NCBI RefSeq assembly: GCF_001624705.1
Contig: NZ_JSEO01000003.1
Coordinates: 62,001 to 126,000, forward strand
DNA: 64,000 nt
Origin: Marinomonas sp. SBI8L
GTDB lineage: Bacteria; Pseudomonadota; Gammaproteobacteria; Pseudomonadales; Marinomonadaceae
Direction of reading: 5' to 3'
Shown: positions 1-64,000 of the stretch, piece after piece
How the letters are laid out: each line of letters starts with the position of its first letter
Numbering within the stretch: position 1 is the stretch's first letter
Made by a program: the position numbers and the translations under genes
The notes under the pieces: generated by a model
The model's database searches: none
Seen by the model: only the letters and a program-made list of their open reading frames with translations
What the model was told of the DNA's origin: nothing

Positions 1-238
1 TTTGGCCTACTTCACTGCCAGAAATCAATAATAGCTTGTCCACACCTTGTAACGCAGTTGCTAGCGTATCAGCTTGGTTATAATCTGCTTTACGCACCTG
101 AATCCCTTGCGCTTTAAGTGCCTCTGCTTTTTCTGGGCTACGTACTAATGCAATAACCTGATCCGCAGAAACGCGCTTAAGTAGTTCAGCAATAACCAAT
201 TGGCCTAGTTGTCCGTTTGCACCTGTTACAGCAATCAT
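1..238 (-). CDS. NAD(P)-binding SDR / NmrA-like quinone oxidoreductase (3' end cut by window)
   Basis: Only the first 79 residues are inside the window; the gene runs off the left edge. The protein begins MIAVTGANGQLGQLV, a Rossmann dinucleotide-binding loop (GxxGxxG) at the very N-terminus. It continues with VIALVRSPEKAEAL and a later LLLISGSEVG strand, the pattern of the QorB/YtfG family of atypical SDR quinone reductases. The ATG at 238 has an AGGAG ribosome binding site 6-10 bases upstream. It is divergent from the LysR gene at 369, the usual arrangement for a regulator and its target, so regulation by that LysR is likely. The family call rests on the N-terminus only. Confidence 0.75.
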   Translation of the reverse strand, partial: MIAVTGANGQLGQLVIAELLKRVSADQVIALVRSPEKAEALKAQGIQVRKADYNQADTLATALQGVDKLLLISGSEVGQ

Positions 239-368
239 AATTTTCTCCTAAATATTTTATTTAAAGTGTTAAGGCTGATGCTTTGGGCTCGCCCTAGTAA
301 TGCAACAAAGTATGGGGAATAATGATTGTGTCGAATAGATGGTTAAAACTTAATGGAGTGTTCGGATT

Positions 369-1265
369 TTGAGTACAATTGATTTTTCACATCTTAAGCA
401 TATGGCGATCTTTGTCGCAGTCGTAGAAGCAGGCAGCTTTGCTGCAGCCGCTCGTAAGCTTCATTCCAGCCGATCTAGAGTGAGCGAACAGGTTGCTCAG
501 TTTGAAGCCGCTGCTGGTATGCGCTTATTACATAGGTCAACACGCCAACTGGCTTTAACCTCAGAAGGGGAAAAGGTGTATGCCAAGGCGAAAATCTTGC
601 CCGGGCTTATTCATGAGATAGAAGCCGTTGCGTCCCCCGCTGAACCAAGCGGCCGCGTGGCGATTAGTACTACCCATGATATTGCGATTAAGCATCTGAT
701 TCCTGTGTTGAGTGAATTTCAGCGACGCTACCCTAAAGTACAAGTTGATCTGATTATTTCGGATCAGAAGATGGACCTTATCGCCGAACAAATCGACATG
801 GCGATACGCATCGGCTTGCCGAATGACGATTCCTTGATTGGCCGTGTTATGTATGAAGAACGCTCTACTTTATACGCTAGCCCTGCTTATCTTAAAGAGC
901 ATGGCATGCCTAAAAGCATAGAAGAGCTTGCTCAACATAAATGGATATCCTTGACCCAAATGAGCCAAAACGGCGAGCAAAACTTACAACATGAAGAGCA
1001 GCATTATCACTTCACCCCAAGCCATTATCATCAAACTAACTCTCCCTTAGTTGCCCAAAGCATGACGCTGGCTGGTTATGGTATAGGGGTACATTTACCT
1101 CTGACGGTGAAGGATGAATGTAAGGCGGGGCTACTTGTACCGATCGGATTGGGGATGAGTGCTTTTAGTGCTGTGTTTACTTTGGTTTATCCGTCCCGCA
1201 AGCAGGTACCAGCAAGAACTAGAGCTTTAATTGATTATCTACTATCCTCTGATATCTTCTCTTAA
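369..1265 (+). CDS. LysR family transcriptional regulator
   Basis: 298 residues, normal LysR length. The N-terminal winged helix-turn-helix is at about residues 8-67 (GSFAAAARKLHSSRSRVSEQ is the recognition region), followed by a periplasmic-binding-like effector domain from about residue 90. The start is a TTG at 369 with GGAG ten bases upstream; the next in-frame ATG (402) would cut into the first helix. It is divergent from the SDR quinone reductase-like gene, and this pairing is common for LysR regulators that respond to redox-active or electrophilic compounds. The ligand cannot be told from sequence. Confidence 0.9.
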   Translation: MSTIDFSHLKHMAIFVAVVEAGSFAAAARKLHSSRSRVSEQVAQFEAAAGMRLLHRSTRQLALTSEGEKVYAKAKILPGLIHEIEAVASPAEPSGRVAISTTHDIAIKHLIPVLSEFQRRYPKVQVDLIISDQKMDLIAEQIDMAIRIGLPNDDSLIGRVMYEERSTLYASPAYLKEHGMPKSIEELAQHKWISLTQMSQNGEQNLQHEEQHYHFTPSHYHQTNSPLVAQSMTLAGYGIGVHLPLTVKDECKAGLLVPIGLGMSAFSAVFTLVYPSRKQVPARTRALIDYLLSSDIFS

Positions 1266-1290
1266 AAGCTGCTGTGCTTGATTATGTTTT

Positions 1291-1614
1291 GTTAAAAAGC
1301 AACTCAAAATGCTCACTTATCACGATAAGCTCCGCTTTTTCGTTTACTTTTTGCCTCACCTAATCTTCGCTCGCGACGCTTTTTGGTGGCATTAAGATAG
1401 TTGTACTTAAATTGAAGGAGAGCTGCTGCGCTCGGCTTTCTGTTAGCAATGACTTTGTTTTGGATTGCTTTGAGGTTATTCCTTGGTGAAGGCTTTTGCT
1501 TTTTTGATTCTAAGGAGCCTTTAAAAACGAACTGAGCGAAGGTCAGACAAGGCAAGCTGTGACGAAAAATGTGAGCTTATAGTTATAAGTGAGCATTTTG
1601 AGAAGCAGCTTAAC
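1291..1614. repeat. Repeat element with 42-bp imperfect terminal inverted repeats and a small basic ORF
   Basis: The left arm (1291-1332) and right arm (1573-1614, reverse complement) match at about 35 of 42 positions and share the perfect core CTCAAAATGCTCACTTAT. Between them, on the minus strand, an 80-codon frame (1555-1313, TTG start) encodes a Lys/Arg-rich peptide with a very basic C-terminus (KKRRERRLGEAKSKRKSG). It has no good ribosome binding site and no family I recognise, and it stops inside the left arm. This is most likely a non-autonomous mobile or dispersed repeat. The ORF may be fortuitous. Confidence 0.6.
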
Positions 1615-1714
1615 GAAGTATGGCCGATGATCAGGCGTTTTATCCTCCAAGGTGAGCATTTTGAGGAAAAGTTTAACGCAGCATGATCGATGATCAGGCG
1701 TTTTAGCCCCTAAT
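1589..1714. repeat. Two tandem 63-bp units at the right end of the inverted-repeat element
   Basis: Unit 1 starts at 1589 and unit 2 at 1652. Both begin GTGAGCATTTTGAG and contain GATGATCAGGCGTTTTA, with scattered substitutions between. Unit 1 overlaps the right inverted arm of the 1291-1614 element, so the right end appears to have been duplicated. Unit 2 runs just into the stop codon of the luxR-type gene ending at 1710. Confidence 0.7.
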
Positions 1715-2513
1715 GAGAGTCAAGCTCGTTCAAATGTGCGAGGAAGAGAGTAAAGATCTCCGACTGTGTCGAGGTATCGAGTCGAGTATGTATATTCTTC
1801 CTATGTACCTTAACTGTGCCTAAACTAATATTTAGTTGGTTAGCGATCACTTTCGATGAATGACCTTGTAATATAAGACCTGATATCTCTTGTTCCCGTT
1901 TTGTGAGTATGCCTCGGCCAAAGCTGCTGAGGGCTTGTTTCATAACGCTGTCGGACTTTTCGTACTGCACATATTCATGGGATTGCGATAACCAGAATTG
2001 TCTCACTAGGGAGGCAATAACAGGGAAGATATCCTGTAGGTGGTGCATCTCATTACGTGTGATTGTGCCAAGGCTGGTCTTGCGGTTTAGGGAGATCGCA
2101 AAGGTGACTTTCTCGTCCAGATGTATGATGAGGTTAACCTCATCCACTAGGTCAAAATTCTTATAACAGGTTTGGTAATACTCTGTTTGATCAAAGGAGT
2201 CTGGGGCAATTTCGGCCAGTCGGCTCACTCCTTCATTCGCACCGCTTTGTATCTTGTTGAAAAGCGGGTCCAAGATAAAGGCTTTATTAATATATTGGTG
2301 CAGGGTTGGGCTTTGCTCAGCTGGGTCAGTAGGGAAGAGCATAATGGGTTTAAAAGACTTTTTATAAGTGACCATGAGGGCACTGTTAAAGTGGCATTGG
2401 GTCTCTAAAAAATCGGCTAGGGCTTTAGGGAAACTACGCAGGCGGATATGGTCAATGAGTGCGGCAAGATCCTTATGTAGGGAGTCATTGTCTTGAGCGT
2501 ATCTGTTATGCAT
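1710..2513 (-). CDS. LuxR-type transcriptional regulator
   Basis: 267 residues. The C-terminal third carries a clear LuxR/FixJ helix-turn-helix, from about TKREQEISGLILQGHSSK (residue ~200) through NQLNISLGTVKVHRKNIHTR to the end. The N-terminal 190 residues have no autoinducer-domain signature or receiver aspartate that I can recognise, so the input signal is unknown. The gene lies 139 bp downstream of the SpuC-type aminotransferase on the same strand and may regulate polyamine or amino-acid catabolism. Its stop codon abuts the tandem repeat at 1589-1714. Confidence 0.85.
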   Translation of the reverse strand: MHNRYAQDNDSLHKDLAALIDHIRLRSFPKALADFLETQCHFNSALMVTYKKSFKPIMLFPTDPAEQSPTLHQYINKAFILDPLFNKIQSGANEGVSRLAEIAPDSFDQTEYYQTCYKNFDLVDEVNLIIHLDEKVTFAISLNRKTSLGTITRNEMHHLQDIFPVIASLVRQFWLSQSHEYVQYEKSDSVMKQALSSFGRGILTKREQEISGLILQGHSSKVIANQLNISLGTVKVHRKNIHTRLDTSTQSEIFTLFLAHLNELDSH

Positions 2514-2652
2514 GGCAAGTTTCTCGTTATGACTTTGAGTGTATGAGCCGTTAAGTCCTCCCTTTACTATAACGGCTTTTTACAAAATGGGTGTTATCTG
2601 TGAATGGCGTCCTGCCACTCATCTTCTATGATACTTCTGATAAGGAGTAACT

Positions 2653-4041
2653 TTAGCGATCTCTTACATCCGCCAAGGTTAGGTTAAAGCAATGGCGTGC
2701 CTTTTCACATAACTCGTCGACTTCTTCATGGCTAATGACAAGGGGTGGTGATAGCACCATACGACTGCCTACGGCACGCATAATTAAGCCGTTTTCAAAG
2801 CAGTGATCACGGCAAATTAAACCAACATCCACATCATCGCCGAAGAAGGTTTTACTGTCTTTATCTTTTACTAGGGCAATACCTGCAACGAGCCCAATCC
2901 CTTCAATATGGCCAACAAGCGGGTGGTTTTCTAAGACATTTCTAAGCTGCTTTTGAAAGTATGGGCCTATGTCATCTTTCACATATTGCACGATATTCTC
3001 TTGCTTCATCAGGCGGATGTTTTCTAGTGCCACAGCCGCAGCAACAGGGTGGCCTGAATAGGTATAACCATGGTTGAAATCATCATCATGGGCGAGCAGT
3101 GTTTCGCTGATGCGTTTTCCTACTGCCACAGCCGCAATCGGCAGATAGCCAGAAGACAAACCTTTTGCCATGGAAATAATGTCTGGTTTGATATTAAAGG
3201 TATCGCTACCAAACCAACCGCCAGTGCGGCCAAAACCACAGATAACTTCATCGACTGCCAATAAAATATCGTACTTTTGGCAAATTCTTTGAATCTCAGG
3301 CCAGTAACTTGCTGGTGGCACTATGACACCGCCAGCCCCTTGAATAGGCTCAGCAATAAAGGCGGCAACACGATGGGCACCAAGGGCGAGAATCTTTTCT
3401 TCTAGTGCTTGAGCACAGGCAAGGCCAAATTCATCTGGTGTCATATCACCGGCTTCACCATACCAATAAGGTTGGCAAATACGTTCGATATCTGGCACTA
3501 AAGGCGCACCTTGTTTATGCATGCCACTCATGCCGCCTAAGCTTGTACCAGCGAGTGTACTGCCATGGTAAGCATTCTCGCGGCTGATGATGATGCTTTT
3601 TTCCGGCTGCTCTTTTAGCACCCAATGGTGTCTTACCAAACGTAATATCGTATCAATTGCTTCTGAGCCTGAGTTGGCAAAAAAGATGTGATCCAAACCT
3701 TCTGGGGTAATACTCGCGACTTCTTTCGCCAGCTTAGCTGCTGGCAAGTGGGTCGTTTGAAAGAAGGTGTTGTAAAAAGGCAGTTGCTGCATTTGCTTGG
3801 TGGCAGCATCCACTAACTCTTGGCGACCATAACCCATGTTGACGCACCAAAGGCCTGCCATGCCGTCCAGCATCTTATTGCCATCTTGGTCCCACACATA
3901 AATGCCTTGGGCTTTGTCGATAACACGAGCGCCCTTGTCATTGAGTGCTTGGCTATTGGTAAAGGGGTGAAGGTGGTGTGTGGCATCCATTTCCTGCACA
4001 TCTTGTCTGCTAAAAGTCACTGTGTTGTTCTGGTCTAGCAT
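2653..4041 (-). CDS. spuC: Class III aminotransferase, putrescine--pyruvate aminotransferase (SpuC) type
   Basis: 462 residues from the ATG at 4041. It is a PLP-dependent fold-type I transaminase. NSGSEAID near residue 125 binds the cofactor phosphate, VDEVICGFGRTG holds the ring-binding Asp (264), and SMAKGLSSGYLP holds the Schiff-base Lys (293). The N-terminus (TRQDVQEMDATHHLHPF-like) matches SpuC/YgjG-type omega-aminotransferases that use putrescine or cadaverine with pyruvate. GAGGAG lies six bases before the ATG and only three before the GTG at 4044, so I prefer the ATG. The neighbours (glutamylpolyamine synthetase, Pot importer) support polyamine use. A palindrome at 4159-4174 is its likely operator. 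Exact substrate is inferred. Confidence 0.88.
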   Translation of the reverse strand: MLDQNNTVTFSRQDVQEMDATHHLHPFTNSQALNDKGARVIDKAQGIYVWDQDGNKMLDGMAGLWCVNMGYGRQELVDAATKQMQQLPFYNTFFQTTHLPAAKLAKEVASITPEGLDHIFFANSGSEAIDTILRLVRHHWVLKEQPEKSIIISRENAYHGSTLAGTSLGGMSGMHKQGAPLVPDIERICQPYWYGEAGDMTPDEFGLACAQALEEKILALGAHRVAAFIAEPIQGAGGVIVPPASYWPEIQRICQKYDILLAVDEVICGFGRTGGWFGSDTFNIKPDIISMAKGLSSGYLPIAAVAVGKRISETLLAHDDDFNHGYTYSGHPVAAAVALENIRLMKQENIVQYVKDDIGPYFQKQLRNVLENHPLVGHIEGIGLVAGIALVKDKDSKTFFGDDVDVGLICRDHCFENGLIMRAVGSRMVLSPPLVISHEEVDELCEKARHCFNLTLADVRDR

Positions 4042-4158
4042 CACTTACTCCTCGGGCAAAGCCGCACAAAGGTTATCTCTGTTTCATTCTATTACCAGGT
4101 AAAAGTCAGCCTGATTTTGAATACTGCTTGATGATTATTTAATCTAATGTGATTTTCA

Positions 4159-4174
4159 TTTTGTGATCACAAAA
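4159..4174. promoter_or_regulatory. Palindromic operator candidate upstream of spuC-type gene
   Basis: Perfect 16-bp palindrome TTTTGTGATCACAAAA, 118 bp upstream of the spuC-type ATG. A near copy, TTTGTGATCACGAAA, sits before the puuA-type gene at 5153-5167. The two sites flank the gntR gene (4311-5030), so binding by that FCD-GntR protein is the simplest reading. Confidence 0.65.
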
Positions 4175-4310
4175 TTTAAAAGTCAAACAAAAATATTGGA
4201 AAACTGAATGTGTCTCTTGTATTTCAGCGAGTTATAAGTGAAGGATAAAGGAGAATAAATAGAAGGTTTAAAATTGATTTTAGGAAGGCGATAAAGCCGT
4301 AATAGAGAGG

Positions 4311-5030
4311 TTAATTACGGCCTGCGTAGGCACACTCTTCGATAAAGTGATGTAGTCTTTCTGGGGTAGAAACAAAGGCAATACCTTCGCGAATATCAGC
4401 ATTGATAGCGAGCTGTAATGCAAGGGCATCTTTGTTCTCTATGGCTCTCATTGCCTCATCGTGGCGGTCTACCACATAGTGCTCTTTAAGGTGGCGACTG
4501 GCTAAACTTAAAAATGGACCTAGCTGTAACCAGAGACTTTCGATGAGAGGCATACTAATTTGATGTGGGTTTGCCGTATAAAGTGCGCGATGGAAGTCTT
4601 GATTTAAGAGATTGATTCTTTCTAAGTTACCTTCTTCTTGGGCCGCATCAATAAGTCGGTCTAACTCTCTCAAACCCTTTAATTTAGGGCTGTCTATATA
4701 AGGTAAGGCGCGAGAAGCCGCATGGGATTCGAGTGCCATTCTGGCTTCGCAAAGCTCGGTGAATTTCATGGCGGTCATGTTAGGAACCATGACACGGCGA
4801 TTATCTTTTATTTCTAATGCATTCTCCGTCGCTAATTGACGTAGGGCTTCACGCACAGGCATTGGGCTAACCCCTAATATGCCCGCTAACTCTCTGATGG
4901 TAAGTGCGCGTCCCGGTAAGATCTGCCCATTCATGACGGCATGTCGTAATGTTTCATATACCCATTTAGAGATAGTTACACTCTCATCCCGTTCAGTTAA
5001 GGTAAATTTTATCGGTGACTTCTTATCCAT
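4311..5030 (-). CDS. GntR family regulator, FadR/FCD subfamily
   Basis: 239 residues. The winged helix-turn-helix is at about residues 22-85 (LPGRALTIRELAGILGVSPM-type core) and the all-helical FCD effector domain covers 95-225, with metal/ligand-type residues in NQDFHRALY and the RHDEAM helix. It sits between the spuC-type gene (same strand) and the divergent puuA-type gene, and both are preceded by TTTGTGATCAC-type palindromes. This position suggests it is the local repressor of polyamine module 1. Ligand unknown. Confidence 0.88.
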   Translation of the reverse strand: MDKKSPIKFTLTERDESVTISKWVYETLRHAVMNGQILPGRALTIRELAGILGVSPMPVREALRQLATENALEIKDNRRVMVPNMTAMKFTELCEARMALESHAASRALPYIDSPKLKGLRELDRLIDAAQEEGNLERINLLNQDFHRALYTANPHQISMPLIESLWLQLGPFLSLASRHLKEHYVVDRHDEAMRAIENKDALALQLAINADIREGIAFVSTPERLHHFIEECAYAGRN

Positions 5031-5152
5031 GGTTTTTATATTTCTGGCTAAATTTCATCATATTCTAAAGCGATCACCTTATTGGTTGAATCTTTATTTT
5101 GAAAAAATAACAGAAGATGACCAATATTACATAAAAGCCTTTGCTGAGTGTA

Positions 5153-5167
5153 TTTGTGATCACGAAA
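5153..5167. promoter_or_regulatory. Operator candidate upstream of puuA-type gene
   Basis: TTTGTGATCACGAAA has one mismatch to the perfect palindrome at 4159-4174. It lies 84 bp upstream of the ATG at 5251 and 123 bp from the gntR start, so one protein could control both divergent genes. Confidence 0.6.
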
Positions 5168-5250
5168 GTAGTAGTGTGAATTATAACATTACAAAATGAC
5201 ATAAATTTGCGCACTCATGCTGCGACAAAGATTATTAGAGAGAATCTAAA

Positions 5251-6588
5251 ATGCCTGTTCATAGCGAAAAAGAATTCGATCTGTTTATTACTGACTTAAA
5301 CGGTAACTTACGTGGTAAGCGCATGCCTGCCAATTCAATCAATAAGGTGATGGAAGAGGGGGTTAAGCTACCTCGTTCTGTTATCGGCTTTGATTTTTGG
5401 GGCGATGATGTGCTGGATAATGGTTTGGTATTTGAAACCGGCGACAGTGATGGCATTTGCATGCCTGTTCATGAAGAGCCTATTCCTGTTTCTTGGGCAG
5501 AGTCTCCGCGCGCACAAATACTGGCCACCATGTTTAACCCAGATGGAACGCCTTTTGGTGCTGATCCGAGACAGGTATTAGCGGGTGTGGTTGATAAGTT
5601 TAAAGCACTAGGTTTAACCCCTGTGGTGGCGACTGAGCTTGAATTTTACTTGATGGACGCTAAGTCCGAAGAAACTCAGCGCCCTCAACCTCCTGTGTTA
5701 GTAGAAGGTCATGGCCGTCGTTTAATCGAGACTGATTGTTACTCGATTGATGAAATGGATGGTTTATCGTCTTTCTTTGCAGAAGTGAGAAAAGTCTGTG
5801 AAGAGCAAGGAGTACCTGCTGACACCATTATTTCTGAACTTGGGCCTGGTCAGTTTGAGATTAACCTAGAGCATGTGGATAACCCTATGCTAGCAGGTGA
5901 TCAGGCGATTATGTTTAAGCGCCTAGTAAAAGGTCTTGCACGTAAACATGGCCATCTTGCTACCTTTATGGCGAAACCTTATGCCAAGAAGAGTGGTAAC
6001 GGCTTCCATGTACATTTCAGCCTGTTAAATGAAGCGGGTGATAATGTATTTGATAATGGCGGTGAAGAAGGTACGGATGTTCTTAAGCATGCTGTTGCAG
6101 GTTTGATGCATACCATGGCTGATAGCATGCTAGCGTTTGCGCCCCATATGAACTCATATCGTCGCTTTATGGTAGGTGCCCATGCACCAACATGTGCCAG
6201 CTGGGGTTATGAAAACCGTACTGTCGCGATTCGTATTCCAGATAGTCCAAATGTTGCTCGTCGTATCGAACACAGGGTATCAGGTGCGGATGCTAACCCT
6301 TATCTAGTGCTGGCGACCATTCTTGCTGGTGCCCTGTATGGTATCGAGAATAAGCTGATGCCACCTTCTCCTATTACAGGTGATGCCTACACAGAAGTGA
6401 ATCCTGCCTTGGTGCTGCCTAATAAGTGGGATGATGCCACAGAGAGCTTCTTTAAAAGTGATGTGCTAAGAGAATATTTGGGTGAAGAATTTGTTCGCGT
6501 TTTTACGGCTGCTAAACGTCAGGAGCAGAGAAAACTACATGAACAGATTTCAGATATCGAATACGAATCTTATCTAGGATACTTATAA
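5251..6588 (+). CDS. puuA: Glutamine synthetase family, gamma-glutamylpolyamine synthetase (PuuA) type, copy 1
   Basis: 445 residues, the PuuA/GlnT length. Catalytic-core motifs are NGFHVHFSL (metal/ammonia-site strand near residue 250), MNSYRRFMVGAHAPTCASWG (near 305) and RIEHRVSGADANPY (near 345). The family ligates glutamate to putrescine or another amine with ATP, the first step of the gamma-glutamylated putrescine route. The ATG at 5251 has GAGAG ten bases upstream. It is followed by the potF-type gene after 297 bp and shares regulatory sequence with gntR. A paralogue lies at 26653-27996. Which amine is used is not decidable by eye. Confidence 0.88.
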   Translation: MPVHSEKEFDLFITDLNGNLRGKRMPANSINKVMEEGVKLPRSVIGFDFWGDDVLDNGLVFETGDSDGICMPVHEEPIPVSWAESPRAQILATMFNPDGTPFGADPRQVLAGVVDKFKALGLTPVVATELEFYLMDAKSEETQRPQPPVLVEGHGRRLIETDCYSIDEMDGLSSFFAEVRKVCEEQGVPADTIISELGPGQFEINLEHVDNPMLAGDQAIMFKRLVKGLARKHGHLATFMAKPYAKKSGNGFHVHFSLLNEAGDNVFDNGGEEGTDVLKHAVAGLMHTMADSMLAFAPHMNSYRRFMVGAHAPTCASWGYENRTVAIRIPDSPNVARRIEHRVSGADANPYLVLATILAGALYGIENKLMPPSPITGDAYTEVNPALVLPNKWDDATESFFKSDVLREYLGEEFVRVFTAAKRQEQRKLHEQISDIEYESYLGYL

Positions 6589-6648
6589 AAAATACCCTAA
6601 TTAGCCATTTATCCGATTTAACTCATTGAAATACAATGGCTTTTCAAA

Positions 6649-6666
6649 ATACCCTTAAAGGGGTAT
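6649..6666. promoter_or_regulatory. ATACCC-N6-GGGTAT dyad upstream of potF-type gene
   Basis: Inverted repeat ATACCC/GGGTAT with a 6-base spacer (TTAAAG), in the 297-bp gap between the puuA-type and potF-type genes. A very similar dyad (ATATACC-N6-GGTATAT, spacer CAGAAA) lies upstream of the second puuB-type gene at 32771-32790. This is a possible shared operator. The rest of the gap is AT-rich with no gene. Confidence 0.4.
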
Positions 6667-6885
6667 ATAGATACAGATAGGGCTGGCGTAAATTTAATAC
6701 TGCAGATGAAGAGTGTTAAAGAAGAGAGGCAATAAAGTTTCTCTTCTTATAAAAAAATAAAAAAAATCGATGTTTTGATGAGCTAAATATGAAAGGAGAA
6801 GCCTGAGCCTTTCTTGGCCTCATTGTTGCTTTTAAATCATCATATAAATTGCGTAGCTAAGGCTACACTAATTGGAGAAATTAAC

Positions 6886-7983
6886 ATGCATCATAAGAAA
6901 CTTGGCTTAGCTGCCGCTCTTACTTTAACGCTGACAGCGCCAATGACAATGGCAAAAGACACGGTTGTGAATATCTACAACTGGTCTGATTATATTGACC
7001 CAGCCATTCTGGAAAAATTCGAAACCCAAACAGGCATCAAAATTAACTATGATGTGTATGACTCTAACGAAGTGCTTGAAGCTAAGTTGATGTCAGGTTC
7101 AACGGGTTATGATGTTGTTATGCCGACAGGGTCTTTTTTAGAGCGCCAAGCACTAGCAGGCGTATATGCTGAAATCGATCGTAGCCAACTAAAAAATATT
7201 GGCAACCTAGATGCTGAAATGGCGAGTAAAGTGGCATTGCACGATGCAGGTAACAAGCATAATGTGCCATACACTTGGGGAACCATTGGCCTTGGCTACA
7301 ATGTTGATATGGTTAAAGCGCGTCTAGGAGATGTGCCTGTAAATAGCTGGGATCTAGTCTTTGATCCCGAGATCGCTGCAAAGTTGTCTGATTGTGGTGT
7401 CAGTGTTCTAGATTCGCCTGCTGAAGTGGTTTCTGTGGCATTGAACTATTTAGGGCTTGATCCTAACTCTGAGAAAAAGTCTGACCTGAAAAAAGCCTCT
7501 AAGCTGATCTCAGCCTCTCGTTCAAGCTTTACGAAATTCTCTTCTTCACAATATATTTCTGATCTAGCCAATGGCGAACTATGTGTTTCTATGGGTTACA
7601 ACGGTGATGTATTGCAATCTCAAAGCCGTGCTATTGAAGCGGATCAAGGCATCAATATTAGTTACATCATTCCAAAAGAAGGCTCTTTGGTATGGTTTGA
7701 TTTGATGGCAATTCCTGCGGATGCACCACATAAAGAAGCCGCTCATAAGTTTATCGACTTTATCCTGCAACCAGAAAATGCAGCAGGCGTATCTAACTAT
7801 GCTTTCTATGCGGTACCTAATAATAAGGTTGAACCTTACTTATTAGAAGAAGTGAAAAATGATCCTTCGATTTATCCAACGGATGACATTAAAGAAAAGC
7901 TTTTCACTCAAAAAGCACACTCAGTTAAGTTCGATCGTTTATTAACTCGTGCTTGGACTAACATTAAAACAGCACGTAATTAA
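6886..7983 (+). CDS. potF: Polyamine ABC transporter periplasmic binding protein (PotF/PotD type), copy 1
   Basis: 365 residues from the ATG at 6886, which has TTGGAGAAA seven bases upstream. An upstream ATG at 6814 would add 24 residues ahead of a perfect signal peptide, so I reject it. Signal peptide at 1-23 (MHHKKLGLAAALTLTL...MA). The mature protein opens VNIYNWSDYID, the hallmark of putrescine/spermidine binding proteins, with the usual second lobe from about 140 and a C-terminal hinge. First gene of the Pot importer set; a strong terminator follows, so binding protein can be made in excess of the membrane parts. Confidence 0.92.
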   Translation: MHHKKLGLAAALTLTLTAPMTMAKDTVVNIYNWSDYIDPAILEKFETQTGIKINYDVYDSNEVLEAKLMSGSTGYDVVMPTGSFLERQALAGVYAEIDRSQLKNIGNLDAEMASKVALHDAGNKHNVPYTWGTIGLGYNVDMVKARLGDVPVNSWDLVFDPEIAAKLSDCGVSVLDSPAEVVSVALNYLGLDPNSEKKSDLKKASKLISASRSSFTKFSSSQYISDLANGELCVSMGYNGDVLQSQSRAIEADQGINISYIIPKEGSLVWFDLMAIPADAPHKEAAHKFIDFILQPENAAGVSNYAFYAVPNNKVEPYLLEEVKNDPSIYPTDDIKEKLFTQKAHSVKFDRLLTRAWTNIKTARN

Positions 7984-7985
7984 AT

Positions 7986-8021
7986 AAAAATAAGGGAGGC
8001 GAAATTGCCTCCCTTATTTTT
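7986..8021 (+). terminator. Rho-independent terminator after potF-type gene
   Basis: AATAAGGGAGGC - GAAATT - GCCTCCCTTATT followed by TTTCC: a 12-bp stem with a T run, 3 bases after the stop codon. Transport permease genes follow 200 bp downstream. Confidence 0.9.
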
Positions 8022-8219
8022 CCTAAACTTTGAGATAACTGATTGTCTTAAAAATAAAATATTTGCTAGTTTTAAATTGAGCCACTAGCTAAGTGTTCTC
8101 CTAACTGAATATTTAGTTAGCGATTCAGTAAATAGCTACCTATCTTCGACAAGTCTTGTTCAGGCTTGATGGGGGCTGTTAGAGCCATTTTATATAATAA
8201 TTTTAATCGAGGGTTTGCC

Positions 8220-9380
8220 ATGTCTTTCTCTGAGCAGATTGTGCCCAGTCCAACGTCAGCTGAACAGTTACCACTTTGGAAACAAGAAGGTGCTGAGCCA
8301 TTTTTACGGATAGAAAATGTCACCAAAAACTTTGGTGAATTTAAGGCGGTGGATAATATTTCGCTGGATATCTATAAAAAAGAGCTTTTCTGTTTATTAG
8401 GCGGCTCAGGCTCTGGCAAGAGTACTTTATTGCGCATGTTGGCAGGCTTCGAAACGCCAACCAGTGGCCGTATTCTGATTGATGGTGTGGACATGGCGGG
8501 CATTCAACCATGGGAGCGTCCCGTCAATATGATGTTCCAATCCTATGCATTATTTCCTCACCTCTCAGTGGCTGACAATGTGGCTTTTGGTCTTAAGCGT
8601 GAAGGTGTTGCAAAAGCGGAAATTAAAAAACGTGTGGCTGAGATGCTAGACATGGTTCAACTTGGCCATCTAGGTAAGCGTAAACCGCATCAGCTATCGG
8701 GTGGTCAAAGGCAGCGTGTCGCACTGGCTCGTGCTTTGATAAAGCGTCCTAAGCTTTTGTTGCTGGATGAGCCGCTAGGTGCCTTAGATAAAAAACTAAG
8801 AGAAGAGACTCAGTTTGAGTTAATCAATATTCAAGAAGAGTTAGGTGTCACCTTTGTGGTGGTAACCCATGACCAAGAAGAGGCCATGACACTTGCGACC
8901 CGCATTGGGGTTATGAATCAGGGCATCATAGTGCAGACAGATGAGCCACATGATGTGTATGAGTATCCTAACAGTAAGTTTGTGGCGGACTTTATCGGCT
9001 CGGTCAACATGTTTGAAGGTAAGGTGATTCAAGACGAGCCAGATAGTGTACAGATAGATTCAAAAGAAGCGGGTACGACCTTATTTGTGAATCACGGTAT
9101 TAGCTGCTCGCCTGATCAAGTTGTCAATGTGGCTATTCGTCCTGAAAAGATTCGAATTTCTAAGAAAGAGCCTGAAAAAGGTGTTAACTGCATACAAGGT
9201 ATCATAGAAGAAATCGCTTATATGGGCAGTCTTTCTGTCTTTAGAGTGCGATTAGCATCAGGTAAAGAGGTCAGAGTGACTCAGCCTAACTTCACTCGAA
9301 GCATGGGTGACAGATTTACTTGGAATGATGCTGTCTTTTTACACTGGGATGAAGATAGCAGCGTGGTACTTACATCATGA
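8220..9380 (+). CDS. potG: Polyamine ABC transporter ATP-binding protein (PotA/PotG type)
   Basis: 386 residues from the ATG at 8220 (AGGG six bases upstream); an in-frame ATG at 8166 lacks a ribosome binding site. Walker A GGSGSGKST at 61-69, Q-loop in MMFQSYALFPH, signature LSGGQRQRVALARAL, Walker B LLLLDEPLGALD and H-loop VVVTHDQEEA are all intact. A C-terminal TOBE/OB domain (from about 290) is typical of the PotA/MalK branch. Overlaps the next permease by 4 bp (ATGA). Energises the importer with the two permeases below. Confidence 0.93.
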   Translation: MSFSEQIVPSPTSAEQLPLWKQEGAEPFLRIENVTKNFGEFKAVDNISLDIYKKELFCLLGGSGSGKSTLLRMLAGFETPTSGRILIDGVDMAGIQPWERPVNMMFQSYALFPHLSVADNVAFGLKREGVAKAEIKKRVAEMLDMVQLGHLGKRKPHQLSGGQRQRVALARALIKRPKLLLLDEPLGALDKKLREETQFELINIQEELGVTFVVVTHDQEEAMTLATRIGVMNQGIIVQTDEPHDVYEYPNSKFVADFIGSVNMFEGKVIQDEPDSVQIDSKEAGTTLFVNHGISCSPDQVVNVAIRPEKIRISKKEPEKGVNCIQGIIEEIAYMGSLSVFRVRLASGKEVRVTQPNFTRSMGDRFTWNDAVFLHWDEDSSVVLTS

Positions 9381-10333
9381 GCATGTCCTTAGGTTCGGCT
9401 GTGATGGACCGCATGGCAGCCAAGTTGCAGAAATATAACTTCGTGAAGAAGATAAACTGGGGAAGAGCGGTTGTTGCTGGTATTCCTACCTTTTGGTTAG
9501 GGCTTTTCTTCTTTGTTCCTTTTCTTGTGGTTTTTAAAATCTCGCTAACAGAAGCGGCGATTGCGATTCCGCCTTATTCCGAGTTACTTGAGTGGGATCT
9601 AGAAGAAGCCTATATCTCCATCAAGATCAATTTAGGTAATTACCTCTTTTTGTTTGAGGATGACTTTTACCTAGATGCTTATTTAAGCTCGGTAAAAATT
9701 GCTGTGTTATCGACTTTCTTTACCTTGCTAGTGGCCTTTCCTATTGCCTATGCCATCGCAAAATCAGATGGCTCTACGCGTGTTTTATTATTGGCTTTGG
9801 TGATTCTACCTTTTTGGACCTCTTTCCTTTTAAGGGTTTACGCCTGGATGGAGTTCTTGAAAAAGAACGGCATAGTGAATGAATTCTTGCTGACAATTGG
9901 TGTTATTGATGAACCGCTTATCATGCTGCAGACCGACTTTGCCGTTTATATCGGTATTGTTTATACCTATCTGCCTTTCATGGTTTTGCCTTTATACAGC
10001 GCCTTGGAAAAAATGGACGGCACCTTGTTAGAAGCTGCTCAAGATTTGGGGAGTAAGCCTACTCAAAGCTTCTTCTTAGTCACCTTACCTTTAGCTATGC
10101 CAGGTGTGATAGCAGGTTGTGTCTTAGTCTTTATCCCTGCGGTAGGTGAGTTTGTTATTCCTGCACTGCTAGGTGGTGCGGATACCTTGATGATTGGTCG
10201 TGTGCTTTGGGATGAGTTCTTCCTCAACCGTGATTGGCCTATGGCGTCGGCTGTTGCCATTGTGATGCTGGTGGTCTTGGTCTTACCCATAATGTTGATA
10301 CGTAATTCTCAGGGCAAAGGGGAGGCAGTCTAA
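9377..10333 (+). CDS. potH: Polyamine ABC transporter permease (PotB/PotH type)
   Basis: 318 residues with about six transmembrane helices, the first at roughly 30-50 (VVAGIPTFWLGLFFFVPFLV). The cytoplasmic EAA loop LLEAAQDLGSKPTQSFFLVT couples to the ATPase. The N-terminal extension before helix 1 is usual for PotH. The start overlaps the potG-type stop (ATGA) and the stop overlaps the next ATG (TAATG), so the three genes are translationally coupled. Confidence 0.93.
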   Translation: MSMSLGSAVMDRMAAKLQKYNFVKKINWGRAVVAGIPTFWLGLFFFVPFLVVFKISLTEAAIAIPPYSELLEWDLEEAYISIKINLGNYLFLFEDDFYLDAYLSSVKIAVLSTFFTLLVAFPIAYAIAKSDGSTRVLLLALVILPFWTSFLLRVYAWMEFLKKNGIVNEFLLTIGVIDEPLIMLQTDFAVYIGIVYTYLPFMVLPLYSALEKMDGTLLEAAQDLGSKPTQSFFLVTLPLAMPGVIAGCVLVFIPAVGEFVIPALLGGADTLMIGRVLWDEFFLNRDWPMASAVAIVMLVVLVLPIMLIRNSQGKGEAV

Positions 10334-11154
10334 TGCAAACTAAATCACGTTTTTTAACCGTAACAGCAGGTTTAGGTTATCTGTTTTTATATGCACCTAT
10401 CTTCTCTTTGATTATCTACAGCTTTAACAAATCTAAGCTGGTAACTGTCTGGGGGGGCTGGTCACTAAAATGGTATAGCGAGCTGTTTGAAAATGAGCAG
10501 ATCATTAATGCGGCTCTGCTTAGCCTGAAAATTGCCTTTATTAGCGCCACCTTGGCGGTGGTACTTGGCACCATGGCAGGCTTTGTTTTGAGCCGCTTTG
10601 GGCCTTTTAAAGGCAAGATGATTCTTTCTGGTTGGGTAACAGCGCCTTTAGTCATGCCTGAGGTAATCACAGGTTTATCTTTGCTCTTATTATTTGTGGC
10701 AATGGAGGGTTTGTTTGGCTGGCCATCAGGTCGTGGCACGCTGACCATCATTATTGCTCACACGACTTTCTGTTTGGCTTATGTGGCAGTGATAGTGCAG
10801 TCACGTTTAGCTTCTATGGATGAAACCCTAGAAGAAGCGGCGATGGATTTAGGGGCGAAACCTGGATCACTCTTTTTCTTGGTGACCTTGCCTTTGATCA
10901 TGCCTGCCATTATTTCAGGTTGGTTGTTGTCATTTACCTTGTCTTTGGATGATCTGGTCATTGCCAGCTTCGTATCAGGCCCAGGTAACAGTACCTTGCC
11001 TATGGTGATCTTCTCGAAAGTGAGATTAGGGGTCACACCTGAGGTGAATGCACTCGCAACCTTGATGATAGCGGTTGTGGCGATTGGTGTGATTGGCGCT
11101 GTGTATCAAATGCGCCGCCAAGCAACACTGACAGTCAAATTAGATGATAAATAG
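10333..11154 (+). CDS. potI: Polyamine ABC transporter permease (PotC/PotI type)
   Basis: 273 residues and about six transmembrane helices. The EAA loop reads LEEAAMDLGAKPGSLFFLVT. Length and the N-terminal LGYLFLYAPIFSLIIYSFN match PotI/PotC. It starts within the TAATG overlap with the PotH-type gene and is followed directly by a hairpin. It forms the membrane channel as a heterodimer with the PotH-type protein. Confidence 0.93.
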   Translation: MQTKSRFLTVTAGLGYLFLYAPIFSLIIYSFNKSKLVTVWGGWSLKWYSELFENEQIINAALLSLKIAFISATLAVVLGTMAGFVLSRFGPFKGKMILSGWVTAPLVMPEVITGLSLLLLFVAMEGLFGWPSGRGTLTIIIAHTTFCLAYVAVIVQSRLASMDETLEEAAMDLGAKPGSLFFLVTLPLIMPAIISGWLLSFTLSLDDLVIASFVSGPGNSTLPMVIFSKVRLGVTPEVNALATLMIAVVAIGVIGAVYQMRRQATLTVKLDDK

Positions 11155-11178
11155 CATAGGGCTTCATAAAGCCCTATG
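11155..11178. other. Stem-loop between potI-type and amidotransferase genes
   Basis: CATAGGGCT - 6 nt - AGCCCTATG, a 9-bp perfect stem directly after the potI stop codon. No T run follows, so it may stabilise mRNA ends or partially attenuate rather than terminate. It abuts a GTG at 11178, an argument against that codon as the next gene's start. Confidence 0.6.
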
Positions 11179-11219
11179 TGAAAAGAAATGAAAATAGGTT
11201 TAAAACAGGTACTTCCCAA

Positions 11220-11954
11220 ATGGTTAAGCAATTGAAAATCGGTATTTTGGCAACAGGCATTACACCGGATGAGTTATTAGAAAAGCATGGCTCTTATGCC
11301 GATATGTTTGTGGCTTTATTTGATCAAGTGACAGCAGATTTTGAGTATCAGGTATTTGATGTAAGAGAAGATCATTTTCCGGATGATGCCATGCAATGTG
11401 ATGCTTGGGTGATTACTGGCTCTAAGTTTAATGTTTATCAAAACACCCCATGGATGTTACGCCTTAAGAGCTTGATTCTGGAGATCTCAGTAACGGGTCG
11501 TCCTATGGTAGGTATCTGTTTTGGGCATCAAATTATTGCCGATGCGTTTGGTGGTGTGGTCGATAAACACCCAGATGGTTGGGGTGTTGGTTTACATGCT
11601 TATCAACTAACTGCTGGGGCTGACTTTATTCAGGGCGCACCTGAATCCTTTGCCATTAGCGCTATGCATCAGGATCAAGTTTTAGAGTTGCCGAAAAATG
11701 CCAAGGTCTTTGCTGAATCTGAATTCTGTCTTTATGCTGGCCTGATTTATGATGATCAAATCTTAACGTTTCAAGCTCATCCAGAATTCAACCTTGAGTA
11801 TGAATATGAGCTGATAGACCTAAGAAAAGGTGACGTCATTCCGCTAGACGTGTGTGAAGTCGGCTTAACTCAAGTGCGTGAAAAAGGGGCCGCAACGGAC
11901 TCTGTGATGATCGCCCATTGGATGGCTGATTTTTTACGACTGCGAGCTAGCTAG
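11220..11954 (+). CDS. Class I glutamine amidotransferase-like protein
   Basis: 244 residues from the ATG at 11220; the longer GTG start at 11178 would lie on the stem-loop. The class I triad is complete: nucleophile Cys100 in GRPMVGICFGHQ, His187 and Glu189 in QAHPEF. The fold is GMP-synthase-like GATase1, not the peptidase C26 type of E. coli PuuD. It ends the Pot operon of module 1, so it may hydrolyse a gamma-glutamyl amide made by the PuuA-type enzyme. That role is inferred from position; family membership is clear. The ribosome binding site is weak (CAGG). Confidence 0.82.
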   Translation: MVKQLKIGILATGITPDELLEKHGSYADMFVALFDQVTADFEYQVFDVREDHFPDDAMQCDAWVITGSKFNVYQNTPWMLRLKSLILEISVTGRPMVGICFGHQIIADAFGGVVDKHPDGWGVGLHAYQLTAGADFIQGAPESFAISAMHQDQVLELPKNAKVFAESEFCLYAGLIYDDQILTFQAHPEFNLEYEYELIDLRKGDVIPLDVCEVGLTQVREKGAATDSVMIAHWMADFLRLRAS

Positions 11955-11966
11955 CCGTTGAACCAA

Positions 11967-12000
11967 CAGGCTAAATAGCTTAACTCATCTATTTAGCCTG
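11967..12000. terminator. Strong stem-loop after amidotransferase gene
   Basis: CAGGCTAAATAG - 10 nt - CTATTTAGCCTG: a 12-bp perfect stem 12 bases after the stop. There is no T run on the plus strand, so termination is possible but not textbook. Confidence 0.6.
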
Positions 12001-12104
12001 ACTCTCGTACCAATCCTCAAATAACCCTTCAGCTTAATTAGGACCTGTATTTCCTTGGTTAGGGATACGGCCGCTTAAAATGCCCAAAAAGGCAGGAGTC
12101 ACAG

Positions 12105-14081
12105 ATGAAAATGAGTGTAAGTCAGCGCATTATTATCACTATGGGAAGTGTCCTATTCTTATTTCTCGTGACGTCTTTTGTGTCATTTAAAAGTTTTAAT
12201 CAAGTGAGTGAGACGGTTAATGCCGTGGTAAATGACAGCTCGCCACGCATGTATATGAGTGCCAATCTAGAAGCCAATTTAGCTCAAACTAAATACCTCT
12301 TATTAGCCTTCTTGCATCAGGATACAGCGAGTGATGGCACACTTAATGTGGGCCAGCAGTTGCAAGAGCTAAACGATAAATTCACCTCTAATTTTGATAG
12401 CTTAGCCAAGCTAACGAATGGGGAACAAATCGATGAAATTAAAGCGCTTACCCATACCATGTTCCAACATGCTCAGAGCATGATTAATGAGCGTCAAAAA
12501 TTTAATCAGGCTAAAGCCATTATGGCGGAACATGATGAAGAGTTTCGCTATTTAGTGGATGAACTGCCTTTCACCATAGAAGACTTACTACATGAAGAAT
12601 ACCGCCTTAATTATTTACAGCTGCTAAAGCCGATACATAATGATATGGCGTTTTTGATCAATAAAGTGATGGCTGTGCTTGAGTCTGAGCAGACCAATAA
12701 TGAACTTATGGCTGAAGTGAAGAAATATGCCGAACGCATTAATACCAAAGTCCAAGAATTAAAGGCGTTAGATGCTGAAGCTTATGAGTCAGTGATTGAA
12801 ATTTGGCAGCCGTTTGAAGCCCAGCTTTTTGAACCAAATTTAACTCTAATGTCGCAGCTTAAAGCTCAACAAGCCTTGGCTGAATCAAGCGCTCTGTTAG
12901 TAAAAATAGAAGGTCTGGTTGCTCAAAATAGTGTGAAAATAGCAGATTTCTCTAATGGCGCAGCTATCCATGCTGATACCTTAGCGAATGAGACAGCAAC
13001 CAGTGTCAGCCAAGGTAAGCTTTTACTCATTTTAGGAGCTGTACTGGCAGCGGTATTATCTTTGTTACTTGGGTTTACCTTAGTGCGTTATATACAAACC
13101 TCGCTAAAGCGTGTGGTTTTGGGGATGTCCCATATGCGCGAAGGGGATCTAGTAAGTCAGGTTGAAGAAAAAGGTCATGATGAGCTGACTCAGCTTACCC
13201 AGAGTAGTAATGCCTTGTCCCGTGAATGGCGCAGCTTGGTAAAACAGATTCTAGATACAGTCACCGCCGTTCATACCAGTGCTAATACCAGCCGAGATAT
13301 AAGCCATACAAGCCTAAGTGGAGTAGAGCAGCAAAGCATGCAAAGTGCTCGATTAGCTGCCACAGCAACGCAAATGGAAGCCAGTGCTTTGGATGTGGCA
13401 CAGCATGCACAAACTACCTTAGAAGAAGCCGAAAAAGCCCAATCGATTTTGCAAAACAGCCATCAAAGTTTGATTGCAAACAGTGAGCAAATTCAGACCT
13501 TGGCGAATCAAGTGGATATGGCGATGGCAGAGGTAACTAGCTTAAAACAAAACAGTGATGCCATTAGTAATATTATCCATGTAATTAAAGAGATTGCCGA
13601 ACAAACTAACCTGTTAGCTTTGAACGCCGCGATAGAAGCGGCACGAGCGGGGGAAAGTGGCCGTGGCTTCTCTGTGGTTGCTGATGAGGTAAGAAGTCTC
13701 GCTAACCGTACTCAAGGCTCGATTAGTGACATTGAAACTCGGGTAGCCAGTTTGCAGTTAGGGGCAGAAAAGACGGCAAAAAGCATGCTGTTCTGTACTG
13801 AGCAATCGCAATCGTGCAGTCAGAATTTGTCTCAGAATACGCAGCAATTGGTGCAGGTTTTAGAATCTGTTAGCCAGATGCGAGATATGAATGCTCAGGT
13901 TGCCAATGCCACCGATGAGCAGAAACTCACAGTGGCTGATATCAGTCAGAGTCTGAGTCAGATCAACCACATCATGTTAGAAAGCAAAGAAGGCGCAGAA
14001 CAAGCCAGCGCCCAAGGCGATGGCTTGTTAAGTTTATCCGATGAGTTACTAGCCTTAGTAAAACGCTTTAAAGTGGCTTAA
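12105..14081 (+). CDS. Methyl-accepting chemotaxis protein
   Basis: 658 residues. TM1 at about 9-29, a helical periplasmic sensor of about 270 residues with no recognised ligand signature, TM2 at about 304-329, HAMP at about 330-380 ([20 protein letters not shown]), then the signalling coiled coil. The hairpin tip [20 protein letters not shown] with [18 protein letters not shown] is near residues 496-530. No NWETF-type CheR tether at the C-terminus. Monocistronic, downstream of the polyamine operon, so polyamine or amine sensing is possible but unproven. The end of the gene contains a hairpin (AAACGCTTTAA/TTAAAGCGTTT, 14063-14090). Confidence 0.93.
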
Positions 14082-14111
14082 AGCGTTTGCTCAATAGGAG
14101 TGAGGCAAGAT

Positions 14112-15167
14112 TTAAAACTCTCGTCTACCGGCTCTTGCTCGATAGGTTTTTGCCACATCGCCTGAGCCCATATACACCCCAGTAGAGCCTAAAATGTTAT
14201 AACCTTGAGGGCAAATCTGGACATATCTGTGCATGAAGTCATCAATCTCCTCTTTAATAACAGGGGTTCTGATATTGTCCTCTTCGAACTCAGGCTTAGA
14301 GTATTCAGATTTTAAGGGGCCAAGGTAACCAAAGAATTTTGCGTTTACATATCCTTTGGATTTTAAATACTTAGCTCCAATGCGGGCGATGCAGTCTGGC
14401 CCTACTAGGTGCTCTTTTTTGACTGTCTGGCCATTTTCGATTTTTGTTTTTTGTTTTGCTTGGGTCTCTTTCATCTTTTGAGGGATGATATCGACGCCAC
14501 TGTAACAAGAGTAGAAATGGATATTACCAGCGTAACTGGTTTTCAAACCGCTGCTGATTAACCTATCACACACTTCAGTCACACTGACTGCTGTCGTGAT
14601 ACTTGCTTCGTTCTCTACGGGTGTATTACGGGTGCTGACATGCGTTGCGCCAATAGAGCCATGTGCTCGGATAAAGATTTCTGAGTTAGTGGTAGGTAAG
14701 TCTTTTACCTCGTCACTGACAATTTTATCCTCCCAAATCACGATATCAAATTGGCGATACTTTTTCGCGTCAATACCGCCTGAAAGGTTTACTTTTTCGG
14801 CCTCATTCCATTGTTCTGATTTTACTTTGAACTCTTTTGAGTTCTGCCCAGCAAAGGGAATAAATACTAAGCCTTTTGGTTGTGCCTTACCCTGAAAAGG
14901 CCCCAGTTTTTTTAAGTAAAACTGGCAATTTACTTCGGCATAAAAGTCATAAACGGCATTTTTTGAGTTTAAATTGGTGGCAAGGAACTCTTTAGGATCT
15001 TGTTTTGCCCAATCAACCACACTGGCTTGTAAGGCTCTTAAGTTAAGGTCACTTTTACTTGTATGGTAAGTTGTTAGCTTGGTAATCACTGTATTAAGAC
15101 GGCTACTTTTAGTATGCCATTTGCCTCTTTTTACATGTGCTTTAAATTTTTCGGCAGAAATAATCAT
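14112..15167 (-). CDS. Hypothetical protein with caspase-like His-Gly / Ser-Cys dyad
   Basis: 351 residues, no signal peptide. I do not recognise a named family. Residues 164-170 form a hydrophobic strand ending in His-Gly (IFIRAHG, His169), and 215-221 form a second strand ending in Ser-Cys (NIHFYSC, Cys221). This strand-HG ... strand-SC layout is that of clan CD cysteine peptidases (caspase, C80 toxin self-processing domain). Residues 8-60 form a helical region (RGKWHTKSSRLNTV...YH). A further block FFGYLGPL follows near 279. The gene stands alone between a chemoreceptor and an AraC regulator with no immunity-like partner beside it. It may be a secreted effector or stress protease. Catalytic function is inferred from motifs only. 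Confidence 0.6.
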   Translation of the reverse strand: MIISAEKFKAHVKRGKWHTKSSRLNTVITKLTTYHTSKSDLNLRALQASVVDWAKQDPKEFLATNLNSKNAVYDFYAEVNCQFYLKKLGPFQGKAQPKGLVFIPFAGQNSKEFKVKSEQWNEAEKVNLSGGIDAKKYRQFDIVIWEDKIVSDEVKDLPTTNSEIFIRAHGSIGATHVSTRNTPVENEASITTAVSVTEVCDRLISSGLKTSYAGNIHFYSCYSGVDIIPQKMKETQAKQKTKIENGQTVKKEHLVGPDCIARIGAKYLKSKGYVNAKFFGYLGPLKSEYSKPEFEEDNIRTPVIKEEIDDFMHRYVQICPQGYNILGSTGVYMGSGDVAKTYRARAGRREF

Positions 15168-15576
15168 GACTCATCATCCTTAATAAAACGTTATTAATTG
15201 AAGGTTTGAAATCGAACTCATTTGCTATGCTATTAACCCTATCAGCCTTATTTCATTCTTTTATTGAAAGCGCAGAAAATTCCTCAATCTTCGGGTTTAT
15301 GTGAGGCTTTGTATCAGAAAAATATGAGATATTAGGCCTTATGTGCAGTGAGTGTGGAGCCGGTGACGGGTTCTTTTCTGATTGTAATTTTGGGCATTGA
15401 AAGCCTAGGAGAGTGCCGCTTAAATTTTAATTTAGCTTTTCCTCATATGTCTTGCAGTCATGACACTTTTTCTACCCGTTAACATTCCTTGGTTTGTAGG
15501 GTACTTTTAAACTTCTTATTTTTGCTTTACTAGATGGGCTGCCAGATATATGGAAGCTTGATCAGGGAGAATTTAG
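15168..15576. other. Intergenic region between divergent genes
   Basis: 409 bp between the caspase-like gene (minus) and the AraC-type gene (plus), so it holds both promoters. I see no coding frame, strong hairpin or clear palindrome in it. The only functional signal I would name is GGGAGA before the TTG start at 15577. Confidence 0.6.
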
Positions 15577-16617
15577 TTGCAAGCCACCACATCATCTGCC
15601 GCCTTATTAGACCTTTATGAAGTGCTCAATAAAGAGGGCATAGTCTCATCTGATATTGAGTCCCTATTAGGTTATAGCCGAGAACAGCTAAATGACGTGT
15701 CATTGCGTGTGCCTGTTCAGCTACAAGAAAGACTTTGGGATTTGGCGATGACAGATGGGGTAAAGCCCAATATTGGCCTGATAGTTGGTACTCAAATCAA
15801 TACCAAGCTGGTGGGTGTCTTATCTCAATTGTTAATACATTCTGCCGACCTAAGAGAAGCGCTGCAAAACTTTGTGGATAATATTGCCCTGATGAATCAG
15901 TGCGAAAAAGTGCAGTTACAAACCTATAAATGGGGCTGTCGTCTTCTGTATAAAAACACCTATCCAAAAGGGATAAGGATTAGTGAAATAGAGCGAAGCT
16001 TAAGTGCAGCCATTACCTGGGCTGGTCGTTTGTCTGATACACAGGTTCTACCTATTCGAGTTGGGTTCCCTTATTCAAAGCCTGATTATGTGGCGCAATA
16101 TCATGAAATATTTGGGCCACAGGTAAATTTTGATCAAGAGTTTGCTTTCATTGATATTGCTAATGACATGCTCGCCCTGCCAATTAAAACCGCGAATGAA
16201 TTTATTAAAGATGCTCTGCTTGGCTATATAGATAGAAACATGGATAAGGTGAATCAAACTGAGTCTAGTTTACATAGTCAGGTTAAACACCTGATTGCTG
16301 AAGGCATTAAAACAGGACGCTTTAATTCCCATGAGGTGGCCATCAAACTCAATATGAGCAGGCAAACCTTACACAGGAAACTTGCACAGGAAGGTACGAA
16401 TTTCAGAGCCATCTTAGCTGAAGTGAGAAAGGAAAAAGTGGTGCACTTTTTAATTTCTGATCAGCATATCTTTGATGAAATTAGTGAGGCTCTAGGCTTT
16501 AAAGAGCCCAGTGCTTTTTATCGTGCTTTTAAATCTTGGTTTAATATGACGCCGAATAAATATCGTCAACTGATGAAACAGCGTTCGCTCATCTCGTCAC
16601 TTTCTTTAAGGGGTTAG
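15577..16617 (+). CDS. AraC family regulator, OruR/ArgR-like with N-terminal arabinose-binding-like domain
   Basis: 346 residues. The N-terminal about 200 residues match the 'AraC-type arabinose-binding' domain of long AraC regulators (OruR, ToxT-like fatty-acid-responsive members). The C-terminal about 100 residues have the double helix-turn-helix, with RFNSHEVAIKLNMSRQTLHR as the first helix pair and FDEISEALGFKEPSAFYRAF as the second. The TTG start has GGGAGA seven bases upstream; no other start fits the N-terminus better. The next gene downstream on the same strand is an acyl-CoA synthetase, so a fatty-acid signal is possible. Confidence 0.88.
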   Translation: MQATTSSAALLDLYEVLNKEGIVSSDIESLLGYSREQLNDVSLRVPVQLQERLWDLAMTDGVKPNIGLIVGTQINTKLVGVLSQLLIHSADLREALQNFVDNIALMNQCEKVQLQTYKWGCRLLYKNTYPKGIRISEIERSLSAAITWAGRLSDTQVLPIRVGFPYSKPDYVAQYHEIFGPQVNFDQEFAFIDIANDMLALPIKTANEFIKDALLGYIDRNMDKVNQTESSLHSQVKHLIAEGIKTGRFNSHEVAIKLNMSRQTLHRKLAQEGTNFRAILAEVRKEKVVHFLISDQHIFDEISEALGFKEPSAFYRAFKSWFNMTPNKYRQLMKQRSLISSLSLRG

Positions 16618-16919
16618 GGAAGCTCTAAGCGAAAACTCTCTTGCCTCTTTTCATCTTATCTCTTCTTTAATTTTCAAATATTAAGTCTTTGGGAACCTAG
16701 AATTCGCCTTAGATTCTCTTTTGGCCTTTGTTACTTTTTGTCATTTCTATAAGTCTAGTGAGACAAATTGCCAGTATCTTGCAACATAATGACATAAGTC
16801 ATACTGAGCAATTTTTATACTCTAAGTAATAATAATTCCTGATAAAGCGGGCCTGAAACTTAGTTGGGTCTCGCTAGAAAATAACAATAAAAAGTATGAA
16901 GAAAGCTTAGGAGTCGGTA
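16618..16919. promoter_or_regulatory. Promoter region of the acyl-CoA synthetase gene
   Basis: 302 bp without a gene. It contains a small dyad ATGAC-ATAA-GTCAT (16789-16802), about 120 bp upstream of the ATG at 16920, and an AT-rich stretch after it. The binding protein is unknown; the upstream AraC regulator is one candidate. Confidence 0.35.
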
Positions 16920-18749
16920 ATGAGTACACAGACACTGATCAGCAAAAGGAAGATAATTAGCAAGGTCCCAAGTATTTTAGCGGGCTTACCTAGTTTGGTA
17001 AAAGGATTAAAAATTGCCAACACCTCAGACAAGTCTAAAAACGTGGGGTTAGGTCTCTGTATTGAAAAATGTGTAAATGAGAATCCTGATGGCTTGGCCA
17101 TTTTATATCAAGATAGGCAGCTTACTTATTTAGAGTTCAATCGCTGGATTAATCGATTAGCGCATTACTTCTTGTCGCAAGGAATCCAAAAAGGAGATTG
17201 TATTGCTGTCATGATTGAGAACCGCCCTGAGCTACTTGCGGTAGTCGGTGCCTGCGCCAAAATTGGTGCAATTGCCGCTATGGTGAATACGGCTCAAAAG
17301 GGTAAGGTTTTATCCTATAGCATTAACTTGGTTGAACCTAAGATGATGTTAGTGGGCCAAGAGTGTTTAGAAGCGTATCAAGCCATTCGAGAAGAGAGCC
17401 ATGTTCCTGAAGACAAACATTACTACCTTGCAGATCAAAACACCTTATCGACACCAAGCCAAGCACCTGATGGCTGGCAGAATCTAGCACTGTTGATTGA
17501 AGATCAAGGCGAAAGCAATCCAGCCCAATGCCAATCTATTTACCCAGATGATCCTTGTTTTTACATCTATACCTCAGGCACTACTGGGATGCCGAAAGCG
17601 GTTGTCTTTAACCATGGCCGCTATATGAAAGCCTACGGTTCATTTGGTTTTGCTTCTGTGCGTTTGAAAGCCTCAGACCGTATGTATGTCCCTTTGCCTT
17701 TTTATCATGCTACCGCCATGGCGATTTGCTGGAGCTCAGTACTGGCAGGTAATGCCTGCTTGGTGATGACTAAGAAGTTCAGTGCCAGTGGCTTTTGGCC
17801 TGATGTGAAAAAGTACCAAGCTACCTCTTTTGGTTACGTGGGAGAGCTGTGCCGCTATTTAGTAGAGCAAGCGCCTGTGCCTGATGAGGCTCAAAACGGC
17901 ATAAGAGTGATCGTGGGAAATGGTATGCGAGCTTCTATTTGGGATGAATTTAAGCAGCGCTTTGATATCCCAAAAATTATGGAGTTCTATGCTTCAAGTG
18001 AAGGCAATATTGGCTTTACCAATGTGCTTAACTTTGATCGTACCGTGGGCTTCTCTCCTTACCCTTACGCCATTGTTGAGTACGATAAAGAAAATGATAA
18101 GGCTTTGACCGATGCCAACGGCAAACTACGTAAAGTGAAGCGTGGCGAAGTGGGTTTATTGATAGGTGAGATCACAACGAAAAGCCCATTTCATGGCTAC
18201 ACAGATGCTGAGAAAAGTGAAAAATGCATCATGCGTAATGTCTTTAAAGAGGGAGATGCTTGGTTTAATACGGGTGACCTGATGCGTGATATCGGCTTTC
18301 GTCATGCGCAATTTGTGGACCGCACTGGGGATACTTTTCGCTGGAAAGGGGAGAATGTCTCGACTACCGAAGTAGAGATGCTCATTGATGCGGTCGATAA
18401 CGTCAGTGAAACCGTGGTGTATGGAGTAGAGATACCGAATACCAATGGTCGTGCTGGTATGGCGTCTATTCGTCTTGATTGTCAGTTAGAGGAATTCGAC
18501 TTTAATAAGATGCTGAATGAACTGAAAAAAGACATGCCAAACTATGCTATTCCTTTGTTCTTACGTATCAGTAAAGGGGTGGAAATGACGGGTACTTTTA
18601 AACATAAAAAAGTCCCTCTTAAAGAGGATGGTTTTTGTCTTAAAAAGGTTCAGGAGCCTCTATATGTTCGCCTGCCAAATAGCGAGGCCTATGTGCCTTT
18701 AACACAAGAACTTCAAACTGAAATTGAGCAAGGAACCCATAGGTTCTAA
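16920..18749 (+). CDS. Long-chain acyl-CoA synthetase (FATP/FadD6-like)
   Basis: 609 residues, an adenylate-forming enzyme that activates fatty acids with ATP and CoA. The AMP-binding P-loop FYIYTSGTTGMPKAVVFNHG is near residue 218. Later core motifs are FYASSEGNIGF and WFNTGDLMRD, and the C-terminal lid ends near GTFKHKKVPL, containing the conserved Lys region. The N-terminal hydrophobic stretch and overall length match the very-long-chain/FATP branch rather than E. coli FadD. The ATG has TAGGAG nine bases upstream. Followed by a bidirectional terminator. Confidence 0.9.
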   Translation: MSTQTLISKRKIISKVPSILAGLPSLVKGLKIANTSDKSKNVGLGLCIEKCVNENPDGLAILYQDRQLTYLEFNRWINRLAHYFLSQGIQKGDCIAVMIENRPELLAVVGACAKIGAIAAMVNTAQKGKVLSYSINLVEPKMMLVGQECLEAYQAIREESHVPEDKHYYLADQNTLSTPSQAPDGWQNLALLIEDQGESNPAQCQSIYPDDPCFYIYTSGTTGMPKAVVFNHGRYMKAYGSFGFASVRLKASDRMYVPLPFYHATAMAICWSSVLAGNACLVMTKKFSASGFWPDVKKYQATSFGYVGELCRYLVEQAPVPDEAQNGIRVIVGNGMRASIWDEFKQRFDIPKIMEFYASSEGNIGFTNVLNFDRTVGFSPYPYAIVEYDKENDKALTDANGKLRKVKRGEVGLLIGEITTKSPFHGYTDAEKSEKCIMRNVFKEGDAWFNTGDLMRDIGFRHAQFVDRTGDTFRWKGENVSTTEVEMLIDAVDNVSETVVYGVEIPNTNGRAGMASIRLDCQLEEFDFNKMLNELKKDMPNYAIPLFLRISKGVEMTGTFKHKKVPLKEDGFCLKKVQEPLYVRLPNSEAYVPLTQELQTEIEQGTHRF

Positions 18750-18757
18750 TTTCTCGG

Positions 18758-18802
18758 AAGCGGGTTAATCAAGGTGTGTTTTGCCATGATTAACCCCGCT
18801 TT
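18758..18802. terminator. Bidirectional terminator between convergent genes
   Basis: AAGCGGGTTAATC at 18758 pairs with GATTAACCCCGCTT at 18788 (one bulge), loop about 17 nt, between the acyl-CoA synthetase (plus) and the TSUP gene (minus). Confidence 0.75.
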
Positions 18803-18830
18803 AATCTGCTTTTGTGCCTTATTTGGTATT

Positions 18831-19592
18831 TTATATCGGCTGTAAAAAGTAATAGAGAGAAAAGCCAAGGCCTAACATTATGATGAAATAACTTAACCAT
18901 GTCTGAGACACTTTATGGGCATACTTCACCATTTGATAACCGCCAATGCCTGAGCCTAGCATGATGATTAATGCTTCTGGCCACGCGATTAAGCCGCCAA
19001 AAATAAAGATAGCCACACTGATTAAAGACATGAGTGTAATCATCAGATTCTTAATGGCATTGGCTTGATGGAAGTCGCTATAGCCCATGATGCGTAACAG
19101 TGAAAACATGATAATGCCCATACCAGCGCCGAAAAAACCACCGTAAATAGAAAAGGCGTACACAAGAAACTGTCCAGATTTACCATTTTTCAATGCCAGC
19201 CCCTGCCAATGTTTCATCACTAACTGATGGATTTTATTGCCAAAGGCATACAGCAAGGTCGCGCTTAGTAGGAGGTAAGGGGTGAGCCGAACAAAAAAGT
19301 CAGATGAACTGACTAATAAGAGTAGCGAGCCAGTGATTGCCCCTAATAAGCCTGCTAATAGAATGCTAAAAAGTGCTGACTTTATCTGTTTAAACTCTTT
19401 TCTATAAAAAGGGATGGCTGCCGCATAACCTGGCATAGTGGCGAGAAAGTTGCTGGCGTTCGCTATGTTTGCAGGTAAACCTGTGCTGATTAATACTGGA
19501 AAGCTTAATAAGCTAGAGCCGCCTGAAATCGCATTAATCGCGCCACAGGCCAAGCCTGTTATAAATAGAAGTAAAGCAGTTTCCAGTGTCAC
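18831..19592 (-). CDS. TSUP (TauE/SafE) family membrane transporter
   Basis: 253 residues with about eight transmembrane helices. N-terminal GLACGAINAISGGSSLLSFP is the conserved half-repeat of sulfite/sulfoacetate exporters of the TSUP family, and a related repeat recurs near the middle (FSIYGGFFGAGMGI). GTG start with a GAGA-type ribosome binding site. It stands alone, so the substrate (organosulfur anion or other) is not assigned. An intergenic region with a MITE-like repeat lies upstream. Confidence 0.85.
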   Translation of the reverse strand: MTLETALLLFITGLACGAINAISGGSSLLSFPVLISTGLPANIANASNFLATMPGYAAAIPFYRKEFKQIKSALFSILLAGLLGAITGSLLLLVSSSDFFVRLTPYLLLSATLLYAFGNKIHQLVMKHWQGLALKNGKSGQFLVYAFSIYGGFFGAGMGIIMFSLLRIMGYSDFHQANAIKNLMITLMSLISVAIFIFGGLIAWPEALIIMLGSGIGGYQMVKYAHKVSQTWLSYFIIMLGLGFSLYYFLQPI

Positions 19593-19862
19593 TCTCTAAC
19601 GCTCAAATAGGTAAGTTGATGGGCTTTTTTGAGGAGAATGAGCATGACAAATTTTAGATAAAAATGTAATCGAGCATTTCCAAAGGCTGACTATAGAAAA
19701 TCTAATCTGTCATAAAAAACAAGAGAAAGGATCTGGATTGTCACTATTTATGACTGAGTTTCCTTCTCTTTAAAGCCTTAGGTTATGTTTCGAATAGGAT
19801 GAAAAAAGTGAAAATTATCAAATAGGCATTAGACTTTAGTCTTATACTGTAAGACAAAGCTA

Positions 19863-19963
19863 GGGCTCTGTGATTAAGTCACCTCTTTTTCAGTATGACC
19901 CAAAAGGCGTGACCAAGCATCCTTACCTCTAGGGAGTGGCGCACCTTATAATCGCAGCTTCCC
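19863..19963. repeat. MITE-like repeat, short copy
   Basis: About 101 bp flanked by TA on both sides (19861-19862, 19964-19965). The left end GGGCTCTGTGATTAAGTCAC and the right end (reverse complement GGGAAGCTGCGATTATAAGG) match the termini of the longer copies at 21361-21647 and 37792-38071. The interior is shortened. It lies in the 429-bp gap upstream of the binding-protein gene at 20022; nothing else coding is seen in that gap. Confidence 0.7.
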
Positions 19964-20021
19964 TAGTTATTGACTCCTTGTTTAAGCTAAGTAGTCGCTT
20001 GCGATAAATTGCTAGGAATAG

Positions 20022-20753
20022 ATGTTGAAATACTTGTTAGTTTTATTAGGCCTTTCTTTTACTTCTGCTCTCTCAGCTGCCGAAACTTTTCTGCATGTCT
20101 TAACGGAAGACTGGCGACCCTATAACTATGAAGATAAGGGAGAAATTAAGGGCCAATCTACGGATATTGTCGTCAAGGTGTTAGATCGAGCGGGTATTGA
20201 TTATAAAATTACTCTCTACCCTTGGTCTCGTGCTTATCGAATTGCTCAAAGAAAAGAAAACGTTCTTATTTACACCATAGTGCGTATGCCACTTAGAGAA
20301 GATATGTTTATTTGGTCTAGGCCGTTAGCAACAAAAGATGTGAGTTCATTATTTAAACTCAGTGATAGAGAAGATATTAACCTTACGAATCTTGAAGAGG
20401 CGAAGCGATACAAGTTAGGCGTTATAAAAGATAGCATGGGTTACCTTTATCTGAAAAATCATGATTTCTCAGTGTCACTCGTACCTGTTAGTACAGAGCA
20501 GAAGCTTAATATGGATCACTTACTTAAAGGTTACGTGGATTTAGTGGCAGCGAGTGATAAAAGCTTTACCCATATTACTAAGCAAATGGGAGTCGACCCT
20601 GATGCACTTACCAAGGCCATGACATTATTTGAATTTAGCCCCTACATGGCATTTAGTCTTGGCACCTCCCAAGAGATCATTGATAAGGTGAACAAGGCGT
20701 ATGATGAGCTGGTTGAGGAAGGTGCCATTAAAGTATTCGAATCCGTTAAATAG
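20022..20753 (+). CDS. Family 3 periplasmic solute-binding protein
   Basis: 243 residues. Signal peptide about 1-19 (MLKYLLVLLGLSFTSALSAA). The mature part begins FLHVLTEDWRPYNYEDKGEI, the family 3 (amino-acid/polar ligand) opening, and keeps the LYPWSRAYRIAQ block common in orphan marine members. No ABC permease or ATPase lies beside it, so it may be an orphan binding protein or a sensor accessory. ATG at 20022 has AGGAA upstream. Confidence 0.8.
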   Translation: MLKYLLVLLGLSFTSALSAAETFLHVLTEDWRPYNYEDKGEIKGQSTDIVVKVLDRAGIDYKITLYPWSRAYRIAQRKENVLIYTIVRMPLREDMFIWSRPLATKDVSSLFKLSDREDINLTNLEEAKRYKLGVIKDSMGYLYLKNHDFSVSLVPVSTEQKLNMDHLLKGYVDLVAASDKSFTHITKQMGVDPDALTKAMTLFEFSPYMAFSLGTSQEIIDKVNKAYDELVEEGAIKVFESVK

Positions 20754-20840
20754 TGAGAGCTTGAATCTTGGTATATGCCATAGATAAGTCTGCTGAGAGA
20801 TTAATTGAGGGAATAATTGAAAGAGTATAAGGATATCGCA

Positions 20841-21338
20841 ATGATACGACATGCCAGAGTGGCTGATGCAAAACACATTTTAAACTTGAGTGAGAAGCTG
20901 GCAAAAGAAAGTCACTTTATGCTGCATGAAGTAGGAGAGCAGCAGCTTACACTTGAGCAGCAAGAGTCTATCTTGTCTGACTTCACACTCTCAAGTAGTA
21001 AGGTTTTCTGGGTGCTAGAGGTGGATAAGTGTATTGTCGGCTTTTGTATAGGTATAGGCAGTACTGCAAGGCGAAATAAGCACAACCTCTATTGTGTTAT
21101 GGGAATTCAAACAGCCTACACAGGCAAAGGTCTTGGACGAGAGCTGCTAAACTCACTTGAGTTATGGGCTTCACAACATGGTTTTACTCGATTAGAACTG
21201 ACAGTCATGGCCCATAATCATAAGGCAATAAAACTCTATCTTTCCCATGGTTTTGAACAAGAAGGTATCAAGCGTCAGTCTCTCAAAATTGAGAGTGAGT
21301 ATGTGGATGAGATTTATATGAGCAAGCTTTTAGTTTGA
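20841..21338 (+). CDS. GNAT family N-acetyltransferase
   Basis: 165 residues from the ATG at 20841 (AAGGAT eight bases upstream). A TTG at 20817 is possible but has no ribosome binding site, and family members usually begin MIRxAxxxDA as here. The acetyl-CoA loop is YTGKGLGRELLNSLELWA (Q/RxxGxG/A pattern, near residue 100) and the C-terminal half has HNHKAIKLYLSHGFEQEG, the terminal GNAT strand-helix. Substrate unknown. Confidence 0.85.
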   Translation: MIRHARVADAKHILNLSEKLAKESHFMLHEVGEQQLTLEQQESILSDFTLSSSKVFWVLEVDKCIVGFCIGIGSTARRNKHNLYCVMGIQTAYTGKGLGRELLNSLELWASQHGFTRLELTVMAHNHKAIKLYLSHGFEQEGIKRQSLKIESEYVDEIYMSKLLV

Positions 21339-21360
21339 TAAAGCCTGTGCTTGGTTTTTA

Positions 21361-21647
21361 GGGAACCTGCGAATAAGTCCTCCCGCCTCAGCGTGTGGAT
21401 AAAAGCCGCTAGATTTATGGCGAGGAGCGCAACTTAATAGTTATTCTATTGATAAGGTTCTCAACATAAAGATAGGTCTTTTAGACCACGCCCTTTGGGT
21501 CTTTAAAGAATACCTAAACGGCATTTCAGAAAAAGTCACACCCTGTGTTGTCACTTCTCGAAAGGTACCTACATTACGTCAAAGTAACGCCTTGCGTGAT
21601 ACGTTTTCTGAAAAGACTGAGAAGAGGTGATTTAATCGCAGGCTCCC
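21361..21647. repeat. MITE-like repeat, copy A (287 bp)
   Basis: Starts GGGAACCTGCGAATAAGTC and ends with the inverted GATTTAATCGCAGGCTCCC. It is bordered by TA dinucleotides (21359-21360, 21648-21649), as expected for IS630/Tc1-like target duplications. The interior is closely similar to copy B at 37792-38071, including TTATGGCGAGGAGCGCAACT and an inner CAGAAAAAGT inverted-repeat region. No transposase is encoded. It fills most of the gap between the GNAT gene and the phosphoribosyltransferase gene; the rest is AT-rich promoter sequence. Confidence 0.85.
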
Positions 21648-21963
21648 TAGCTTTTTATCCTGCTTACTCCTTCTTATATTTTCATATCTTGGCTAATTTT
21701 TTACTGGGTGAGATATTTATGGGTTTCACCTGATAAGTCGGTTAATAAGGGTAAAAAAAATAGTAAAAATGTCGCTTTAACATTGGTTTTAGTTGCTAAT
21801 TCCTTTATCTTTGCGCCTTTAAAATTTTTAGCCTAGATTGCTTATTTATTAAACAGTTTAGTCAGTATCTTTCAGTATTGAGTGCGTGTCGCTAAATCAC
21901 TAAAACCAGAAACTGTTATGATTGAAAAATGATGACGGCGAATATTTATTAAAGGGTAATATC

Positions 21964-22539
21964 ATGGATAAAGTATTTATCAGTGCTCAAAAATTATTAG
22001 AAGACTCGTTCGAGTTAGCGCTAAAAATTTACGACAGCGGCTTTCGTCCTGATTACATTGTGGGTGTTTGGCGTGGTGGTGCACCAGTCGGCATCGCAGT
22101 ACAAGAGTTGCTGCATGTTCTAGGTGTGGAATCTGATCATATTGCGATTCGTACTTCTTCTTATGATGCGATTGGTGAGCGTAATAAGAATGTGAAGGTA
22201 CACGGCTTGACTTACCTGATTAAACGTCTTGAATCAGAAGACAGTCTACTGATTGTTGATGATGTACATGACAGTGGTTTAAGTATTCAGCAAACCATAG
22301 TTGATATTCAAAAAGCCTGTAAAAAGAATACGCCAGAGATTCGTATCGCGACGCCTTACTACAAACCTAAGAACAACAAGTCTGGCCGAACTCCTGACTT
22401 TTATGTGTATGAAACGGATGAGTGGCTAGTTTTCCCTCATGAGTTTGACGGTTTAAGCACAGACGAAATTCGTCAGCACAGACCAGAACTGACTAAGATT
22501 GCTAATCGTATCGATGAAATTAAAGGCGAAGCTAAATAG
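21964..22539 (+). CDS. Phosphoribosyltransferase (hypoxanthine/xanthine type)
   Basis: 191 residues from the ATG at 21964 (AAAGGG upstream); an ATG at 21922 has no ribosome binding site. The type I PRT signature LLIVDDVHDSGLS (PRPP loop) is near residue 97, and DYIVGVWRGGAPVG, the pyrophosphate loop region, is near 26-40. The C-terminal half (EWLVFPHEFDG) is typical of bacterial hypoxanthine/xanthine PRTs related to Gpt. Likely purine salvage. A strong terminator follows. Confidence 0.87.
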   Translation: MDKVFISAQKLLEDSFELALKIYDSGFRPDYIVGVWRGGAPVGIAVQELLHVLGVESDHIAIRTSSYDAIGERNKNVKVHGLTYLIKRLESEDSLLIVDDVHDSGLSIQQTIVDIQKACKKNTPEIRIATPYYKPKNNKSGRTPDFYVYETDEWLVFPHEFDGLSTDEIRQHRPELTKIANRIDEIKGEAK

Positions 22540-22562
22540 CTAAGGCTTGTTTCAGACACACT

Positions 22563-22604
22563 AAAAAGCCTCACTCTGAATATCAGGGTGGGGCTTTTTT
22601 TATG
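22563..22604 (+). terminator. Rho-independent terminator after phosphoribosyltransferase gene
   Basis: AAAAAGCC-T-CACTCTG / CAGGGTG-G-GGCTTTTTTT: a GC-rich stem with a single mismatch region, loop AATAT, then seven T. Confidence 0.9.
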
Positions 22605-22681
22605 TTTATTAGGTTGAAAGGAGAAAGTTTCTGATACTATGGATGGGCTTTATTTAGAATAGCGTTCAACAAGGAGTACAA

Positions 22682-23917
22682 GTGAACCCTAGAGATAGTT
22701 TATTTTTCTCGTCTTTGTTTCTCTCTCGTCTCGCCGATCAGATCATTTTATTTATGGTGCCCTTGGTTATCTTTCAGATGACTGGCAGTGGTGCTTTATC
22801 AGGCTTAGCCTTCTTCTTCGAAACCTTACCGCGTTTTTTGGCCTTTCCTATTGCCGGTATCTTATGTGATCTTATTGCGCCCTATCGCATCGTGTCAGTG
22901 AGCCAACGTGTGCGAGCTGTCATTATTCCCTTTGGTTTACTTGGCTTCTATTTAGCGGAGAGCATTTATTGGTTGATGGGGATGGCCGCTTTAGTGGGTG
23001 TTGCAACCAGCTTTGCGCTAATGGCCAGGGAGATGATTTTGGTACAAGCTTTTAAAACTGCAAGGTTCGAAAAGGTCTTGTCGTATTCAAGCTTAGCAAG
23101 CCAATTAGGCATGGTGTTAGGACCTATTTTAGCGGGTTTACTACTTGTTTATTTTAGCTGGCAGGTGAGTATTTCTATATGTATTTTGCTGTTTCTCTTA
23201 TCGGATCTAGGCTTAAAGCATTGGTGGCGCTTTGCCCATTCTAGACTGAAAGAAGAGGTAAAAGGTCTTCCTGCTAAAATGACATCAATCTCATCTTGGG
23301 GTGTCTTTTTCTACACTCAACTGACGTTAGCTTGTAAGCAAATAATCGGTTTACCTGGCTTAGTGCCCGTTGTGCTGGTGGCATTTTGTATCAACCTAAT
23401 TTTGGGTATGACACTGGCCAGTATGGCGCCTATTTATACGGGGTTGTTTGCTCAGTCTGAATCCGCCTATGCACTTTTACAGAGTCTAGCTGTACTTGTC
23501 AGTTTATTAATTTTACTTTTTATTGCGCGTTACTCTCTGAGCCTTGTGTTTATGGGCGCGACCGCTTTCATTGCCATGTGTATAGGGGTTTTTATGACGG
23601 CCCTAAGCCAAGATTATCTAGTCTATCTAGTAGGATTTTTACTTATAGTCGGTTTTGACAAAATGTTCGGTGTCTTTTTACGAAGCCTGCGTAAAGAGCT
23701 GATACCTATAGAAAATTTAGGAAAAAGCACAGGCGTTCTGATTTTATTAAATAACCTAGCACAACCTCTAGCAGGACTTATTGTCGCTTTGTTAGCAGGT
23801 GTTTACCTGTTGCAAGATCTGCTTTTGTATACTGCTATTTTTGTCAGTGTTTTCGGTGCCTTATTGGGCGCATATTTAGCTGTGACTGCTCGAAGAAGGA
23901 AGAGCTTGGTTGAGTAA
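22682..23917 (+). CDS. MFS transporter (EntS-like exporter type)
   Basis: 411 residues and about twelve hydrophobic helices. GTG start with AAGGAG seven bases upstream. The first loop SRLADQIILFMVPLVIF and FPIAGILCDLIAPYRI (the MFS loop 2-3 signature region) resemble the enterobactin-exporter/MDR branch. It is not next to siderophore genes, so the substrate is open. A very short hydrophobic frame with a good ribosome binding site follows 28 bp downstream. Confidence 0.82.
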   Translation: MNPRDSLFFSSLFLSRLADQIILFMVPLVIFQMTGSGALSGLAFFFETLPRFLAFPIAGILCDLIAPYRIVSVSQRVRAVIIPFGLLGFYLAESIYWLMGMAALVGVATSFALMAREMILVQAFKTARFEKVLSYSSLASQLGMVLGPILAGLLLVYFSWQVSISICILLFLLSDLGLKHWWRFAHSRLKEEVKGLPAKMTSISSWGVFFYTQLTLACKQIIGLPGLVPVVLVAFCINLILGMTLASMAPIYTGLFAQSESAYALLQSLAVLVSLLILLFIARYSLSLVFMGATAFIAMCIGVFMTALSQDYLVYLVGFLLIVGFDKMFGVFLRSLRKELIPIENLGKSTGVLILLNNLAQPLAGLIVALLAGVYLLQDLLLYTAIFVSVFGALLGAYLAVTARRRKSLVE

Positions 23918-23945
23918 AATAAGAGGCTAAGTAAAAGAGGAGTTA

Positions 23946-24011
23946 ATGATGAGGATTATTGTTATTGTAAAAAAGCAGCCCTTCTTTATGCTTTATATGT
24001 TGTTGTTTTAA
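23946..24011 (+). CDS. Possible 21-residue hydrophobic peptide
   Basis: A 22-codon frame starts MMRIIVIVKK and continues as a hydrophobic stretch to TAA. AGAGGAG lies three bases before the first ATG and six before the second. Composition (hydrophobic, two Lys) is that of small membrane proteins or leader peptides. No family recognised. It may be chance, but the ribosome binding site is good and it directly follows the MFS gene. Confidence 0.25.
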   Translation: MMRIIVIVKKQPFFMLYMLLF

Positions 24012-24067
24012 AAGGGGTTGTGTCTCATTTCAGTTAGTCTGGTTTATTGGCTTAATCATTTCTTGGG

Positions 24068-25183
24068 CTAATCAAGGCCATGATATTTAATGTGATGATT
24101 TGCCTTTTCGACAAACCTTTCCATTATGTCGTAGCTTATTTTGTCGTAAGGGGGGACGAACATTTCGGCTTTAAATACTTGGCTAGGGTCGCCTAAATTT
24201 GGGTTAGGTGTCACTTCTGATGAGGCGGCTACCATGGAGAGTTTTTGTGTAATACGGCTTTGTACTTTTTTGCCTATGAAGAAGTTTGCGAATATTTCTG
24301 CCGCTTCTAGTTTTCTACCACTGACTTCTTTCGTGAAGTTGATAGTATCAAGCCAAGCCATTTGCCCTTCTTTAAAATGTATCATCTGCCAGTTAGCCCC
24401 TTTGGCATTCTCCCTTGCTATTTCAGGGCCCCAACTGCTAATAATGTGTAATCCCTCTTTGAACTCTGGTGAGACTCGCCAAAAATCACCTGCATTGGCA
24501 TAGAGTTGAACGAGCTGTTCTTCCAGTATCCTTCTTTCTTGATTGATCTCATCTAAGTTGCCTGTTTGTACTGCTTCATAAATAAAAAAAGGAGACTTAT
24601 CAAGGCTCATTAAACTAAGGCCTATGTTGTACCACTCTTGGCTTTTATTGAGAGAGTATTTGCCTTTCCAATGTCCTTGCCATAACTCCTTGATAGAAGT
24701 GGGAACATCAATTTTTGAGACTTTATTTCTGTTCACATAAAAGCCATAAGTACCGCCTCCCCAAGGAATATATAAGGGCTGCTTGCTGGTATTAAGGCCC
24801 ATAGGTAAGTGAGTTAATGTAGGAATGAGGTGCTTGTAATTGTTTAATCTAGGGGAATGAATATTGATAGGCTGTAGCAGTTTAGATGTTTGCTCTAAGT
24901 CCATCTTGATAAAGAATAGTGTGAGAAAAGCAACGTCCACTTGATGGGCTCTGATTTGAGCGAACATTTGCTCAGCCCCTTCTGAATAAGGGGAGATAAC
25001 TTGGGCTTCATAGTTATAACCGCGTTGCTCAAGTGTTTGATTAACCTCGGCAAGCTCTTCTTCTGTGACATAACCTTCCCAAGTGAGTATACGTAAGGGA
25101 ATTTTGCTATCTGCGTAGCTAATACTAGGCAGGCTCAATGACAAAATAAGGCAAACTAAAGTAAAAATAATAGGGTGACTCAT
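24068..25183 (-). CDS. Extracellular solute-binding protein, spermidine/putrescine-like (orphan)
   Basis: 371 residues. Signal peptide about 1-24 (ending ISYADS). The mature start LRILTWEGYVTEEELAEVNQ resembles the PotD/PotF opening (NWxDY) but keeps WEGY instead. DVAFLTLFFIKMD and YIPWGGGTYGFYVN follow the family 1/8 two-lobe fold. No ABC permease or ATPase is adjacent. It sits 247 bp from the second potF-type gene on the same strand and may be a ligand-binding partner with altered specificity. Confidence 0.78.
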   Translation of the reverse strand: MSHPIIFTLVCLILSLSLPSISYADSKIPLRILTWEGYVTEEELAEVNQTLEQRGYNYEAQVISPYSEGAEQMFAQIRAHQVDVAFLTLFFIKMDLEQTSKLLQPINIHSPRLNNYKHLIPTLTHLPMGLNTSKQPLYIPWGGGTYGFYVNRNKVSKIDVPTSIKELWQGHWKGKYSLNKSQEWYNIGLSLMSLDKSPFFIYEAVQTGNLDEINQERRILEEQLVQLYANAGDFWRVSPEFKEGLHIISSWGPEIARENAKGANWQMIHFKEGQMAWLDTINFTKEVSGRKLEAAEIFANFFIGKKVQSRITQKLSMVAASSEVTPNPNLGDPSQVFKAEMFVPPYDKISYDIMERFVEKANHHIKYHGLD

Positions 25184-25336
25184 TCAGTACCTTTCTGCCT
25201 TTATGCAGAAGTCCCTGTTTGAGCATAAGAATAGGCGTAAGTTAGTTTTACTAATAATGTTAGTTTAGTGTAGCTGGTCTAGAAAAAATAAAAGGGAATA
25301 TGCTGAATACTTTCCATCATATTAGCCTGCTTTAAA

Positions 25337-25362
25337 CACAAAAAAAGGCCCCAAAAGGGGCC
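25337..25362 (-). terminator. Rho-independent terminator downstream of second potF-type gene
   Basis: On the minus strand GGCCCC-TTTT-GGGGCC is followed by TTTTTTTGTG: a 6-bp GC stem with a seven-T tail, 69 bp after the potF-type stop. Confidence 0.88.
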
Positions 25363-25430
25363 GACAAGTTGCATCACTTGAAACTTAGATAAAGAGATAT
25401 AGATGATTTTTAAGTTAACTTAAGAATCAT

Positions 25431-26549
25431 CTAGCGGCCTGTTTTTAGGTCAGACCAAAGGCGATTTCGTACCTTAGCAAGCTTAGAAGGAAGCTGAGAA
25501 CTCATATAAAGTTTTGAGCGAGTCTCATCATTTGGATAAATGGCAGGATCTTCTATGATCTCAGCATCAATCAAGCTATTTGATGCCGGGTTTGGGTTTG
25601 CATACCAGACATAGTTGGTGATGTTTGCTATTACGTCAGGGCGCAAAATGTAGTTGATAAACTTATGGGCATTATCAGGGTTCTTCGCATCCGCAGGGAT
25701 AGCTAGCATATCGAACCAGATTTCACTGCCTTCTTTTGGAATACTATATACCACTTCCACACCATTATCTGCTTCTTCCGCACGTGCTGCTGCTTGGAAA
25801 ACATCTCCTGAGAAGCCCACTGCGACACAGCTGTCGCCATTGGCTAGATCATTCACATATTGGGATGAGTGGAATTGTTTAATAAAGGGTCTCGCATTTT
25901 TTAAGGCTTTGCCCGCAGGACTCGATGGCTTGAAGTCAGAGCGTTTGGTTTTGCCTATGTCCTGACCTGTGTAATGCAGTGCTATGGTGACCATTTCATC
26001 GGGAGAGTCCAAATAAGTCACGCCACAGTTAGCCAGCTTTTCCATATATTCTGGTTTGAAAATAAGATCCCAGCTATCCACAGGTGCGTCTTCCCCTAGG
26101 GCTTTAGCCACCATTTCTGGATTATAACCAATGCCGGTTGTGCCCCATAAATAAGGCACACCATATTTGTTTTCTGGGTCTTTCTTCTCAAGAGAAGACA
26201 TTAAAAAAGGGTCCAGATGATGCCAATTCGTCAGCTTGCTTCTATCAAGTGGCAGAAATACTCCCGCTTTGATTTGTAGCTCCATAAAGTAGGAACTAGG
26301 AACAACAAGGTCATAGCCCGAATTACCAGCAAGCAGTTTTGCTTCAAGCGTTTCATTAGAGTCATAGACATCATACGTTACCTTGATACCCGTTTCTTTT
26401 TCGAAATTAGCAATGGTATCTTCGGCGATATAGTCAGACCAGTTATACAGCTTGAGCTCTTCTTGTGCCTGAACCTGACCAGCCAGAGTGCAAGCCAAGG
26501 TCAAGCTAGATAAGCCTAGGGTAAAACGAGATGTTAAATTGATTTTCAT
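25431..26549 (-). CDS. potF: Polyamine ABC transporter binding protein (PotF/PotD type), copy 2
   Basis: 372 residues. Signal peptide to about residue 28 (AGQVQA|QEEL). The mature start LKLYNWSDYIAEDTIANFEK is the polyamine-binding opening, and YDVYDSNETLEAKLLAGNSG is shared with copy 1 at 6886-7983. It follows the puuA-type gene on the same strand after about 100 bp. No permease set is nearby, so it may feed the transporter of module 1. Confidence 0.9.
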   Translation of the reverse strand: MKINLTSRFTLGLSSLTLACTLAGQVQAQEELKLYNWSDYIAEDTIANFEKETGIKVTYDVYDSNETLEAKLLAGNSGYDLVVPSSYFMELQIKAGVFLPLDRSKLTNWHHLDPFLMSSLEKKDPENKYGVPYLWGTTGIGYNPEMVAKALGEDAPVDSWDLIFKPEYMEKLANCGVTYLDSPDEMVTIALHYTGQDIGKTKRSDFKPSSPAGKALKNARPFIKQFHSSQYVNDLANGDSCVAVGFSGDVFQAAARAEEADNGVEVVYSIPKEGSEIWFDMLAIPADAKNPDNAHKFINYILRPDVIANITNYVWYANPNPASNSLIDAEIIEDPAIYPNDETRSKLYMSSQLPSKLAKVRNRLWSDLKTGR

Positions 26550-26652
26550 CTGAATAGCCTCTTTTTATATGTGCCATGAAAACCCAGTTTCATCGCATTT
26601 GTTTTTTTATTGCTTTAAAGTTGAAAGTCCCATAGGTCTCATTAAATGAAAC

Positions 26653-27996
26653 CTACACATTGAGTAATAAGAATTCCCTTTCCCAAGAGCTGATTACCTT
26701 ATGAAAGGTTTCAAACTCTGCTCGTTTAACGCCAATATAGGCTTCTACGAATTGAGGTCCCATAATTTCGGTTAATTCAGGGCATTCTTCAAGTAGTCGC
26801 AAACCTTCTTCAAGAGAGCGTGCTAGCTCGACCATATCGCCTTCTTCTGCCGCGGCATCTGAGGTTGGTTTACTTGGTTTCATTTCACCTTTTAAACCTA
26901 AATAGCCACACGCTAAACTGGCTGCTATAGCAAGGTAAGGGTTGCTGTCTGCACCAGGGAAACGGTTTTCAATACGAGTCGCTGCTTTTGGTGCCGCAGG
27001 CGCTCTAAGGCCTGTAGTACGGTTATCTATGCCCCATTTCATATTAATTGGCGCTGAAATTTCAGGTGCAAAGCGACGATAAGAATTGACGTTAGGGGCA
27101 AAAAAGCTGATAGCGTGTGGGGTGAATTTTTGCAAACCGCCCAGATAGTGATAGAAGCGTTCACTGAACTGCTCTGTATCACTGGCAAAAATGTTTTCAC
27201 CGGTTTTTACGTCAATCAGACTTTGGTGAATATGCATTGAGCTACCAGGCTCATTTTGCATTGGCTTGGCCATGAAGGTTGCGTAAATGCCATGCTTAAT
27301 CGCAGTCTCTCTCAAGGTGCGCTTAAATACGAACACTTGATCGGCAAGGTCTAGAGGGTCACCATGAAGAAAGTTAATTTCCATCTGTGCAGCACCGGTT
27401 TCATGGATGAGGGTATCCACATCTAAACCTTGAGCTTCACAGTATTGATATAGAGTATCAATGACAGGATCAAACTCATTGACCGCATCTATGCTGTATG
27501 ACTGGCGCGCTGTTTCGCGACGGCCAGAACGGCCAATAGCGGGTTTTAACTCAGAGTCAGGGTCATTGTTTTTCTGGATAAGGTAGAACTCAACTTCCGG
27601 CGCGATAACAGGCTTTAGACCTTCTTTTTCATAAAGGGCAAGCACTTTTTTAAGAACCGAGCGGCTAGCAAGAGGGTGAAGCTCTCCTTCCACTGTGTAA
27701 CAGTCATTAATGACTTGTGCTGTTGGTTCATTCGCCCAAGGCACCAAACGAATGGTATTGGCATCAGGGGTTAGCACCATATCTCTGTCACTTGGATCGA
27801 CAATATCATAATGATTGTCGGCCCAGTCACCAGTGACCGTTTGCACTAGTAGCGTTTCAGGAATGCGTCCGCCTTTTTCATCAAGAAACTTTTTAGTGGG
27901 ATAGAATTTGCCACGGGCATTACCTGTCATATCAGGTAGGGTGGATTCAACTTCTGTAATTAGATTGTCTGTGAGAAACCGCTTTATGGCTTCCAT
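26653..27996 (-). CDS. puuA: Glutamine synthetase family, gamma-glutamylpolyamine synthetase (PuuA) type, copy 2
   Basis: 447 residues. Core motifs are EPGSSMHIHQSL, NSYRRFAPEISAPINMKWG and RIENRFPGADSNPYLA. The N-terminus differs strongly from copy 1 (EVESTLPDMTGNARGKFYP), closer to the classic PuuA branch, so the two enzymes may prefer different amines. Divergent from the puuB-type gene at 28285 across a region with two CCGAAT palindromes. Confidence 0.88.
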   Translation of the reverse strand: MEAIKRFLTDNLITEVESTLPDMTGNARGKFYPTKKFLDEKGGRIPETLLVQTVTGDWADNHYDIVDPSDRDMVLTPDANTIRLVPWANEPTAQVINDCYTVEGELHPLASRSVLKKVLALYEKEGLKPVIAPEVEFYLIQKNNDPDSELKPAIGRSGRRETARQSYSIDAVNEFDPVIDTLYQYCEAQGLDVDTLIHETGAAQMEINFLHGDPLDLADQVFVFKRTLRETAIKHGIYATFMAKPMQNEPGSSMHIHQSLIDVKTGENIFASDTEQFSERFYHYLGGLQKFTPHAISFFAPNVNSYRRFAPEISAPINMKWGIDNRTTGLRAPAAPKAATRIENRFPGADSNPYLAIAASLACGYLGLKGEMKPSKPTSDAAAEEGDMVELARSLEEGLRLLEECPELTEIMGPQFVEAYIGVKRAEFETFHKVISSWEREFLLLNV

Positions 27997-28100
27997 AAAT
28001 CACCTTTATTGTATGGACTCTGGTTCATAGTTTGGCAGACCTATATCGCTATGCCTAATGCCAATTTGTAATCTTATGGATGATGATTGAAATCATTAAA

Positions 28101-28116
28101 CCGAATTATCATTCGC
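28101..28116. promoter_or_regulatory. Operator candidate 1 in the puuA/puuB divergent promoter
   Basis: CCGAATTATCATTCGC, an imperfect copy of the perfect palindrome at 28201. The two sites begin exactly 100 bp apart. It lies 105 bp upstream of the puuA-type ATG. Confidence 0.6.
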
Positions 28117-28200
28117 TTTTAGATTATTTTAAAGAATTTATTAAAGCAATAGCTAAGTGAATAAAAAACACGAAAAATGGTGCTTGTAACTAGAATAAAT

Positions 28201-28216
28201 CCGAATTAATATTCGG
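28201..28216. promoter_or_regulatory. Operator candidate 2 in the puuA/puuB divergent promoter
   Basis: CCGAATTAATATTCGG is a perfect 16-bp palindrome, 69 bp upstream of the puuB-type ATG. The TetR protein encoded just downstream (29666) is the likely binder, since TetR proteins bind 15-20 bp palindromes. Confidence 0.68.
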
Positions 28217-28284
28217 TTTATTGTTTTAGATCTTACTCAATTTAAGGTTTATAAAGTTTTTAGCACTATATTCTGGAGCATTAA

Positions 28285-29568
28285 ATGAGTTTAACTGGCT
28301 ACCAAGCATCCTATTACCTTGATTCTGCGAATAGCAAAAAAGACTATGCCAGCTTAGTGGGTGATGAAGATTGCGATGTTTGTATCATAGGTGGCGGCTT
28401 TACAGGACTGTCAGCAGCATTACATTTAGCTGAAAAGGGTTATTCGGTTATTTTGCTAGAAGCCCATAAAGTGGCTTGGGGAGCCTCTGGCCGAAATGGT
28501 GGTCAGGTTTGCCAAGGGCATAATATGTCCCATGAAGACATGATCGCCAAGGTCGGGAAGGAAAGTGCGGATCTATTATGGCAAATGTCTTTAGATTCGG
28601 TCGATCTGGTCAAAGATCTGATTGAAAAGCACCAAATTCAATGTGACCTTAAGCAAGGTGTTTTGCATGTGGCGAATAAAGCTAAACATTGTGATGAGCT
28701 TAAGCAGAGCGTGGATTACAAGCAGAGCAAGCTTAACTATCAAGATATTGAGTATCTAGATAAGGCCCAAGTGTCTGCCATGCTAGGCTCGGATAAATAC
28801 CATGGCGGAGAGTACTGGAAGCAAGGTGCGCACCTTCATCCATTAAACTATGCGCTGGGATTAGCGCAGGCGGCAGATAACGCTGGGGTTAAAATCTTTG
28901 AAGATAGTCGTGTAACTGACTATCAGACAGGAAACCAAGCCCAAGTGAATACGGATAAAGGCTGTGTGAAAGCCAAGTTTGTTTTATTAGCTTGCAATGG
29001 TTACTTGGGGAACTTAGAGCCAAGAATCGCAGGTAAAATTATGCCAATTAATAATTTTATCTTAGCTACAGAGCCTTTAAGCGATGAAATCTGTGCTCGA
29101 ATTAATCCACAAGATGTGGCTGTGGCTGACTCAAAGTTTGTGATTAATTATTTTAAATTGTCGGCGGATAATAGACTGTTATGGGGAGGAGGAGAGAACT
29201 ACACCTCAAAGTTCCCTTCAGATATTGGCCAATTTGTACGTAAGTATATGCTGGAGTTTTACCCTGAACTTAGCCAAACCAAGATAGATTATGGTTGGGG
29301 TGGCACCTTAGCCATTACACTTAATAGGATGCCATTTTTCCAGCGAATTGAACCCAATGTCTTGGTAGCGCAGGGTTATTCTGGCCATGGTGTAGCGATG
29401 GCAACCCTAGGCGGCAAACTCATGGCCGAAGCGATTGCAGGACAAAGCCATGGTTTTGATGTCTTCGCAAAAATGCCATCTCCAAGTTTTCCAGGTGGGA
29501 CTTTGTTACGCTGGCCTGGCTTAGTGGCAGGTATGCTTTATTACTCATTAAGAGATAGATTATTCTAG
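28285..29568 (+). CDS. puuB: FAD-dependent amine oxidoreductase, gamma-glutamylputrescine oxidase (PuuB) type, copy 1
   Basis: 427 residues. The FAD-binding Rossmann motif CIIGGGFTGLSAALHLAEKG is at about 36-55, followed by GASGRNGGQ, the DAO-family flavin loop. C-terminal QGYSGHGVAMATLGGK is the conserved FAD-closing motif. PuuB oxidises gamma-glutamylputrescine to the aldehyde with H2O2 release. The ATG at 28285 follows TTCTGGAGC. Divergent from puuA copy 2 and followed by tetR. Paralogue at 31366-32649. Confidence 0.9.
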   Translation: MSLTGYQASYYLDSANSKKDYASLVGDEDCDVCIIGGGFTGLSAALHLAEKGYSVILLEAHKVAWGASGRNGGQVCQGHNMSHEDMIAKVGKESADLLWQMSLDSVDLVKDLIEKHQIQCDLKQGVLHVANKAKHCDELKQSVDYKQSKLNYQDIEYLDKAQVSAMLGSDKYHGGEYWKQGAHLHPLNYALGLAQAADNAGVKIFEDSRVTDYQTGNQAQVNTDKGCVKAKFVLLACNGYLGNLEPRIAGKIMPINNFILATEPLSDEICARINPQDVAVADSKFVINYFKLSADNRLLWGGGENYTSKFPSDIGQFVRKYMLEFYPELSQTKIDYGWGGTLAITLNRMPFFQRIEPNVLVAQGYSGHGVAMATLGGKLMAEAIAGQSHGFDVFAKMPSPSFPGGTLLRWPGLVAGMLYYSLRDRLF

Positions 29569-29575
29569 AAAAGCA

Positions 29576-29597
29576 GGGAGAGAGTTTAATCTCTCCT
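29576..29597. terminator. Hairpin between puuB-type and tetR genes
   Basis: GGAGAGA - GTTTAA - TCTCTCC, a 7-bp stem 9 bases after the puuB-type stop. It is followed by a mixed sequence with few T, so it is a weak or partial terminator. Confidence 0.5.
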
Positions 29598-29665
29598 AGC
29601 CTGTTTGCTTTATAATGGCTTAGAATTGCACCAATCCAATATAAAGCGAAACCGGAACCTCTTTA

Positions 29666-30325
29666 ATGTCGCAAGTGTCATCTAATCAAACCTCTACCGA
29701 AAAAGTGAAAAAACAAGACCTCACTCGTCGTTCTGCCCCTGTGCAGGGACGTTCCAAAGAACGTTCTAAAAAGATTATGGATGTGACGAGCGAGCTACTT
29801 GAGAGGGTAGGTTTGGATGACCTCACCACAGTATTAATTGCCAAAGAAGTCGGTATTTCGGTGGGATCTTTATACCACTATTTCCCGAATAAGCATGCCA
29901 TATTGTATGCCATGGCCAGTGAATGGCTAGAGGAAATCGAAAAGGTATTAACCAAGATCAGTGCTTGGGAGATAGAGGCGATCCCTCTTGATGATTTACT
30001 TGAGCAGATATTAGCCCTCAATCTGAAAGCCTACAAAAAACAAAAAGCCATTTTAACCTTGGTACAGGCGATGTTTTCTGTCCCTGAGCTTCGCAGCTTA
30101 GATACGGAACATGATGAGCTTGTTATCTCCCATATGGCGGCGTTATTTAAGCGTATGGGAATTAATTCTCATATTAAAGAGAGAGAAAGGTTAGGGCGCT
30201 TGTACCTTGAGACTAGCCACAGTGCTTTCTTAGTGGTTGTAAACCAAAATCCAGAGCGCGCAAAACGTACTCTGGCGGACCTTAAACTTATGTTATTGGC
30301 CCTGCTTAAGCAGCATCTTAGTTAG
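29666..30325 (+). CDS. TetR family transcriptional regulator
   Basis: 219 residues. The N-terminal helix-turn-helix (about 38-85) has TTVLIAKEVGISVGSLYHYF as its core, followed by PNKHAIL. A basic, disordered 35-residue leader precedes it. The C-terminal ligand domain is all helical. It is downstream of puuB on the same strand, and the palindromes at 28101 and 28201 are the probable targets, so it likely senses a polyamine or glutamylated intermediate. Confidence 0.88.
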   Translation: MSQVSSNQTSTEKVKKQDLTRRSAPVQGRSKERSKKIMDVTSELLERVGLDDLTTVLIAKEVGISVGSLYHYFPNKHAILYAMASEWLEEIEKVLTKISAWEIEAIPLDDLLEQILALNLKAYKKQKAILTLVQAMFSVPELRSLDTEHDELVISHMAALFKRMGINSHIKERERLGRLYLETSHSAFLVVVNQNPERAKRTLADLKLMLLALLKQHLS

Positions 30326-30342
30326 AGTGCTGAAACAGCATC

Positions 30343-31296
30343 TTAATTAGGCTTCTGACCTCGAATATTTTTAAACAAGTTCTTGTCTGTCAAAGTGTGA
30401 CCTAATTCAGAAACTAGTATTGCGGCTAGAATAAGTAGGGCACCTAGGCTGCCTTTAAAGCCTAAAATTTCCCCTAAAAACACCCAAGCAGAAAGAAACG
30501 CGAAGACAGGTTCAGTGGCAAAAATTAAGGCCACTTTGGCTGGTTCTAAATGGCGCTGACAGGCTGACTGTGCCCAATAAGCATACGCGCTTCCAAGTAG
30601 GCCTGTAACAAGAATTCCACTGAGTACGATGGGGTCGAGCAAGATACTGATATTGAATGAAAGGCTAGAGGTCTCTTGGTTTATCATTTCTGGCGTAAAC
30701 ACTAAGGCTATCAGGCTATAAATAGCGACCGCTGCCATTTGTATGATGCTTAAACTGATAATGGGTAAGTTCGTCACAAACTTGTCGGTAAGTAGAATAT
30801 GAAAAGCGAAGGCAAAGGCACAAATTAATACCAGACTATCACCTTGGTTAAAGCTGAGATTATCTCCTACTGTGAGCAAGTAAAGGCCTAATGTGGCACA
30901 CACAACACCTAGCCAAACATTCCAACTGGCATTTTGTCTAAACACAAGAAAAGCCAGTACAGGGACAAGTGGCACACTAAGACCTGTAATGAAGCCTGCA
31001 TTGGCGACACTGGTAAAACGCATACCTTCTGTTTGAGCGTAAAAACCAATAAAGAGCAAAAAGCCCAAACTAAAGCCAGCTAGGAAAAGACGACCTAGGA
31101 CATCAGCGTCAATGACTTCTTTCTTGATGAAATAAAGCGGCAGCAAAGCCAAGCTTGCTAGGGCAAAACGCAAAGCATTGAATAGGTTAGTTGAAACTTT
31201 AGCCACGGCTAAGTCCACTAGTACAAATTCGGCTCCCCAGATGAAGGCCACTGAAAAAAGAATAAAAAAGGCTGTGCGAGCGGATAACCCTGTCAT
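30343..31296 (-). CDS. EamA/DMT family transporter
   Basis: 317 residues with about ten transmembrane helices in two EamA repeats. The first begins AFFILFSVAFIWGAEFVLVD and the second has GLLGSAYAYWAQSACQRHLEPAKVALI, the conserved repeat end. Drug/metabolite superfamily members export amino acids or metabolites. It is convergent with tetR and upstream of nothing obvious; being between two puuB genes, a link to amine metabolism is possible but not shown. Confidence 0.85.
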   Translation of the reverse strand: MTGLSARTAFFILFSVAFIWGAEFVLVDLAVAKVSTNLFNALRFALASLALLPLYFIKKEVIDADVLGRLFLAGFSLGFLLFIGFYAQTEGMRFTSVANAGFITGLSVPLVPVLAFLVFRQNASWNVWLGVVCATLGLYLLTVGDNLSFNQGDSLVLICAFAFAFHILLTDKFVTNLPIISLSIIQMAAVAIYSLIALVFTPEMINQETSSLSFNISILLDPIVLSGILVTGLLGSAYAYWAQSACQRHLEPAKVALIFATEPVFAFLSAWVFLGEILGFKGSLGALLILAAILVSELGHTLTDKNLFKNIRGQKPN

Positions 31297-31365
31297 AGAA
31301 AGGCCCTAATAAAAGGTTAGAGAAGGGTGAACCTGATGTTCACCCTATATAAATCACGCTTTAAA

Positions 31366-32649
31366 TTAGATGCCGAGTTTATCTCGCATGTTGTAATACC
31401 AAGCCCCCATGGCGGTATAGGGAATACGTAGTGCTTGTCCCCCTGGGAATGGATATTGTGGTAGGCCTGCAAACACATCAAAGCGTTTAGCGTCGCCTTG
31501 AATCGCATCACAAATCACCTTACCTGCTAAGTGAGAACAGGTGACGCCATGGCCACTATAGCCTTGGGCATAATAAATATTGCTACCAATTCGGCCTAGT
31601 TGAGGTAGGCGCATAAGTGTTAGTAGGAAGTTACCTGTCCAAGCAAAATCGACTCTGACACCTTTTAGTTCAGGGAAGGTTTTTAGCATCTTAGGGGTAA
31701 TTAGCGCTTCTATCTTATCTGGTTCACGGGCGCCATAAGTCACACCGCCACCATAAATAAGGCGGCCATCACCAGAGAGACGGTAATAATCGAGTAGGTA
31801 GTTACAGTCTTCCACACATTGGCCATTTGGCAGTAAAGCATCTTGTTGGGCTTGGCTTAGTGGTTCTGTGGTGATGACTTGAGTACCACAAGGCATGGCT
31901 TTCGCTTGAAGCTTAGGCACCAAGCCTTCTAAATAAGCATTACCGGCAACAACCACATAGTTAGCTGTGACGCTGCCATTTTCGGTACGTACGACAGCTC
32001 TTTCGCCTTCTTCTATACCTATTACTTTTGAGTCTTCATAGATAACACCACCAAGGCCTTCAAATGCAGCCGCTTCACCTAGCACCAAATTTAATGGGTG
32101 AAAGTGGCCACCTGATTTATCTAATAGGGCACCTGAATATCTATCACTGCCAATATAGTTTTGCACATCGGTTGCAGATAAAAGCTCAAGATCTTGGTGT
32201 CCATGGGACTCCCATAGTTTCTTTTTGCCTTCAAGCTCACGCATTTGTTTTGGGTTACAGGCTGCGAAAATACCGCCGTCTTTTAAGTCACAATCAATGC
32301 TGTAATCTTTGACGAAGCGACGAATTACCTTGGCACCTTCAAAGGCCATCTTGCCCATTGCCTGACCTGTACTTTTGCCATAATGTTTTTCGATAAAATC
32401 TACATCACGACTATAGCTATGTACTATCTGGCCACCGTTACGACCTGATGCACCAAAACCAATGCGAGTTCCTTCAAGTACAGTGACACTAAAGCCTTGC
32501 TCAGCAAGATGTAGTGCACTAGACATGCCGGTAAAGCCAGCACCAATGACGCAGATATCGCTGCTGATATCTTGATTTAGGCTAGGGCGCTGTACTTTAT
32601 CATTTGCAGATGCAGCGTAATAAGATGTTGTATGTGAAGACTGTGACAT
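31366..32649 (-). CDS. puuB: FAD-dependent amine oxidoreductase (PuuB type), copy 2
   Basis: 427 residues, the same length as copy 1. The FAD motif ICVIGAGFTGMSSALHLAEQG is followed by GFGASGRNGGQIV, and C-terminal YAQGYSGHGVTCSHLAGK closes the flavin site. It is transcribed alone. The upstream dyad ATATACC-N6-GGTATAT (32771-32790) resembles one before the potF copy 1 gene. Redundancy or a different substrate relative to copy 1 cannot be told. Confidence 0.88.
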   Translation of the reverse strand: MSQSSHTTSYYAASANDKVQRPSLNQDISSDICVIGAGFTGMSSALHLAEQGFSVTVLEGTRIGFGASGRNGGQIVHSYSRDVDFIEKHYGKSTGQAMGKMAFEGAKVIRRFVKDYSIDCDLKDGGIFAACNPKQMRELEGKKKLWESHGHQDLELLSATDVQNYIGSDRYSGALLDKSGGHFHPLNLVLGEAAAFEGLGGVIYEDSKVIGIEEGERAVVRTENGSVTANYVVVAGNAYLEGLVPKLQAKAMPCGTQVITTEPLSQAQQDALLPNGQCVEDCNYLLDYYRLSGDGRLIYGGGVTYGAREPDKIEALITPKMLKTFPELKGVRVDFAWTGNFLLTLMRLPQLGRIGSNIYYAQGYSGHGVTCSHLAGKVICDAIQGDAKRFDVFAGLPQYPFPGGQALRIPYTAMGAWYYNMRDKLGI

Positions 32650-32770
32650 AATCTTTCTCTATCTTTATACCCAGAAAAGTTTCTAAGTAAGCATTATTGG
32701 CCTCGACATAACCAAATTATCTAGGCATGTCTCCGTTTTCATAAAGATACGACTAGTGCCTATTCGTGGG

Positions 32771-32790
32771 ATATACCCAGAAAGGTATAT
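32771..32790. promoter_or_regulatory. ATATACC-N6-GGTATAT dyad upstream of second puuB-type gene
   Basis: Seven-base arms with spacer CAGAAA, about 120 bp upstream of the puuB-type start. It is similar to the ATACCC-N6-GGGTAT dyad at 6649-6666. A further TATACCCAGAAA half copy lies near 32667. Also within reach of the divergent gene at 32923. Confidence 0.4.
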
Positions 32791-32922
32791 TTTGCTTATG
32801 AGTTAATGGGACAGGCTGACTATCATTTTGTAACAGCGACAATTTGTCCCTATTAGAGGCTTGTTGCTAGCGGTAAGATGAGCTTATTACTCATCAGATG
32901 AAAATAGCTTAGAGGTTAACAA

Positions 32923-33237
32923 ATGGAGCTCACAAGAAAAAAACCAAGGGATTTTGTTTATATTGATGAGCTTAGAGAGGCTGATCAAAACTGGCCAAAC
33001 TATTTTTTAGGGAATAAAGTTTGGGTCTTCTTTGACTCTTACGATGCTAAGCTGGCTGGGGATATTCCTTACTCTCGTATCGTCGTTTGTTGTGATAATG
33101 AAACTGGCTGGACTTTACATATGGCATGTTCTGAATTAGAACAGGTCAGGGAAATTGCCAATAAGATAACGACCCCTATCTCACAACAACAGTTGATCGA
33201 TTTAGGCTTTAGCAAGTGGCATGGTTGGTATGAATAA
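32923..33237 (+). CDS. Hypothetical small protein
   Basis: 104 residues, no signal peptide or transmembrane segment. I do not recognise the family. It is rich in aromatic residues, with a Trp-rich first half (NWPNYFLGNKVWVFFDSYDA), two Cys in VVCCDNETGWTLHMAC, and a GFSKWHGWYE tail. It starts with ATG after an AGAGG ribosome binding site. It stands between a puuB-type gene and a histidine kinase, with a hairpin after it. Confidence 0.7.
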   Translation: MELTRKKPRDFVYIDELREADQNWPNYFLGNKVWVFFDSYDAKLAGDIPYSRIVVCCDNETGWTLHMACSELEQVREIANKITTPISQQQLIDLGFSKWHGWYE

Positions 33238-33289
33238 CCTTGCTATTATAAATAGCTCACACTTTATTTCTTCTCTGGTTTAATTGCTT

Positions 33290-33321
33290 GTGACTTAACG
33301 GTTTGTAAATGGTTAAGTCAC
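33290..33321 (+). terminator. Stem-loop downstream of the small hypothetical gene
   Basis: GTGACTTAAC - 12 nt - GTTAAGTCAC, a 10-bp perfect stem 53 bp after the stop. The following TTCTCGTCTTC is pyrimidine-rich but not a T run. Possibly a weak terminator or a remnant of the MITE family, whose ends also contain TTAAGTCAC. Confidence 0.5.
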
Positions 33322-33520
33322 TTCTCGTCTTCATGTAATCGTATTTCTCTCAATATACTCCTACCTTGTTTAGCGCTTGTCTTTGTTAGGCTTTTACCAA
33401 GATAAAAATGAAAATTTGGCTATAGTCTAATGTTAAGGATGCATGCTTTTCTCAGCTTTTATGCCCTCTAAGGCATGGCTGTGATTTTCTAATGGTGAGA
33501 GTTTGAAAGGACGTTAACGA

Positions 33521-35452
33521 ATGGGCAAGGTATATTTCAAAGCACTGTTTTTTGCAATTAGCCTTGGCCTATTAGGCTTAGTAGGTGCTTATTACTTAAC
33601 TATTGCTGTCAGTGCTCGTTTAGTTAATCAGGAATATACCAAGTTAGAGAATGTGGCAAAGCAGATATCTATTCACTTTCAAGATGCGATAGATAAATCC
33701 GCGAATGATCTTCAAGCCTTACAAGCCTTCTATTCCGCCAAATCAAAAGCTTCTTCCCAAAATGAATTTAACCAATATATGGATGTATTGGGCATTGAGC
33801 AGCGGCACTATATTCAAGCCTTAAGCTGGGTGCCTTTGGTACATCATGAGGATAGAAAAGACTTTGAAGCAAGGCTAAGAGGGCAGCAAGGTGATTTTTT
33901 AATTAAAGCGCGGGATGAGAGTGGCGCTTTAGCCGCAAGTAAGCCCAAAACCACCTACACACCAGTAACCTATATTCGCCCCTATTTAATAAATAAGGCT
34001 GCTCAAGGGTTTGACTTGAGTAGTAATTCAACTCGCAACGCTTCATTAATTATGGCGAGAGATACGGGGTTGATGACAGCAACCTCTAAAATCCGTTTAG
34101 TGCAAGAAACTGGTGAGTCATATGGTTTTTTGATCATAGCGCCTGTATTTGAAAAGGCTAGTATGCCTAAAACAGCAGAAGAAAGGAGTCAGTCTTTAGT
34201 CGGCTATGTTACAGGTGTTTTTCGAATTGATACCCTGATGGAAAATGCTCGAGAGCAAGCTGATAATATTGGTTTAAAGATTACCCTGTATGACATAGAA
34301 GCAGACGAAACAAGCTTACTTTATGGCCAAGAAACATTGGACAGTGTTTTTAGTTTTGATATTCAAATTCCTGATAGGCACTGGCAATTAAATCTCGCTT
34401 TAAATGAAGCATTAAAGCAAAAAATTGAGTCTCCAAGCATAACTAACTGGATTTTAGTGGGTGGCGGTCTAATTAGTTTCTTATTAGCTTTATCTTTTTA
34501 TGCCCTACAAGTGGCAGTCATGAAGACACGTCGAATTAGTAATTTGAGTGGCTTATTACAAGCACAAAGCCGTCAGTTAGAGGAAACTGTGGCGGAGCGA
34601 ACTTGTGCACTATCAGAACAAAATGAACTTTTAAACCAGCATGTGACAAGCTTGGAACAGCAAAAAGTAAGCCTCTCCTTGCTCATGAAAGAGTCCGAAA
34701 GTGCAAAACAAAGTGCGCAAGATTTAGCGCAAGAGCTGGCTCGTTCTAATCGCGACCTAGATGATTTTGCTTATGTGGCATCTCATGATCTTAAAACGCC
34801 ATTAAGGGGGATTAGCCAGCTATCAAACTGGGTGCTAGAAGATATTGAAGAAGGCAAATTTGAGGAGGTACCTCAGAATCTGACTTTGATTAATAGCAGG
34901 GTTAAGCGTTTAGATACTCTGTTAAATGATCTTTTGGAATACTCTCGTGCCAATCGGCAGCAAGCATCATTGGCTTTACTTGATACTCAGGAGCTGATTG
35001 AAGGTTTGTTTCCACTTTACTCACCGAATGACAAGTTTGAGTTGGAGGTAGTTTCACCCTTACCTGTTTTTGAAACATTAAAGTCACCCTTTGAACAGGT
35101 GGTACGTAACCTCCTGAATAATGCATTTAAGCACCATGGGAAAGGAGAGGGGCTAATTCAAATTAGCTGTGAAGAAAGCGACGAATTTTACACCTTTATG
35201 GTTAAAGATGATGGCCCTGGTATCGAAACAGATTACTTTGAAGAAATTTTTAAAATGTTTAAAACGCTTAAACCAAGGGACGAAGTGGAAGGTAGCGGTA
35301 TGGGCTTGGCACTGATTAAAAAAATTGTGGAGCATTATGGTGGCAAGGTATATCTAGAATCAGAGGTCGGTAAGGGCTCAGCCTTCTATTTTACTTGGCC
35401 AAAGCTTATGAAAAGCGAAGTGACACAGGATGAATCTTTTCTCATAAAGTGA
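33521..35452 (+). CDS. CHASE-domain sensor histidine kinase
   Basis: 643 residues. TM1 at about 8-30, a periplasmic CHASE sensor at about 70-265 (VLGIEQRHYIQALSWVPLVH is its core), TM2 near 307-330, then a coiled coil to about 415. HisKA with phospho-acceptor His422 in ASHDLKTPLRG. HATPase with N box NLLNNAFKHHG, G1 DDGPGIE and G2 GSGMGLAL. No response regulator is adjacent, so it is an orphan kinase. CHASE domains bind small extracellular ligands; the ligand here is unknown. Confidence 0.9.
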   Translation: MGKVYFKALFFAISLGLLGLVGAYYLTIAVSARLVNQEYTKLENVAKQISIHFQDAIDKSANDLQALQAFYSAKSKASSQNEFNQYMDVLGIEQRHYIQALSWVPLVHHEDRKDFEARLRGQQGDFLIKARDESGALAASKPKTTYTPVTYIRPYLINKAAQGFDLSSNSTRNASLIMARDTGLMTATSKIRLVQETGESYGFLIIAPVFEKASMPKTAEERSQSLVGYVTGVFRIDTLMENAREQADNIGLKITLYDIEADETSLLYGQETLDSVFSFDIQIPDRHWQLNLALNEALKQKIESPSITNWILVGGGLISFLLALSFYALQVAVMKTRRISNLSGLLQAQSRQLEETVAERTCALSEQNELLNQHVTSLEQQKVSLSLLMKESESAKQSAQDLAQELARSNRDLDDFAYVASHDLKTPLRGISQLSNWVLEDIEEGKFEEVPQNLTLINSRVKRLDTLLNDLLEYSRANRQQASLALLDTQELIEGLFPLYSPNDKFELEVVSPLPVFETLKSPFEQVVRNLLNNAFKHHGKGEGLIQISCEESDEFYTFMVKDDGPGIETDYFEEIFKMFKTLKPRDEVEGSGMGLALIKKIVEHYGGKVYLESEVGKGSAFYFTWPKLMKSEVTQDESFLIK

Positions 35453-35504
35453 AATATTCCCGTGAAATTGATGAGTTAGCGACTATGCTTAAAATGAGGC
35501 TTAA
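35451..35504. repeat. 54-bp direct repeat, left of the ABC-F gene
   Basis: Matches 37739-37792 at about 45 of 54 positions; the best block is GAGTTAGC(N2)CTATGCTTAAAA(N)GAGGCTTAA. To its right, GGGAGTGGTTAAGTC followed by CATCTTTTTCTC looks like a decayed end of the MITE-like element. The two copies bracket the ABC-F gene and its leader. Confidence 0.65.
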
Positions 35505-35605
35505 CTCACAGGGAGTGGTTAAGTCGCATCTTTTTCTCACCTTAAATTAGGTGCAAACGCCAATATCCCTTGTTTGCACCCTTTGATGTTTTAGTCTCAG
35601 CTTTC

Positions 35606-37360
35606 CTAGAGCTTCGCCTGAAGTTTCTCTATTTCATTACGCCATTGTGCTTGTAGCTTAGGTTTCTGGCGCTTAGCTTTTCGTTTTAAGTCATCCTCTA
35701 GTAAGGTTTCAAGCTCAATTAAGCGCTCTAGCATGGCTTCTTCATCAAGATTTTGTAATTGGGTGGAATTTGCCCCATCTTGAGAGATTCTCTCCTTACT
35801 AGAATAACTACCTTTAACTAGAGCCTTATGCTCACTCTTTTCTGAGATTTTTTGATATACCTCTTCAACATTGAAATACTCCGTAAGTTCACCCTTTTGA
35901 ATAAACCAGAATCGATTACAAGCTTGCTCGATTAAACTTCTATCATGACTCACTATTAAGCTGGCACCTTGGAAGGTATGGAGTGTGTCTATTAGCTCTT
36001 CCTTGCCTTCCATATCTAGATGGTTAGTCGGCTCATCTAAAAACACCAGATGAAAGTTCGCTAAACTAAGTCCAATAAACAGCAAGCGGGCACGTTCTCC
36101 ACCGCTTAATGAGGAAACTTTCTGTATATGACGAGCATATTCAAAGCCTGCATTAATCAGGGCTCGTTTTGCTTCTTCATTAGTTAAAGTACCGAAATGG
36201 CCTAAAGCCTCTACCAGAGAATCTTCATCATTAAGCTGGTTTTGAGATTGATCGTAATAACCTAAACGACAACTAGGGTGAAAGTTAACGTCTGGCTTTA
36301 ATATGTCTTGCTGCTTTTGTGTTTGTTCAAGATAAAAAGCATGTAAAAGGTTGAGTAAAGTAGATTTACCACAGGCATTATTACCTAGTACCGCGATACG
36401 ATCACCACTCTTGATGCGCATTTCAGGCATATGAAAGAGCTGTCTCTCACTTTGAGGTGGCGTTAGCATAAAAGGGCTAGTTTCAAGCAAACGATTAGCC
36501 GGCAAGGCCTCTCCCTCAAGTTGTAATCGCCAAGGCGTACCCTCGCTTAACTCTGTTTGCTCTTCTTCTAATCGCTCTTTTCTGGCGTACATGGTTTTTG
36601 CTTTACGGGCGAGATCTTCATTGTCATAAACTTTCCCCCAAGTGGCTAAACGCTTTGCGCTCTTTTCTATTCTATCGATTTCTTTTTGCTCACCTTGGTA
36701 TCTTTGTCTGTCCTGCTCATCCTTTTCATCCAGTGCTGCTCTTGCTTGAGAACAGCTTAGAGCGAAGTGATGTAAAGATTTATCACGCATAATCCAGGTG
36801 GTATTGGTGATGGCATCAAGTAGTACTTGGTCATGAGAGACAAGAACGAATGAGCCTTTCCAGCGAGATAAAAAGCGTTCTAACCACATCAGAGAGGCGA
36901 GATCTAAATGGTTACTAGGTTCGTCTAACAGGAGTAAATCAGGCTCATTAATAATGGCGCGAGCCAGTAGAAGGCGCATTTGTTGGCCACCACTGGCATG
37001 ACTGACTTGCATCTGATATTCATGCTCAGCAAAGCCCAATTCAGATAACATTAACTCTGCGCGCCAATGCTCTGTCTCGTCGAGAGTTTCGGCTAACGCA
37101 TTAATTAGACTGCTAGATTCTAAGGTTGGGGGTATATGTTGTTCTACATAGCTCATCAAGCAGTGGTTCGCTTTAGCGATATTGCCTTCACTGGCGTCAT
37201 ATTCGCCATTTAGCAATTTAAGTAGGGAGCTCTTACCACAACCGTTATGGCCGATAAGACCAATTTTGTCGCCACTGTGAATAGTGAAGTTCAGTGCTTT
37301 AAATAAAGGCTTGGTTGAATGTGCAAGTGTTAGAGATTGTGCTGTTAAAAAAGTGCTCAT
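35606..37360 (-). CDS. ABC-F family ATPase
   Basis: 584 residues, two ABC domains and no membrane segment. Domain 1 has Walker A GHNGCGKSS at 37-45, signature ASGGQ (not LSGGQ) at 122-126 and LLLLDEPSNHLD at 142-153. Domain 2 has GNNACGKST at 326-334, LSGGE at 418-422 and LVFLDEPTNHLD at 438-449. The charged interdomain linker (about 190-300) contains EKSAKRLATWGKVYDNEDLA. ABC-F proteins act on the ribosome, either in housekeeping translation or in antibiotic protection. A 26-codon leader ORF upstream and flanking direct repeats favour an inducible accessory member. The C-terminal coiled tail ends the protein. Confidence 0.9.
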   Translation of the reverse strand: MSTFLTAQSLTLAHSTKPLFKALNFTIHSGDKIGLIGHNGCGKSSLLKLLNGEYDASEGNIAKANHCLMSYVEQHIPPTLESSSLINALAETLDETEHWRAELMLSELGFAEHEYQMQVSHASGGQQMRLLLARAIINEPDLLLLDEPSNHLDLASLMWLERFLSRWKGSFVLVSHDQVLLDAITNTTWIMRDKSLHHFALSCSQARAALDEKDEQDRQRYQGEQKEIDRIEKSAKRLATWGKVYDNEDLARKAKTMYARKERLEEEQTELSEGTPWRLQLEGEALPANRLLETSPFMLTPPQSERQLFHMPEMRIKSGDRIAVLGNNACGKSTLLNLLHAFYLEQTQKQQDILKPDVNFHPSCRLGYYDQSQNQLNDEDSLVEALGHFGTLTNEEAKRALINAGFEYARHIQKVSSLSGGERARLLFIGLSLANFHLVFLDEPTNHLDMEGKEELIDTLHTFQGASLIVSHDRSLIEQACNRFWFIQKGELTEYFNVEEVYQKISEKSEHKALVKGSYSSKERISQDGANSTQLQNLDEEAMLERLIELETLLEDDLKRKAKRQKPKLQAQWRNEIEKLQAKL

Positions 37361-37505
37361 AATATTCTCAAGAATTTTTGGCGCAAAAGGCCGTTGTCAA
37401 AGCTGACAATAATTCTTCGAACATGAGGGAAGGTGTTCGGGTGAGGTTTTAGACTGTCTTCAGACAGTTAATAACTCAGTCGTAAAAATTTCGCTCAAGT
37501 CGAGA

Positions 37506-37586
37506 TTATCGCAGCGCGATATCAAAAACTCTTGAGCGGATACGAATACCAAAAAGGCGTGGGTTGGTAACACACCACAAAGACAT
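37506..37586 (-). CDS. Leader peptide upstream of the ABC-F gene
   Basis: A 26-codon frame (27 with TAA) begins MSLWCVTNPRLFG and continues with an Arg-rich stretch. The ribosome binding site AAGGAGG is perfect, four to five bases before the ATG, the best Shine-Dalgarno sequence I saw in the window. It lies 145 bp before the ABC-F start. The spacer holds several short dyads: ACTGTC-TGAA-GACAGT, CGAACA-N10-TGTTCG, TTGTCA-GCTT-TGACAA and AAGAAT...ATTCTT next to the ABC-F ATG. This layout fits ribosome-stalling attenuation as known for antibiotic-resistance ABC-F genes. Inference only. Confidence 0.55.
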   Translation of the reverse strand: MSLWCVTNPRLFGIRIRSRVFDIALR

Positions 37587-37738
37587 AGAATCCTCCTTAA
37601 ATTAGTTATGAATTGATCAATAATATTAACTCCATTGAGCATTCACTTTATCACTATCAAAGACAATGTACAGGGGCTAAATCAAAAACCTGGTTTAAAA
37701 AATGGGTGATAATCCTTTAAGTATTAAGTAGTTATTTA

Positions 37739-37792
37739 GAAATAACTCAGTGAAATCTATGAGTTAGCTGCTATGCTTAAAAAGAGGCTTAA
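37739..37792. repeat. 54-bp direct repeat, right of the ABC-F gene
   Basis: Partner of 35451-35504, in the same orientation. It runs straight into the left end of MITE-like copy B at 37792. Confidence 0.65.
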
Positions 37793-38071
37793 GGAAGCTG
37801 CGAATAAGTCCTCCCGACTCAGCGTGTGGATAAAAGCAACTAGATTTATGGCGAGGAGCGCAACTTAATAGTTATTCTATTGATAAGATCCTCAACGTAA
37901 AGGTAGGGCTTTTAGACCACGCCCTTCGGGTCTTTCAGAAAAAGTATCACCCTGTGTTGTCCCTTCTCGAAAGGTAGCTACAGCTCGTATCAGAAAAAAG
38001 CGGCAAAGTGACGCCTTGATTGATACTTTTTCTGAAAAGACTGAGAAGAGGTGACTTAATCGCAGTTTCCT
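37792..38071. repeat. MITE-like repeat, copy B (280 bp)
   Basis: The left end AGGAAGCTGCGAATAAGTC and inverted right end GACTTAATCGCAGTTTCCT are flanked by TA (37790-37791, 38072-38073). Internal CAGAAAAAGTATCA and TGATACTTTTTCTG form a nested inverted repeat. It is closely similar to copy A at 21361-21647 over most of its length. No transposase. It lies between the ABC-F leader and yifB. Confidence 0.85.
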
Positions 38072-38101
38072 TAACACAGGAAGTGTTTAAGTTTCATTCT
38101 G

Positions 38102-38126
38102 AAGGAAGCTATTTGCTTCCTTTTTC
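38102..38126 (+). terminator. Terminator-like hairpin upstream of yifB
   Basis: AAGGAAGC - TATTT - GCTTCCTT followed by TTTC, 36 bp before the yifB ATG. No plus-strand gene ends nearby, so it would act on a transcript entering from the repeat region or on the yifB leader itself. Confidence 0.6.
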
Positions 38127-38161
38127 TTATTGTCTTCAGGCTTTTTGATCAAGGAGTGATC

Positions 38162-39676
38162 ATGAGTTTAGCGAGAGTATTTAGTCGTGCCCGTGTTGGT
38201 GTCGACTCCCCCCTAGTGACGGTTGAAACCCATATATCAAACGGACTACCTGCGTTAAGTATTGTCGGCTTGCCAGAAGCGGCGGTACGAGAATCTAAAG
38301 ACAGAGTACGCAGCGCGATTATGATGAGTAAGTTTGAATTTCCCACTAAGCGCATCACCATCAATCTAGCCCCTGCAGATTTACCCAAAGAAGGCGGACG
38401 TTATGATTTAGCGATTGCTGTGAGTATCTTAGTTGCCTCAGGGCAATTGGGTAAGGTCGAGCTGGATGAATATGAATTTGTGGGAGAGCTAGCTCTTTCT
38501 GGTGATATTCGTGGTGTGCCGGGTTTATTACCCTCAGCCATTGCGGCTGCGAAAGCGGGCAGGCAGTTGATCTTACCTATCGACAATCAAATGGAAGCAG
38601 CCTTGGTGGAGTCTAATCATTTAGCAGCAGTTCACCTTACTCAAGTTACCAGCTTCTTAATGAAGCAGTCTTTCTTAAACCCTTGTATTGCTGAGCTGGC
38701 TGAGAAAAGGGAAAAACAATATAAGGATATGGCTGATGTAAAAGGCCAATTTCAAGCAAGACGTGCTTTAGAAGTTGCCGCTGCGGGTGGTCATAATCTT
38801 TTATTCATTGGCCCTCCTGGCACAGGTAAAACCATGTTGGCTTCACGTCTTCCTGGTATTATGCCAAGTATGACAGAGGTTGAATCCCTTGCGGTGGCTA
38901 GTGTTCAGTCTGTATCAGGGAGAAAAATGGGCGCTGACTGGTTCTGGCAAGAAAGACCTTTTCGCTCCCCTCATCACTCAAGTTCTGCCGCTGCTTTAGT
39001 CGGTGGTGGTTCTGTTCCTAAGCCAGGTGAAATCTCTTTGGCTCATTGTGGCGTTTTATTTTTAGATGAGTTGCCTGAATTCGATCGTAAAGTGTTAGAA
39101 GTGCTTCGAGAGCCTTTAGAGAATGGGGAGATTCATTTGTCTCGCGCTAGAGGGCAAGTCTGTTATCCCGCTCGCTTTCAATTAGTCGCCGCTATGAATG
39201 CCAGTAATGAAGCTTATCAAGGGGATGATTATTATGGCTCAAGGGCCAGCCAAGGGTATTTGCGTAAACTCTCAGCGCCATTCTTAGATAGGATCGATCT
39301 CCATGTAGAAGTGCCACCTTTGCCTTCCAATGTTTTGGTAAACGCTGGCGAAACGGGGGAAAGCAGTGCTTCCATTCGAGAGCGGGTCGAGCAGGCTGTC
39401 ACAAGACAAAGAGCACGCCAAGGCTGCTTAAACGCTCAGCTAAATGGCCGTGAATTAGAAGCAATCTGTGCCTTAAATGAAAGTGATAAAGCTTTTATGC
39501 AAGGGGCGTTAGACAAGTTAGGCCTATCCGCAAGGGCCTATCATAGAGTGCTAAAAGTGGCGCTTACTCTCTCTGATTTAAGCCAAGCTGATCTGGTAGA
39601 GCGTCGGCATCTTATGGAGTCTCTCGCCTACCGTAAAATGGAACAGAAACTTGCGAAAGTGATAGGGCAGGGGTAA
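38162..39676 (+). CDS. yifB: YifB family Mg-chelatase-like AAA ATPase (ComM-type)
   Basis: 504 residues from the ATG at 38162. AAGGAG is five bases upstream; a GTG at 38156 would overlap it. N-terminal ChlI-like domain (ETHISNGLPALSIVGLPEAA). AAA core with Walker A GPPGTGKT from residue 217, RPFRSPHHSSSAAALVGGG (the YifB hallmark) and Walker B GVLFLDELPEF. C-terminal Mg-chelatase domain (LSARAYHRVLKVALTLSDL). The ComM relatives are helicases for branch migration during natural transformation. Confidence 0.93.
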   Translation: MSLARVFSRARVGVDSPLVTVETHISNGLPALSIVGLPEAAVRESKDRVRSAIMMSKFEFPTKRITINLAPADLPKEGGRYDLAIAVSILVASGQLGKVELDEYEFVGELALSGDIRGVPGLLPSAIAAAKAGRQLILPIDNQMEAALVESNHLAAVHLTQVTSFLMKQSFLNPCIAELAEKREKQYKDMADVKGQFQARRALEVAAAGGHNLLFIGPPGTGKTMLASRLPGIMPSMTEVESLAVASVQSVSGRKMGADWFWQERPFRSPHHSSSAAALVGGGSVPKPGEISLAHCGVLFLDELPEFDRKVLEVLREPLENGEIHLSRARGQVCYPARFQLVAAMNASNEAYQGDDYYGSRASQGYLRKLSAPFLDRIDLHVEVPPLPSNVLVNAGETGESSASIRERVEQAVTRQRARQGCLNAQLNGRELEAICALNESDKAFMQGALDKLGLSARAYHRVLKVALTLSDLSQADLVERRHLMESLAYRKMEQKLAKVIGQG

Positions 39677-39744
39677 GTTGGTTATTAAATTAGCTCTAAG
39701 TCGAGCTTGCCGCCTAATCGCTGACATGATGGAAGAACACAGCT

Positions 39745-40887
39745 ATGTACCCAAGGAAAACGCTCGATATTCCCTTTGCTAAAATATTTAAAAATATCCT
39801 TTTTAATAAAGATGAAGAGGGGGCTAGATTCGAGCAAGAGGGCTATTTAGCCTGTTTTTCTGTGCGATCGGGCTTTGATCTTTTGATTAATTGCCTTGAG
39901 TTAGCGCCTGAGCACAAGATACTTATGTCTGAAGTGAATATTAAAGGCATGGTGGATGTGGTTGAGGCAAACCACAAAAGTATTCAATTGATTTCACTAG
40001 ATGACGACTTGGATATTGACGCTGATATTGATGAGTATTTGGATGAAAATACTAAACTGGTCGTGATAGCACAGCTTTTTGGTGGTTATAAAAATATTGA
40101 TGCTCTGATTCAGAAGTTTCAGGCCAAAGGTGTGTTTGTGGTGGAAGATTTATCACAAGCTTACCAAGGTAACTTAAAACGGCATTCTCCCTGTTGTGAT
40201 GCGGCATTTTACAGTTTTGGGCCATTAAAAACGGCTAGTCTTGTGGGTGGTGGTATCGTCTATTTGAAAGACAAAGCCTTGTTAAAGCGAATGCAGCAAA
40301 TCTTGCTTTCTTATCCTAAACAAGCTGAATTAACCTATGTTTCCAAGGTGATAAAGTTTTATCTGTTTCATTTACTTTTACATAAACAAGCCTATTCACT
40401 TATCTCTCGTTTATTGGGGGATAAGCTCACTTCTGTCGTAAACAGATTATCGCAAACGAACTCAGGGCCATTTGACATCGAGTCTGTTCGGTTTCAGCCT
40501 TGCTCAAGCTTGAAGCGCATGCTGATCGAAAAAGAACGGCCTGTAGAATTACAAGGTGAGAACAAGTATGAGAGTCTTATTAAGTTACTGGATTCTCATA
40601 TTAGCTTTGTGAATAAAAGCTATGTGCATCAAGAGTATACGAAAGACGAGAGTACGCATTTCTGGTTGTTTGCAGTGAGAAGCCAGAATAGCGCAGCCTT
40701 AATGAATGCTTTGAGGCTGCAAGGCTTTGATGCGTTTGATCGTACTAACTTACTGTTAATTCATCAGGATGCAGAAAAGGCAAATACCGCAGGTAAATTA
40801 GCGGATTTAGTTTATTTGCCTTGTCTGAAAAAGATGAACCAAAAGAGCTTGGTTAAAATGGCTGAAACCATCAATAGCCTAGCTTAA
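39745..40887 (+). CDS. DegT/DnrJ/EryC1-type aminotransferase homologue
   Basis: 380 residues. PLP-dependent sugar-aminotransferase fold. The Schiff-base motif is YSFGPLKTASLVGGG (SFxxxKxxxxGxGG pattern) near residue 155, preceded by VVEDLSQAYQG, the cofactor-binding Asp region. No sugar-nucleotide or polysaccharide genes surround it, so it is solitary. The middle section (residues 185-260) diverges from classic DegT proteins and has a hydrophobic patch (KVIKFYLFHLLLHKQAYSL). Substrate unknown. Confidence 0.82.
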   Translation: MYPRKTLDIPFAKIFKNILFNKDEEGARFEQEGYLACFSVRSGFDLLINCLELAPEHKILMSEVNIKGMVDVVEANHKSIQLISLDDDLDIDADIDEYLDENTKLVVIAQLFGGYKNIDALIQKFQAKGVFVVEDLSQAYQGNLKRHSPCCDAAFYSFGPLKTASLVGGGIVYLKDKALLKRMQQILLSYPKQAELTYVSKVIKFYLFHLLLHKQAYSLISRLLGDKLTSVVNRLSQTNSGPFDIESVRFQPCSSLKRMLIEKERPVELQGENKYESLIKLLDSHISFVNKSYVHQEYTKDESTHFWLFAVRSQNSAALMNALRLQGFDAFDRTNLLLIHQDAEKANTAGKLADLVYLPCLKKMNQKSLVKMAETINSLA

Positions 40888-40922
40888 TCTCGTTGGTTTT
40901 TTGTTTGCTAAGCGGCAAAAAA

Positions 40923-41888
40923 TTATAAAGCGAGTTTATTAACGACCACGCTTGCTACCGCAAGATCTTGAGCGCCAATGCCTGTGAGGTCTACGACACT
41001 GATATTGGCCTTAGCAAAGTCGATATCGTCCCTCTTGCCTGCAAGTAAATGCCCTAGCTCAATATCACTGTCTTCAGCAATTGCGTCAGCGCGTACCGCA
41101 TTCCCAAAATCCCCATGGTGTAGGCATTGTTCATGGTTATCTGTGACCAGAATATCGGCGTTAGCCAGCACCTCTGGCGCGATTTCAGATTTCCCCGGGC
41201 TATCAGCCCCAACCGCCACAATATGAAGTTCTTTAGGAAGGTCTTCTACTTGAACCAGTGCAGTACTTGAAGGTGTGGCAGTGACCAGTATTTGGCTTGT
41301 GTGACACACCTCTCGTACACTTTGCATAACTTCGACCGTGATCCCTGACTCTGCTTCGAGCCTTTGTTTGAAGGATTGGCTTTCTTCTAGCTTTCGAGCA
41401 TAGATAGCCACTTTTTTGATGCCGAGCTTTTGGCTAATCATTTGGGCTTGTAGATAAGCTTGGGTGCCTGCGCCGACTAAGCCTAAACAAGCATCCTTGG
41501 ATACAGGCTTTAAAGAAGCCGCTAAGGCACCTGCTGCCGCTGTACGAACCTGAGTTAGCCAGCCTTCATCTTGGAGTAATGCGACGGGGACGCCTGTTTG
41601 TGCAGACATTACAAGCACTAAGCCATTGTTAGCCGGAAGGCCTTTTGCCGTATTCTGATAAAAGCCAGAGGCCACCTTGATGACAAAATAAGGCTGCTGA
41701 GTATGTTGAGCCGCCTTAACATGGCAGTCACCAAAAAAAGCACCATTGGATTCTTTAAATAGAATTTGCATTGGCTCAGGTTGTTCAATTAAGCCCTCTG
41801 AATAATCAATAAAGATCTCTTTTACGGCATCTATTGCTGCTGTAAAAGATAAAGCTGGGCGAATATCTGCTAACGGAATAACGTGCAT
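40923..41888 (-). CDS. Ornithine cyclodeaminase / mu-crystallin family protein
   Basis: 321 residues. The NAD(P) Rossmann loop LGLVGAGTQAYLQAQ is near residue 135, after the family block LLQDEGWLTQVRTAAAGALA. Family members are ornithine cyclodeaminases, ketimine or pyrroline-2-carboxylate reductases and ectoine-degradation enzymes. It lies 45 bp after a class I aminotransferase gene on the same strand, behind a YheO-like regulator. An aminotransferase plus a ketimine reductase could handle a diamino or cyclic imino acid. Substrate is inferred, not shown. Confidence 0.82.
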   Translation of the reverse strand: MHVIPLADIRPALSFTAAIDAVKEIFIDYSEGLIEQPEPMQILFKESNGAFFGDCHVKAAQHTQQPYFVIKVASGFYQNTAKGLPANNGLVLVMSAQTGVPVALLQDEGWLTQVRTAAAGALAASLKPVSKDACLGLVGAGTQAYLQAQMISQKLGIKKVAIYARKLEESQSFKQRLEAESGITVEVMQSVREVCHTSQILVTATPSSTALVQVEDLPKELHIVAVGADSPGKSEIAPEVLANADILVTDNHEQCLHHGDFGNAVRADAIAEDSDIELGHLLAGKRDDIDFAKANISVVDLTGIGAQDLAVASVVVNKLAL

Positions 41889-41933
41889 CTTAGTCTCCTT
41901 ATAATCCTGAATCTCTGGGTTACAGGTTGAGGG

Positions 41934-43109
41934 CTACAGGTTGGAGAAGTTAGCTTCAAAGTGCTGGCGCATGGCTTTGAGGCCTTCAGTGAATACCTTA
42001 TCTCTACCAAAACCAAGTCGGAATCTGTCTTTAGATACCTCATTCAAGTCAGAGGCATAAATTGAGGCGGGCAATAATAAGATACCGCTTTCTTCAAGGA
42101 GTGATTTGCAAAAGTCTTCCACATTGCCTGGGCCAATATAGCGAGGGAAAGCTACACAACCACCTAAAGGACGTTGCCAATCAATGATGCCCGGGTAGTC
42201 CGCAAAAAGTTGTTCTAGCTCTGCTACATTACGCTGCATCAAGTTAAGGTTGCGAGCTAAAATCGCGTCTTTGTTTTTCAAGGCAATGATGGCCAGTTGC
42301 TCAGAAGGCGCTGAGTTACAAATAGACAAGAAATGCTTATAACGCTCTACTTTTAAAAGTACTTCTTTATCTTGTGAGGCGATCCAACCAATTCTAATAC
42401 CGGGTAATCCATAGGCTTTAGACATGACATTAAGGGAAATACCTTTTTCATAGAGATCGGCTATTTGCGGCATTTGGTCATCTGAATTGAGCTCGACCCC
42501 ACGGTAAACTTCATCACTGAAAAGGTAGATATCATTTTCTCGGCATAAAGTGATAACGTCTTCGAGCTCTTTTGCGCTCAGTACATAGCCTGTGGGGTTA
42601 TGGGGAAAGTTGATTGATAATAGCTTGGTATTAGGGCGTATAGCGGCTTTAATTCCTGCAATATCCAGTTTCCAACCGCCTCTGCTTTGGCCAGTGTTAT
42701 CTTCGATGAGAGGGACACCTGTTACCTCGCAGATAGCTAAAGGGATAGTCTCAGCGCTTTGATAATTTGGAGTAGGCACTATGACATGGTCTTTTTCTGT
42801 GAGTAAGCATCTTGCTAGGGCATAAATGCCTTCGCCTGCACCTGCTAGGCAAAGGACATTGTCTTTTTGCATCGTTTGATAAGTGCCCGCGATAAGTTCG
42901 CGTAATTCAGGCGCGCCCCAGGTTTCCGTATAACCTAATGTGAGATTGTCGTACTTTTCTCTGTCTTCCTCACTTGCCATGGCCAATAGTTGGCTCAATG
43001 TCAGGGTTTCTAAATCTGAGGCTGTCATATGGTGTTTGGCTTTAAATTCCCACTTGGAAAAAAAGACTTCTAAAGAAAAATCACGCATAGGTTTTGGGGA
43101 CGTCATCAT
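41934..43109 (-). CDS. Class I/II PLP-dependent aminotransferase
   Basis: 391 residues from the ATG at 43109 (GGAGAG seven bases upstream); a TTG at 43115 is too close to it. Fold-type I: NFPHNPTGYVLS near residue 170, YLFSDEVYRGVEL (cofactor Asp), and Schiff-base Lys in SKAYGLPGIRIGW near 235. C-terminal RFRLGFGRDK carries the substrate-carboxylate Arg. Likely co-transcribed with the ornithine-cyclodeaminase-family gene. Acceptor and donor not assigned. Confidence 0.88.
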   Translation of the reverse strand: MMTSPKPMRDFSLEVFFSKWEFKAKHHMTASDLETLTLSQLLAMASEEDREKYDNLTLGYTETWGAPELRELIAGTYQTMQKDNVLCLAGAGEGIYALARCLLTEKDHVIVPTPNYQSAETIPLAICEVTGVPLIEDNTGQSRGGWKLDIAGIKAAIRPNTKLLSINFPHNPTGYVLSAKELEDVITLCRENDIYLFSDEVYRGVELNSDDQMPQIADLYEKGISLNVMSKAYGLPGIRIGWIASQDKEVLLKVERYKHFLSICNSAPSEQLAIIALKNKDAILARNLNLMQRNVAELEQLFADYPGIIDWQRPLGGCVAFPRYIGPGNVEDFCKSLLEESGILLLPASIYASDLNEVSKDRFRLGFGRDKVFTEGLKAMRQHFEANFSNL

Positions 43110-43169
43110 TATCAAACTCTCCGTTTAAGCTAAATGTTGAATAGCGTATTTGTTGCATTAATTGAACGA

Positions 43170-43787
43170 TCAGTGCTGTCGAACATCTCGTAAAAGGGTG
43201 TATAAACTGGCTCTTGAGATGCCAAAAGCCTTGGCAATATAGTCGCTAGAACCTCTTACTTGAAAAATTTGATTAGCTTCTAGGGCCGCCACTATCTTGA
43301 GCTTGTCTGCTTTGCTTGTTGCATGCATCGCCATCCCAAGTTCAGACAAGGTTTTAGCTATGATTTGGTTTGCATTTTCGCGCCAATCTGAGCCCATAAG
43401 GGCCGAGCTTTGTTGCTCTGATTCAATATCGATTAACGACGCCAGTAGCTTGGCAGATTGTGCTAACAAACCGGTTTTCATATTGATGCAAAGTAGGTGG
43501 GTTGCGACACCTTTCTCATCTCTTAATACGCTTGTAATTGATTTTGTACTTTCACCTTCTGGGGTGGATTTCGAGTAGGGTCCAATAATGGCTTTGTTAT
43601 CAATTTCAGTGGTGAGCTCATCTTCATCAATCAGTGAGTCATCACCCACTGTTCGGTTGGAATAAGGGTTCTCGATATGAGCAATTTTGCCTGAGCCTAA
43701 ATCGTGTATGACGACCTCAAGTTGATTGGGCAATAAGAGTGAAATGGCTTTACATAACACTCTGTAATTTTGAAGAGAATCAGACAT
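43170..43787 (-). CDS. YheO-like PAS/HTH transcriptional regulator (DauR type)
   Basis: 205 residues from the ATG at 43787 (GGAAG five bases upstream). A TTG at 43811 would fall on the edge of a 32-bp palindrome, so I reject it. The N-terminal YheO-PAS domain has NQLEVVIHDLGSGKIAHIEN and SVLRDEKGVATHLLCINM. The C-terminal Fis-like helix-turn-helix is SSDYIAKAFGISRASLYTLL. Relatives include DauR, the repressor of D-arginine catabolism. Probably controls the downstream aminotransferase/cyclodeaminase operon. Confidence 0.88.
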   Translation of the reverse strand: MSDSLQNYRVLCKAISLLLPNQLEVVIHDLGSGKIAHIENPYSNRTVGDDSLIDEDELTTEIDNKAIIGPYSKSTPEGESTKSITSVLRDEKGVATHLLCINMKTGLLAQSAKLLASLIDIESEQQSSALMGSDWRENANQIIAKTLSELGMAMHATSKADKLKIVAALEANQIFQVRGSSDYIAKAFGISRASLYTLLRDVRQH

Positions 43788-43810
43788 CTTAGCTTCCAAT
43801 ATATTAACCA

Positions 43811-43842
43811 ATAGATAAATTATGTTTGTACAATTTATCTAT
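43811..43842. promoter_or_regulatory. Long palindrome upstream of the YheO-like regulator
   Basis: Perfect 11-bp arms ATAGATAAATT and AATTTATCTAT with a 10-bp spacer, 24-55 bp upstream of the regulator ATG and about 130 bp from pdxH. The spacer edge also holds TTGTACAA. Probably the operator of the YheO-like protein. Confidence 0.7.
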
Positions 43843-43970
43843 ATTTGGATTGTTTGTCTAATTTTTATTTCGTTTTTAAATTATATTGCTTAAACTGGCT
43901 CTTAACTCCACTTCCAAGAGTGATGAAAATAGACTTAATTATGTTGTAAAGGTAAGTGATCAATACGTGA

Positions 43971-44636
43971 ATGCTTCGAATATTGACCAGCAAGAAAAAA
44001 GTAATGACAAATAAGCATCGACAAGCAATTTTGGATCAAGGTCTTGATATTAAGAATCTAGATTCAGATCCACTGATACAGCTAAGTAAGTGGCTAGAGT
44101 GCGCCAATCAAGTAGGCATTCGTTACCCAGGAGCTATGAGCCTAGCAACTACTGATTTTTCTGGTTCTCCAACTCAAAGAATGGTGATGTTAAGAGAGAT
44201 TAGTGCGGATGGTTTAGTATTTTTTACAAGTCTAAGTAGCAATAAAGCTGAGCATATAAAGCGGCACTCACAAGTGAGCGTTTTGTTTCCATGGCATATG
44301 TTGGAGCGGCAGGTTGTAATAAGAGGGTGTGCTGAAAAGATTGCAAAGAATAAGGTACTTAAGGCCTTTTTAAGTCGTTCTGATATGAGTCAAACGAGTG
44401 CTTGGTTATCGGATCAAAATTCGCTGGTCACCTCTCGTGGGTTGATTGAGGCAAAATTAAATGAGATTCGTGACAATGCTAAAAATGGAAAATTGGGTAT
44501 GCCCGCATTTTGGGGTGGTTATATGATAAAACCTGAAAGCTTTGAATTTTGGCAAACAGGAAAAGATGGTATAAACGACAGGATTCTTTACCGTAAAGAT
44601 CAAGCTGACTGGATTCTGGAAAGATTAAACCCTTGA
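43971..44636 (+). CDS. pdxH: Pyridoxamine 5'-phosphate oxidase
   Basis: 221 residues from the ATG at 43971; 210 from an alternative ATG at 44004. Neither has a strong ribosome binding site, so the start is uncertain. The FMN/PLP-binding pattern PTQRMVMLREISADGLVFFT, SLLFPWHMLERQV-like HSQVSVLFPWHMLERQVVIRG, and C-terminal PAFWGGYMIKPESFEFWQTG match E. coli PdxH along its length. It makes PLP from PNP/PMP with FMN. Divergent from the YheO-like regulator and the PLP aminotransferase operon. Confidence 0.92.
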   Translation: MLRILTSKKKVMTNKHRQAILDQGLDIKNLDSDPLIQLSKWLECANQVGIRYPGAMSLATTDFSGSPTQRMVMLREISADGLVFFTSLSSNKAEHIKRHSQVSVLFPWHMLERQVVIRGCAEKIAKNKVLKAFLSRSDMSQTSAWLSDQNSLVTSRGLIEAKLNEIRDNAKNGKLGMPAFWGGYMIKPESFEFWQTGKDGINDRILYRKDQADWILERLNP

Positions 44637-44643
44637 TGCTCAC

Positions 44644-44671
44644 TTAGGCCATATATAAATAATGGCCTTAA
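44644..44671. terminator. Bidirectional hairpin between pdxH and gntR genes
   Basis: TTAGGCCAT - TATATAAAT - ATGGCCTTA stem between convergent genes, with TTTTTTA to its right for the plus strand. Confidence 0.65.
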
Positions 44672-44690
44672 AGTAAGGGCATCAACTTTT

Positions 44691-45371
44691 TTACATGTGG
44701 TTTAAACCAAAATTCTCCAAGAGAGAAATCAACATTCGACCGCTTTTTTCCCTGTGCTGGTGATGAATTAAGCGAGCTGTTTCAGCGTTATTGGATTCAA
44801 TCGCATTAATAACATCCAAATGGTCTTTATTTGAACTATTTGGTTTAGGACGCATTTTCAAGGTTAGCATTCTTACTCTGTGAGATTGCTCAATAAAGTT
44901 GCTAACCAATTTTTGTAAACGCTGATTATCGGAAAACTCAACTAGATAACGATGGAAACGTTCATCAGCAGCAGCCCATTGAATTAAATCATCTTGTTGT
45001 AATGCTTCATCCATTGCAGTTACGGATTCACGCATAAGCGAAAGCTGATCATTGTTGAGACCATTAGTCGCACATAACGCCGCAGCTGTGGACTCTAAAC
45101 CCGTTAAAATCTCATAAATTTCTTTCATGTCTTCAATCGAAACAGGTTTTACTCTCATACCGTGTCGTGGTTTAAGTTCAATTAACCCTTCACGTGCCAA
45201 TTGCAGCATGGCTTCTCTTGTTGGCGTTCTGCTCATTTCTAATAGTGTTGAGACTTCTTGCTCAGTCATATGACTGCCAGTATGAAGTTCGTTATCGAGA
45301 ATCTTTCTTTTAAGTTCTCGATAGGCTTTATTAGCTAATGGCTCTTTCGGCTTGGTTTGTTTTTTATTCAT
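44691..45371 (-). CDS. GntR family regulator, FCD subfamily
   Basis: 226 residues. Winged helix-turn-helix at about 15-75 (GSHMTEQEVSTLLEMSRTPT core). FCD domain at 85-215 with the metal-site residues in AADERFHRYLVEF and MRPKPNSSNKDHLDV. It is the last gene of a four-gene leftward operon (lactonase, IPMDH-like, Gfo/Idh/MocA, gntR). The 26-bp palindrome at 48607-48632 with a GTATAC centre is its probable operator, giving autoregulation and control of the divergent transporter/kinase arm. Confidence 0.88.
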   Translation of the reverse strand: MNKKQTKPKEPLANKAYRELKRKILDNELHTGSHMTEQEVSTLLEMSRTPTREAMLQLAREGLIELKPRHGMRVKPVSIEDMKEIYEILTGLESTAAALCATNGLNNDQLSLMRESVTAMDEALQQDDLIQWAAADERFHRYLVEFSDNQRLQKLVSNFIEQSHRVRMLTLKMRPKPNSSNKDHLDVINAIESNNAETARLIHHQHREKSGRMLISLLENFGLNHM

Positions 45372-45390
45372 TCTATATACTTTTTGGAGT

Positions 45391-46425
45391 CTATTTCTTG
45401 AATTTTCTTTGCGTATTTGACTCGGCAGATTGATATATCAAGTCTTCAACAGTTAGGTTATTCATGTAGCTTTCAACAGGATTAGCTAATTCTGTTTGAT
45501 ACAAAATATGATTGACAACATGTTGCTGTAAATTAAATACACAATCGCCGCCAAAATTGTCCGTAGAAAAGCTGTATTCATGTGATTGCCAATTGACCTC
45601 CCCATGTAAACGAGTGTTAATTTTACCATCCCCGTTTAATATTAGAGAAGCATTACTGCCTTCTATTTGCATTTCCCCCATGGTTAATCGCGTATTTTGA
45701 GCACTATGGTCAGCTAACCGGTTTCCATCAAATATGGCTCTAATATCATGATTAAATTGGAATAGGACAATGCCAGCATCCTCACCTTTAATATCAGGGT
45801 TTAATTGCTGTAAATCCGCATAAATAGACTCGACTTCACCTAATAGGTAACGAAAAACGTCAATCCAATGAATCCCAGTTTCATGAATCAAAAAGCGTTT
45901 CATTTCTCTAAAGTAAGGCTGCCTTGCTAGATAAGCGTTTTTGCCTTGGCCATCACCAGGCCTTAGTCTAAAGGTCACATTGTAAACTTTGCCTAACTGG
46001 TTGTTGTCTAATAACATTTTGATTTCTTGATACCAAGGCTGAAAACGAAAGTTTTCATGAATGATCACTTTGCCATTATGCTGTTTAATCACATGGGCTA
46101 ATGATTCAGCTTCTTTTAAAGAAGGTGTAAAAGGCTTTTGGCAAATACAAGGTATGCCACGTTCTACTGCCGCTTTTACAAATTCAGCATGGGTTTCTGG
46201 TGGAGTAATAATATCAACTAGATCTGGTTTAGTTTCATCCAGCATAGTGATGAAGTTGGTATAGGTTGATTTGATATTATATTTAAGGGCAATATCTGAA
46301 GCGGTTGTGGCGTTACGACTGCATAACGCCACTAATTCAGCTTCTTCAATTCGAGCCCAAGCATCATAATGAAACTGGCTAAAATAACCTGTTCCTACTG
46401 TCGCTACTCGAAGTGTTTTTGGCAC
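45391..46425 (-). CDS. Gfo/Idh/MocA family oxidoreductase
   Basis: 344 residues. N-terminal NAD(P) domain VATVGTGYFSQFHYDAW. The usual EKP catalytic-region motif reads CQKPFTPSL, and the active-site helix is LIHETGIHWIDVFRYL with the catalytic His. The family oxidises sugars, inositols and sugar acids (also D-apiose). It lies 15 bp after the IPMDH-like gene and 19 bp before gntR, clearly in one operon with the lactonase. In this pathway it probably carries out a hydroxyl oxidation on a sugar or sugar acid; the exact position is unknown. Confidence 0.88.
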   Translation of the reverse strand: MPKTLRVATVGTGYFSQFHYDAWARIEEAELVALCSRNATTASDIALKYNIKSTYTNFITMLDETKPDLVDIITPPETHAEFVKAAVERGIPCICQKPFTPSLKEAESLAHVIKQHNGKVIIHENFRFQPWYQEIKMLLDNNQLGKVYNVTFRLRPGDGQGKNAYLARQPYFREMKRFLIHETGIHWIDVFRYLLGEVESIYADLQQLNPDIKGEDAGIVLFQFNHDIRAIFDGNRLADHSAQNTRLTMGEMQIEGSNASLILNGDGKINTRLHGEVNWQSHEYSFSTDNFGGDCVFNLQQHVVNHILYQTELANPVESYMNNLTVEDLIYQSAESNTQRKFKK

Positions 46426-46440
46426 AATAATTCCTGCTAA

Positions 46441-47538
46441 TTAATTTTTTAGTTGATTAATAACAGCCGAGGTAATGGCTTCAGTCCCTGCTGTTCCACC
46501 AAGCTCAAAAGGAGTAAGCTGACCGCCGGCAAAGGCGTTATCTACAGCATCTCGAATGAGGTTGGCTGCTTGGGATAAACTGGCCATATGGTGATTCTGC
46601 CCTAACCAATCTAACATCATGGCAGCAGATAAAAACATAGCGGTAGGGTTAGCTTTTCCTTCACCAACAATATCTGGCGCACTCCCATGACAAGGTTGGA
46701 AAACAGCATGATCATCTCCTATATCTGCTGATGGAGCCATCCCCATGCCACCCATTAACGCTGCCCCTAAGTCAGAGAGAATGTCACCGAACATGTTTTC
46801 TGTGACTAATACGTCAAAATGCCAAGGGTGTCTGACAAGATTTAATGCCATTGCATCGACATAACAATGATCTGCAATGATAGATGGTGCAAGTTTTGAC
46901 TGCTCATCGAAGACTTTACGGAAGAAAGCAAATGACTGAAAAACGTTAGCTTTATCCACGCAGGTTACTTTGCCTTCGCTACCATTCTCTTTACGGTGAG
47001 AGGCCAATTTAAAAGCAAAATCAAATAATCGTTCTGATACTGAACGAGTAATTACCATGGTATCTTTTGCAATTGCGTCGTTTTCAACAGTGCCTTTACC
47101 ATGAGAAGCAAATAACCCCTCAGTTGATTCGCGAATTAAAACAAGATCAATATCTTTAGCTTTTTCACTTGCTAAAGGGAGGTCTAAACCAGGTACTAAT
47201 CGAACAGGTCTTACTCCAGCATACAAACCTAGTTCCATGCGAAGGTCGATTTGAGGAGATACCTCGGTACCATCTTCATAACGAACAGAAGGTAACCCCA
47301 TGCAGGATAACAATATGGCATCAGCGTCTTTGGCAATACGCTTAGATTCATCGGGAAAAGAGGTTCCTGTGTCTCTATATAATGCTGCACCTGCAGGAAC
47401 ATCAATAAAATTAAGTTCAACACTACCAGTTTTCTGGCAGGCAAGCTTTAGTATTTCTAAACAAGGCGGTGTAATTTCTGGCCCAATACCATCACCTGCA
47501 AAAACTGCGATATCAAATGTCTTACGAGACTCATTCAT
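46441..47538 (-). CDS. Isocitrate/isopropylmalate dehydrogenase family, tartrate-dehydrogenase-like
   Basis: 365 residues. Beta-decarboxylating dehydrogenase fold. Substrate/metal motifs are RESTEGLFASHGKG near residue 138, CVDKANVFQSF (Lys) and VTENMFGDILSDLGAALMGG (Mg-binding Asp). C-terminal CHGSAPDIVGEGKANP is the cofactor loop. Family members use malate-type hydroxy acids (isopropylmalate, isocitrate, tartrate). No leuC or leuD is nearby, so leucine biosynthesis is unlikely and a catabolic hydroxy-diacid is expected. The start overlaps the lactonase stop by 4 bp (ATGA). Confidence 0.87.
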   Translation of the reverse strand: MNESRKTFDIAVFAGDGIGPEITPPCLEILKLACQKTGSVELNFIDVPAGAALYRDTGTSFPDESKRIAKDADAILLSCMGLPSVRYEDGTEVSPQIDLRMELGLYAGVRPVRLVPGLDLPLASEKAKDIDLVLIRESTEGLFASHGKGTVENDAIAKDTMVITRSVSERLFDFAFKLASHRKENGSEGKVTCVDKANVFQSFAFFRKVFDEQSKLAPSIIADHCYVDAMALNLVRHPWHFDVLVTENMFGDILSDLGAALMGGMGMAPSADIGDDHAVFQPCHGSAPDIVGEGKANPTAMFLSAAMMLDWLGQNHHMASLSQAANLIRDAVDNAFAGGQLTPFELGGTAGTEAITSAVINQLKN

Positions 47539-48536
47539 TTTTTATTCTCCGGTTGAACTAAGGTTTTATTTGGCCCATTAAAGAGCCAATGGCTAGGTGC
47601 GAGACCTGTATGGTTTTGCTTGAACTTTGAAATTTGATGACCTAATAGACAACCTAAAAAGATCGTATTTCGATCTGGACCACCAAAAGCTAAACTAGAA
47701 ATATTCTTTAATTTTTGACTTTTCACTTGGTCTAAATGAGGGCGGCCCATTGAATGAGATAAAAAAGCAGTTTCAACCCAATCCAAATGGTCTTTATCTA
47801 CATCAATTAACTGTGTGGCTTGTTCTTTGCCGTCAGGTGCTACGCGGATAATCTGGTTACTCACTATGCTAGTTACCCAAAAATAGCCTGCAGCATCTTT
47901 AACTAAACCATCAGGAAAGACACCTTTATCAAAGTGAGTTAGGGTGACCTTATTGCTTAAGTCCCCTTTTTCACTAATATCGAAACGGCTCAAACGACGG
48001 GAAAAAGTCTCGTTAACATATAAGAAATTGCCATCTTCACTCACAAGACATTCGTTGGTATAACCAAGATTGTCAGCAACAATACGTGCCTCACCTTTGT
48101 CATAAAGAATGATAAAACCGTCTTGGACGTCAGAGCGATAAGCCGCTGCACGAGGAATAGTTTTGGTACTGACTGTTATCCAAATTCTGCCTTGATAATC
48201 TAAATGCACAAAGTTAGTAGGGGGAATTCTTTTATTATCTAGATGAGTTAAAAATGCTTGGGCTGTGCCATCTGGAAATAATTGATAAACGCCACCTTCT
48301 TCCTCTCCTAAGTGAGCGATTAAAAAGCTGCCATCTTCTAATAAACAAATGCCATTAGGTTTAAGTCTAAAGTCTAAGTTATTCGCCAAGATCGAATATT
48401 GCTGACCATCACTTTCAATGACGGTTACACCACCGTCCCAGTTTGAACAATAAGTCCGTTCATTTGATGTCGTTAATACACATTCGGGTCTCTGTAATTG
48501 TGAGCCAATGCTGCTGATACTATCTAAGCTATACAT
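47535..48536 (-). CDS. SMP-30/gluconolactonase family protein
   Basis: 333 residues, six-bladed beta-propeller type. Blades show repeating DG(S/T)FLI and PDGLVKDAAGYFWV blocks, with Glu/Asn/Asp metal-ligand positions in NECLVSEDGNFLYVNET and KPNGICLLEDGSFLIAH. The family opens sugar lactones. No signal peptide, so cytoplasmic. First gene of the leftward operon; ATG with AAGGAT upstream. A lactone intermediate in this pathway is implied, fed perhaps by the Gfo/Idh/MocA enzyme. Confidence 0.85.
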   Translation of the reverse strand: MYSLDSISSIGSQLQRPECVLTTSNERTYCSNWDGGVTVIESDGQQYSILANNLDFRLKPNGICLLEDGSFLIAHLGEEEGGVYQLFPDGTAQAFLTHLDNKRIPPTNFVHLDYQGRIWITVSTKTIPRAAAYRSDVQDGFIILYDKGEARIVADNLGYTNECLVSEDGNFLYVNETFSRRLSRFDISEKGDLSNKVTLTHFDKGVFPDGLVKDAAGYFWVTSIVSNQIIRVAPDGKEQATQLIDVDKDHLDWVETAFLSHSMGRPHLDQVKSQKLKNISSLAFGGPDRNTIFLGCLLGHQISKFKQNHTGLAPSHWLFNGPNKTLVQPENKK

Positions 48537-48606
48537 AAGTCATCCTTAGCTAGGTCTTTATGAATGTTTTTACAATAGCTAGGTTTATATTTCATTGCAA
48601 TAATTA

Positions 48607-48632
48607 ATTTATTAACGTATACATTAATAAAT
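48607..48632. promoter_or_regulatory. 26-bp palindrome in the divergent promoter of the acid-sugar cluster
   Basis: ATTTATTAA - CGTATACA - TTAATAAAT, perfect 9-bp arms around a GTATAC core, between the lactonase start (48536) and the TctC start (48694). TTAACGTATACATTAA-like sites are typical for FCD-GntR proteins, and the operon encodes one. Confidence 0.72.
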
Positions 48633-48693
48633 CTATTCGATAGAGTAGATGTCTCAAGAGTGAAAATAAAAACAAAATTTTTGGAGTGACAAA

Positions 48694-49722
48694 ATGAAGA
48701 AGGCTATTGCTACGTTAGTTTCTAGCGTTTTAATTACATGTGTTTGTGCAAACGTGACAGCAAAGGATCGCTATCCTGAAAGAGATATTACCAATGTCGT
48801 TGTTTGGTCTGCTGGCGGTGGTACAGATGTCATTAATAGAATGATAACGTCTGAAATGTCGCCTCATCTTGATGTCAATATCAACGTGACGAATCGACCT
48901 GGTGGTGTGGCTGGTTCTTTGGGGATGAGTTACGTACATAAGTTAAAACCGGATGGTTATACCTTGGTTGGATTATCCGAATCAGTTGTTGCTTCTGCTG
49001 TCCAAGGGGGATGGAAACAGCGAATGGATGTATGGCATCCTTTTATAGTAGGTGGTTCGCCTGATCTTATTTCAGTTTCTTCTAATTCAAAGTTCAATAC
49101 CTTAGAAGATGTCATTAATGCTGTAAAAGCTAACCCAAAATCGGTAAAGGCAAGTGCTGGTGGAGCGGGCTCTATTCACCATCTTAATTTGTTGGCGCTC
49201 GCAAACGGTACCGAAGTTGAGTTTAATTATATTCCTTACCCTGGATCGGCCCCGGCGCAAACAGCAGTACTTACTGGTGAAGTTGATTTAGTTATTACTT
49301 CATTGGCAGAGCAACAACAGCTAATAAAAGGCGGACAGTTAAAGCCGCTTGCTATGCTAGTTGCTAATGCTCAAACCTTAGAGGGAGTAGATACTATTCC
49401 TTCTGCTTTTGACTCCTTCCCACAGCTGCAAAAGCATCTACCTATCATGCAAGCTATTGGCTTTGCGATAAAAAGTGATGCACCAGATTCGGTTAAAAAT
49501 AAGTTAACCATGGCTTTTCAAAAAGCCATAGCAAGTGAAAAACTGCGTACATGGGCTAAAGATAATTACTATGTTTTATCTGGGTTGTCAGGTCAATCTG
49601 CCAGCAATGAATTTGCTTTTTTAGAGTCACTGTTTTCTTGGACTCTTCAAGATTTAGGGGCAACCAAAATAAGCCCAAAAGCTTTGGGTATTCCAAAGCC
49701 TGCTGATCTTCAAATGAACTAG
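48694..49722 (+). CDS. tctC: Tripartite tricarboxylate transporter binding protein (TctC type)
   Basis: 342 residues. Signal peptide about 1-23 (cleavage near VTA|KDRYP). The mature protein has VVVWSAGGGTDVINRMI, the carboxylate-binding loop of TTT binding proteins, followed by VTNRPGGVAGSLGM. GGAG before the ATG. First gene of the rightward operon; an intrinsic terminator follows, presumably raising its dose over TctB/A. It delivers an organic-acid substrate to the membrane unit. Confidence 0.92.
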   Translation: MKKAIATLVSSVLITCVCANVTAKDRYPERDITNVVVWSAGGGTDVINRMITSEMSPHLDVNINVTNRPGGVAGSLGMSYVHKLKPDGYTLVGLSESVVASAVQGGWKQRMDVWHPFIVGGSPDLISVSSNSKFNTLEDVINAVKANPKSVKASAGGAGSIHHLNLLALANGTEVEFNYIPYPGSAPAQTAVLTGEVDLVITSLAEQQQLIKGGQLKPLAMLVANAQTLEGVDTIPSAFDSFPQLQKHLPIMQAIGFAIKSDAPDSVKNKLTMAFQKAIASEKLRTWAKDNYYVLSGLSGQSASNEFAFLESLFSWTLQDLGATKISPKALGIPKPADLQMN

Positions 49723-49735
49723 ATATTACTCTGTG

Positions 49736-49767
49736 AAAAGGTGGCCATCTTATAGGCCACCTTTTTG
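49736..49767 (+). terminator. Intrinsic terminator/attenuator between tctC and tctB
   Basis: AAAAGGTGGCC - ATCTTATA - GGCCACCTTTTTG: 11-bp stem plus T run, 14 bp after the tctC stop. The remaining genes of the operon are downstream. Confidence 0.9.
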
Positions 49768-49798
49768 TTAATTATAGATTTACCCTTTTGGGGGATGT

Positions 49799-50545
49799 AT
49801 GCAACCTGAACAACTTATAGTGTTACGACGTGCTGATATCAAAGCAGCCATTGTCATCATTATAGTGTCACTGTTAATGATTTTTGAAAGTGCTTCGTTT
49901 CCACTTACAGACAGTTATGCGGGAATTCAAAATGCCTGGTATGTTTCGCCAGCTTTGTTTCCTATATTAATTGCGAGCATATTATTGATTTGTGGCGTGA
50001 CCTTATTATTTAAAGGATTAGCGTTCGTTAGGGCTCATAAGGAAATTCCTGTTGTTAGAGCTAGCCAAGCAAGTCGCTGGCGTTTTGTACTACTGGTTTC
50101 ATTAATTTCTGGCATGGTTTTTAGCTGGGTTCCATTGATAGACTTTGCGATTTCTTCTTTTACTTTCTTATTTTTATTTATTCTGGCGTTTTATTCAGAT
50201 AGCCCTGCCTTACAGCATAAGGTGCTGACCATTTGGACTTCAGTGTCATTAATTTTATTGGTGCTGTATCAAACTAGTGCTTTAAGTGAGGGAGGTAGAA
50301 ACCTATTAGATTGGGGGGCTTTGTTATTTGCAGCCTTAATGGTTGGTTTTTTTAGGCAGTGGGCTATTAATTTAGATTGTTTTACTAAATGGAAAACCAG
50401 TGTCAAAACAGCTCTCATCGTTACTTTAGTAGTTTGTCCTATCTTTCGGTTAGGTATGCTAGTCCCACTTCCTACAGAAGGCATAGTGATTGAAAAAATG
50501 GTGGATGCTAAATATCTAATAAGAGATATGTGGAGGGGGAATTAA
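49799..50545 (+). CDS. tctB: Tripartite tricarboxylate transporter small membrane subunit (TctB type)
   Basis: 248 residues with about five to six transmembrane helices, longer than minimal TctB because of an extra C-terminal segment (about 190-248). N-terminal ADIKAAIVIIIVSLLMIFE is the first helix, and ALFPILIASILLICGVTLLF the second, both conserved in TctB. Stop and next start share bases (TAATG). Confidence 0.88.
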   Translation: MQPEQLIVLRRADIKAAIVIIIVSLLMIFESASFPLTDSYAGIQNAWYVSPALFPILIASILLICGVTLLFKGLAFVRAHKEIPVVRASQASRWRFVLLVSLISGMVFSWVPLIDFAISSFTFLFLFILAFYSDSPALQHKVLTIWTSVSLILLVLYQTSALSEGGRNLLDWGALLFAALMVGFFRQWAINLDCFTKWKTSVKTALIVTLVVCPIFRLGMLVPLPTEGIVIEKMVDAKYLIRDMWRGN

Positions 50546-52074
50546 TGGATATTCTGTCATCATTTTATGTCTTTGGCGGCACACTGGCATCTTTACTCTC
50601 GTCTCCTATTAATATCTTAATTCTAGTCGGAGCGTCTTTTTTCGGTATTATTTTTGGGGCATTACCCGGATTAACAGCAACGTTAGGTGTGGCACTATTA
50701 ACAACCTTAACTTATGGAATGGACGTTAATACTGCTCTGATTGCATTGCTTGGGTTATATGTAGGCGCAATTTATGGTGGTTCTTACCCATCAATATTAA
50801 TTAATATTCCAGGCACGGCCGCGGCTGCGGCCACAGCTTTGGATGGATATCCACTAGCGTGTAAAGGGCAGGGGGGAAGAGCTTTAGGCCTCACCACGAC
50901 AGCTTCTTTAATTGGCACTCTGATGGGAATTCTTGTATTGGTAATGGCTGCGCCTTGGGTTGCCAAAATGGCGTTACAATTTACCTCATTTGAGTTCTTC
51001 TTACTGGCTCTATTTGGTATTTTAATCAGTGGTACTCTCACCAGTTCTGATTTAGTAATAAAAGGCTGGATAGCGGGTCTTATTGGTTTAGCGATTGCGA
51101 CGATTGGTCGAGATCCTCTGCAGTTCTTTCCTCGTTTTACATTTGATTTACCAGACCTAGATCAAGGTTTAGAAGTTGTGCCTGTGTTGATTGGTGCATT
51201 TGGTATTCCTCAAGTTATCAATGCTTTAAGGAATAAAGAGAGCTTAGGCGCTATGCAGGACTTCGGACGCATAATGCCAGAGTGGTCCACACTCTTTAAA
51301 AATCGCAAAAACATTACGCGTTCATCCATGATAGGGATAGGTATTGGTGCGGTTCCTGGTATTGGTGAAGATATTGCTGGGTGGGTATCTTATGGTGCGG
51401 CAAAAAATACCTCCAAACATCCTGAAACCTTTGGTTCTGGAGAGCCAGAGGGGATTATTGCATCTGAAACCGCTAATAATGCCTGTATTGGAGGTGCGTT
51501 AATACCTTTACTCACCTTGGGTATCCCAGGAAGTCCGCCTGCGGCTATGTTATTAGGTGCATTGATGCTACACGGCATTACGCCTGGTCCTATGATAGTG
51601 GTACAAGATCCAGGCTTTCTAATTGAAGTGACGGCTATTTTGGTTTTATGTTCAGTTGCCATGTGGTTTAACGGCATGTTTTTAGCCAAACAAGTGGTAA
51701 AAGTGTTAAGCATACCTGCCCCCATCTTTCTACCTGTTGTTACTTTGATGTGTGTACTGGGTTCGTATGCACTGGGACTGAATGTATTTAACTTATACAT
51801 GATGGTTCTGATTGGTGTAGTTGCTTATTTCTTAGCTCAAATGCAGTACCCCATTTCACCACTAGTTATCGGTGTCATTTTAGGGCCTATGGCTGATGAA
51901 AATTTGAGAAGAGCATTGATGGTTTCTGAAGGTAGTCTATTGCCTTTTATTGAGCGTCCTGTCTCCATTCTTTTACTGCTTGTCATCGCATTAATCCTTA
52001 TCAGTAAAACCCCTTTAAATCAAAAACTGAAAGATCTTTTCTTTCATAGCTTTAAACGATTGAAATCGAAATAA
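50545..52074 (+). CDS. tctA: Tripartite tricarboxylate transporter large membrane subunit (TctA type)
   Basis: 509 residues from the ATG at 50545 (GGAGGGGG upstream, and the ATG overlaps the TctB stop); a GTG at 50530 lies in TctB. About ten to twelve helices. Family motifs FGALPGLTATLGVALL near residue 30, GGSYPSILINIPGTAAAAA near 80, and TLGIPGSPPAAMLLGALMLH near 330, the duplicated TctA half-repeat loops. Confidence 0.93.
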   Translation: MDILSSFYVFGGTLASLLSSPINILILVGASFFGIIFGALPGLTATLGVALLTTLTYGMDVNTALIALLGLYVGAIYGGSYPSILINIPGTAAAAATALDGYPLACKGQGGRALGLTTTASLIGTLMGILVLVMAAPWVAKMALQFTSFEFFLLALFGILISGTLTSSDLVIKGWIAGLIGLAIATIGRDPLQFFPRFTFDLPDLDQGLEVVPVLIGAFGIPQVINALRNKESLGAMQDFGRIMPEWSTLFKNRKNITRSSMIGIGIGAVPGIGEDIAGWVSYGAAKNTSKHPETFGSGEPEGIIASETANNACIGGALIPLLTLGIPGSPPAAMLLGALMLHGITPGPMIVVQDPGFLIEVTAILVLCSVAMWFNGMFLAKQVVKVLSIPAPIFLPVVTLMCVLGSYALGLNVFNLYMMVLIGVVAYFLAQMQYPISPLVIGVILGPMADENLRRALMVSEGSLLPFIERPVSILLLLVIALILISKTPLNQKLKDLFFHSFKRLKSK

Positions 52075-52086
52075 GAGGAGAGTGTA

Positions 52087-53364
52087 GTGAGTGTATTGTT
52101 AGGCTGTATCGCAGATGACTTTACTGGTGCAACGGATATTGCATCGGTATTAAAACGAGAAGGTATGCGGGTTTTACAAATTAATGGTAACCCAGCTGAT
52201 CAAGGTGTCGTACCTAAAAATGTAGATGCTGTCGTGATTGCTCTCAAATCAAGAACTCAGCCAGTAAATAGTGCTGTTTCTGATTCTCTTGCTGCGTGTA
52301 ACTGGTTATTGGAACAGGGTGTTCTACAAGTGTTCTTTAAGTATTGCTCGACTTTTGATTCGACAAAGGAAGGTAATATAGGGCCAGTTATTGATGCGTT
52401 GTTAACACGATTAAAGACAACTCAAACTATTGTTTGCCCTAGTTATCCAATTAATGGCCGTACCGTGTATGCGAGTAACTTGTTTGTTCATGGGGTACCT
52501 CTTGCTGAATCTGCAATGAAAGATCACCCGCTGACACCTATGACTGATTCAAATTTGATCCGTTTATTAGAAGGACAGACAAAACAAGCTATAAAGCCGA
52601 TCAGCTGGCAGCAAGTTCAATCTGGTGTGACCGCATTAGCTAAAGAATTTGAAAACTCAAAAGCGGGAATCTATGTAGTAGATGCATTAGTCGATGAAGA
52701 TTTGGTGACAATTGCTCATGCTGCCAAGGACATGACGCTATTAACCGGTGGTGCTGCATTAGCGCAAGGTCTGCCGAGTTTATATCGTAAACTTAAGTGG
52801 ATGGAAGCTCAGCCTGAAACAAATAGCCTTAAATTTTCTCAAGGACATACCTTAATCTTGGCCGGTAGCTGTTCAACAGCCACACGTTCGCAAATAGAGT
52901 ACTTTTTAGCCTCATATTCAGGTATTGCTATTGATGCTATTGCTTTGTCCCATGGTGGTGAAGAGCAGCAGCGGCTTGAGAGTTTTATTCAGACCAACGC
53001 TGGTGCAGATCCCATTTTAGTTTACGCCAGTGATACCCCTGAGAATATCGCTAAGGTGCAAGCCAAGCTAGGTGTGGAAGTGGCTGGAAAGCTAGTAGAA
53101 GACTGCATGGCTCAATTAGCAATCAAAAGTGTTTCTGAATATGGCGTCAACAATATTATTGTGGCGGGTGGTGAAACATCTGGTGCTGTTGTCTCTGCTC
53201 TTGGAACCCCTGCATTAGTTATCGGTGATGAGATCGAGCCGGGTGTGCCATGGACTTTTTTAGAAGGCGAGAAAAACATCGCTCTTGCGTTAAAGTCAGG
53301 TAATTTTGGTTCTCAAGCTTTTTTTGTAAATGCCTTTGATATGACTTGTAAAGGGGGATGTTAA
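52087..53364 (+). CDS. otnK: Four-carbon acid sugar kinase (OtnK / DUF1537 type)
   Basis: 425 residues. N-terminal substrate-domain motif CIADDFTGATDIASVL (residues about 6-21), C-terminal ATP domain with LAGSCSTATRSQIEYF, VAGGETSGAVVSALG and EIEPGVPW, as in 3-oxo-tetronate 4-kinases. GTG start with GAGGAG upstream. It lies 12 bp after tctA and is followed without a gap by the class II aldolase. It should phosphorylate a C4 (or related) oxo acid sugar at the terminal carbon. Confidence 0.88.
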   Translation: MSVLLGCIADDFTGATDIASVLKREGMRVLQINGNPADQGVVPKNVDAVVIALKSRTQPVNSAVSDSLAACNWLLEQGVLQVFFKYCSTFDSTKEGNIGPVIDALLTRLKTTQTIVCPSYPINGRTVYASNLFVHGVPLAESAMKDHPLTPMTDSNLIRLLEGQTKQAIKPISWQQVQSGVTALAKEFENSKAGIYVVDALVDEDLVTIAHAAKDMTLLTGGAALAQGLPSLYRKLKWMEAQPETNSLKFSQGHTLILAGSCSTATRSQIEYFLASYSGIAIDAIALSHGGEEQQRLESFIQTNAGADPILVYASDTPENIAKVQAKLGVEVAGKLVEDCMAQLAIKSVSEYGVNNIIVAGGETSGAVVSALGTPALVIGDEIEPGVPWTFLEGEKNIALALKSGNFGSQAFFVNAFDMTCKGGC

Positions 53365-54042
53365 ATGAAATGGCTTTCAGAGCGAAAAAACTTAATTGAA
53401 TCCGTGCTTAAAATGAATAATTTAGGCATAAATCAAGGAGCGTCTGGTAATGCCAGTATTCGGGTTGAAGATGGCTTTCTTATTACTCCTTCTGGGGTGG
53501 TTTATGAAGATCTTGAGCCTGAGGATATTGTCTTTGTAGATACACAAGGAGCTAGTCACCCTGACAAAATAAACCGTAAACCATCAAGTGAGTGGCGTTT
53601 TCATTTGGATATTCTCAATGCCCGGGATGATCTCAATGCTATCGTGCATACTCATGGTAAATCAGTTGCGACTTTAGCTTGTCTTAGAAAAGAGATCCCC
53701 CCGTTTCATTACATGATTGCCCTCGCAGGGGGAAACACGATTCGTTGTGCTGAATACGAAACCTTTGCGACTCAATCATTATCCAGTGCAGCTTTAATCG
53801 CCTTGGAAGGGAGAAAAGCATGTCTACTTGCTAACCATGGACAAATTGCCTGTGGAACTAGTTTAAAACAAGCCTTAGCCATTGCTCTAGAAGTGGAGAC
53901 ACTTGCGGATATCTACCTTAGAGTTTTAGCATCGGGACAATCCCCTTTTTTACTTACCGATGAGCAAATGCAAGAAGTACATGCACGTTTTTCAAAAGGC
54001 TATGGTACTGCCGGAAGCCTACAGAATGAGAGAAGAGGTTAA
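53365..54042 (+). CDS. otnC: Class II aldolase/decarboxylase (OtnC type)
   Basis: 225 residues. Class II aldolase/adducin fold. Zinc ligands are His in AIVHTHGKSVATLA (about residue 95) and in LLANHGQIACG (about 158). QGASGNASIRV and PSGVVYEDLEPEDIVF are the N-terminal family blocks. OtnC decarboxylates 3-oxo-tetronate 4-phosphate to DHAP. The ATG immediately follows the kinase stop. Paired kinase and decarboxylase make this step nearly certain in type, though not in exact substrate. Confidence 0.88.
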   Translation: MKWLSERKNLIESVLKMNNLGINQGASGNASIRVEDGFLITPSGVVYEDLEPEDIVFVDTQGASHPDKINRKPSSEWRFHLDILNARDDLNAIVHTHGKSVATLACLRKEIPPFHYMIALAGGNTIRCAEYETFATQSLSSAALIALEGRKACLLANHGQIACGTSLKQALAIALEVETLADIYLRVLASGQSPFLLTDEQMQEVHARFSKGYGTAGSLQNERRG

Positions 54043-54044
54043 TT

Positions 54045-54335
54045 ATGTTTGTTGTGACTGTTAAATTTACGATTAAGGCGATTAATCAAGACAGGTTTCA
54101 AACCTTAGTATTACAGCAAGCGAGTAACAGCTTAATAAATGAAGCTGAATGTCATGTATTTGAAGTCTCAAAACAGGCCCAACAAAATAGTGATGTAACC
54201 TTCTTTTTATATGAAGTTTATGAAAGGAAAAAGAGCTTTGAATTGCATTTAGAAAGTCAGCATTTTTTGACTTTTAATGAGATAACCGCTGACCTTGTAT
54301 TGGCCAAATCAGTAGAAGTGTTTGAGACCTGTTGA
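54045..54335 (+). CDS. Small ABM-fold (antibiotic biosynthesis monooxygenase-like/YgiN) protein
   Basis: 96 residues, dimeric alpha-beta ferredoxin-like fold by pattern: FVVTVKFTIKAINQDRFQTL, then CHVFEVSK, FFLYEVYERKKSFELHLES and FTLKF-like HFLTFNEI. ABM proteins are heme- or cofactor-free oxygenases or ligand-binding dimers. It starts 2 bp after otnC with AGAGAGG-type spacing. In acid-sugar operons its place is usually taken by an isomerase such as OtnI, so it may serve here in a non-homologous way. Function uncertain. Confidence 0.75.
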   Translation: MFVVTVKFTIKAINQDRFQTLVLQQASNSLINEAECHVFEVSKQAQQNSDVTFFLYEVYERKKSFELHLESQHFLTFNEITADLVLAKSVEVFETC

Positions 54336-54368
54336 CCCGCTTGATTGGACTTAAGAAATGACTCATTT

Positions 54369-54397
54369 GCCCGAGTATTATGCTCGGGCTTTTTTTA
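54369..54397 (+). terminator. Rho-independent terminator of the rightward acid-sugar operon
   Basis: GCCCGAG - TATTATG - CTCGGGC followed by TTTTTTT: a 7-bp GC stem and T run, 33 bp after the last stop. Confidence 0.93.
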
Positions 54398-54482
54398 TAT
54401 CTAAACACTGACTAAGGTAACTTTAGATCAGTTCTTATGAGGTAATAATAGATTGCTGAACTGAGTTGAGATTTTGTTTTCA

Positions 54483-56432
54483 TTAAGTATCATTTTCTAA
54501 CTGTTTAATGACAGGAAAAGCTTTAAGCATTTTACTCATTGTCGATGCTTGTACAGGGCGAGCATAATAATAACCTTGGCCATAACAGCAGCCCATTTGA
54601 GTGAGTAAGTCTGCTTGTTCTTCATTCTCAATTCCTTCTGCAACAATACTGCTACCAATCACATTCGCTAAGGCAATAATGGTTGCCACTATGGCTTTAT
54701 GTTTATCGTTGCTTTCAATGTCGACAATGAAAGCCCTGTCAATTTTGATAATGTCGGCATTGAGGTTACTGATGTAAGAAAGGGAGCTCATGCCAGTGCC
54801 AAAGTCATCGATGGCAAGTTTAATCCCTATGCTTTTAAGGTCGTCTAATTTGTGAGATATGTTTTGAATATTAAGGCTAGTTACGCTTTCAGTTAACTCT
54901 ATTTCAAGTAATTTAGGGCTGACGTTATAGCTGGTCAACAAATCTAAAATGAAGTCGATTAAACCTGGATCCAATAAATTGTAAGGAGACAAGTTGATGG
55001 CAATCGGGATAGTGCTTCCTTGCTTTTTCCATTCAGAAAGTTGAATGATGGTGCTGTGAATCACATAACGGCCAAACTCTTGTACACGGCCACTTTGTTC
55101 TATTAAATCAATGAAGTAAAACGGACTCAAAATGCCATCATCCGGGTGATACCAGCGAGCTAGAGCCTCAACACCAGTGATTTCGCCAGTCTTCAAATTT
55201 ACCTTGGTTTGATAATAAAATTTAATCTGATGTTGATTAAATGCATCATTTAAATCTGCTCGCAAACGTAATCTTTGATGGCCATCTGTGGCTTCTTTCT
55301 CATTAAAGGTTACCCAGCCGCAATGCTGTTGTTTCGCTTCATACATAGCATGATCTGCATTAGCAATAAGGGTATCTGTATCGGTACCATGTAGCGGGTA
55401 GTGCGCGATGCCAATACTTGCGCCCGTATTAACCGATAGCTGATTTATTATTATGGCTTCTTCGCAAACATGAACTAAGGTCGCAGCCAAGTTGGCGGCT
55501 TGATTTTGTGTAAAGTGAGGCGCCCATATTAGAAATTCATCGCCACCAGTTCTAAAAAGGGTTTGCTCTGGGGTTAATACCGATGACAGTCTTAAGGCGA
55601 CTTTTTTAAGAAGTTGATCGCCTGCAGAATGACCTAAGGTGTCATTCACTTCTTTAAATTTATCCAAATCAATCACAAATAAACTGGCTTGGGTGATCGG
55701 GTTTTGTCCCTCTATATCAGGTAATGCTTTTTGCATCATATCGACTAAATATAATCGATTGGGCAAATCAGTTAGTGGATCATGGGTAGCAAGGCGAATC
55801 AAAGCGTTGTTTTTACCTTCCACTCTTTTACTCATCCAAAAAGTCAGCGTAAGCGCACACCAGACGGCAATCCAAATAACTATAAATGTGGTAATAGAAA
55901 GTCGTTTAGCAATATAGTCTAAGGTGGTTTCGAGGGAGCTGGCGAGGTGGTAGAACTGTACTTGATAGCCATCCCCATTAACTATTTGCCACAAATAACA
56001 GTTTTTACCAATGGTTTTGATGCCATTTGACTTGGCAATCTGATTACTTAGATTGTTGTCGACTTGTGTTGAGAAAATTTTATTTATGGTGTTTATATCT
56101 TGCTTCGGAATATTCTGATTGAGTGACCAGTTTATATTAGGTCCTTGAATACTAACAAAAAAAACAGCATCGTCAGGTTCATTAATGTGAATCAAATGCA
56201 TGAGCTCTGTCATTCGTTCATCGGCGTCATTGTCCGCTTCAATTAATTCTGCGTGTAGTAATAAAGTTTGTTTTTCAAGCGATGCTAATTCAAGACGCAT
56301 GCCTAAATCGGCGGATAAACGATAAGAAACCACCACATAAATTGTTGATACTAAAATGGCAACACCTAGGCAGGCACAAATTAATTGCCAGCGAAAATAT
56401 TTGTCACGTTGAAGCTCAGAAATAGCTGCCAT
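54483..56432 (-). CDS. Membrane-anchored GGDEF/EAL protein
   Basis: 649 residues. TM1 about 16-37, periplasmic region to about 178, TM2 about 180-200. GGDEF domain at about 215-375 with intact GGDEF at 296-300 and no RxxD inhibition site just before it. EAL domain at about 395-640 with intact EAL at 422-424 and later ELTES and IDDFGTGMSSLSYI motifs. Either cyclase, phosphodiesterase or both activities are possible. It stands between the two acid-sugar clusters and is unrelated by sequence. Confidence 0.93.
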   Translation of the reverse strand: MAAISELQRDKYFRWQLICACLGVAILVSTIYVVVSYRLSADLGMRLELASLEKQTLLLHAELIEADNDADERMTELMHLIHINEPDDAVFFVSIQGPNINWSLNQNIPKQDINTINKIFSTQVDNNLSNQIAKSNGIKTIGKNCYLWQIVNGDGYQVQFYHLASSLETTLDYIAKRLSITTFIVIWIAVWCALTLTFWMSKRVEGKNNALIRLATHDPLTDLPNRLYLVDMMQKALPDIEGQNPITQASLFVIDLDKFKEVNDTLGHSAGDQLLKKVALRLSSVLTPEQTLFRTGGDEFLIWAPHFTQNQAANLAATLVHVCEEAIIINQLSVNTGASIGIAHYPLHGTDTDTLIANADHAMYEAKQQHCGWVTFNEKEATDGHQRLRLRADLNDAFNQHQIKFYYQTKVNLKTGEITGVEALARWYHPDDGILSPFYFIDLIEQSGRVQEFGRYVIHSTIIQLSEWKKQGSTIPIAINLSPYNLLDPGLIDFILDLLTSYNVSPKLLEIELTESVTSLNIQNISHKLDDLKSIGIKLAIDDFGTGMSSLSYISNLNADIIKIDRAFIVDIESNDKHKAIVATIIALANVIGSSIVAEGIENEEQADLLTQMGCCYGQGYYYARPVQASTMSKMLKAFPVIKQLENDT

Positions 56433-56455
56433 AGGTTGTTTAAAGCTTCACTTGA

Positions 56456-56674
56456 TTATTTTTCAGAGCGGGTGTTTATCCCCGCAATGTGATAAATCGG
56501 ACACCAGCCAAAGAAAAATGAAATCAGGTTCAAGATTCCAAAAATGCCGAGTAATGCTTCTAATATTGGTTCTTGTAAAAAGTCACCATTCAACAGCGCA
56601 AATGCAGTTATAACTAAGCCAGTGGCACCCCGAAAGATGCGATCAAAACGATGAAGGTTTTTGCTTAATTTCAT
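56456..56674 (-). CDS. DUF2892 / YgaP-type small membrane protein
   Basis: 72 residues from the ATG at 56674; a TTG-like extension upstream has no ribosome binding site. Two hydrophobic segments (about 15-33 and 38-58) and a terminal FFGWCPIYHIAGINTRS. N-terminal LHRFDRIFRGATGLVI is the usual DUF2892 start. Function not established; often near rhodanese or sulfur genes. Confidence 0.8.
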   Translation of the reverse strand: MKLSKNLHRFDRIFRGATGLVITAFALLNGDFLQEPILEALLGIFGILNLISFFFGWCPIYHIAGINTRSEK

Positions 56675-57095
56675 AAAATAATGCCTTTTAGTTTTGCATA
56701 GTGAGGCCATTACCTGACTAAAACTAAGTATATTGGTTATTCCTTGAGAAGAGATAAATTAAAGATAGCTTTAATTTATGTGTAGACGTCCTGTGATTCA
56801 TTTTAATATAAGTCATAAAGTGTGATTTTTCTTGAATTGCGTAAAATGAATTACTTTTTAATACTTCAGCACGAGTTGAATTAACTGCTAACCCCAAAGA
56901 TAATCAACAAAACTCCTACGATTTGACTGACTTTTAGCATCTTAACCATTTTGGTGAAACCCGTACTTCTATTGTGTTATCACACCCGATTCGAATGCGC
57001 CCGCTAAAGCCTGCTCCTGCTGAAACACAGTCAATTTTTTAGTACTTTGACTTAGCCAATTTCTTCGAATCGGCTAAGTCTAAAAGATTACTGAG
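56675..57095. other. Intergenic region with a stem-loop
   Basis: 421 bp with no convincing gene. GACTTAGCC (57049-57057) pairs with GGCTAAGTC (57072-57080), a 9-bp stem just downstream of the minus-strand operon that ends at 57096; there is no strong T run. A 19-codon hydrophobic frame at 56940-56881 is listed under rejected items. Confidence 0.6.
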
Positions 57096-57785
57096 TTAAT
57101 GGCCTAGAACCAGCTTAGCAACACAGGTCTGAATGGCATCTAATTGGCTAGAAAGGTCGGTATTCGCTGCTGGAAAAAGGCCATCTAATGCAGCCGTACC
57201 TATGGTAAAGCCTGCGGCATTTGCTTCATAGGCTGCAATTATTCGTTCAGGTCCTGCGATAGACCCTGCTACTATCACAGGTTTATTGATGGCACTTGTT
57301 ACCGCAGCCATGAGCTCTGGTACGGATTCACTTGAACGATAAGCTAATAAGTCGAGCCCATGTACACCCTCATGTTGAGTGAGTGAAATAGCGCTTTTAA
57401 CTATGTCTTCTATGCTACCCATAAGATTACTTGGGTGGCCTTCGATTCTCCCTGGGAAAGGGTAATATTGAATATTGCTATCTTTGAGTAGAGGTAGAAC
57501 ATGCTCAACGCTTGTGCCCCCTAAAAGGTAATCCACCCCTATCTCGACGGCAGCTTTAGCGGATGCAATTTCGCTATCTGTATCAAGGGAAACAACTTCA
57601 ATATAGCTTGTAGCACCGCCAGTTTTTATGAGTAGATTGAGCTCTTTAAGGTCTTTAATGGGCAGACCAATATCTTTAAACCCTATGTGCTTTATTCCAG
57701 AGTTAAGGACAGTTTTTAAGTGTTGTTTGGCGTCAGCCACAGTGCGGTCATTACGGGTAAGCATAAAGATAAAGTTATAAGACAT
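57096..57785 (-). CDS. Putative TIM-barrel protein with HisA-like phosphate-binding end
   Basis: 229 residues. I do not recognise a named family. Strand-loop blocks include FMLTRNDRTVADAKQHL, GIKHIGFKDIGLP and YIEVVSLDTDSE. The C-terminal pair KPVIVAGSIAGPERI and AGFTIGTAALDG resembles the phosphate-binding loops of HisA/TrpF-type barrels, so the substrate is probably phosphorylated. The start overlaps the pdxA2-type stop by 11 bp, tying it to the acid-sugar pathway, maybe acting on the triose phosphate or its precursor. Inference from context. Confidence 0.65.
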   Translation of the reverse strand: MSYNFIFMLTRNDRTVADAKQHLKTVLNSGIKHIGFKDIGLPIKDLKELNLLIKTGGATSYIEVVSLDTDSEIASAKAAVEIGVDYLLGGTSVEHVLPLLKDSNIQYYPFPGRIEGHPSNLMGSIEDIVKSAISLTQHEGVHGLDLLAYRSSESVPELMAAVTSAINKPVIVAGSIAGPERIIAAYEANAAGFTIGTAALDGLFPAANTDLSSQLDAIQTCVAKLVLGH

Positions 57786-58788
57786 GGTTGGCCCCTTGGT
57801 TTTTACAATTGATGAGTTGTGTTGCGTAGCTAATGGCTGTTTCTAAACTTGAGTGATCTGCAATACCTTTACCTGCAATATCAAATGCCGTGCCATGATC
57901 TGGGCTTGTACGTATGAAGGTTAGTCCCAGAGTGATATTAACCCCAGTTTCTATGCCCATATATTTCACTGGGATCAGACCTTGGTCATGATATTGTGCG
58001 ACGACAATGTCGAATTTTCCTTGTCTTGCCTGCATGAAAATCGTGTCCCCCGGCCAAGGGCCACTGACTAGATACCCTTTTTCTTGAGACGCTTTAATGG
58101 CTGGTTGGATAATCTCGATTTCTTCTCGACCAAATAGGCCGCCTTCTCCCGCGTGGGGGTTGAGGCCTGCAACGGCAATACGAGGCTGCTGAACCCCCAA
58201 GGCCTTCGCCCCTTGTTGGGCAAGTTCTATCGCTTGTATTTGACCATCAAAATTAATCCTGTCTAATACCTCTCTCATGGAGCAATGAATACTGACTAAT
58301 ACCGTGCGTAACTCTTGATTTGCAAGCATCATGGCGACTTTGTCAGAGTCACAATAATGGGCGAGGATTTCCGTATGGCCTGGGTATTGGATACCCGCTA
58401 AACTAAAGGATTCTTTATGAATAGGAGCGGTGACAAGTGCCGATACCTTATCCGCTTTTGCTAACTCAATTGCTGTGACTATGGCGTCAAAAGCGGCTTT
58501 ACCGTTATTTGCATTGATTTCACCCACCTTGGGTAATTGGGTGAAGTGCGAGCTCGCGATTAGATTAATGGTATGAGCGCTAAAATTTGCCTCTTCAGGG
58601 CTTTTTATCTCATGGATCGACCAATTTACCGATACCTGTTGGATTGCCTCTTGCATCACAAGAGGATCTCCTATCACCACACATTGAGTCGTAAACGTGG
58701 GAGCAGTGAGTGTTTTAGCGATGATTTCAGGCCCTATTCCGGCTGGGTCTCCCATTGTTATGGCAATGGGGGCTTTAACATCTTGCAT
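57775..58788 (-). CDS. pdxA2: 4-phosphoerythronate/D-threonate 4-phosphate dehydrogenase (PdxA2 type)
   Basis: 337 residues. PdxA fold: N-terminal ITMGDPAGIGPEIIAKTL, SALVTAPIHKESFSLAG, zinc-ligand His regions GHTEILAHY and HYDQGLIP, and GLTFIRTSPDHGTAFDIAG. The clustering with a DUF1537 kinase and no other PLP-synthesis gene marks it as PdxA2, which turns D-threonate 4-phosphate into DHAP and CO2, rather than vitamin B6 PdxA. GAGG seven bases before the ATG. Part of a three-gene leftward operon. Confidence 0.85.
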   Translation of the reverse strand: MQDVKAPIAITMGDPAGIGPEIIAKTLTAPTFTTQCVVIGDPLVMQEAIQQVSVNWSIHEIKSPEEANFSAHTINLIASSHFTQLPKVGEINANNGKAAFDAIVTAIELAKADKVSALVTAPIHKESFSLAGIQYPGHTEILAHYCDSDKVAMMLANQELRTVLVSIHCSMREVLDRINFDGQIQAIELAQQGAKALGVQQPRIAVAGLNPHAGEGGLFGREEIEIIQPAIKASQEKGYLVSGPWPGDTIFMQARQGKFDIVVAQYHDQGLIPVKYMGIETGVNITLGLTFIRTSPDHGTAFDIAGKGIADHSSLETAISYATQLINCKNQGANHVL

Positions 58789-58797
58789 AGAAATACC

Positions 58798-60030
58798 TCA
58801 GTCGTGAGTGGTGAGAAGTGAATGAGCGGCTTGGTAAAGTACGTTCGGTCCACCAAAGCCACCTGCTTTCATGGCTAACGCTAAAGGCGTGCCTGTTTCA
58901 TCTATGGCTTTTGCGAGGGGAAAGCCCGCCTCAAATTCACCTATAAGTTGAAATGACTTAATCGAAAGTGTGCTGAGTATGGCGTTCATCGTCTCCCCAC
59001 CAGTTGCGATCAGAGCATCAAATTTCTGTTTATGAATGGCGTCTTGCGCTTCTGATGTGAGGTTTTTGAGGGCAGTTTTTGCATCATTTTTGAGTGATGG
59101 CGGTACTGTTAAACAAGCAATTTGAGCATCTTTATTATCATGCTTAAAAAGCGCCTTGGCACTAAATACCACTGGAACGCCTTTGCTCTTTAAATACTTA
59201 CATTGGGCTTGGCTAACAGGATTAGCACTGCCTATTACAATTAAGCATTTTTTTGCATTAACTTGGGGCAGGGCTTGTAAAAGAGGTTCCTTGTTAGAGT
59301 GAGAATAAGTTCTAGCTGTTTTATCTAGGGTATTAGCCAGTGCTTGCGCAAGACCGGGTGAGCCTATCCAAAGTACCTTGTGTCTATTGGGGATAAGCGC
59401 AACTTGTTGGTTTAGCTCAGTTTGGGTTTTAGCATCTAGAATCAGCGTAAGCTGCTGTCTAGCGGCTCTTGTTATGTCTTCTTGGCTTGCCCCTGTCGAT
59501 ATGATCGTCGCTTGACCTAAAGAAGGTGCAATCAAGTCTTTAATTGAGCTGGTTCTGGCTGGATGCACAGGGTCATTAGCGTATTGGCTGGTTGAAACAC
59601 TTTTGCCTTGCACAAACTGAATGCCATTGTGTGTGGTTCGTCCTGCATCAGGAAAGGCGGGAGCGATGACAATATTGTGAAACCTATCTTTTTCAGCCGA
59701 TTGATAAAGGGCCTCTAATTCAGCTCGAATATGACCTCTTAATGTGGAATCTATTGTTTTATAGATAATCTGCTGGCTAGAAAATGTGTGGATAGCTTGC
59801 TGAACACGTTTGATAGCGGCTTGTTCACTAACTTGTCTGCTGCCTGTATCAAGTGCAATGAGCTGGGTTTTTATTTCGCTTTGTTGTGTTGCTTCTAGTT
59901 CAAAAAAGTCTTGGCGAAGAACAAGGGAAGAGAGCCCTTTTGCTAAAAAGGGGGCGGCACCATCTGCGGCACTGGTTAGGTCGTCTGCTATGATGGCAAT
60001 ATTGGCTGAAGTCGCATTTAAGTTTTTCAT
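58798..60030 (-). CDS. dtnK: Four-carbon acid sugar kinase (DtnK / DUF1537 type)
   Basis: 410 residues. N-terminal IIADDLTSAADGAAPFLAKG is the DtnK variant of the DUF1537 substrate motif (DLTSAAD rather than DFTGATD as in the other kinase here). The middle has IDSTLRGHIRAELEAL and the C-terminal ATP part LIVIGSANPVSQAQCKYL, IATGGETMNAILSTL and EAGFPLA. With PdxA2 next door, D-threonate 4-kinase activity is likely. Start ATG at 60030, 57 bp from the palindrome at 60087. Confidence 0.85.
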   Translation of the reverse strand: MKNLNATSANIAIIADDLTSAADGAAPFLAKGLSSLVLRQDFFELEATQQSEIKTQLIALDTGSRQVSEQAAIKRVQQAIHTFSSQQIIYKTIDSTLRGHIRAELEALYQSAEKDRFHNIVIAPAFPDAGRTTHNGIQFVQGKSVSTSQYANDPVHPARTSSIKDLIAPSLGQATIISTGASQEDITRAARQQLTLILDAKTQTELNQQVALIPNRHKVLWIGSPGLAQALANTLDKTARTYSHSNKEPLLQALPQVNAKKCLIVIGSANPVSQAQCKYLKSKGVPVVFSAKALFKHDNKDAQIACLTVPPSLKNDAKTALKNLTSEAQDAIHKQKFDALIATGGETMNAILSTLSIKSFQLIGEFEAGFPLAKAIDETGTPLALAMKAGGFGGPNVLYQAAHSLLTTHD

Positions 60031-60086
60031 ACTGGTGATTCTAGTGAGCCTATTAATTTAAAAAAGCCATATTTTTTAACCATTAT

Positions 60087-60105
60087 TGGTGATTAAAAAT
60101 CACCA
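60087..60105. promoter_or_regulatory. Palindrome in the dtnK/lysR divergent promoter
   Basis: TGGTGATT - AAA - AATCACCA, perfect 8-bp arms. A third TGGTGATT half site lies at 60033-60040 next to the kinase start. Spacing and dyad suit a LysR activator binding two adjacent sites. Confidence 0.65.
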
Positions 60106-60173
60106 TTTTGTAATCTGCTTGTTATGCTTTATATGGCAATATGTAGGCTTAATCTGAGAGTTTGAGAGGAATT

Positions 60174-61052
60174 ATGCAGCGGGTAAAAACACCATCTTTT
60201 AATGACCTAAGAGCATTTGAAGCGGTAGCAAGGCTGGGTACAGTTCGTGCTGCAGCCGGTGAAATTGCTGTCACCCATGGGGCAGTGAGTCGACGAATTC
60301 GAAACCTTGCTGATTATATTGAGGTTCAGCTATTTGAATCTGAAGGACGTGGTATTCGCTTAACTTCTCAGGGTGAAGTCTTGGCTGGGGCTGTGACTGA
60401 TGCTTTTGAGTTAATCCAAGAGGCGTTAGCTGAGATACAAGCACCTGAGCAAGCAGGCCCCATTCTTCTATCCTGTGAAAGGTCAGTGGCGATGCGTTGG
60501 TTAATGCCAAGGTTGAGTAACTTTCAAACTCAGTACCCTGAAGCGGATTTACATTTATCCGTGGGTGGAGGTGAACTGGATTTCAGCAAAGATAAGGCCA
60601 GCATCGCGTTGCGTCGATTAGATTTTGCCATTGATCCTCATTATCAAGTCGATGTTTTAATGCTTGAAAAAATGGGGCCAGTGATGACGCCAAGTATGCT
60701 TGAGGCGTTTGAAAGCGGTGACTATATTGGCCTTGGTTCTAAAACTCGCCCAGAAGCATGGAGAGATTGGTTAGTTAAACATCCAGATGTGCCAAAGCCA
60801 AAAGAGGTGCGCTATTTTGATCACCATTTTTTCATGGTTGAAGGGGCGGCAAGTGGTCTGGGAGTGGCGTTATGTCCTAAGGTAATCGCCTTTGACTATG
60901 TGCAAGATGGCCGTTTAATCGATCTTTATGGTTTTAAAGAAGATGGCACTGAATATGGTCTTATTTATCCTAAGTCGATGAAAATGAATGAATTTACCTT
61001 AGCGTTAAAGTCTTGGTTGAGTCAGATTGCGGCGGAAATAGACAAGCTCTAA
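60174..61052 (+). CDS. LysR family regulator (GcvA-like)
   Basis: 292 residues from the ATG at 60174 (AGAGGA four to five bases upstream); a TTG at 60162 is less likely. Helix-turn-helix GTVRAAAGEIAVTHGAVSRR at about 20-45. Effector domain with GPILLSCERSVAMRWLMPRL. Divergent from dtnK-pdxA2, so it probably controls that operon. The GcvA-like branch often senses small metabolites. Confidence 0.9.
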   Translation: MQRVKTPSFNDLRAFEAVARLGTVRAAAGEIAVTHGAVSRRIRNLADYIEVQLFESEGRGIRLTSQGEVLAGAVTDAFELIQEALAEIQAPEQAGPILLSCERSVAMRWLMPRLSNFQTQYPEADLHLSVGGGELDFSKDKASIALRRLDFAIDPHYQVDVLMLEKMGPVMTPSMLEAFESGDYIGLGSKTRPEAWRDWLVKHPDVPKPKEVRYFDHHFFMVEGAASGLGVALCPKVIAFDYVQDGRLIDLYGFKEDGTEYGLIYPKSMKMNEFTLALKSWLSQIAAEIDKL

Positions 61053-61095
61053 TTCTGTTTATTTATGATGAGAAGGATAAATAATTTGCAGTTTA

Positions 61096-61107
61096 ATGCG
61101 TATGCAT
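61096..61107. promoter_or_regulatory. MarR operator candidate 1 (upstream of marR)
   Basis: ATGCGTATGCAT, one mismatch to the perfect ATGCATATGCAT repeated before the two following genes. It ends 13 bases before the marR ATG, so binding would block transcription or initiation: autorepression. Confidence 0.7.
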
Positions 61108-61120
61108 GTATTTTTAAATA

Positions 61121-61543
61121 ATGAAAAATAAAATTGAACCTTGCTTAGCTTTATCTATTCGCCGTGCTGACCGTATCATCAGCCAAGCCTATAACGACCG
61201 TTTATCTGTTTTAGGTATTCGTTCAACTCAGTTTTCTGTGTTGAGAGTGATAGATGTGATGCAAAAAGCCAGCGCTAAAGATTTACAACAACATCTTTCT
61301 ATGGAGCAACCTACCGTTTCTCGGGCATTAAAACCCTTGATTAGAGATGGCTATATATTGGTGAGTGAAGGCAAGAATAAGAAGGAAAAGTGGCTGACGC
61401 TTACGCCGGAAGGTAAGACGTTATTTGATCAGTGTATGATTCCTTGGCGACAAGCACAGGATGATTTAGCCGCCCATTTAGGGTCTGAAACAAGTCAGCT
61501 ATTGCATGAGTTAAGTAACAAAATCGTATCTTTTAAGAGCTGA
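61121..61543 (+). CDS. MarR family transcriptional regulator
   Basis: 140 residues. Winged helix-turn-helix with MQKASAKDLQQHLSMEQPTV as helix pair and LIRDGYILVSEGKNKKEKWL as the wing. Typical dimeric MarR length. The ribosome binding site is poor. It leads a group with a glutathione S-transferase and an exporter, and all three promoters carry the same palindrome. Confidence 0.88.
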   Translation: MKNKIEPCLALSIRRADRIISQAYNDRLSVLGIRSTQFSVLRVIDVMQKASAKDLQQHLSMEQPTVSRALKPLIRDGYILVSEGKNKKEKWLTLTPEGKTLFDQCMIPWRQAQDDLAAHLGSETSQLLHELSNKIVSFKS

Positions 61544-61594
61544 TTGTTAAGTTGTAAAGAAAATGAACGAGTATTTTAATAAACAAGTAAATAT

Positions 61595-61606
61595 ATGCAT
61601 ATGCAT
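61595..61606. promoter_or_regulatory. MarR operator candidate 2 (upstream of gst)
   Basis: Perfect palindrome ATGCATATGCAT, 29 bases before the gst ATG. Confidence 0.75.
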
Positions 61607-61635
61607 TCAGTTTTAATTTTTAATCGAGGTAAATA

Positions 61636-62304
61636 ATGCAGCTATACACTTATCCTGTTACGACAAATGCGCTGAAAGTGGCTTTATTAGAGGCTTATAT
61701 CAAGCCTTTTCTCGATTTAGGCATAGAGCAAAGGTTAATTCAGTTACAAAAAAGAGAGCAGAGTCAGGCGGATTTTTTAGCGATTAATCCTAAGGGGAAA
61801 ATTCCAGTTTTAGTGAATGCTGCACGTGGAGAAACAGTGACAGAATCCAATGCCATCTTGCTGTATTTACTTGGCCTTCCTCAAGTTCAGGCCGTGCCTG
61901 AATTAGCCAAATTAAGCCAAGGATCTAGTGTTATGTCTTGGTTGTTTTGGCAGGCAAGTGATACGGGTATCGATAGGGCGGGTTATCACTTTAATCGTGT
62001 TCTCTTACCTCATTGGGGTGTTAACAGAGACCATGAACCCGATGAAGAGCAGCTAGGTAAGTTTTCTAAAAGTTGCCAAGTGTTAGAGCAGGCACTCGCC
62101 CAAAATACTTATTTATGTGGCGATGACGTGAGTGTGGCTGATATCTCAGTCGCTGCAGTTTTCATGTTCCATCAAGAAGCTGGTATGCCATTAGATAATT
62201 ACCCACATCTGGTGGCTTGGCTAACACGTTTAGAAGCAAGGAGCTGGTGGCGTTTAACTAAGGATGAGGCGGTCGATTTTATTGGTGATTTGACGCACCG
62301 ATAG
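61636..62304 (+). CDS. Glutathione S-transferase family protein
   Basis: 222 residues. N-terminal thioredoxin fold ending in GKIPVLVN (cis-Pro) and ETVTESNAILLYL (glutathione gamma-glutamyl site Glu-Ser). C-terminal helical domain with SVADISVAAVFMFHQ, the N-capping Asp motif. GAGGTAA before the ATG. Together with the MarR regulator and MMPL exporter it suggests detoxification of an electrophile. Confidence 0.88.
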   Translation: MQLYTYPVTTNALKVALLEAYIKPFLDLGIEQRLIQLQKREQSQADFLAINPKGKIPVLVNAARGETVTESNAILLYLLGLPQVQAVPELAKLSQGSSVMSWLFWQASDTGIDRAGYHFNRVLLPHWGVNRDHEPDEEQLGKFSKSCQVLEQALAQNTYLCGDDVSVADISVAAVFMFHQEAGMPLDNYPHLVAWLTRLEARSWWRLTKDEAVDFIGDLTHR

Positions 62305-62362
62305 GGATATTGAGCAATGAGTAATGGCTTTTAGTTGTTACTCATTTTATTTATATAAATAC

Positions 62363-62374
62363 ATGCATATGCAT
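62363..62374. promoter_or_regulatory. MarR operator candidate 3 (upstream of mmpl)
   Basis: Perfect palindrome ATGCATATGCAT, 42 bases before the exporter ATG. Confidence 0.75.
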
Positions 62375-62416
62375 TAATTGTTGTTTTGTTACAGATCTCT
62401 GTAACGGGAGTTTAAG

Positions 62417-64000
62417 ATGAAAGATTCAGCCCCAGCCGCCGTCAGTGCGGCATCACCTAACGCTGTAAAAGATTTGAATAGAAGCCAAGGCTACCGGCTG
62501 TTTAGTTGGATAGTTTCACACCCCAAGCGGGTTTTAACCTTCGGCTTGCTTCTTATGGCGTTGGTCATTTCCCAAATTACTTCGCTCACCAAGGATACTC
62601 GCGCTGATGCCTTTTTAGCTGATGATAATAGCGCGCTCGTGTATCGGGAAAAGGTGAAAAAAATCTTTGGCTTAAGTGACCCTTTGGTTATCGCCGTGGT
62701 TGCTAAAGACAGTATCTTTACCCCTGAAGGGCTAAATGCAGTACAAGCTGTGACAGATGTGGTGATGGATCTAAACAATATTGATCCGGAGGGCATTACC
62801 AGTTTGGCCACAGAGAACAATATATTTGGCACTCAAGAAGGCATGGAGGTTGAGCCTTTTTATGAGTATGAAATAGAGAGTCAGGCAGAAGCCTTAGCTG
62901 TGCGAGATGCGATTCGAGACTTTCCGCTTTATCAGGGTAGCCTAGTTGCACAAGATGAATCGGCTACCTTGGTGGTGGCTGAGCTTTTAGATGAGAAGCT
63001 AGTGGAGCAGTCTTACGATGACATGGTCATTGCGATGAATGAGCTGACTCTGCCACAAGATATTCAGCTTTATGTAGCAGGTGAAGGGGCTGTTTCAGGC
63101 TATCTAGGCAGCTATATTGATGCGGATGCAAAGCGCTTAAACCCGCTTGCTGGTGTCATCATTACCTTGATCGTGTTTATCGCCTTTGTTCGCTTTGGTC
63201 CCATTATTATGGGGAACCTAGTAATAGCCGCATCTGTATTAATGACAATAGGGGTTATGGCGTTTGTTGGTGTGCCTTTTTATGTCATTACTAACGCTTT
63301 ACCTGTGATTTTGATTGGTATTTCTGTGGCTGACAGTATTCACATTTACAGTGAATATTTTGAGCGTCGTGCTCTTTATCCAAATGAATCGATCAAAGAG
63401 TCAATCATTCAAACCATGATGGAAATGTGGCGTCCTATTACACTGACCACATTAACCACAGTTGCTGGATTTATGGGGCTGTACTTTGCTGCTTACATGC
63501 CTCCATTTAAGTTTTTTGGTCTCTTTACCGCCGTTGGTGTGTCTGTGGCTTGGTTTTATTCGCTGGTGGTATTGCCTGCGGCCATGAGTCTTATTAAGAC
63601 AGAAGTAAGGCCCGGATTTGCAGCTAAAGTACGTTCACAAAAGCATGATATGACAGCGCGTTTTATGGTTTTCTTAGGCCGTATTACTGCGCGCTTTGCT
63701 AAGTTTATTCTTGCTTTGTCATTGGTTATTTTTGTTCTAGGTCTATTTGCTGCAAGCCACTTGGTGGTGGATGAAGAGCGCATTAAAACCTTCCATCCAA
63801 ATGAAGCGCTTTATGTGGCGGATGAGATGATAAACAGCCGCTTCGATGGCTCAAATTATCTGGATATTGTGGTAAATACTCAGGATATTGAAGGCATATT
63901 TGATCTTGAGGTGCTGGCTAAAATGGAAGCGCTACAGGTCTATGCCGAAGGTCTTGATTATGTCGAGGGTTCCACCTCATTAATTGATTACTTGAAGCAG
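62417..64000 (+). CDS. MMPL/RND superfamily exporter (3' end cut by window)
   Basis: 528 codons are inside the window and the frame stays open to the edge. ATG with GGGAG six bases upstream. After a 35-residue cytoplasmic N-terminus come TM1 (about 37-55), a large periplasmic loop, and a TM cluster at about 240-400 with NALPVILIGISVADSIHIYS, the charged-helix region typical of RND 'predicted exporters', and PITLTTLTTVAGFMGLYF. The second half then repeats this layout from about 420. Belongs to the HAE2/MMPL-type single-subunit exporters. Under the same palindrome as marR and gst. Confidence 0.9.
   Translation, partial: MKDSAPAAVSAASPNAVKDLNRSQGYRLFSWIVSHPKRVLTFGLLLMALVISQITSLTKDTRADAFLADDNSALVYREKVKKIFGLSDPLVIAVVAKDSIFTPEGLNAVQAVTDVVMDLNNIDPEGITSLATENNIFGTQEGMEVEPFYEYEIESQAEALAVRDAIRDFPLYQGSLVAQDESATLVVAELLDEKLVEQSYDDMVIAMNELTLPQDIQLYVAGEGAVSGYLGSYIDADAKRLNPLAGVIITLIVFIAFVRFGPIIMGNLVIAASVLMTIGVMAFVGVPFYVITNALPVILIGISVADSIHIYSEYFERRALYPNESIKESIIQTMMEMWRPITLTTLTTVAGFMGLYFAAYMPPFKFFGLFTAVGVSVAWFYSLVVLPAAMSLIKTEVRPGFAAKVRSQKHDMTARFMVFLGRITARFAKFILALSLVIFVLGLFAASHLVVDEERIKTFHPNEALYVADEMINSRFDGSNYLDIVVNTQDIEGIFDLEVLAKMEALQVYAEGLDYVEGSTSLIDYLKQ

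Follow-up and report, generated by a model that had tools for sequence, protein, structure and literature searches.

A Marinomonas gene cluster that probably feeds an unusual small sugar or sugar acid into the four-carbon acid-sugar pathway

A cluster of ten genes in Marinomonas sp. SBI8L, at 44691..54335 of the window (the whole 64,000-nucleotide stretch of DNA analysed), probably catabolises a small sugar or sugar acid of an unusual kind and, through enzymes that are not known to serve in this way, feeds the known four-carbon acid-sugar (tetronate) pathway. The reading tentatively favoured here, to which we would give somewhat less than an even chance, is that the cluster gives that pathway an alternative entry, running from a Gfo/Idh/MocA dehydrogenase and a lactonase through an isopropylmalate dehydrogenase (IPMDH)-like enzyme and an ABM-fold protein to the kinase OtnK and a last enzyme. 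What can be read from the sequence is the identity of OtnK, the absence of an OtnC over cut-off, the recurrence of the genes, their link to OtnK (in cis or in the same genome) and a Tyr-to-Phe change in the IPMDH-like enzyme; all substrates, every front-end reaction and the role of the ABM protein we infer. The cluster constitutes a concrete candidate gene set, and suggests what a small ABM-fold protein may do.

Layout, regulator and front end

All ten open reading frames were verified in the window, in two divergent arms, and in a Pfam search of all ten proteins every named domain scores above its gathering score. The gene types that an earlier note had named (GntR, Gfo/Idh/MocA, IPMDH-like, SMP-30, TctCBA, kinase and ABM) are confirmed by Pfam. 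A second DUF1537-kinase cluster, missing from the list in that note, lies about 3 kb beyond the first, at 57096-60030.

The regulator (44691..45371, minus strand; Pfam GntR and FCD, both above gathering) is 68-76% identical across five congeneric clusters. Within the divergent promoter, at 48612..48627 (no strand assigned), the palindrome TTAACGTATACATTAA is a candidate GntR operator, its position being shared and its sequence near-identical in six congeneric intergenic regions, that of the window included. When 2 mismatches are allowed, chance occurrences of the pattern within the window are not rare, and as stand-alone evidence the palindrome was dropped as too common.

The remainder of the minus-strand arm consists of the Gfo/Idh/MocA protein (45391..46425; Pfam; predicted model pLDDT 94), which may be an aldose or lactone-forming dehydrogenase, the IPMDH-like gene (46441..47538; Iso_dh 288 bits) and an SMP-30 family protein (47535..48536; Pfam SGL and Str_synth matches) that is a putative lactonase. 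The plus-strand arm opens with an acid importer, comprising the substrate-binding protein TctC (48694..49722; Pfam TctC), the small membrane subunit TctB (49799..50545; Pfam TctB) and the large membrane subunit TctA (50530..52074; Pfam TctA, 454 bits). In public records, parts of the cluster go under the labels isopropylmalate dehydrogenase family, monooxygenase and AHL lactonase family, which probably mislead.

The kinase and the last enzyme

The kinase gene (52087..53364, plus strand; Pfam SBD_N and NBD_C, i.e. DUF1537) scores 526 bits with the OtnK (3-oxo-tetronate kinase) model NF043035, cut-off 350, which bears out its earlier assignment as OtnK-type. Of the 51 columns without variation across 32 other OtnK rows, a set from which L064 and G023 are excluded, it retains 49, and in the kinase tree it shares a long branch (1.02) with the kinase of G023.

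The position that OtnC occupies in relatives is taken in the window by a class II aldolase gene (53365..54042, plus strand; Pfam Aldolase_II). The same earlier reading had it as an OtnC-type decarboxylase, a call that does not hold: with the OtnC model NF043034 it reaches 83 bits, cut-off 250, and it is FucA-like instead. Its best models are those of L-fuculose-phosphate aldolase, both below cut-off (PRK08087, 222 bits against 264; TIGR01086, 213 against 400). It aligns with E. coli FucA at 192 bits, with a Glu, three His and two Tyr all matched, which we take to be the catalytic Glu, the zinc-binding His and the two Tyr of FucA, and it has Ser75 and Ala121 in place of a Lys and an Arg/Lys that are present in 31 of 31 OtnC rows. 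No OtnC over the NF043034 cut-off was found in the strain's own genome. The gene 3′ of OtnK is an OtnC in the three relatives tested (293, 306 and 314 bits; NCBIfam cut-off 250) and also in three other Marinomonas; the rhizobial version of the cluster likewise ends in an OtnC over cut-off, and G023, with its sister kinase, has one elsewhere in its genome (296 bits). In trees, the kinases and decarboxylases of the clusters are intermingled with canonical OtnK and OtnC, E. coli YgbL grouping with the cluster OtnC of G037 with support of 98/99.

The IPMDH-like enzyme and the ABM-fold protein

The IPMDH-like protein scores over the cut-off of no NCBIfam model. It shares the fold and the catalytic Arg, Lys and Asp with isopropylmalate, tartrate and D-malate dehydrogenases, but differs in a specificity loop 3 residues shorter, in Gln96 and in having Phe143 where these have Tyr139. 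Tyr139 assists decarboxylation in the IPMDH family. In a comparison of 90 aligned rows Phe stands at that position in 87, while the Lys, Asp and three Arg, which we assume to be respectively catalytic, metal-binding and substrate-binding, are invariant in all 90, apart from one Asp that is kept in 89. The Tyr is kept in LeuB of 24 congeners, in the tartrate dehydrogenase of L223 and in the IPMDH-like gene that adjoins OtnK in L135; in the IPMDH tree Phe is also found in L040, outside the clade. With Phe replacing Tyr139 across the whole clade, decarboxylation by this enzyme, as the earlier note had suggested, is less likely, but it may still occur, since the three substrate-binding Arg are kept. 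The change predicts that chemistry differs within a textbook family of enzymes, and the enzyme of the window may be a tetronate dehydrogenase.

The last gene (54045..54335, plus strand; Pfam ABM; predicted model pLDDT 97) encodes a protein that may replace the isomerase OtnI. The carbonyl-shift chemistry of LsrG, an ABM-fold P-DPD isomerase, is the model for this; the two proteins have fold and small size in common, but the match to the LsrG model PRK10486 is weak and below cut-off (22 bits against 135). Eight residues (E33, C36, Y56, E57, Y59, H68, H73 and K88) are invariant in 23 ABM rows. At 50 OtnK loci ABM is present in 25, OtnI in 10, neither in 15 and both in none. ABM adjoins OtnK in G052, G076 and G092, whose front end is on another contig. 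Genome-wide the exclusion is weak: 9 of the 28 genomes with ABM have an OtnI over cut-off, as do 11 of the 22 without. At the locus of L066 both genes are absent, and its genome has no ABM and weak OtnI matches only.

Recurrence in other genomes

In the neighbourhoods of the 80 best relatives of the IPMDH-like gene the same genes recur, and as they co-occur in many genomes the cluster is not a chance assembly. The full set is found in Proteobacteria, and part of it in one Rhodothermales genome and one Opitutaceae genome. Among these 80 a Gfo match lies within 9 kb in 36, acid importers (TctCBA, TRAP) are common, and lactonase and importer types are exchangeable between clusters; of the 20 loci with OtnK, 8 have SMP-30, 9 have an MBL-fold protein and 3 have neither. 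The rhizobial version includes an aldehyde dehydrogenase, and neither a Gfo nor a recognised lactonase was found in it. Comparison with solved structures gave distant matches only for the CUT2 binding protein of a rhizobial cluster, and for the TRAP binding protein of a Sulfitobacter cluster many, whose names allow no ligand inference.

Where OtnK is not beside the IPMDH-like gene (46 genomes, many of the assemblies fragmented) it is on other stretches in 35 and was not seen in 11. Across Marinomonas, OtnK is present in 6 of 6 genomes with a Phe-type gene against 16 of 49 overall (P 6e-4, kinship uncorrected), and in the class sample the figures are 3 of 6 (the own genome among them) against 14 of 369 (P 8e-4, kinship again uncorrected). 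The IPMDH tree, a quick one in which contig ends inflate 'absent', shows 8 or more switches in linkage to OtnK. One Marinomonas, G043, has the front end with neither kinase nor decarboxylase, but carries two otn loci elsewhere, one LtnD-OtnK-OtnC-OtnI and the other with a broken ltnD. By home-made profiles LtnD and/or DenD accompany the Phe-type gene in the same genome in L063, L201-L203 and L212, and the Phe-type gene is therefore no plain substitute for them.

A possible route and its rivals

With the favoured alternative entry, the Gfo enzyme would oxidise a tetrose or tetronolactone, and the SMP-30 protein would open the lactone to a (2R)-tetronate, which TctCBA might alternatively import. 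The Phe-type enzyme would then convert (2R)-tetronate to 2-oxo-tetronate without loss of CO2, a job like that of LtnD or DenD, the ABM protein would move the carbonyl to give 3-oxo-tetronate, as OtnI does, OtnK would phosphorylate this, and the last enzyme, in the window the FucA-like aldolase instead of OtnC, would release CO2 and DHAP. Whatever substrate enters, the front end seems to deliver the canonical C4 keto acid, 3-oxo-tetronate, because in relatives it adjoins, or shares a genome with, canonical OtnK and OtnC. The proposal that a different substrate enters here is accordingly probably half right, its end point seemingly being the usual one. Counting against the tetronate reading, the three kept Arg would suit a dicarboxylate better than a tetronate, and for a neutral tetrose one would hardly expect acid importers next to a step that oxidises an aldose; the weak genome-wide exclusion of ABM and OtnI, the genomes with LtnD and/or DenD as well as the Phe-type gene, the 11 genomes in which OtnK was not seen, L066, the rhizobial gaps, the Phe of L040 and the residues of the window aldolase were also counted against it. 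Tetroses are rare in nature, and the authors who say so guess at a phosphorylating, not an oxidative, route (PMC12780249). That the cluster represents a widespread and hitherto unknown pathway of oxidative tetrose breakdown (aldotetrose to lactone, tetronate, 2-oxo- and 3-oxo-tetronate and DHAP), with a non-decarboxylating member of a decarboxylating-dehydrogenase family, the first ABM-fold isomerase of sugar-acid catabolism and, in this strain, a FucA-type aldolase recruited as decarboxylase, is doubtful.

Unlikely, and a little more so than that pathway, is the entry of a C5 acid, branched or penturonic, from which Gfo and lactonase would generate a dicarboxylate for the IPMDH-like enzyme to oxidise and decarboxylate, in the usual manner of its family, to a keto-tetronate for OtnK, an idea close to that of the earlier note. 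It would accommodate the common acid importers and the kept Arg and metal ligands of decarboxylating relatives, and the OtnK/OtnC end of the argument applies to it equally, but the clade-wide Phe, with Tyr kept in LeuB, L223 and L135, goes against it, and inspection by eye of 14 neighbourhoods, in which most flanking families are unannotated, brought up no C5-specific enzyme. The aldolase residues and the long kinase branch invite the thought that the ending is altered in the window strain alone, kinase and FucA-like aldolase acting on a different phosphorylated ketose with a longer chain, whereas the other family members take tetronate to DHAP and CO2. The lack of an OtnC over cut-off in the own genome agrees with this, but the OtnC that G023 keeps elsewhere and the retained kinase columns make it improbable. 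A shade less probable again is a branched hexonate such as hamamelonate, undergoing oxidative decarboxylation to a 3-pentulose, phosphorylation, an ABM shift and FucA-like cleavage to DHAP and glycolaldehyde, which the rhizobial aldehyde dehydrogenase could oxidise. It would let the window enzymes keep their family chemistry, with the aligned Glu, three His and two Tyr of the aldolase, and an Ochrobactrum D-hamamelose pathway is in print (cited in PMC8914248). However, the window kinase looks like a true OtnK in its invariant columns, and with relatives' clusters, rhizobial included, ending in OtnC over cut-off, the hamamelonate/2-carboxyarabinitol route was demoted to a rival.

Comparison with known systems

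Among the ten proteins of the cluster no Rubisco-like protein, as looked for in connection with D-hamamelose, is present, and in the open-licence literature no tetronate, hamamelose or apiose route using an IPMDH-like enzyme was found. The D-apiose pathway of strain LCG007, as given in PMC11747546, employs apiose dehydrogenase, apionolactonase, apionate oxidoisomerase, 3-oxoisoapionate kinase and a decarboxylase, and its order of chemistry is alike: sugar oxidation, lactone opening, oxidation with isomerisation, phosphorylation, decarboxylation. The window kinase, however, is OtnK, and its 111 bits with the OiaK model, cut-off 700, do not support membership of the OiaK branch of the apiose route.

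The four-step scheme for L-threonate and D-erythronate employs LtnD or DenD, OtnI, OtnK and OtnC and yields DHAP (PMC12540250 and PMC10580937). OtnK is common to it and the window, relatives elsewhere also have OtnC, and DHAP would be the expected product; the window differs in its IPMDH-like, ABM, Gfo and SMP-30 genes and in a FucA-like aldolase for OtnC. As the earlier note had claimed, OtnK is here without its usual feeders: no protein of the ten has a match to the LtnD, DenD or OtnI model, and by model cut-off LtnD and OtnI are missing from the own genome as well (best LtnD match 185 bits against 350; no OtnI match at E <= 1e-5). In the three-step bypass, with LtnD, 2-OtnK and a 2-OtnC having an F_bP_aldolase domain (Guo et al. 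2024, as relayed in PMC12540250), the end enzyme is of another type than the Aldolase_II of the window, whose kinase is by model of the 3-oxo type; both the bypass and the window skip OtnI and both end in a different aldolase-fold enzyme.

Layout of the cluster and its genomic setting

A divergent promoter region of 157 bases (48537-48693) separates a left arm encoding SMP-30, the IPMDH-like dehydrogenase, Gfo/Idh/MocA and GntR/FCD from a right arm encoding TctC, TctB, TctA, a DUF1537 kinase, a class II aldolase and the small ABM-fold (ABM) protein, with most genes tightly packed and some overlapping. Pfam confirms every family of both arms. By NCBIfam, the kinase is OtnK (526 bits, cut-off 350), the aldolase fails the OtnC model (83 bits, cut-off 250), FucA models being its nearest match, and no model reaches cut-off for the IPMDH-like dehydrogenase. 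Genome-wide, the two DUF1537 kinases found are both within the window, no OtnI was found, no OtnC is above cut-off, and the best match to LtnD has 185 bits versus a cut-off of 350. Since neither LtnD nor OtnI is over threshold anywhere in the genome, feeders encoded elsewhere do not, for these two, count against the suggestion in the earlier note that a different substrate enters here.

A second acid-sugar-type cluster is present in the window (57096-60030, minus strand), with its regulator at 60162-61052 (plus strand). Its DUF1537 kinase matches no NCBIfam model over cut-off, its PdxA homologue scores 387 bits, above the TIGR00557 cut-off, and its 229-aa protein has no Pfam match and weak similarity to GGGP-synthase and HisA. 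The trio is also on rhizobial plasmids (loci L223 and L224), the third protein lying, in L223, inside a gene annotated as cupin domain-containing.

Variation among relatives

Genome contigs were scanned with an IPMDH-like alignment, and analysis was of the best 80 of at least 581 relatives. Within 9 kb of the IPMDH-like gene in these, home-made profiles detect Gfo in 36, GntR in 35, ABM in 24, SMP-30 in 23, OtnC in 21, OtnK in 20 and an MBL-fold protein in 11, all lower bounds as many contigs stop close by. The 20 with OtnK have MBL-fold (9), SMP-30 (8, two with an extra Amidohydro_2 protein) or neither (3). Importers are of TctCBA, TRAP, ABC or sodium symporter type, with an MFS protein recognized by eye, and the taxa include Marinomonas, roseobacters, Hoeflea, Pelagibius, Paraglaciecola and Woeseiaceae. 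A Sulfitobacter plasmid set combines a TRAP importer with an AHL-lactonase-like MBL-fold protein, a Ruegeria homologue of which matches lactonase models, all below cut-off; a Marinovum plasmid set has TctCBA and no local kinase. Rhizobial plasmid sets are without Gfo or a recognized lactonase; they encode OtnK, OtnC (314 bits in L034), an ABC importer, an aldehyde dehydrogenase and an oxidoreductase of the epimerase family. Partial sets occur in Rhodothermales (L066, without Gfo and ABM) and Opitutaceae (L072, without OtnK).

In two rhizobial loci (L034:8389-15564 and L035:8386-15548) a haloacid-dehalogenase-type gene and the aldehyde dehydrogenase gene are between ABM and OtnK. After the cluster in L100 (14728-17434) come a 3-keto-disaccharide hydrolase family gene (Pfam) and, by eye, a ThuA-like gene, hinting at a glycoside source. 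A Paracoccus plasmid (L134:1058-7895) carries OtnK-OtnC, a DRL_cat/SAF oxidoreductase, a TRAP importer and a gene with a cyclase-family annotation, with LtnD, DenD and OtnI neither annotated nor matched within 13 kb, and is possibly another front end.

A probable common intermediate

OtnC matches, interleaved trees, OtnK elsewhere in the genome, co-occurrence and changes in cis linkage together make 3-oxo-tetronate, the OtnK substrate, the most likely common intermediate. Three cluster aldolases from outside Marinomonas exceed the OtnC cut-off (293, 306 and 314 bits), and OtnK is followed by OtnC, over cut-off, in three other Marinomonas. When 35 kinases and 32 aldolases, the window's member included in each set, are placed in trees, cluster and canonical members are interleaved; among the aldolases, the cluster OtnC of genome G037 groups with E. 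coli YgbL (98/99), and two rhizobial clusters and L134 with Rhizobium WL3 OtnC (100/98). An OtnK is on another stretch in 35 of the 46 genomes whose IPMDH-like locus is without one, though assembly fragmentation may mask the nearness of some; 15 of these distant loci were read, and both from Bradyrhizobium comprise LtnD, OtnI, OtnK and OtnC. Co-occurrence is above chance, kinship being ignored, both in the genus (OtnK in 6/6 genomes with the IPMDH-like gene versus 16/49) and in a class sample (3/6 versus 14/369), where the three include the window's own genome and the six include G113 (Tyr type, see below) and G450 (counted without motif reading). A quick tree of the IPMDH-like proteins implies eight or more changes in cis linkage to OtnK, with loci cut by contig ends scored as without OtnK.

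In the Marinomonas genome G043, neither kinase nor decarboxylase accompanies the front end. Two otn loci lie elsewhere in this genome: the first includes LtnD and an OtnI-like gene, and in the second ltnD is broken. The OtnI-like genes of G043 reach 263-265 bits, under the cut-off of 325. The broken-ltnD locus (L227, G043 contig 29, about 4900-9150) has OtnK, OtnC and OtnI-like ORFs, with a transposase-like ORF, by eye, upstream.

ABM in relation to OtnI

Among 50 OtnK loci (home-made profile above 400 bits, four duplicates dropped, L039 under threshold, window left out), 25 have ABM only, 10 OtnI only, 15 neither and none both, a count limited by locus ends and by most loci having been collected via the IPMDH-like gene. 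ABM mainly accompanies the IPMDH-like gene, and OtnI mainly LtnD/DenD; part of the exclusion is thus a matter of operon type. ABM adjoins OtnK in G052, G076 and G092, though their front end is on a different contig. At genome level exclusion is weak: in 50 genomes, 9 of the 28 that have ABM (match of at least 100 bits) also have OtnI over cut-off, as do 11 of the 22 without ABM. No OtnI is seen, at E <= 1e-40 in one genome set and 1e-5 in the other, in 8 of the 28 (OtnK is present in seven of the 8), nor in the window's genome, G023 and G010; in these genomes another factor must therefore do, or spare, the OtnI step.

Oxidation with or without decarboxylation

In a profile alignment to solved IPMDHs, the specificity loop is three residues shorter and Phe aligns onto Tyr139, a residue with a role in decarboxylation. 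Phe is in 87 of 90 rows (one genome entered twice) and Tyr in three relatives of about 47% identity or below; a single clade holds 85 rows (SH-aLRT 96), and L040 (44% identity) has Phe, yet is outside it. Tyr is also found in LeuB of 24 congeners, the L223 tartrate dehydrogenase and the L135 IPMDH-like protein. The substitution suggests that the enzyme would oxidize without decarboxylating; the three Arg, which with the Lys and Asp residues are conserved across the 90 rows except for one Asp in L040, speak the other way. Elsewhere (L135:3831-7263 and L136:1-7900), an IPMDH-family gene is with amidohydrolase and OtnK genes, that of L135 being Tyr type and 37% identical and that of L136 known from its end alone; the set is possibly a parallel, decarboxylating entry into the same pathway.

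At the downstream end, the window and G023 kinases share a long branch and retain 49 and 48, respectively, of 51 OtnK-invariant columns. G023 OtnC is on another contig with no OtnK beside it. The window aldolase retains FucA residues and is without two features present in 31/31 OtnC rows. As a DHAP enediolate also arises in FucA chemistry, recruitment of a FucA-like aldolase as decarboxylase would be chemically reasonable.

Comparison with known pathways

The D-apiose route listed in PMC11747546 for a roseobacter-like strain has a similar order of steps, and the cluster shares its C4 kinase with the threonate pathway (PMC12540250 and PMC10580937). PMC12780249 terms tetrose catabolism unresolved and tetroses rare in nature, its authors guessing at phosphorylation. 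The cluster is filed as a variant among DUF1537-kinase acid-sugar pathways, outside both the canonical threonate and the apiose pathway.
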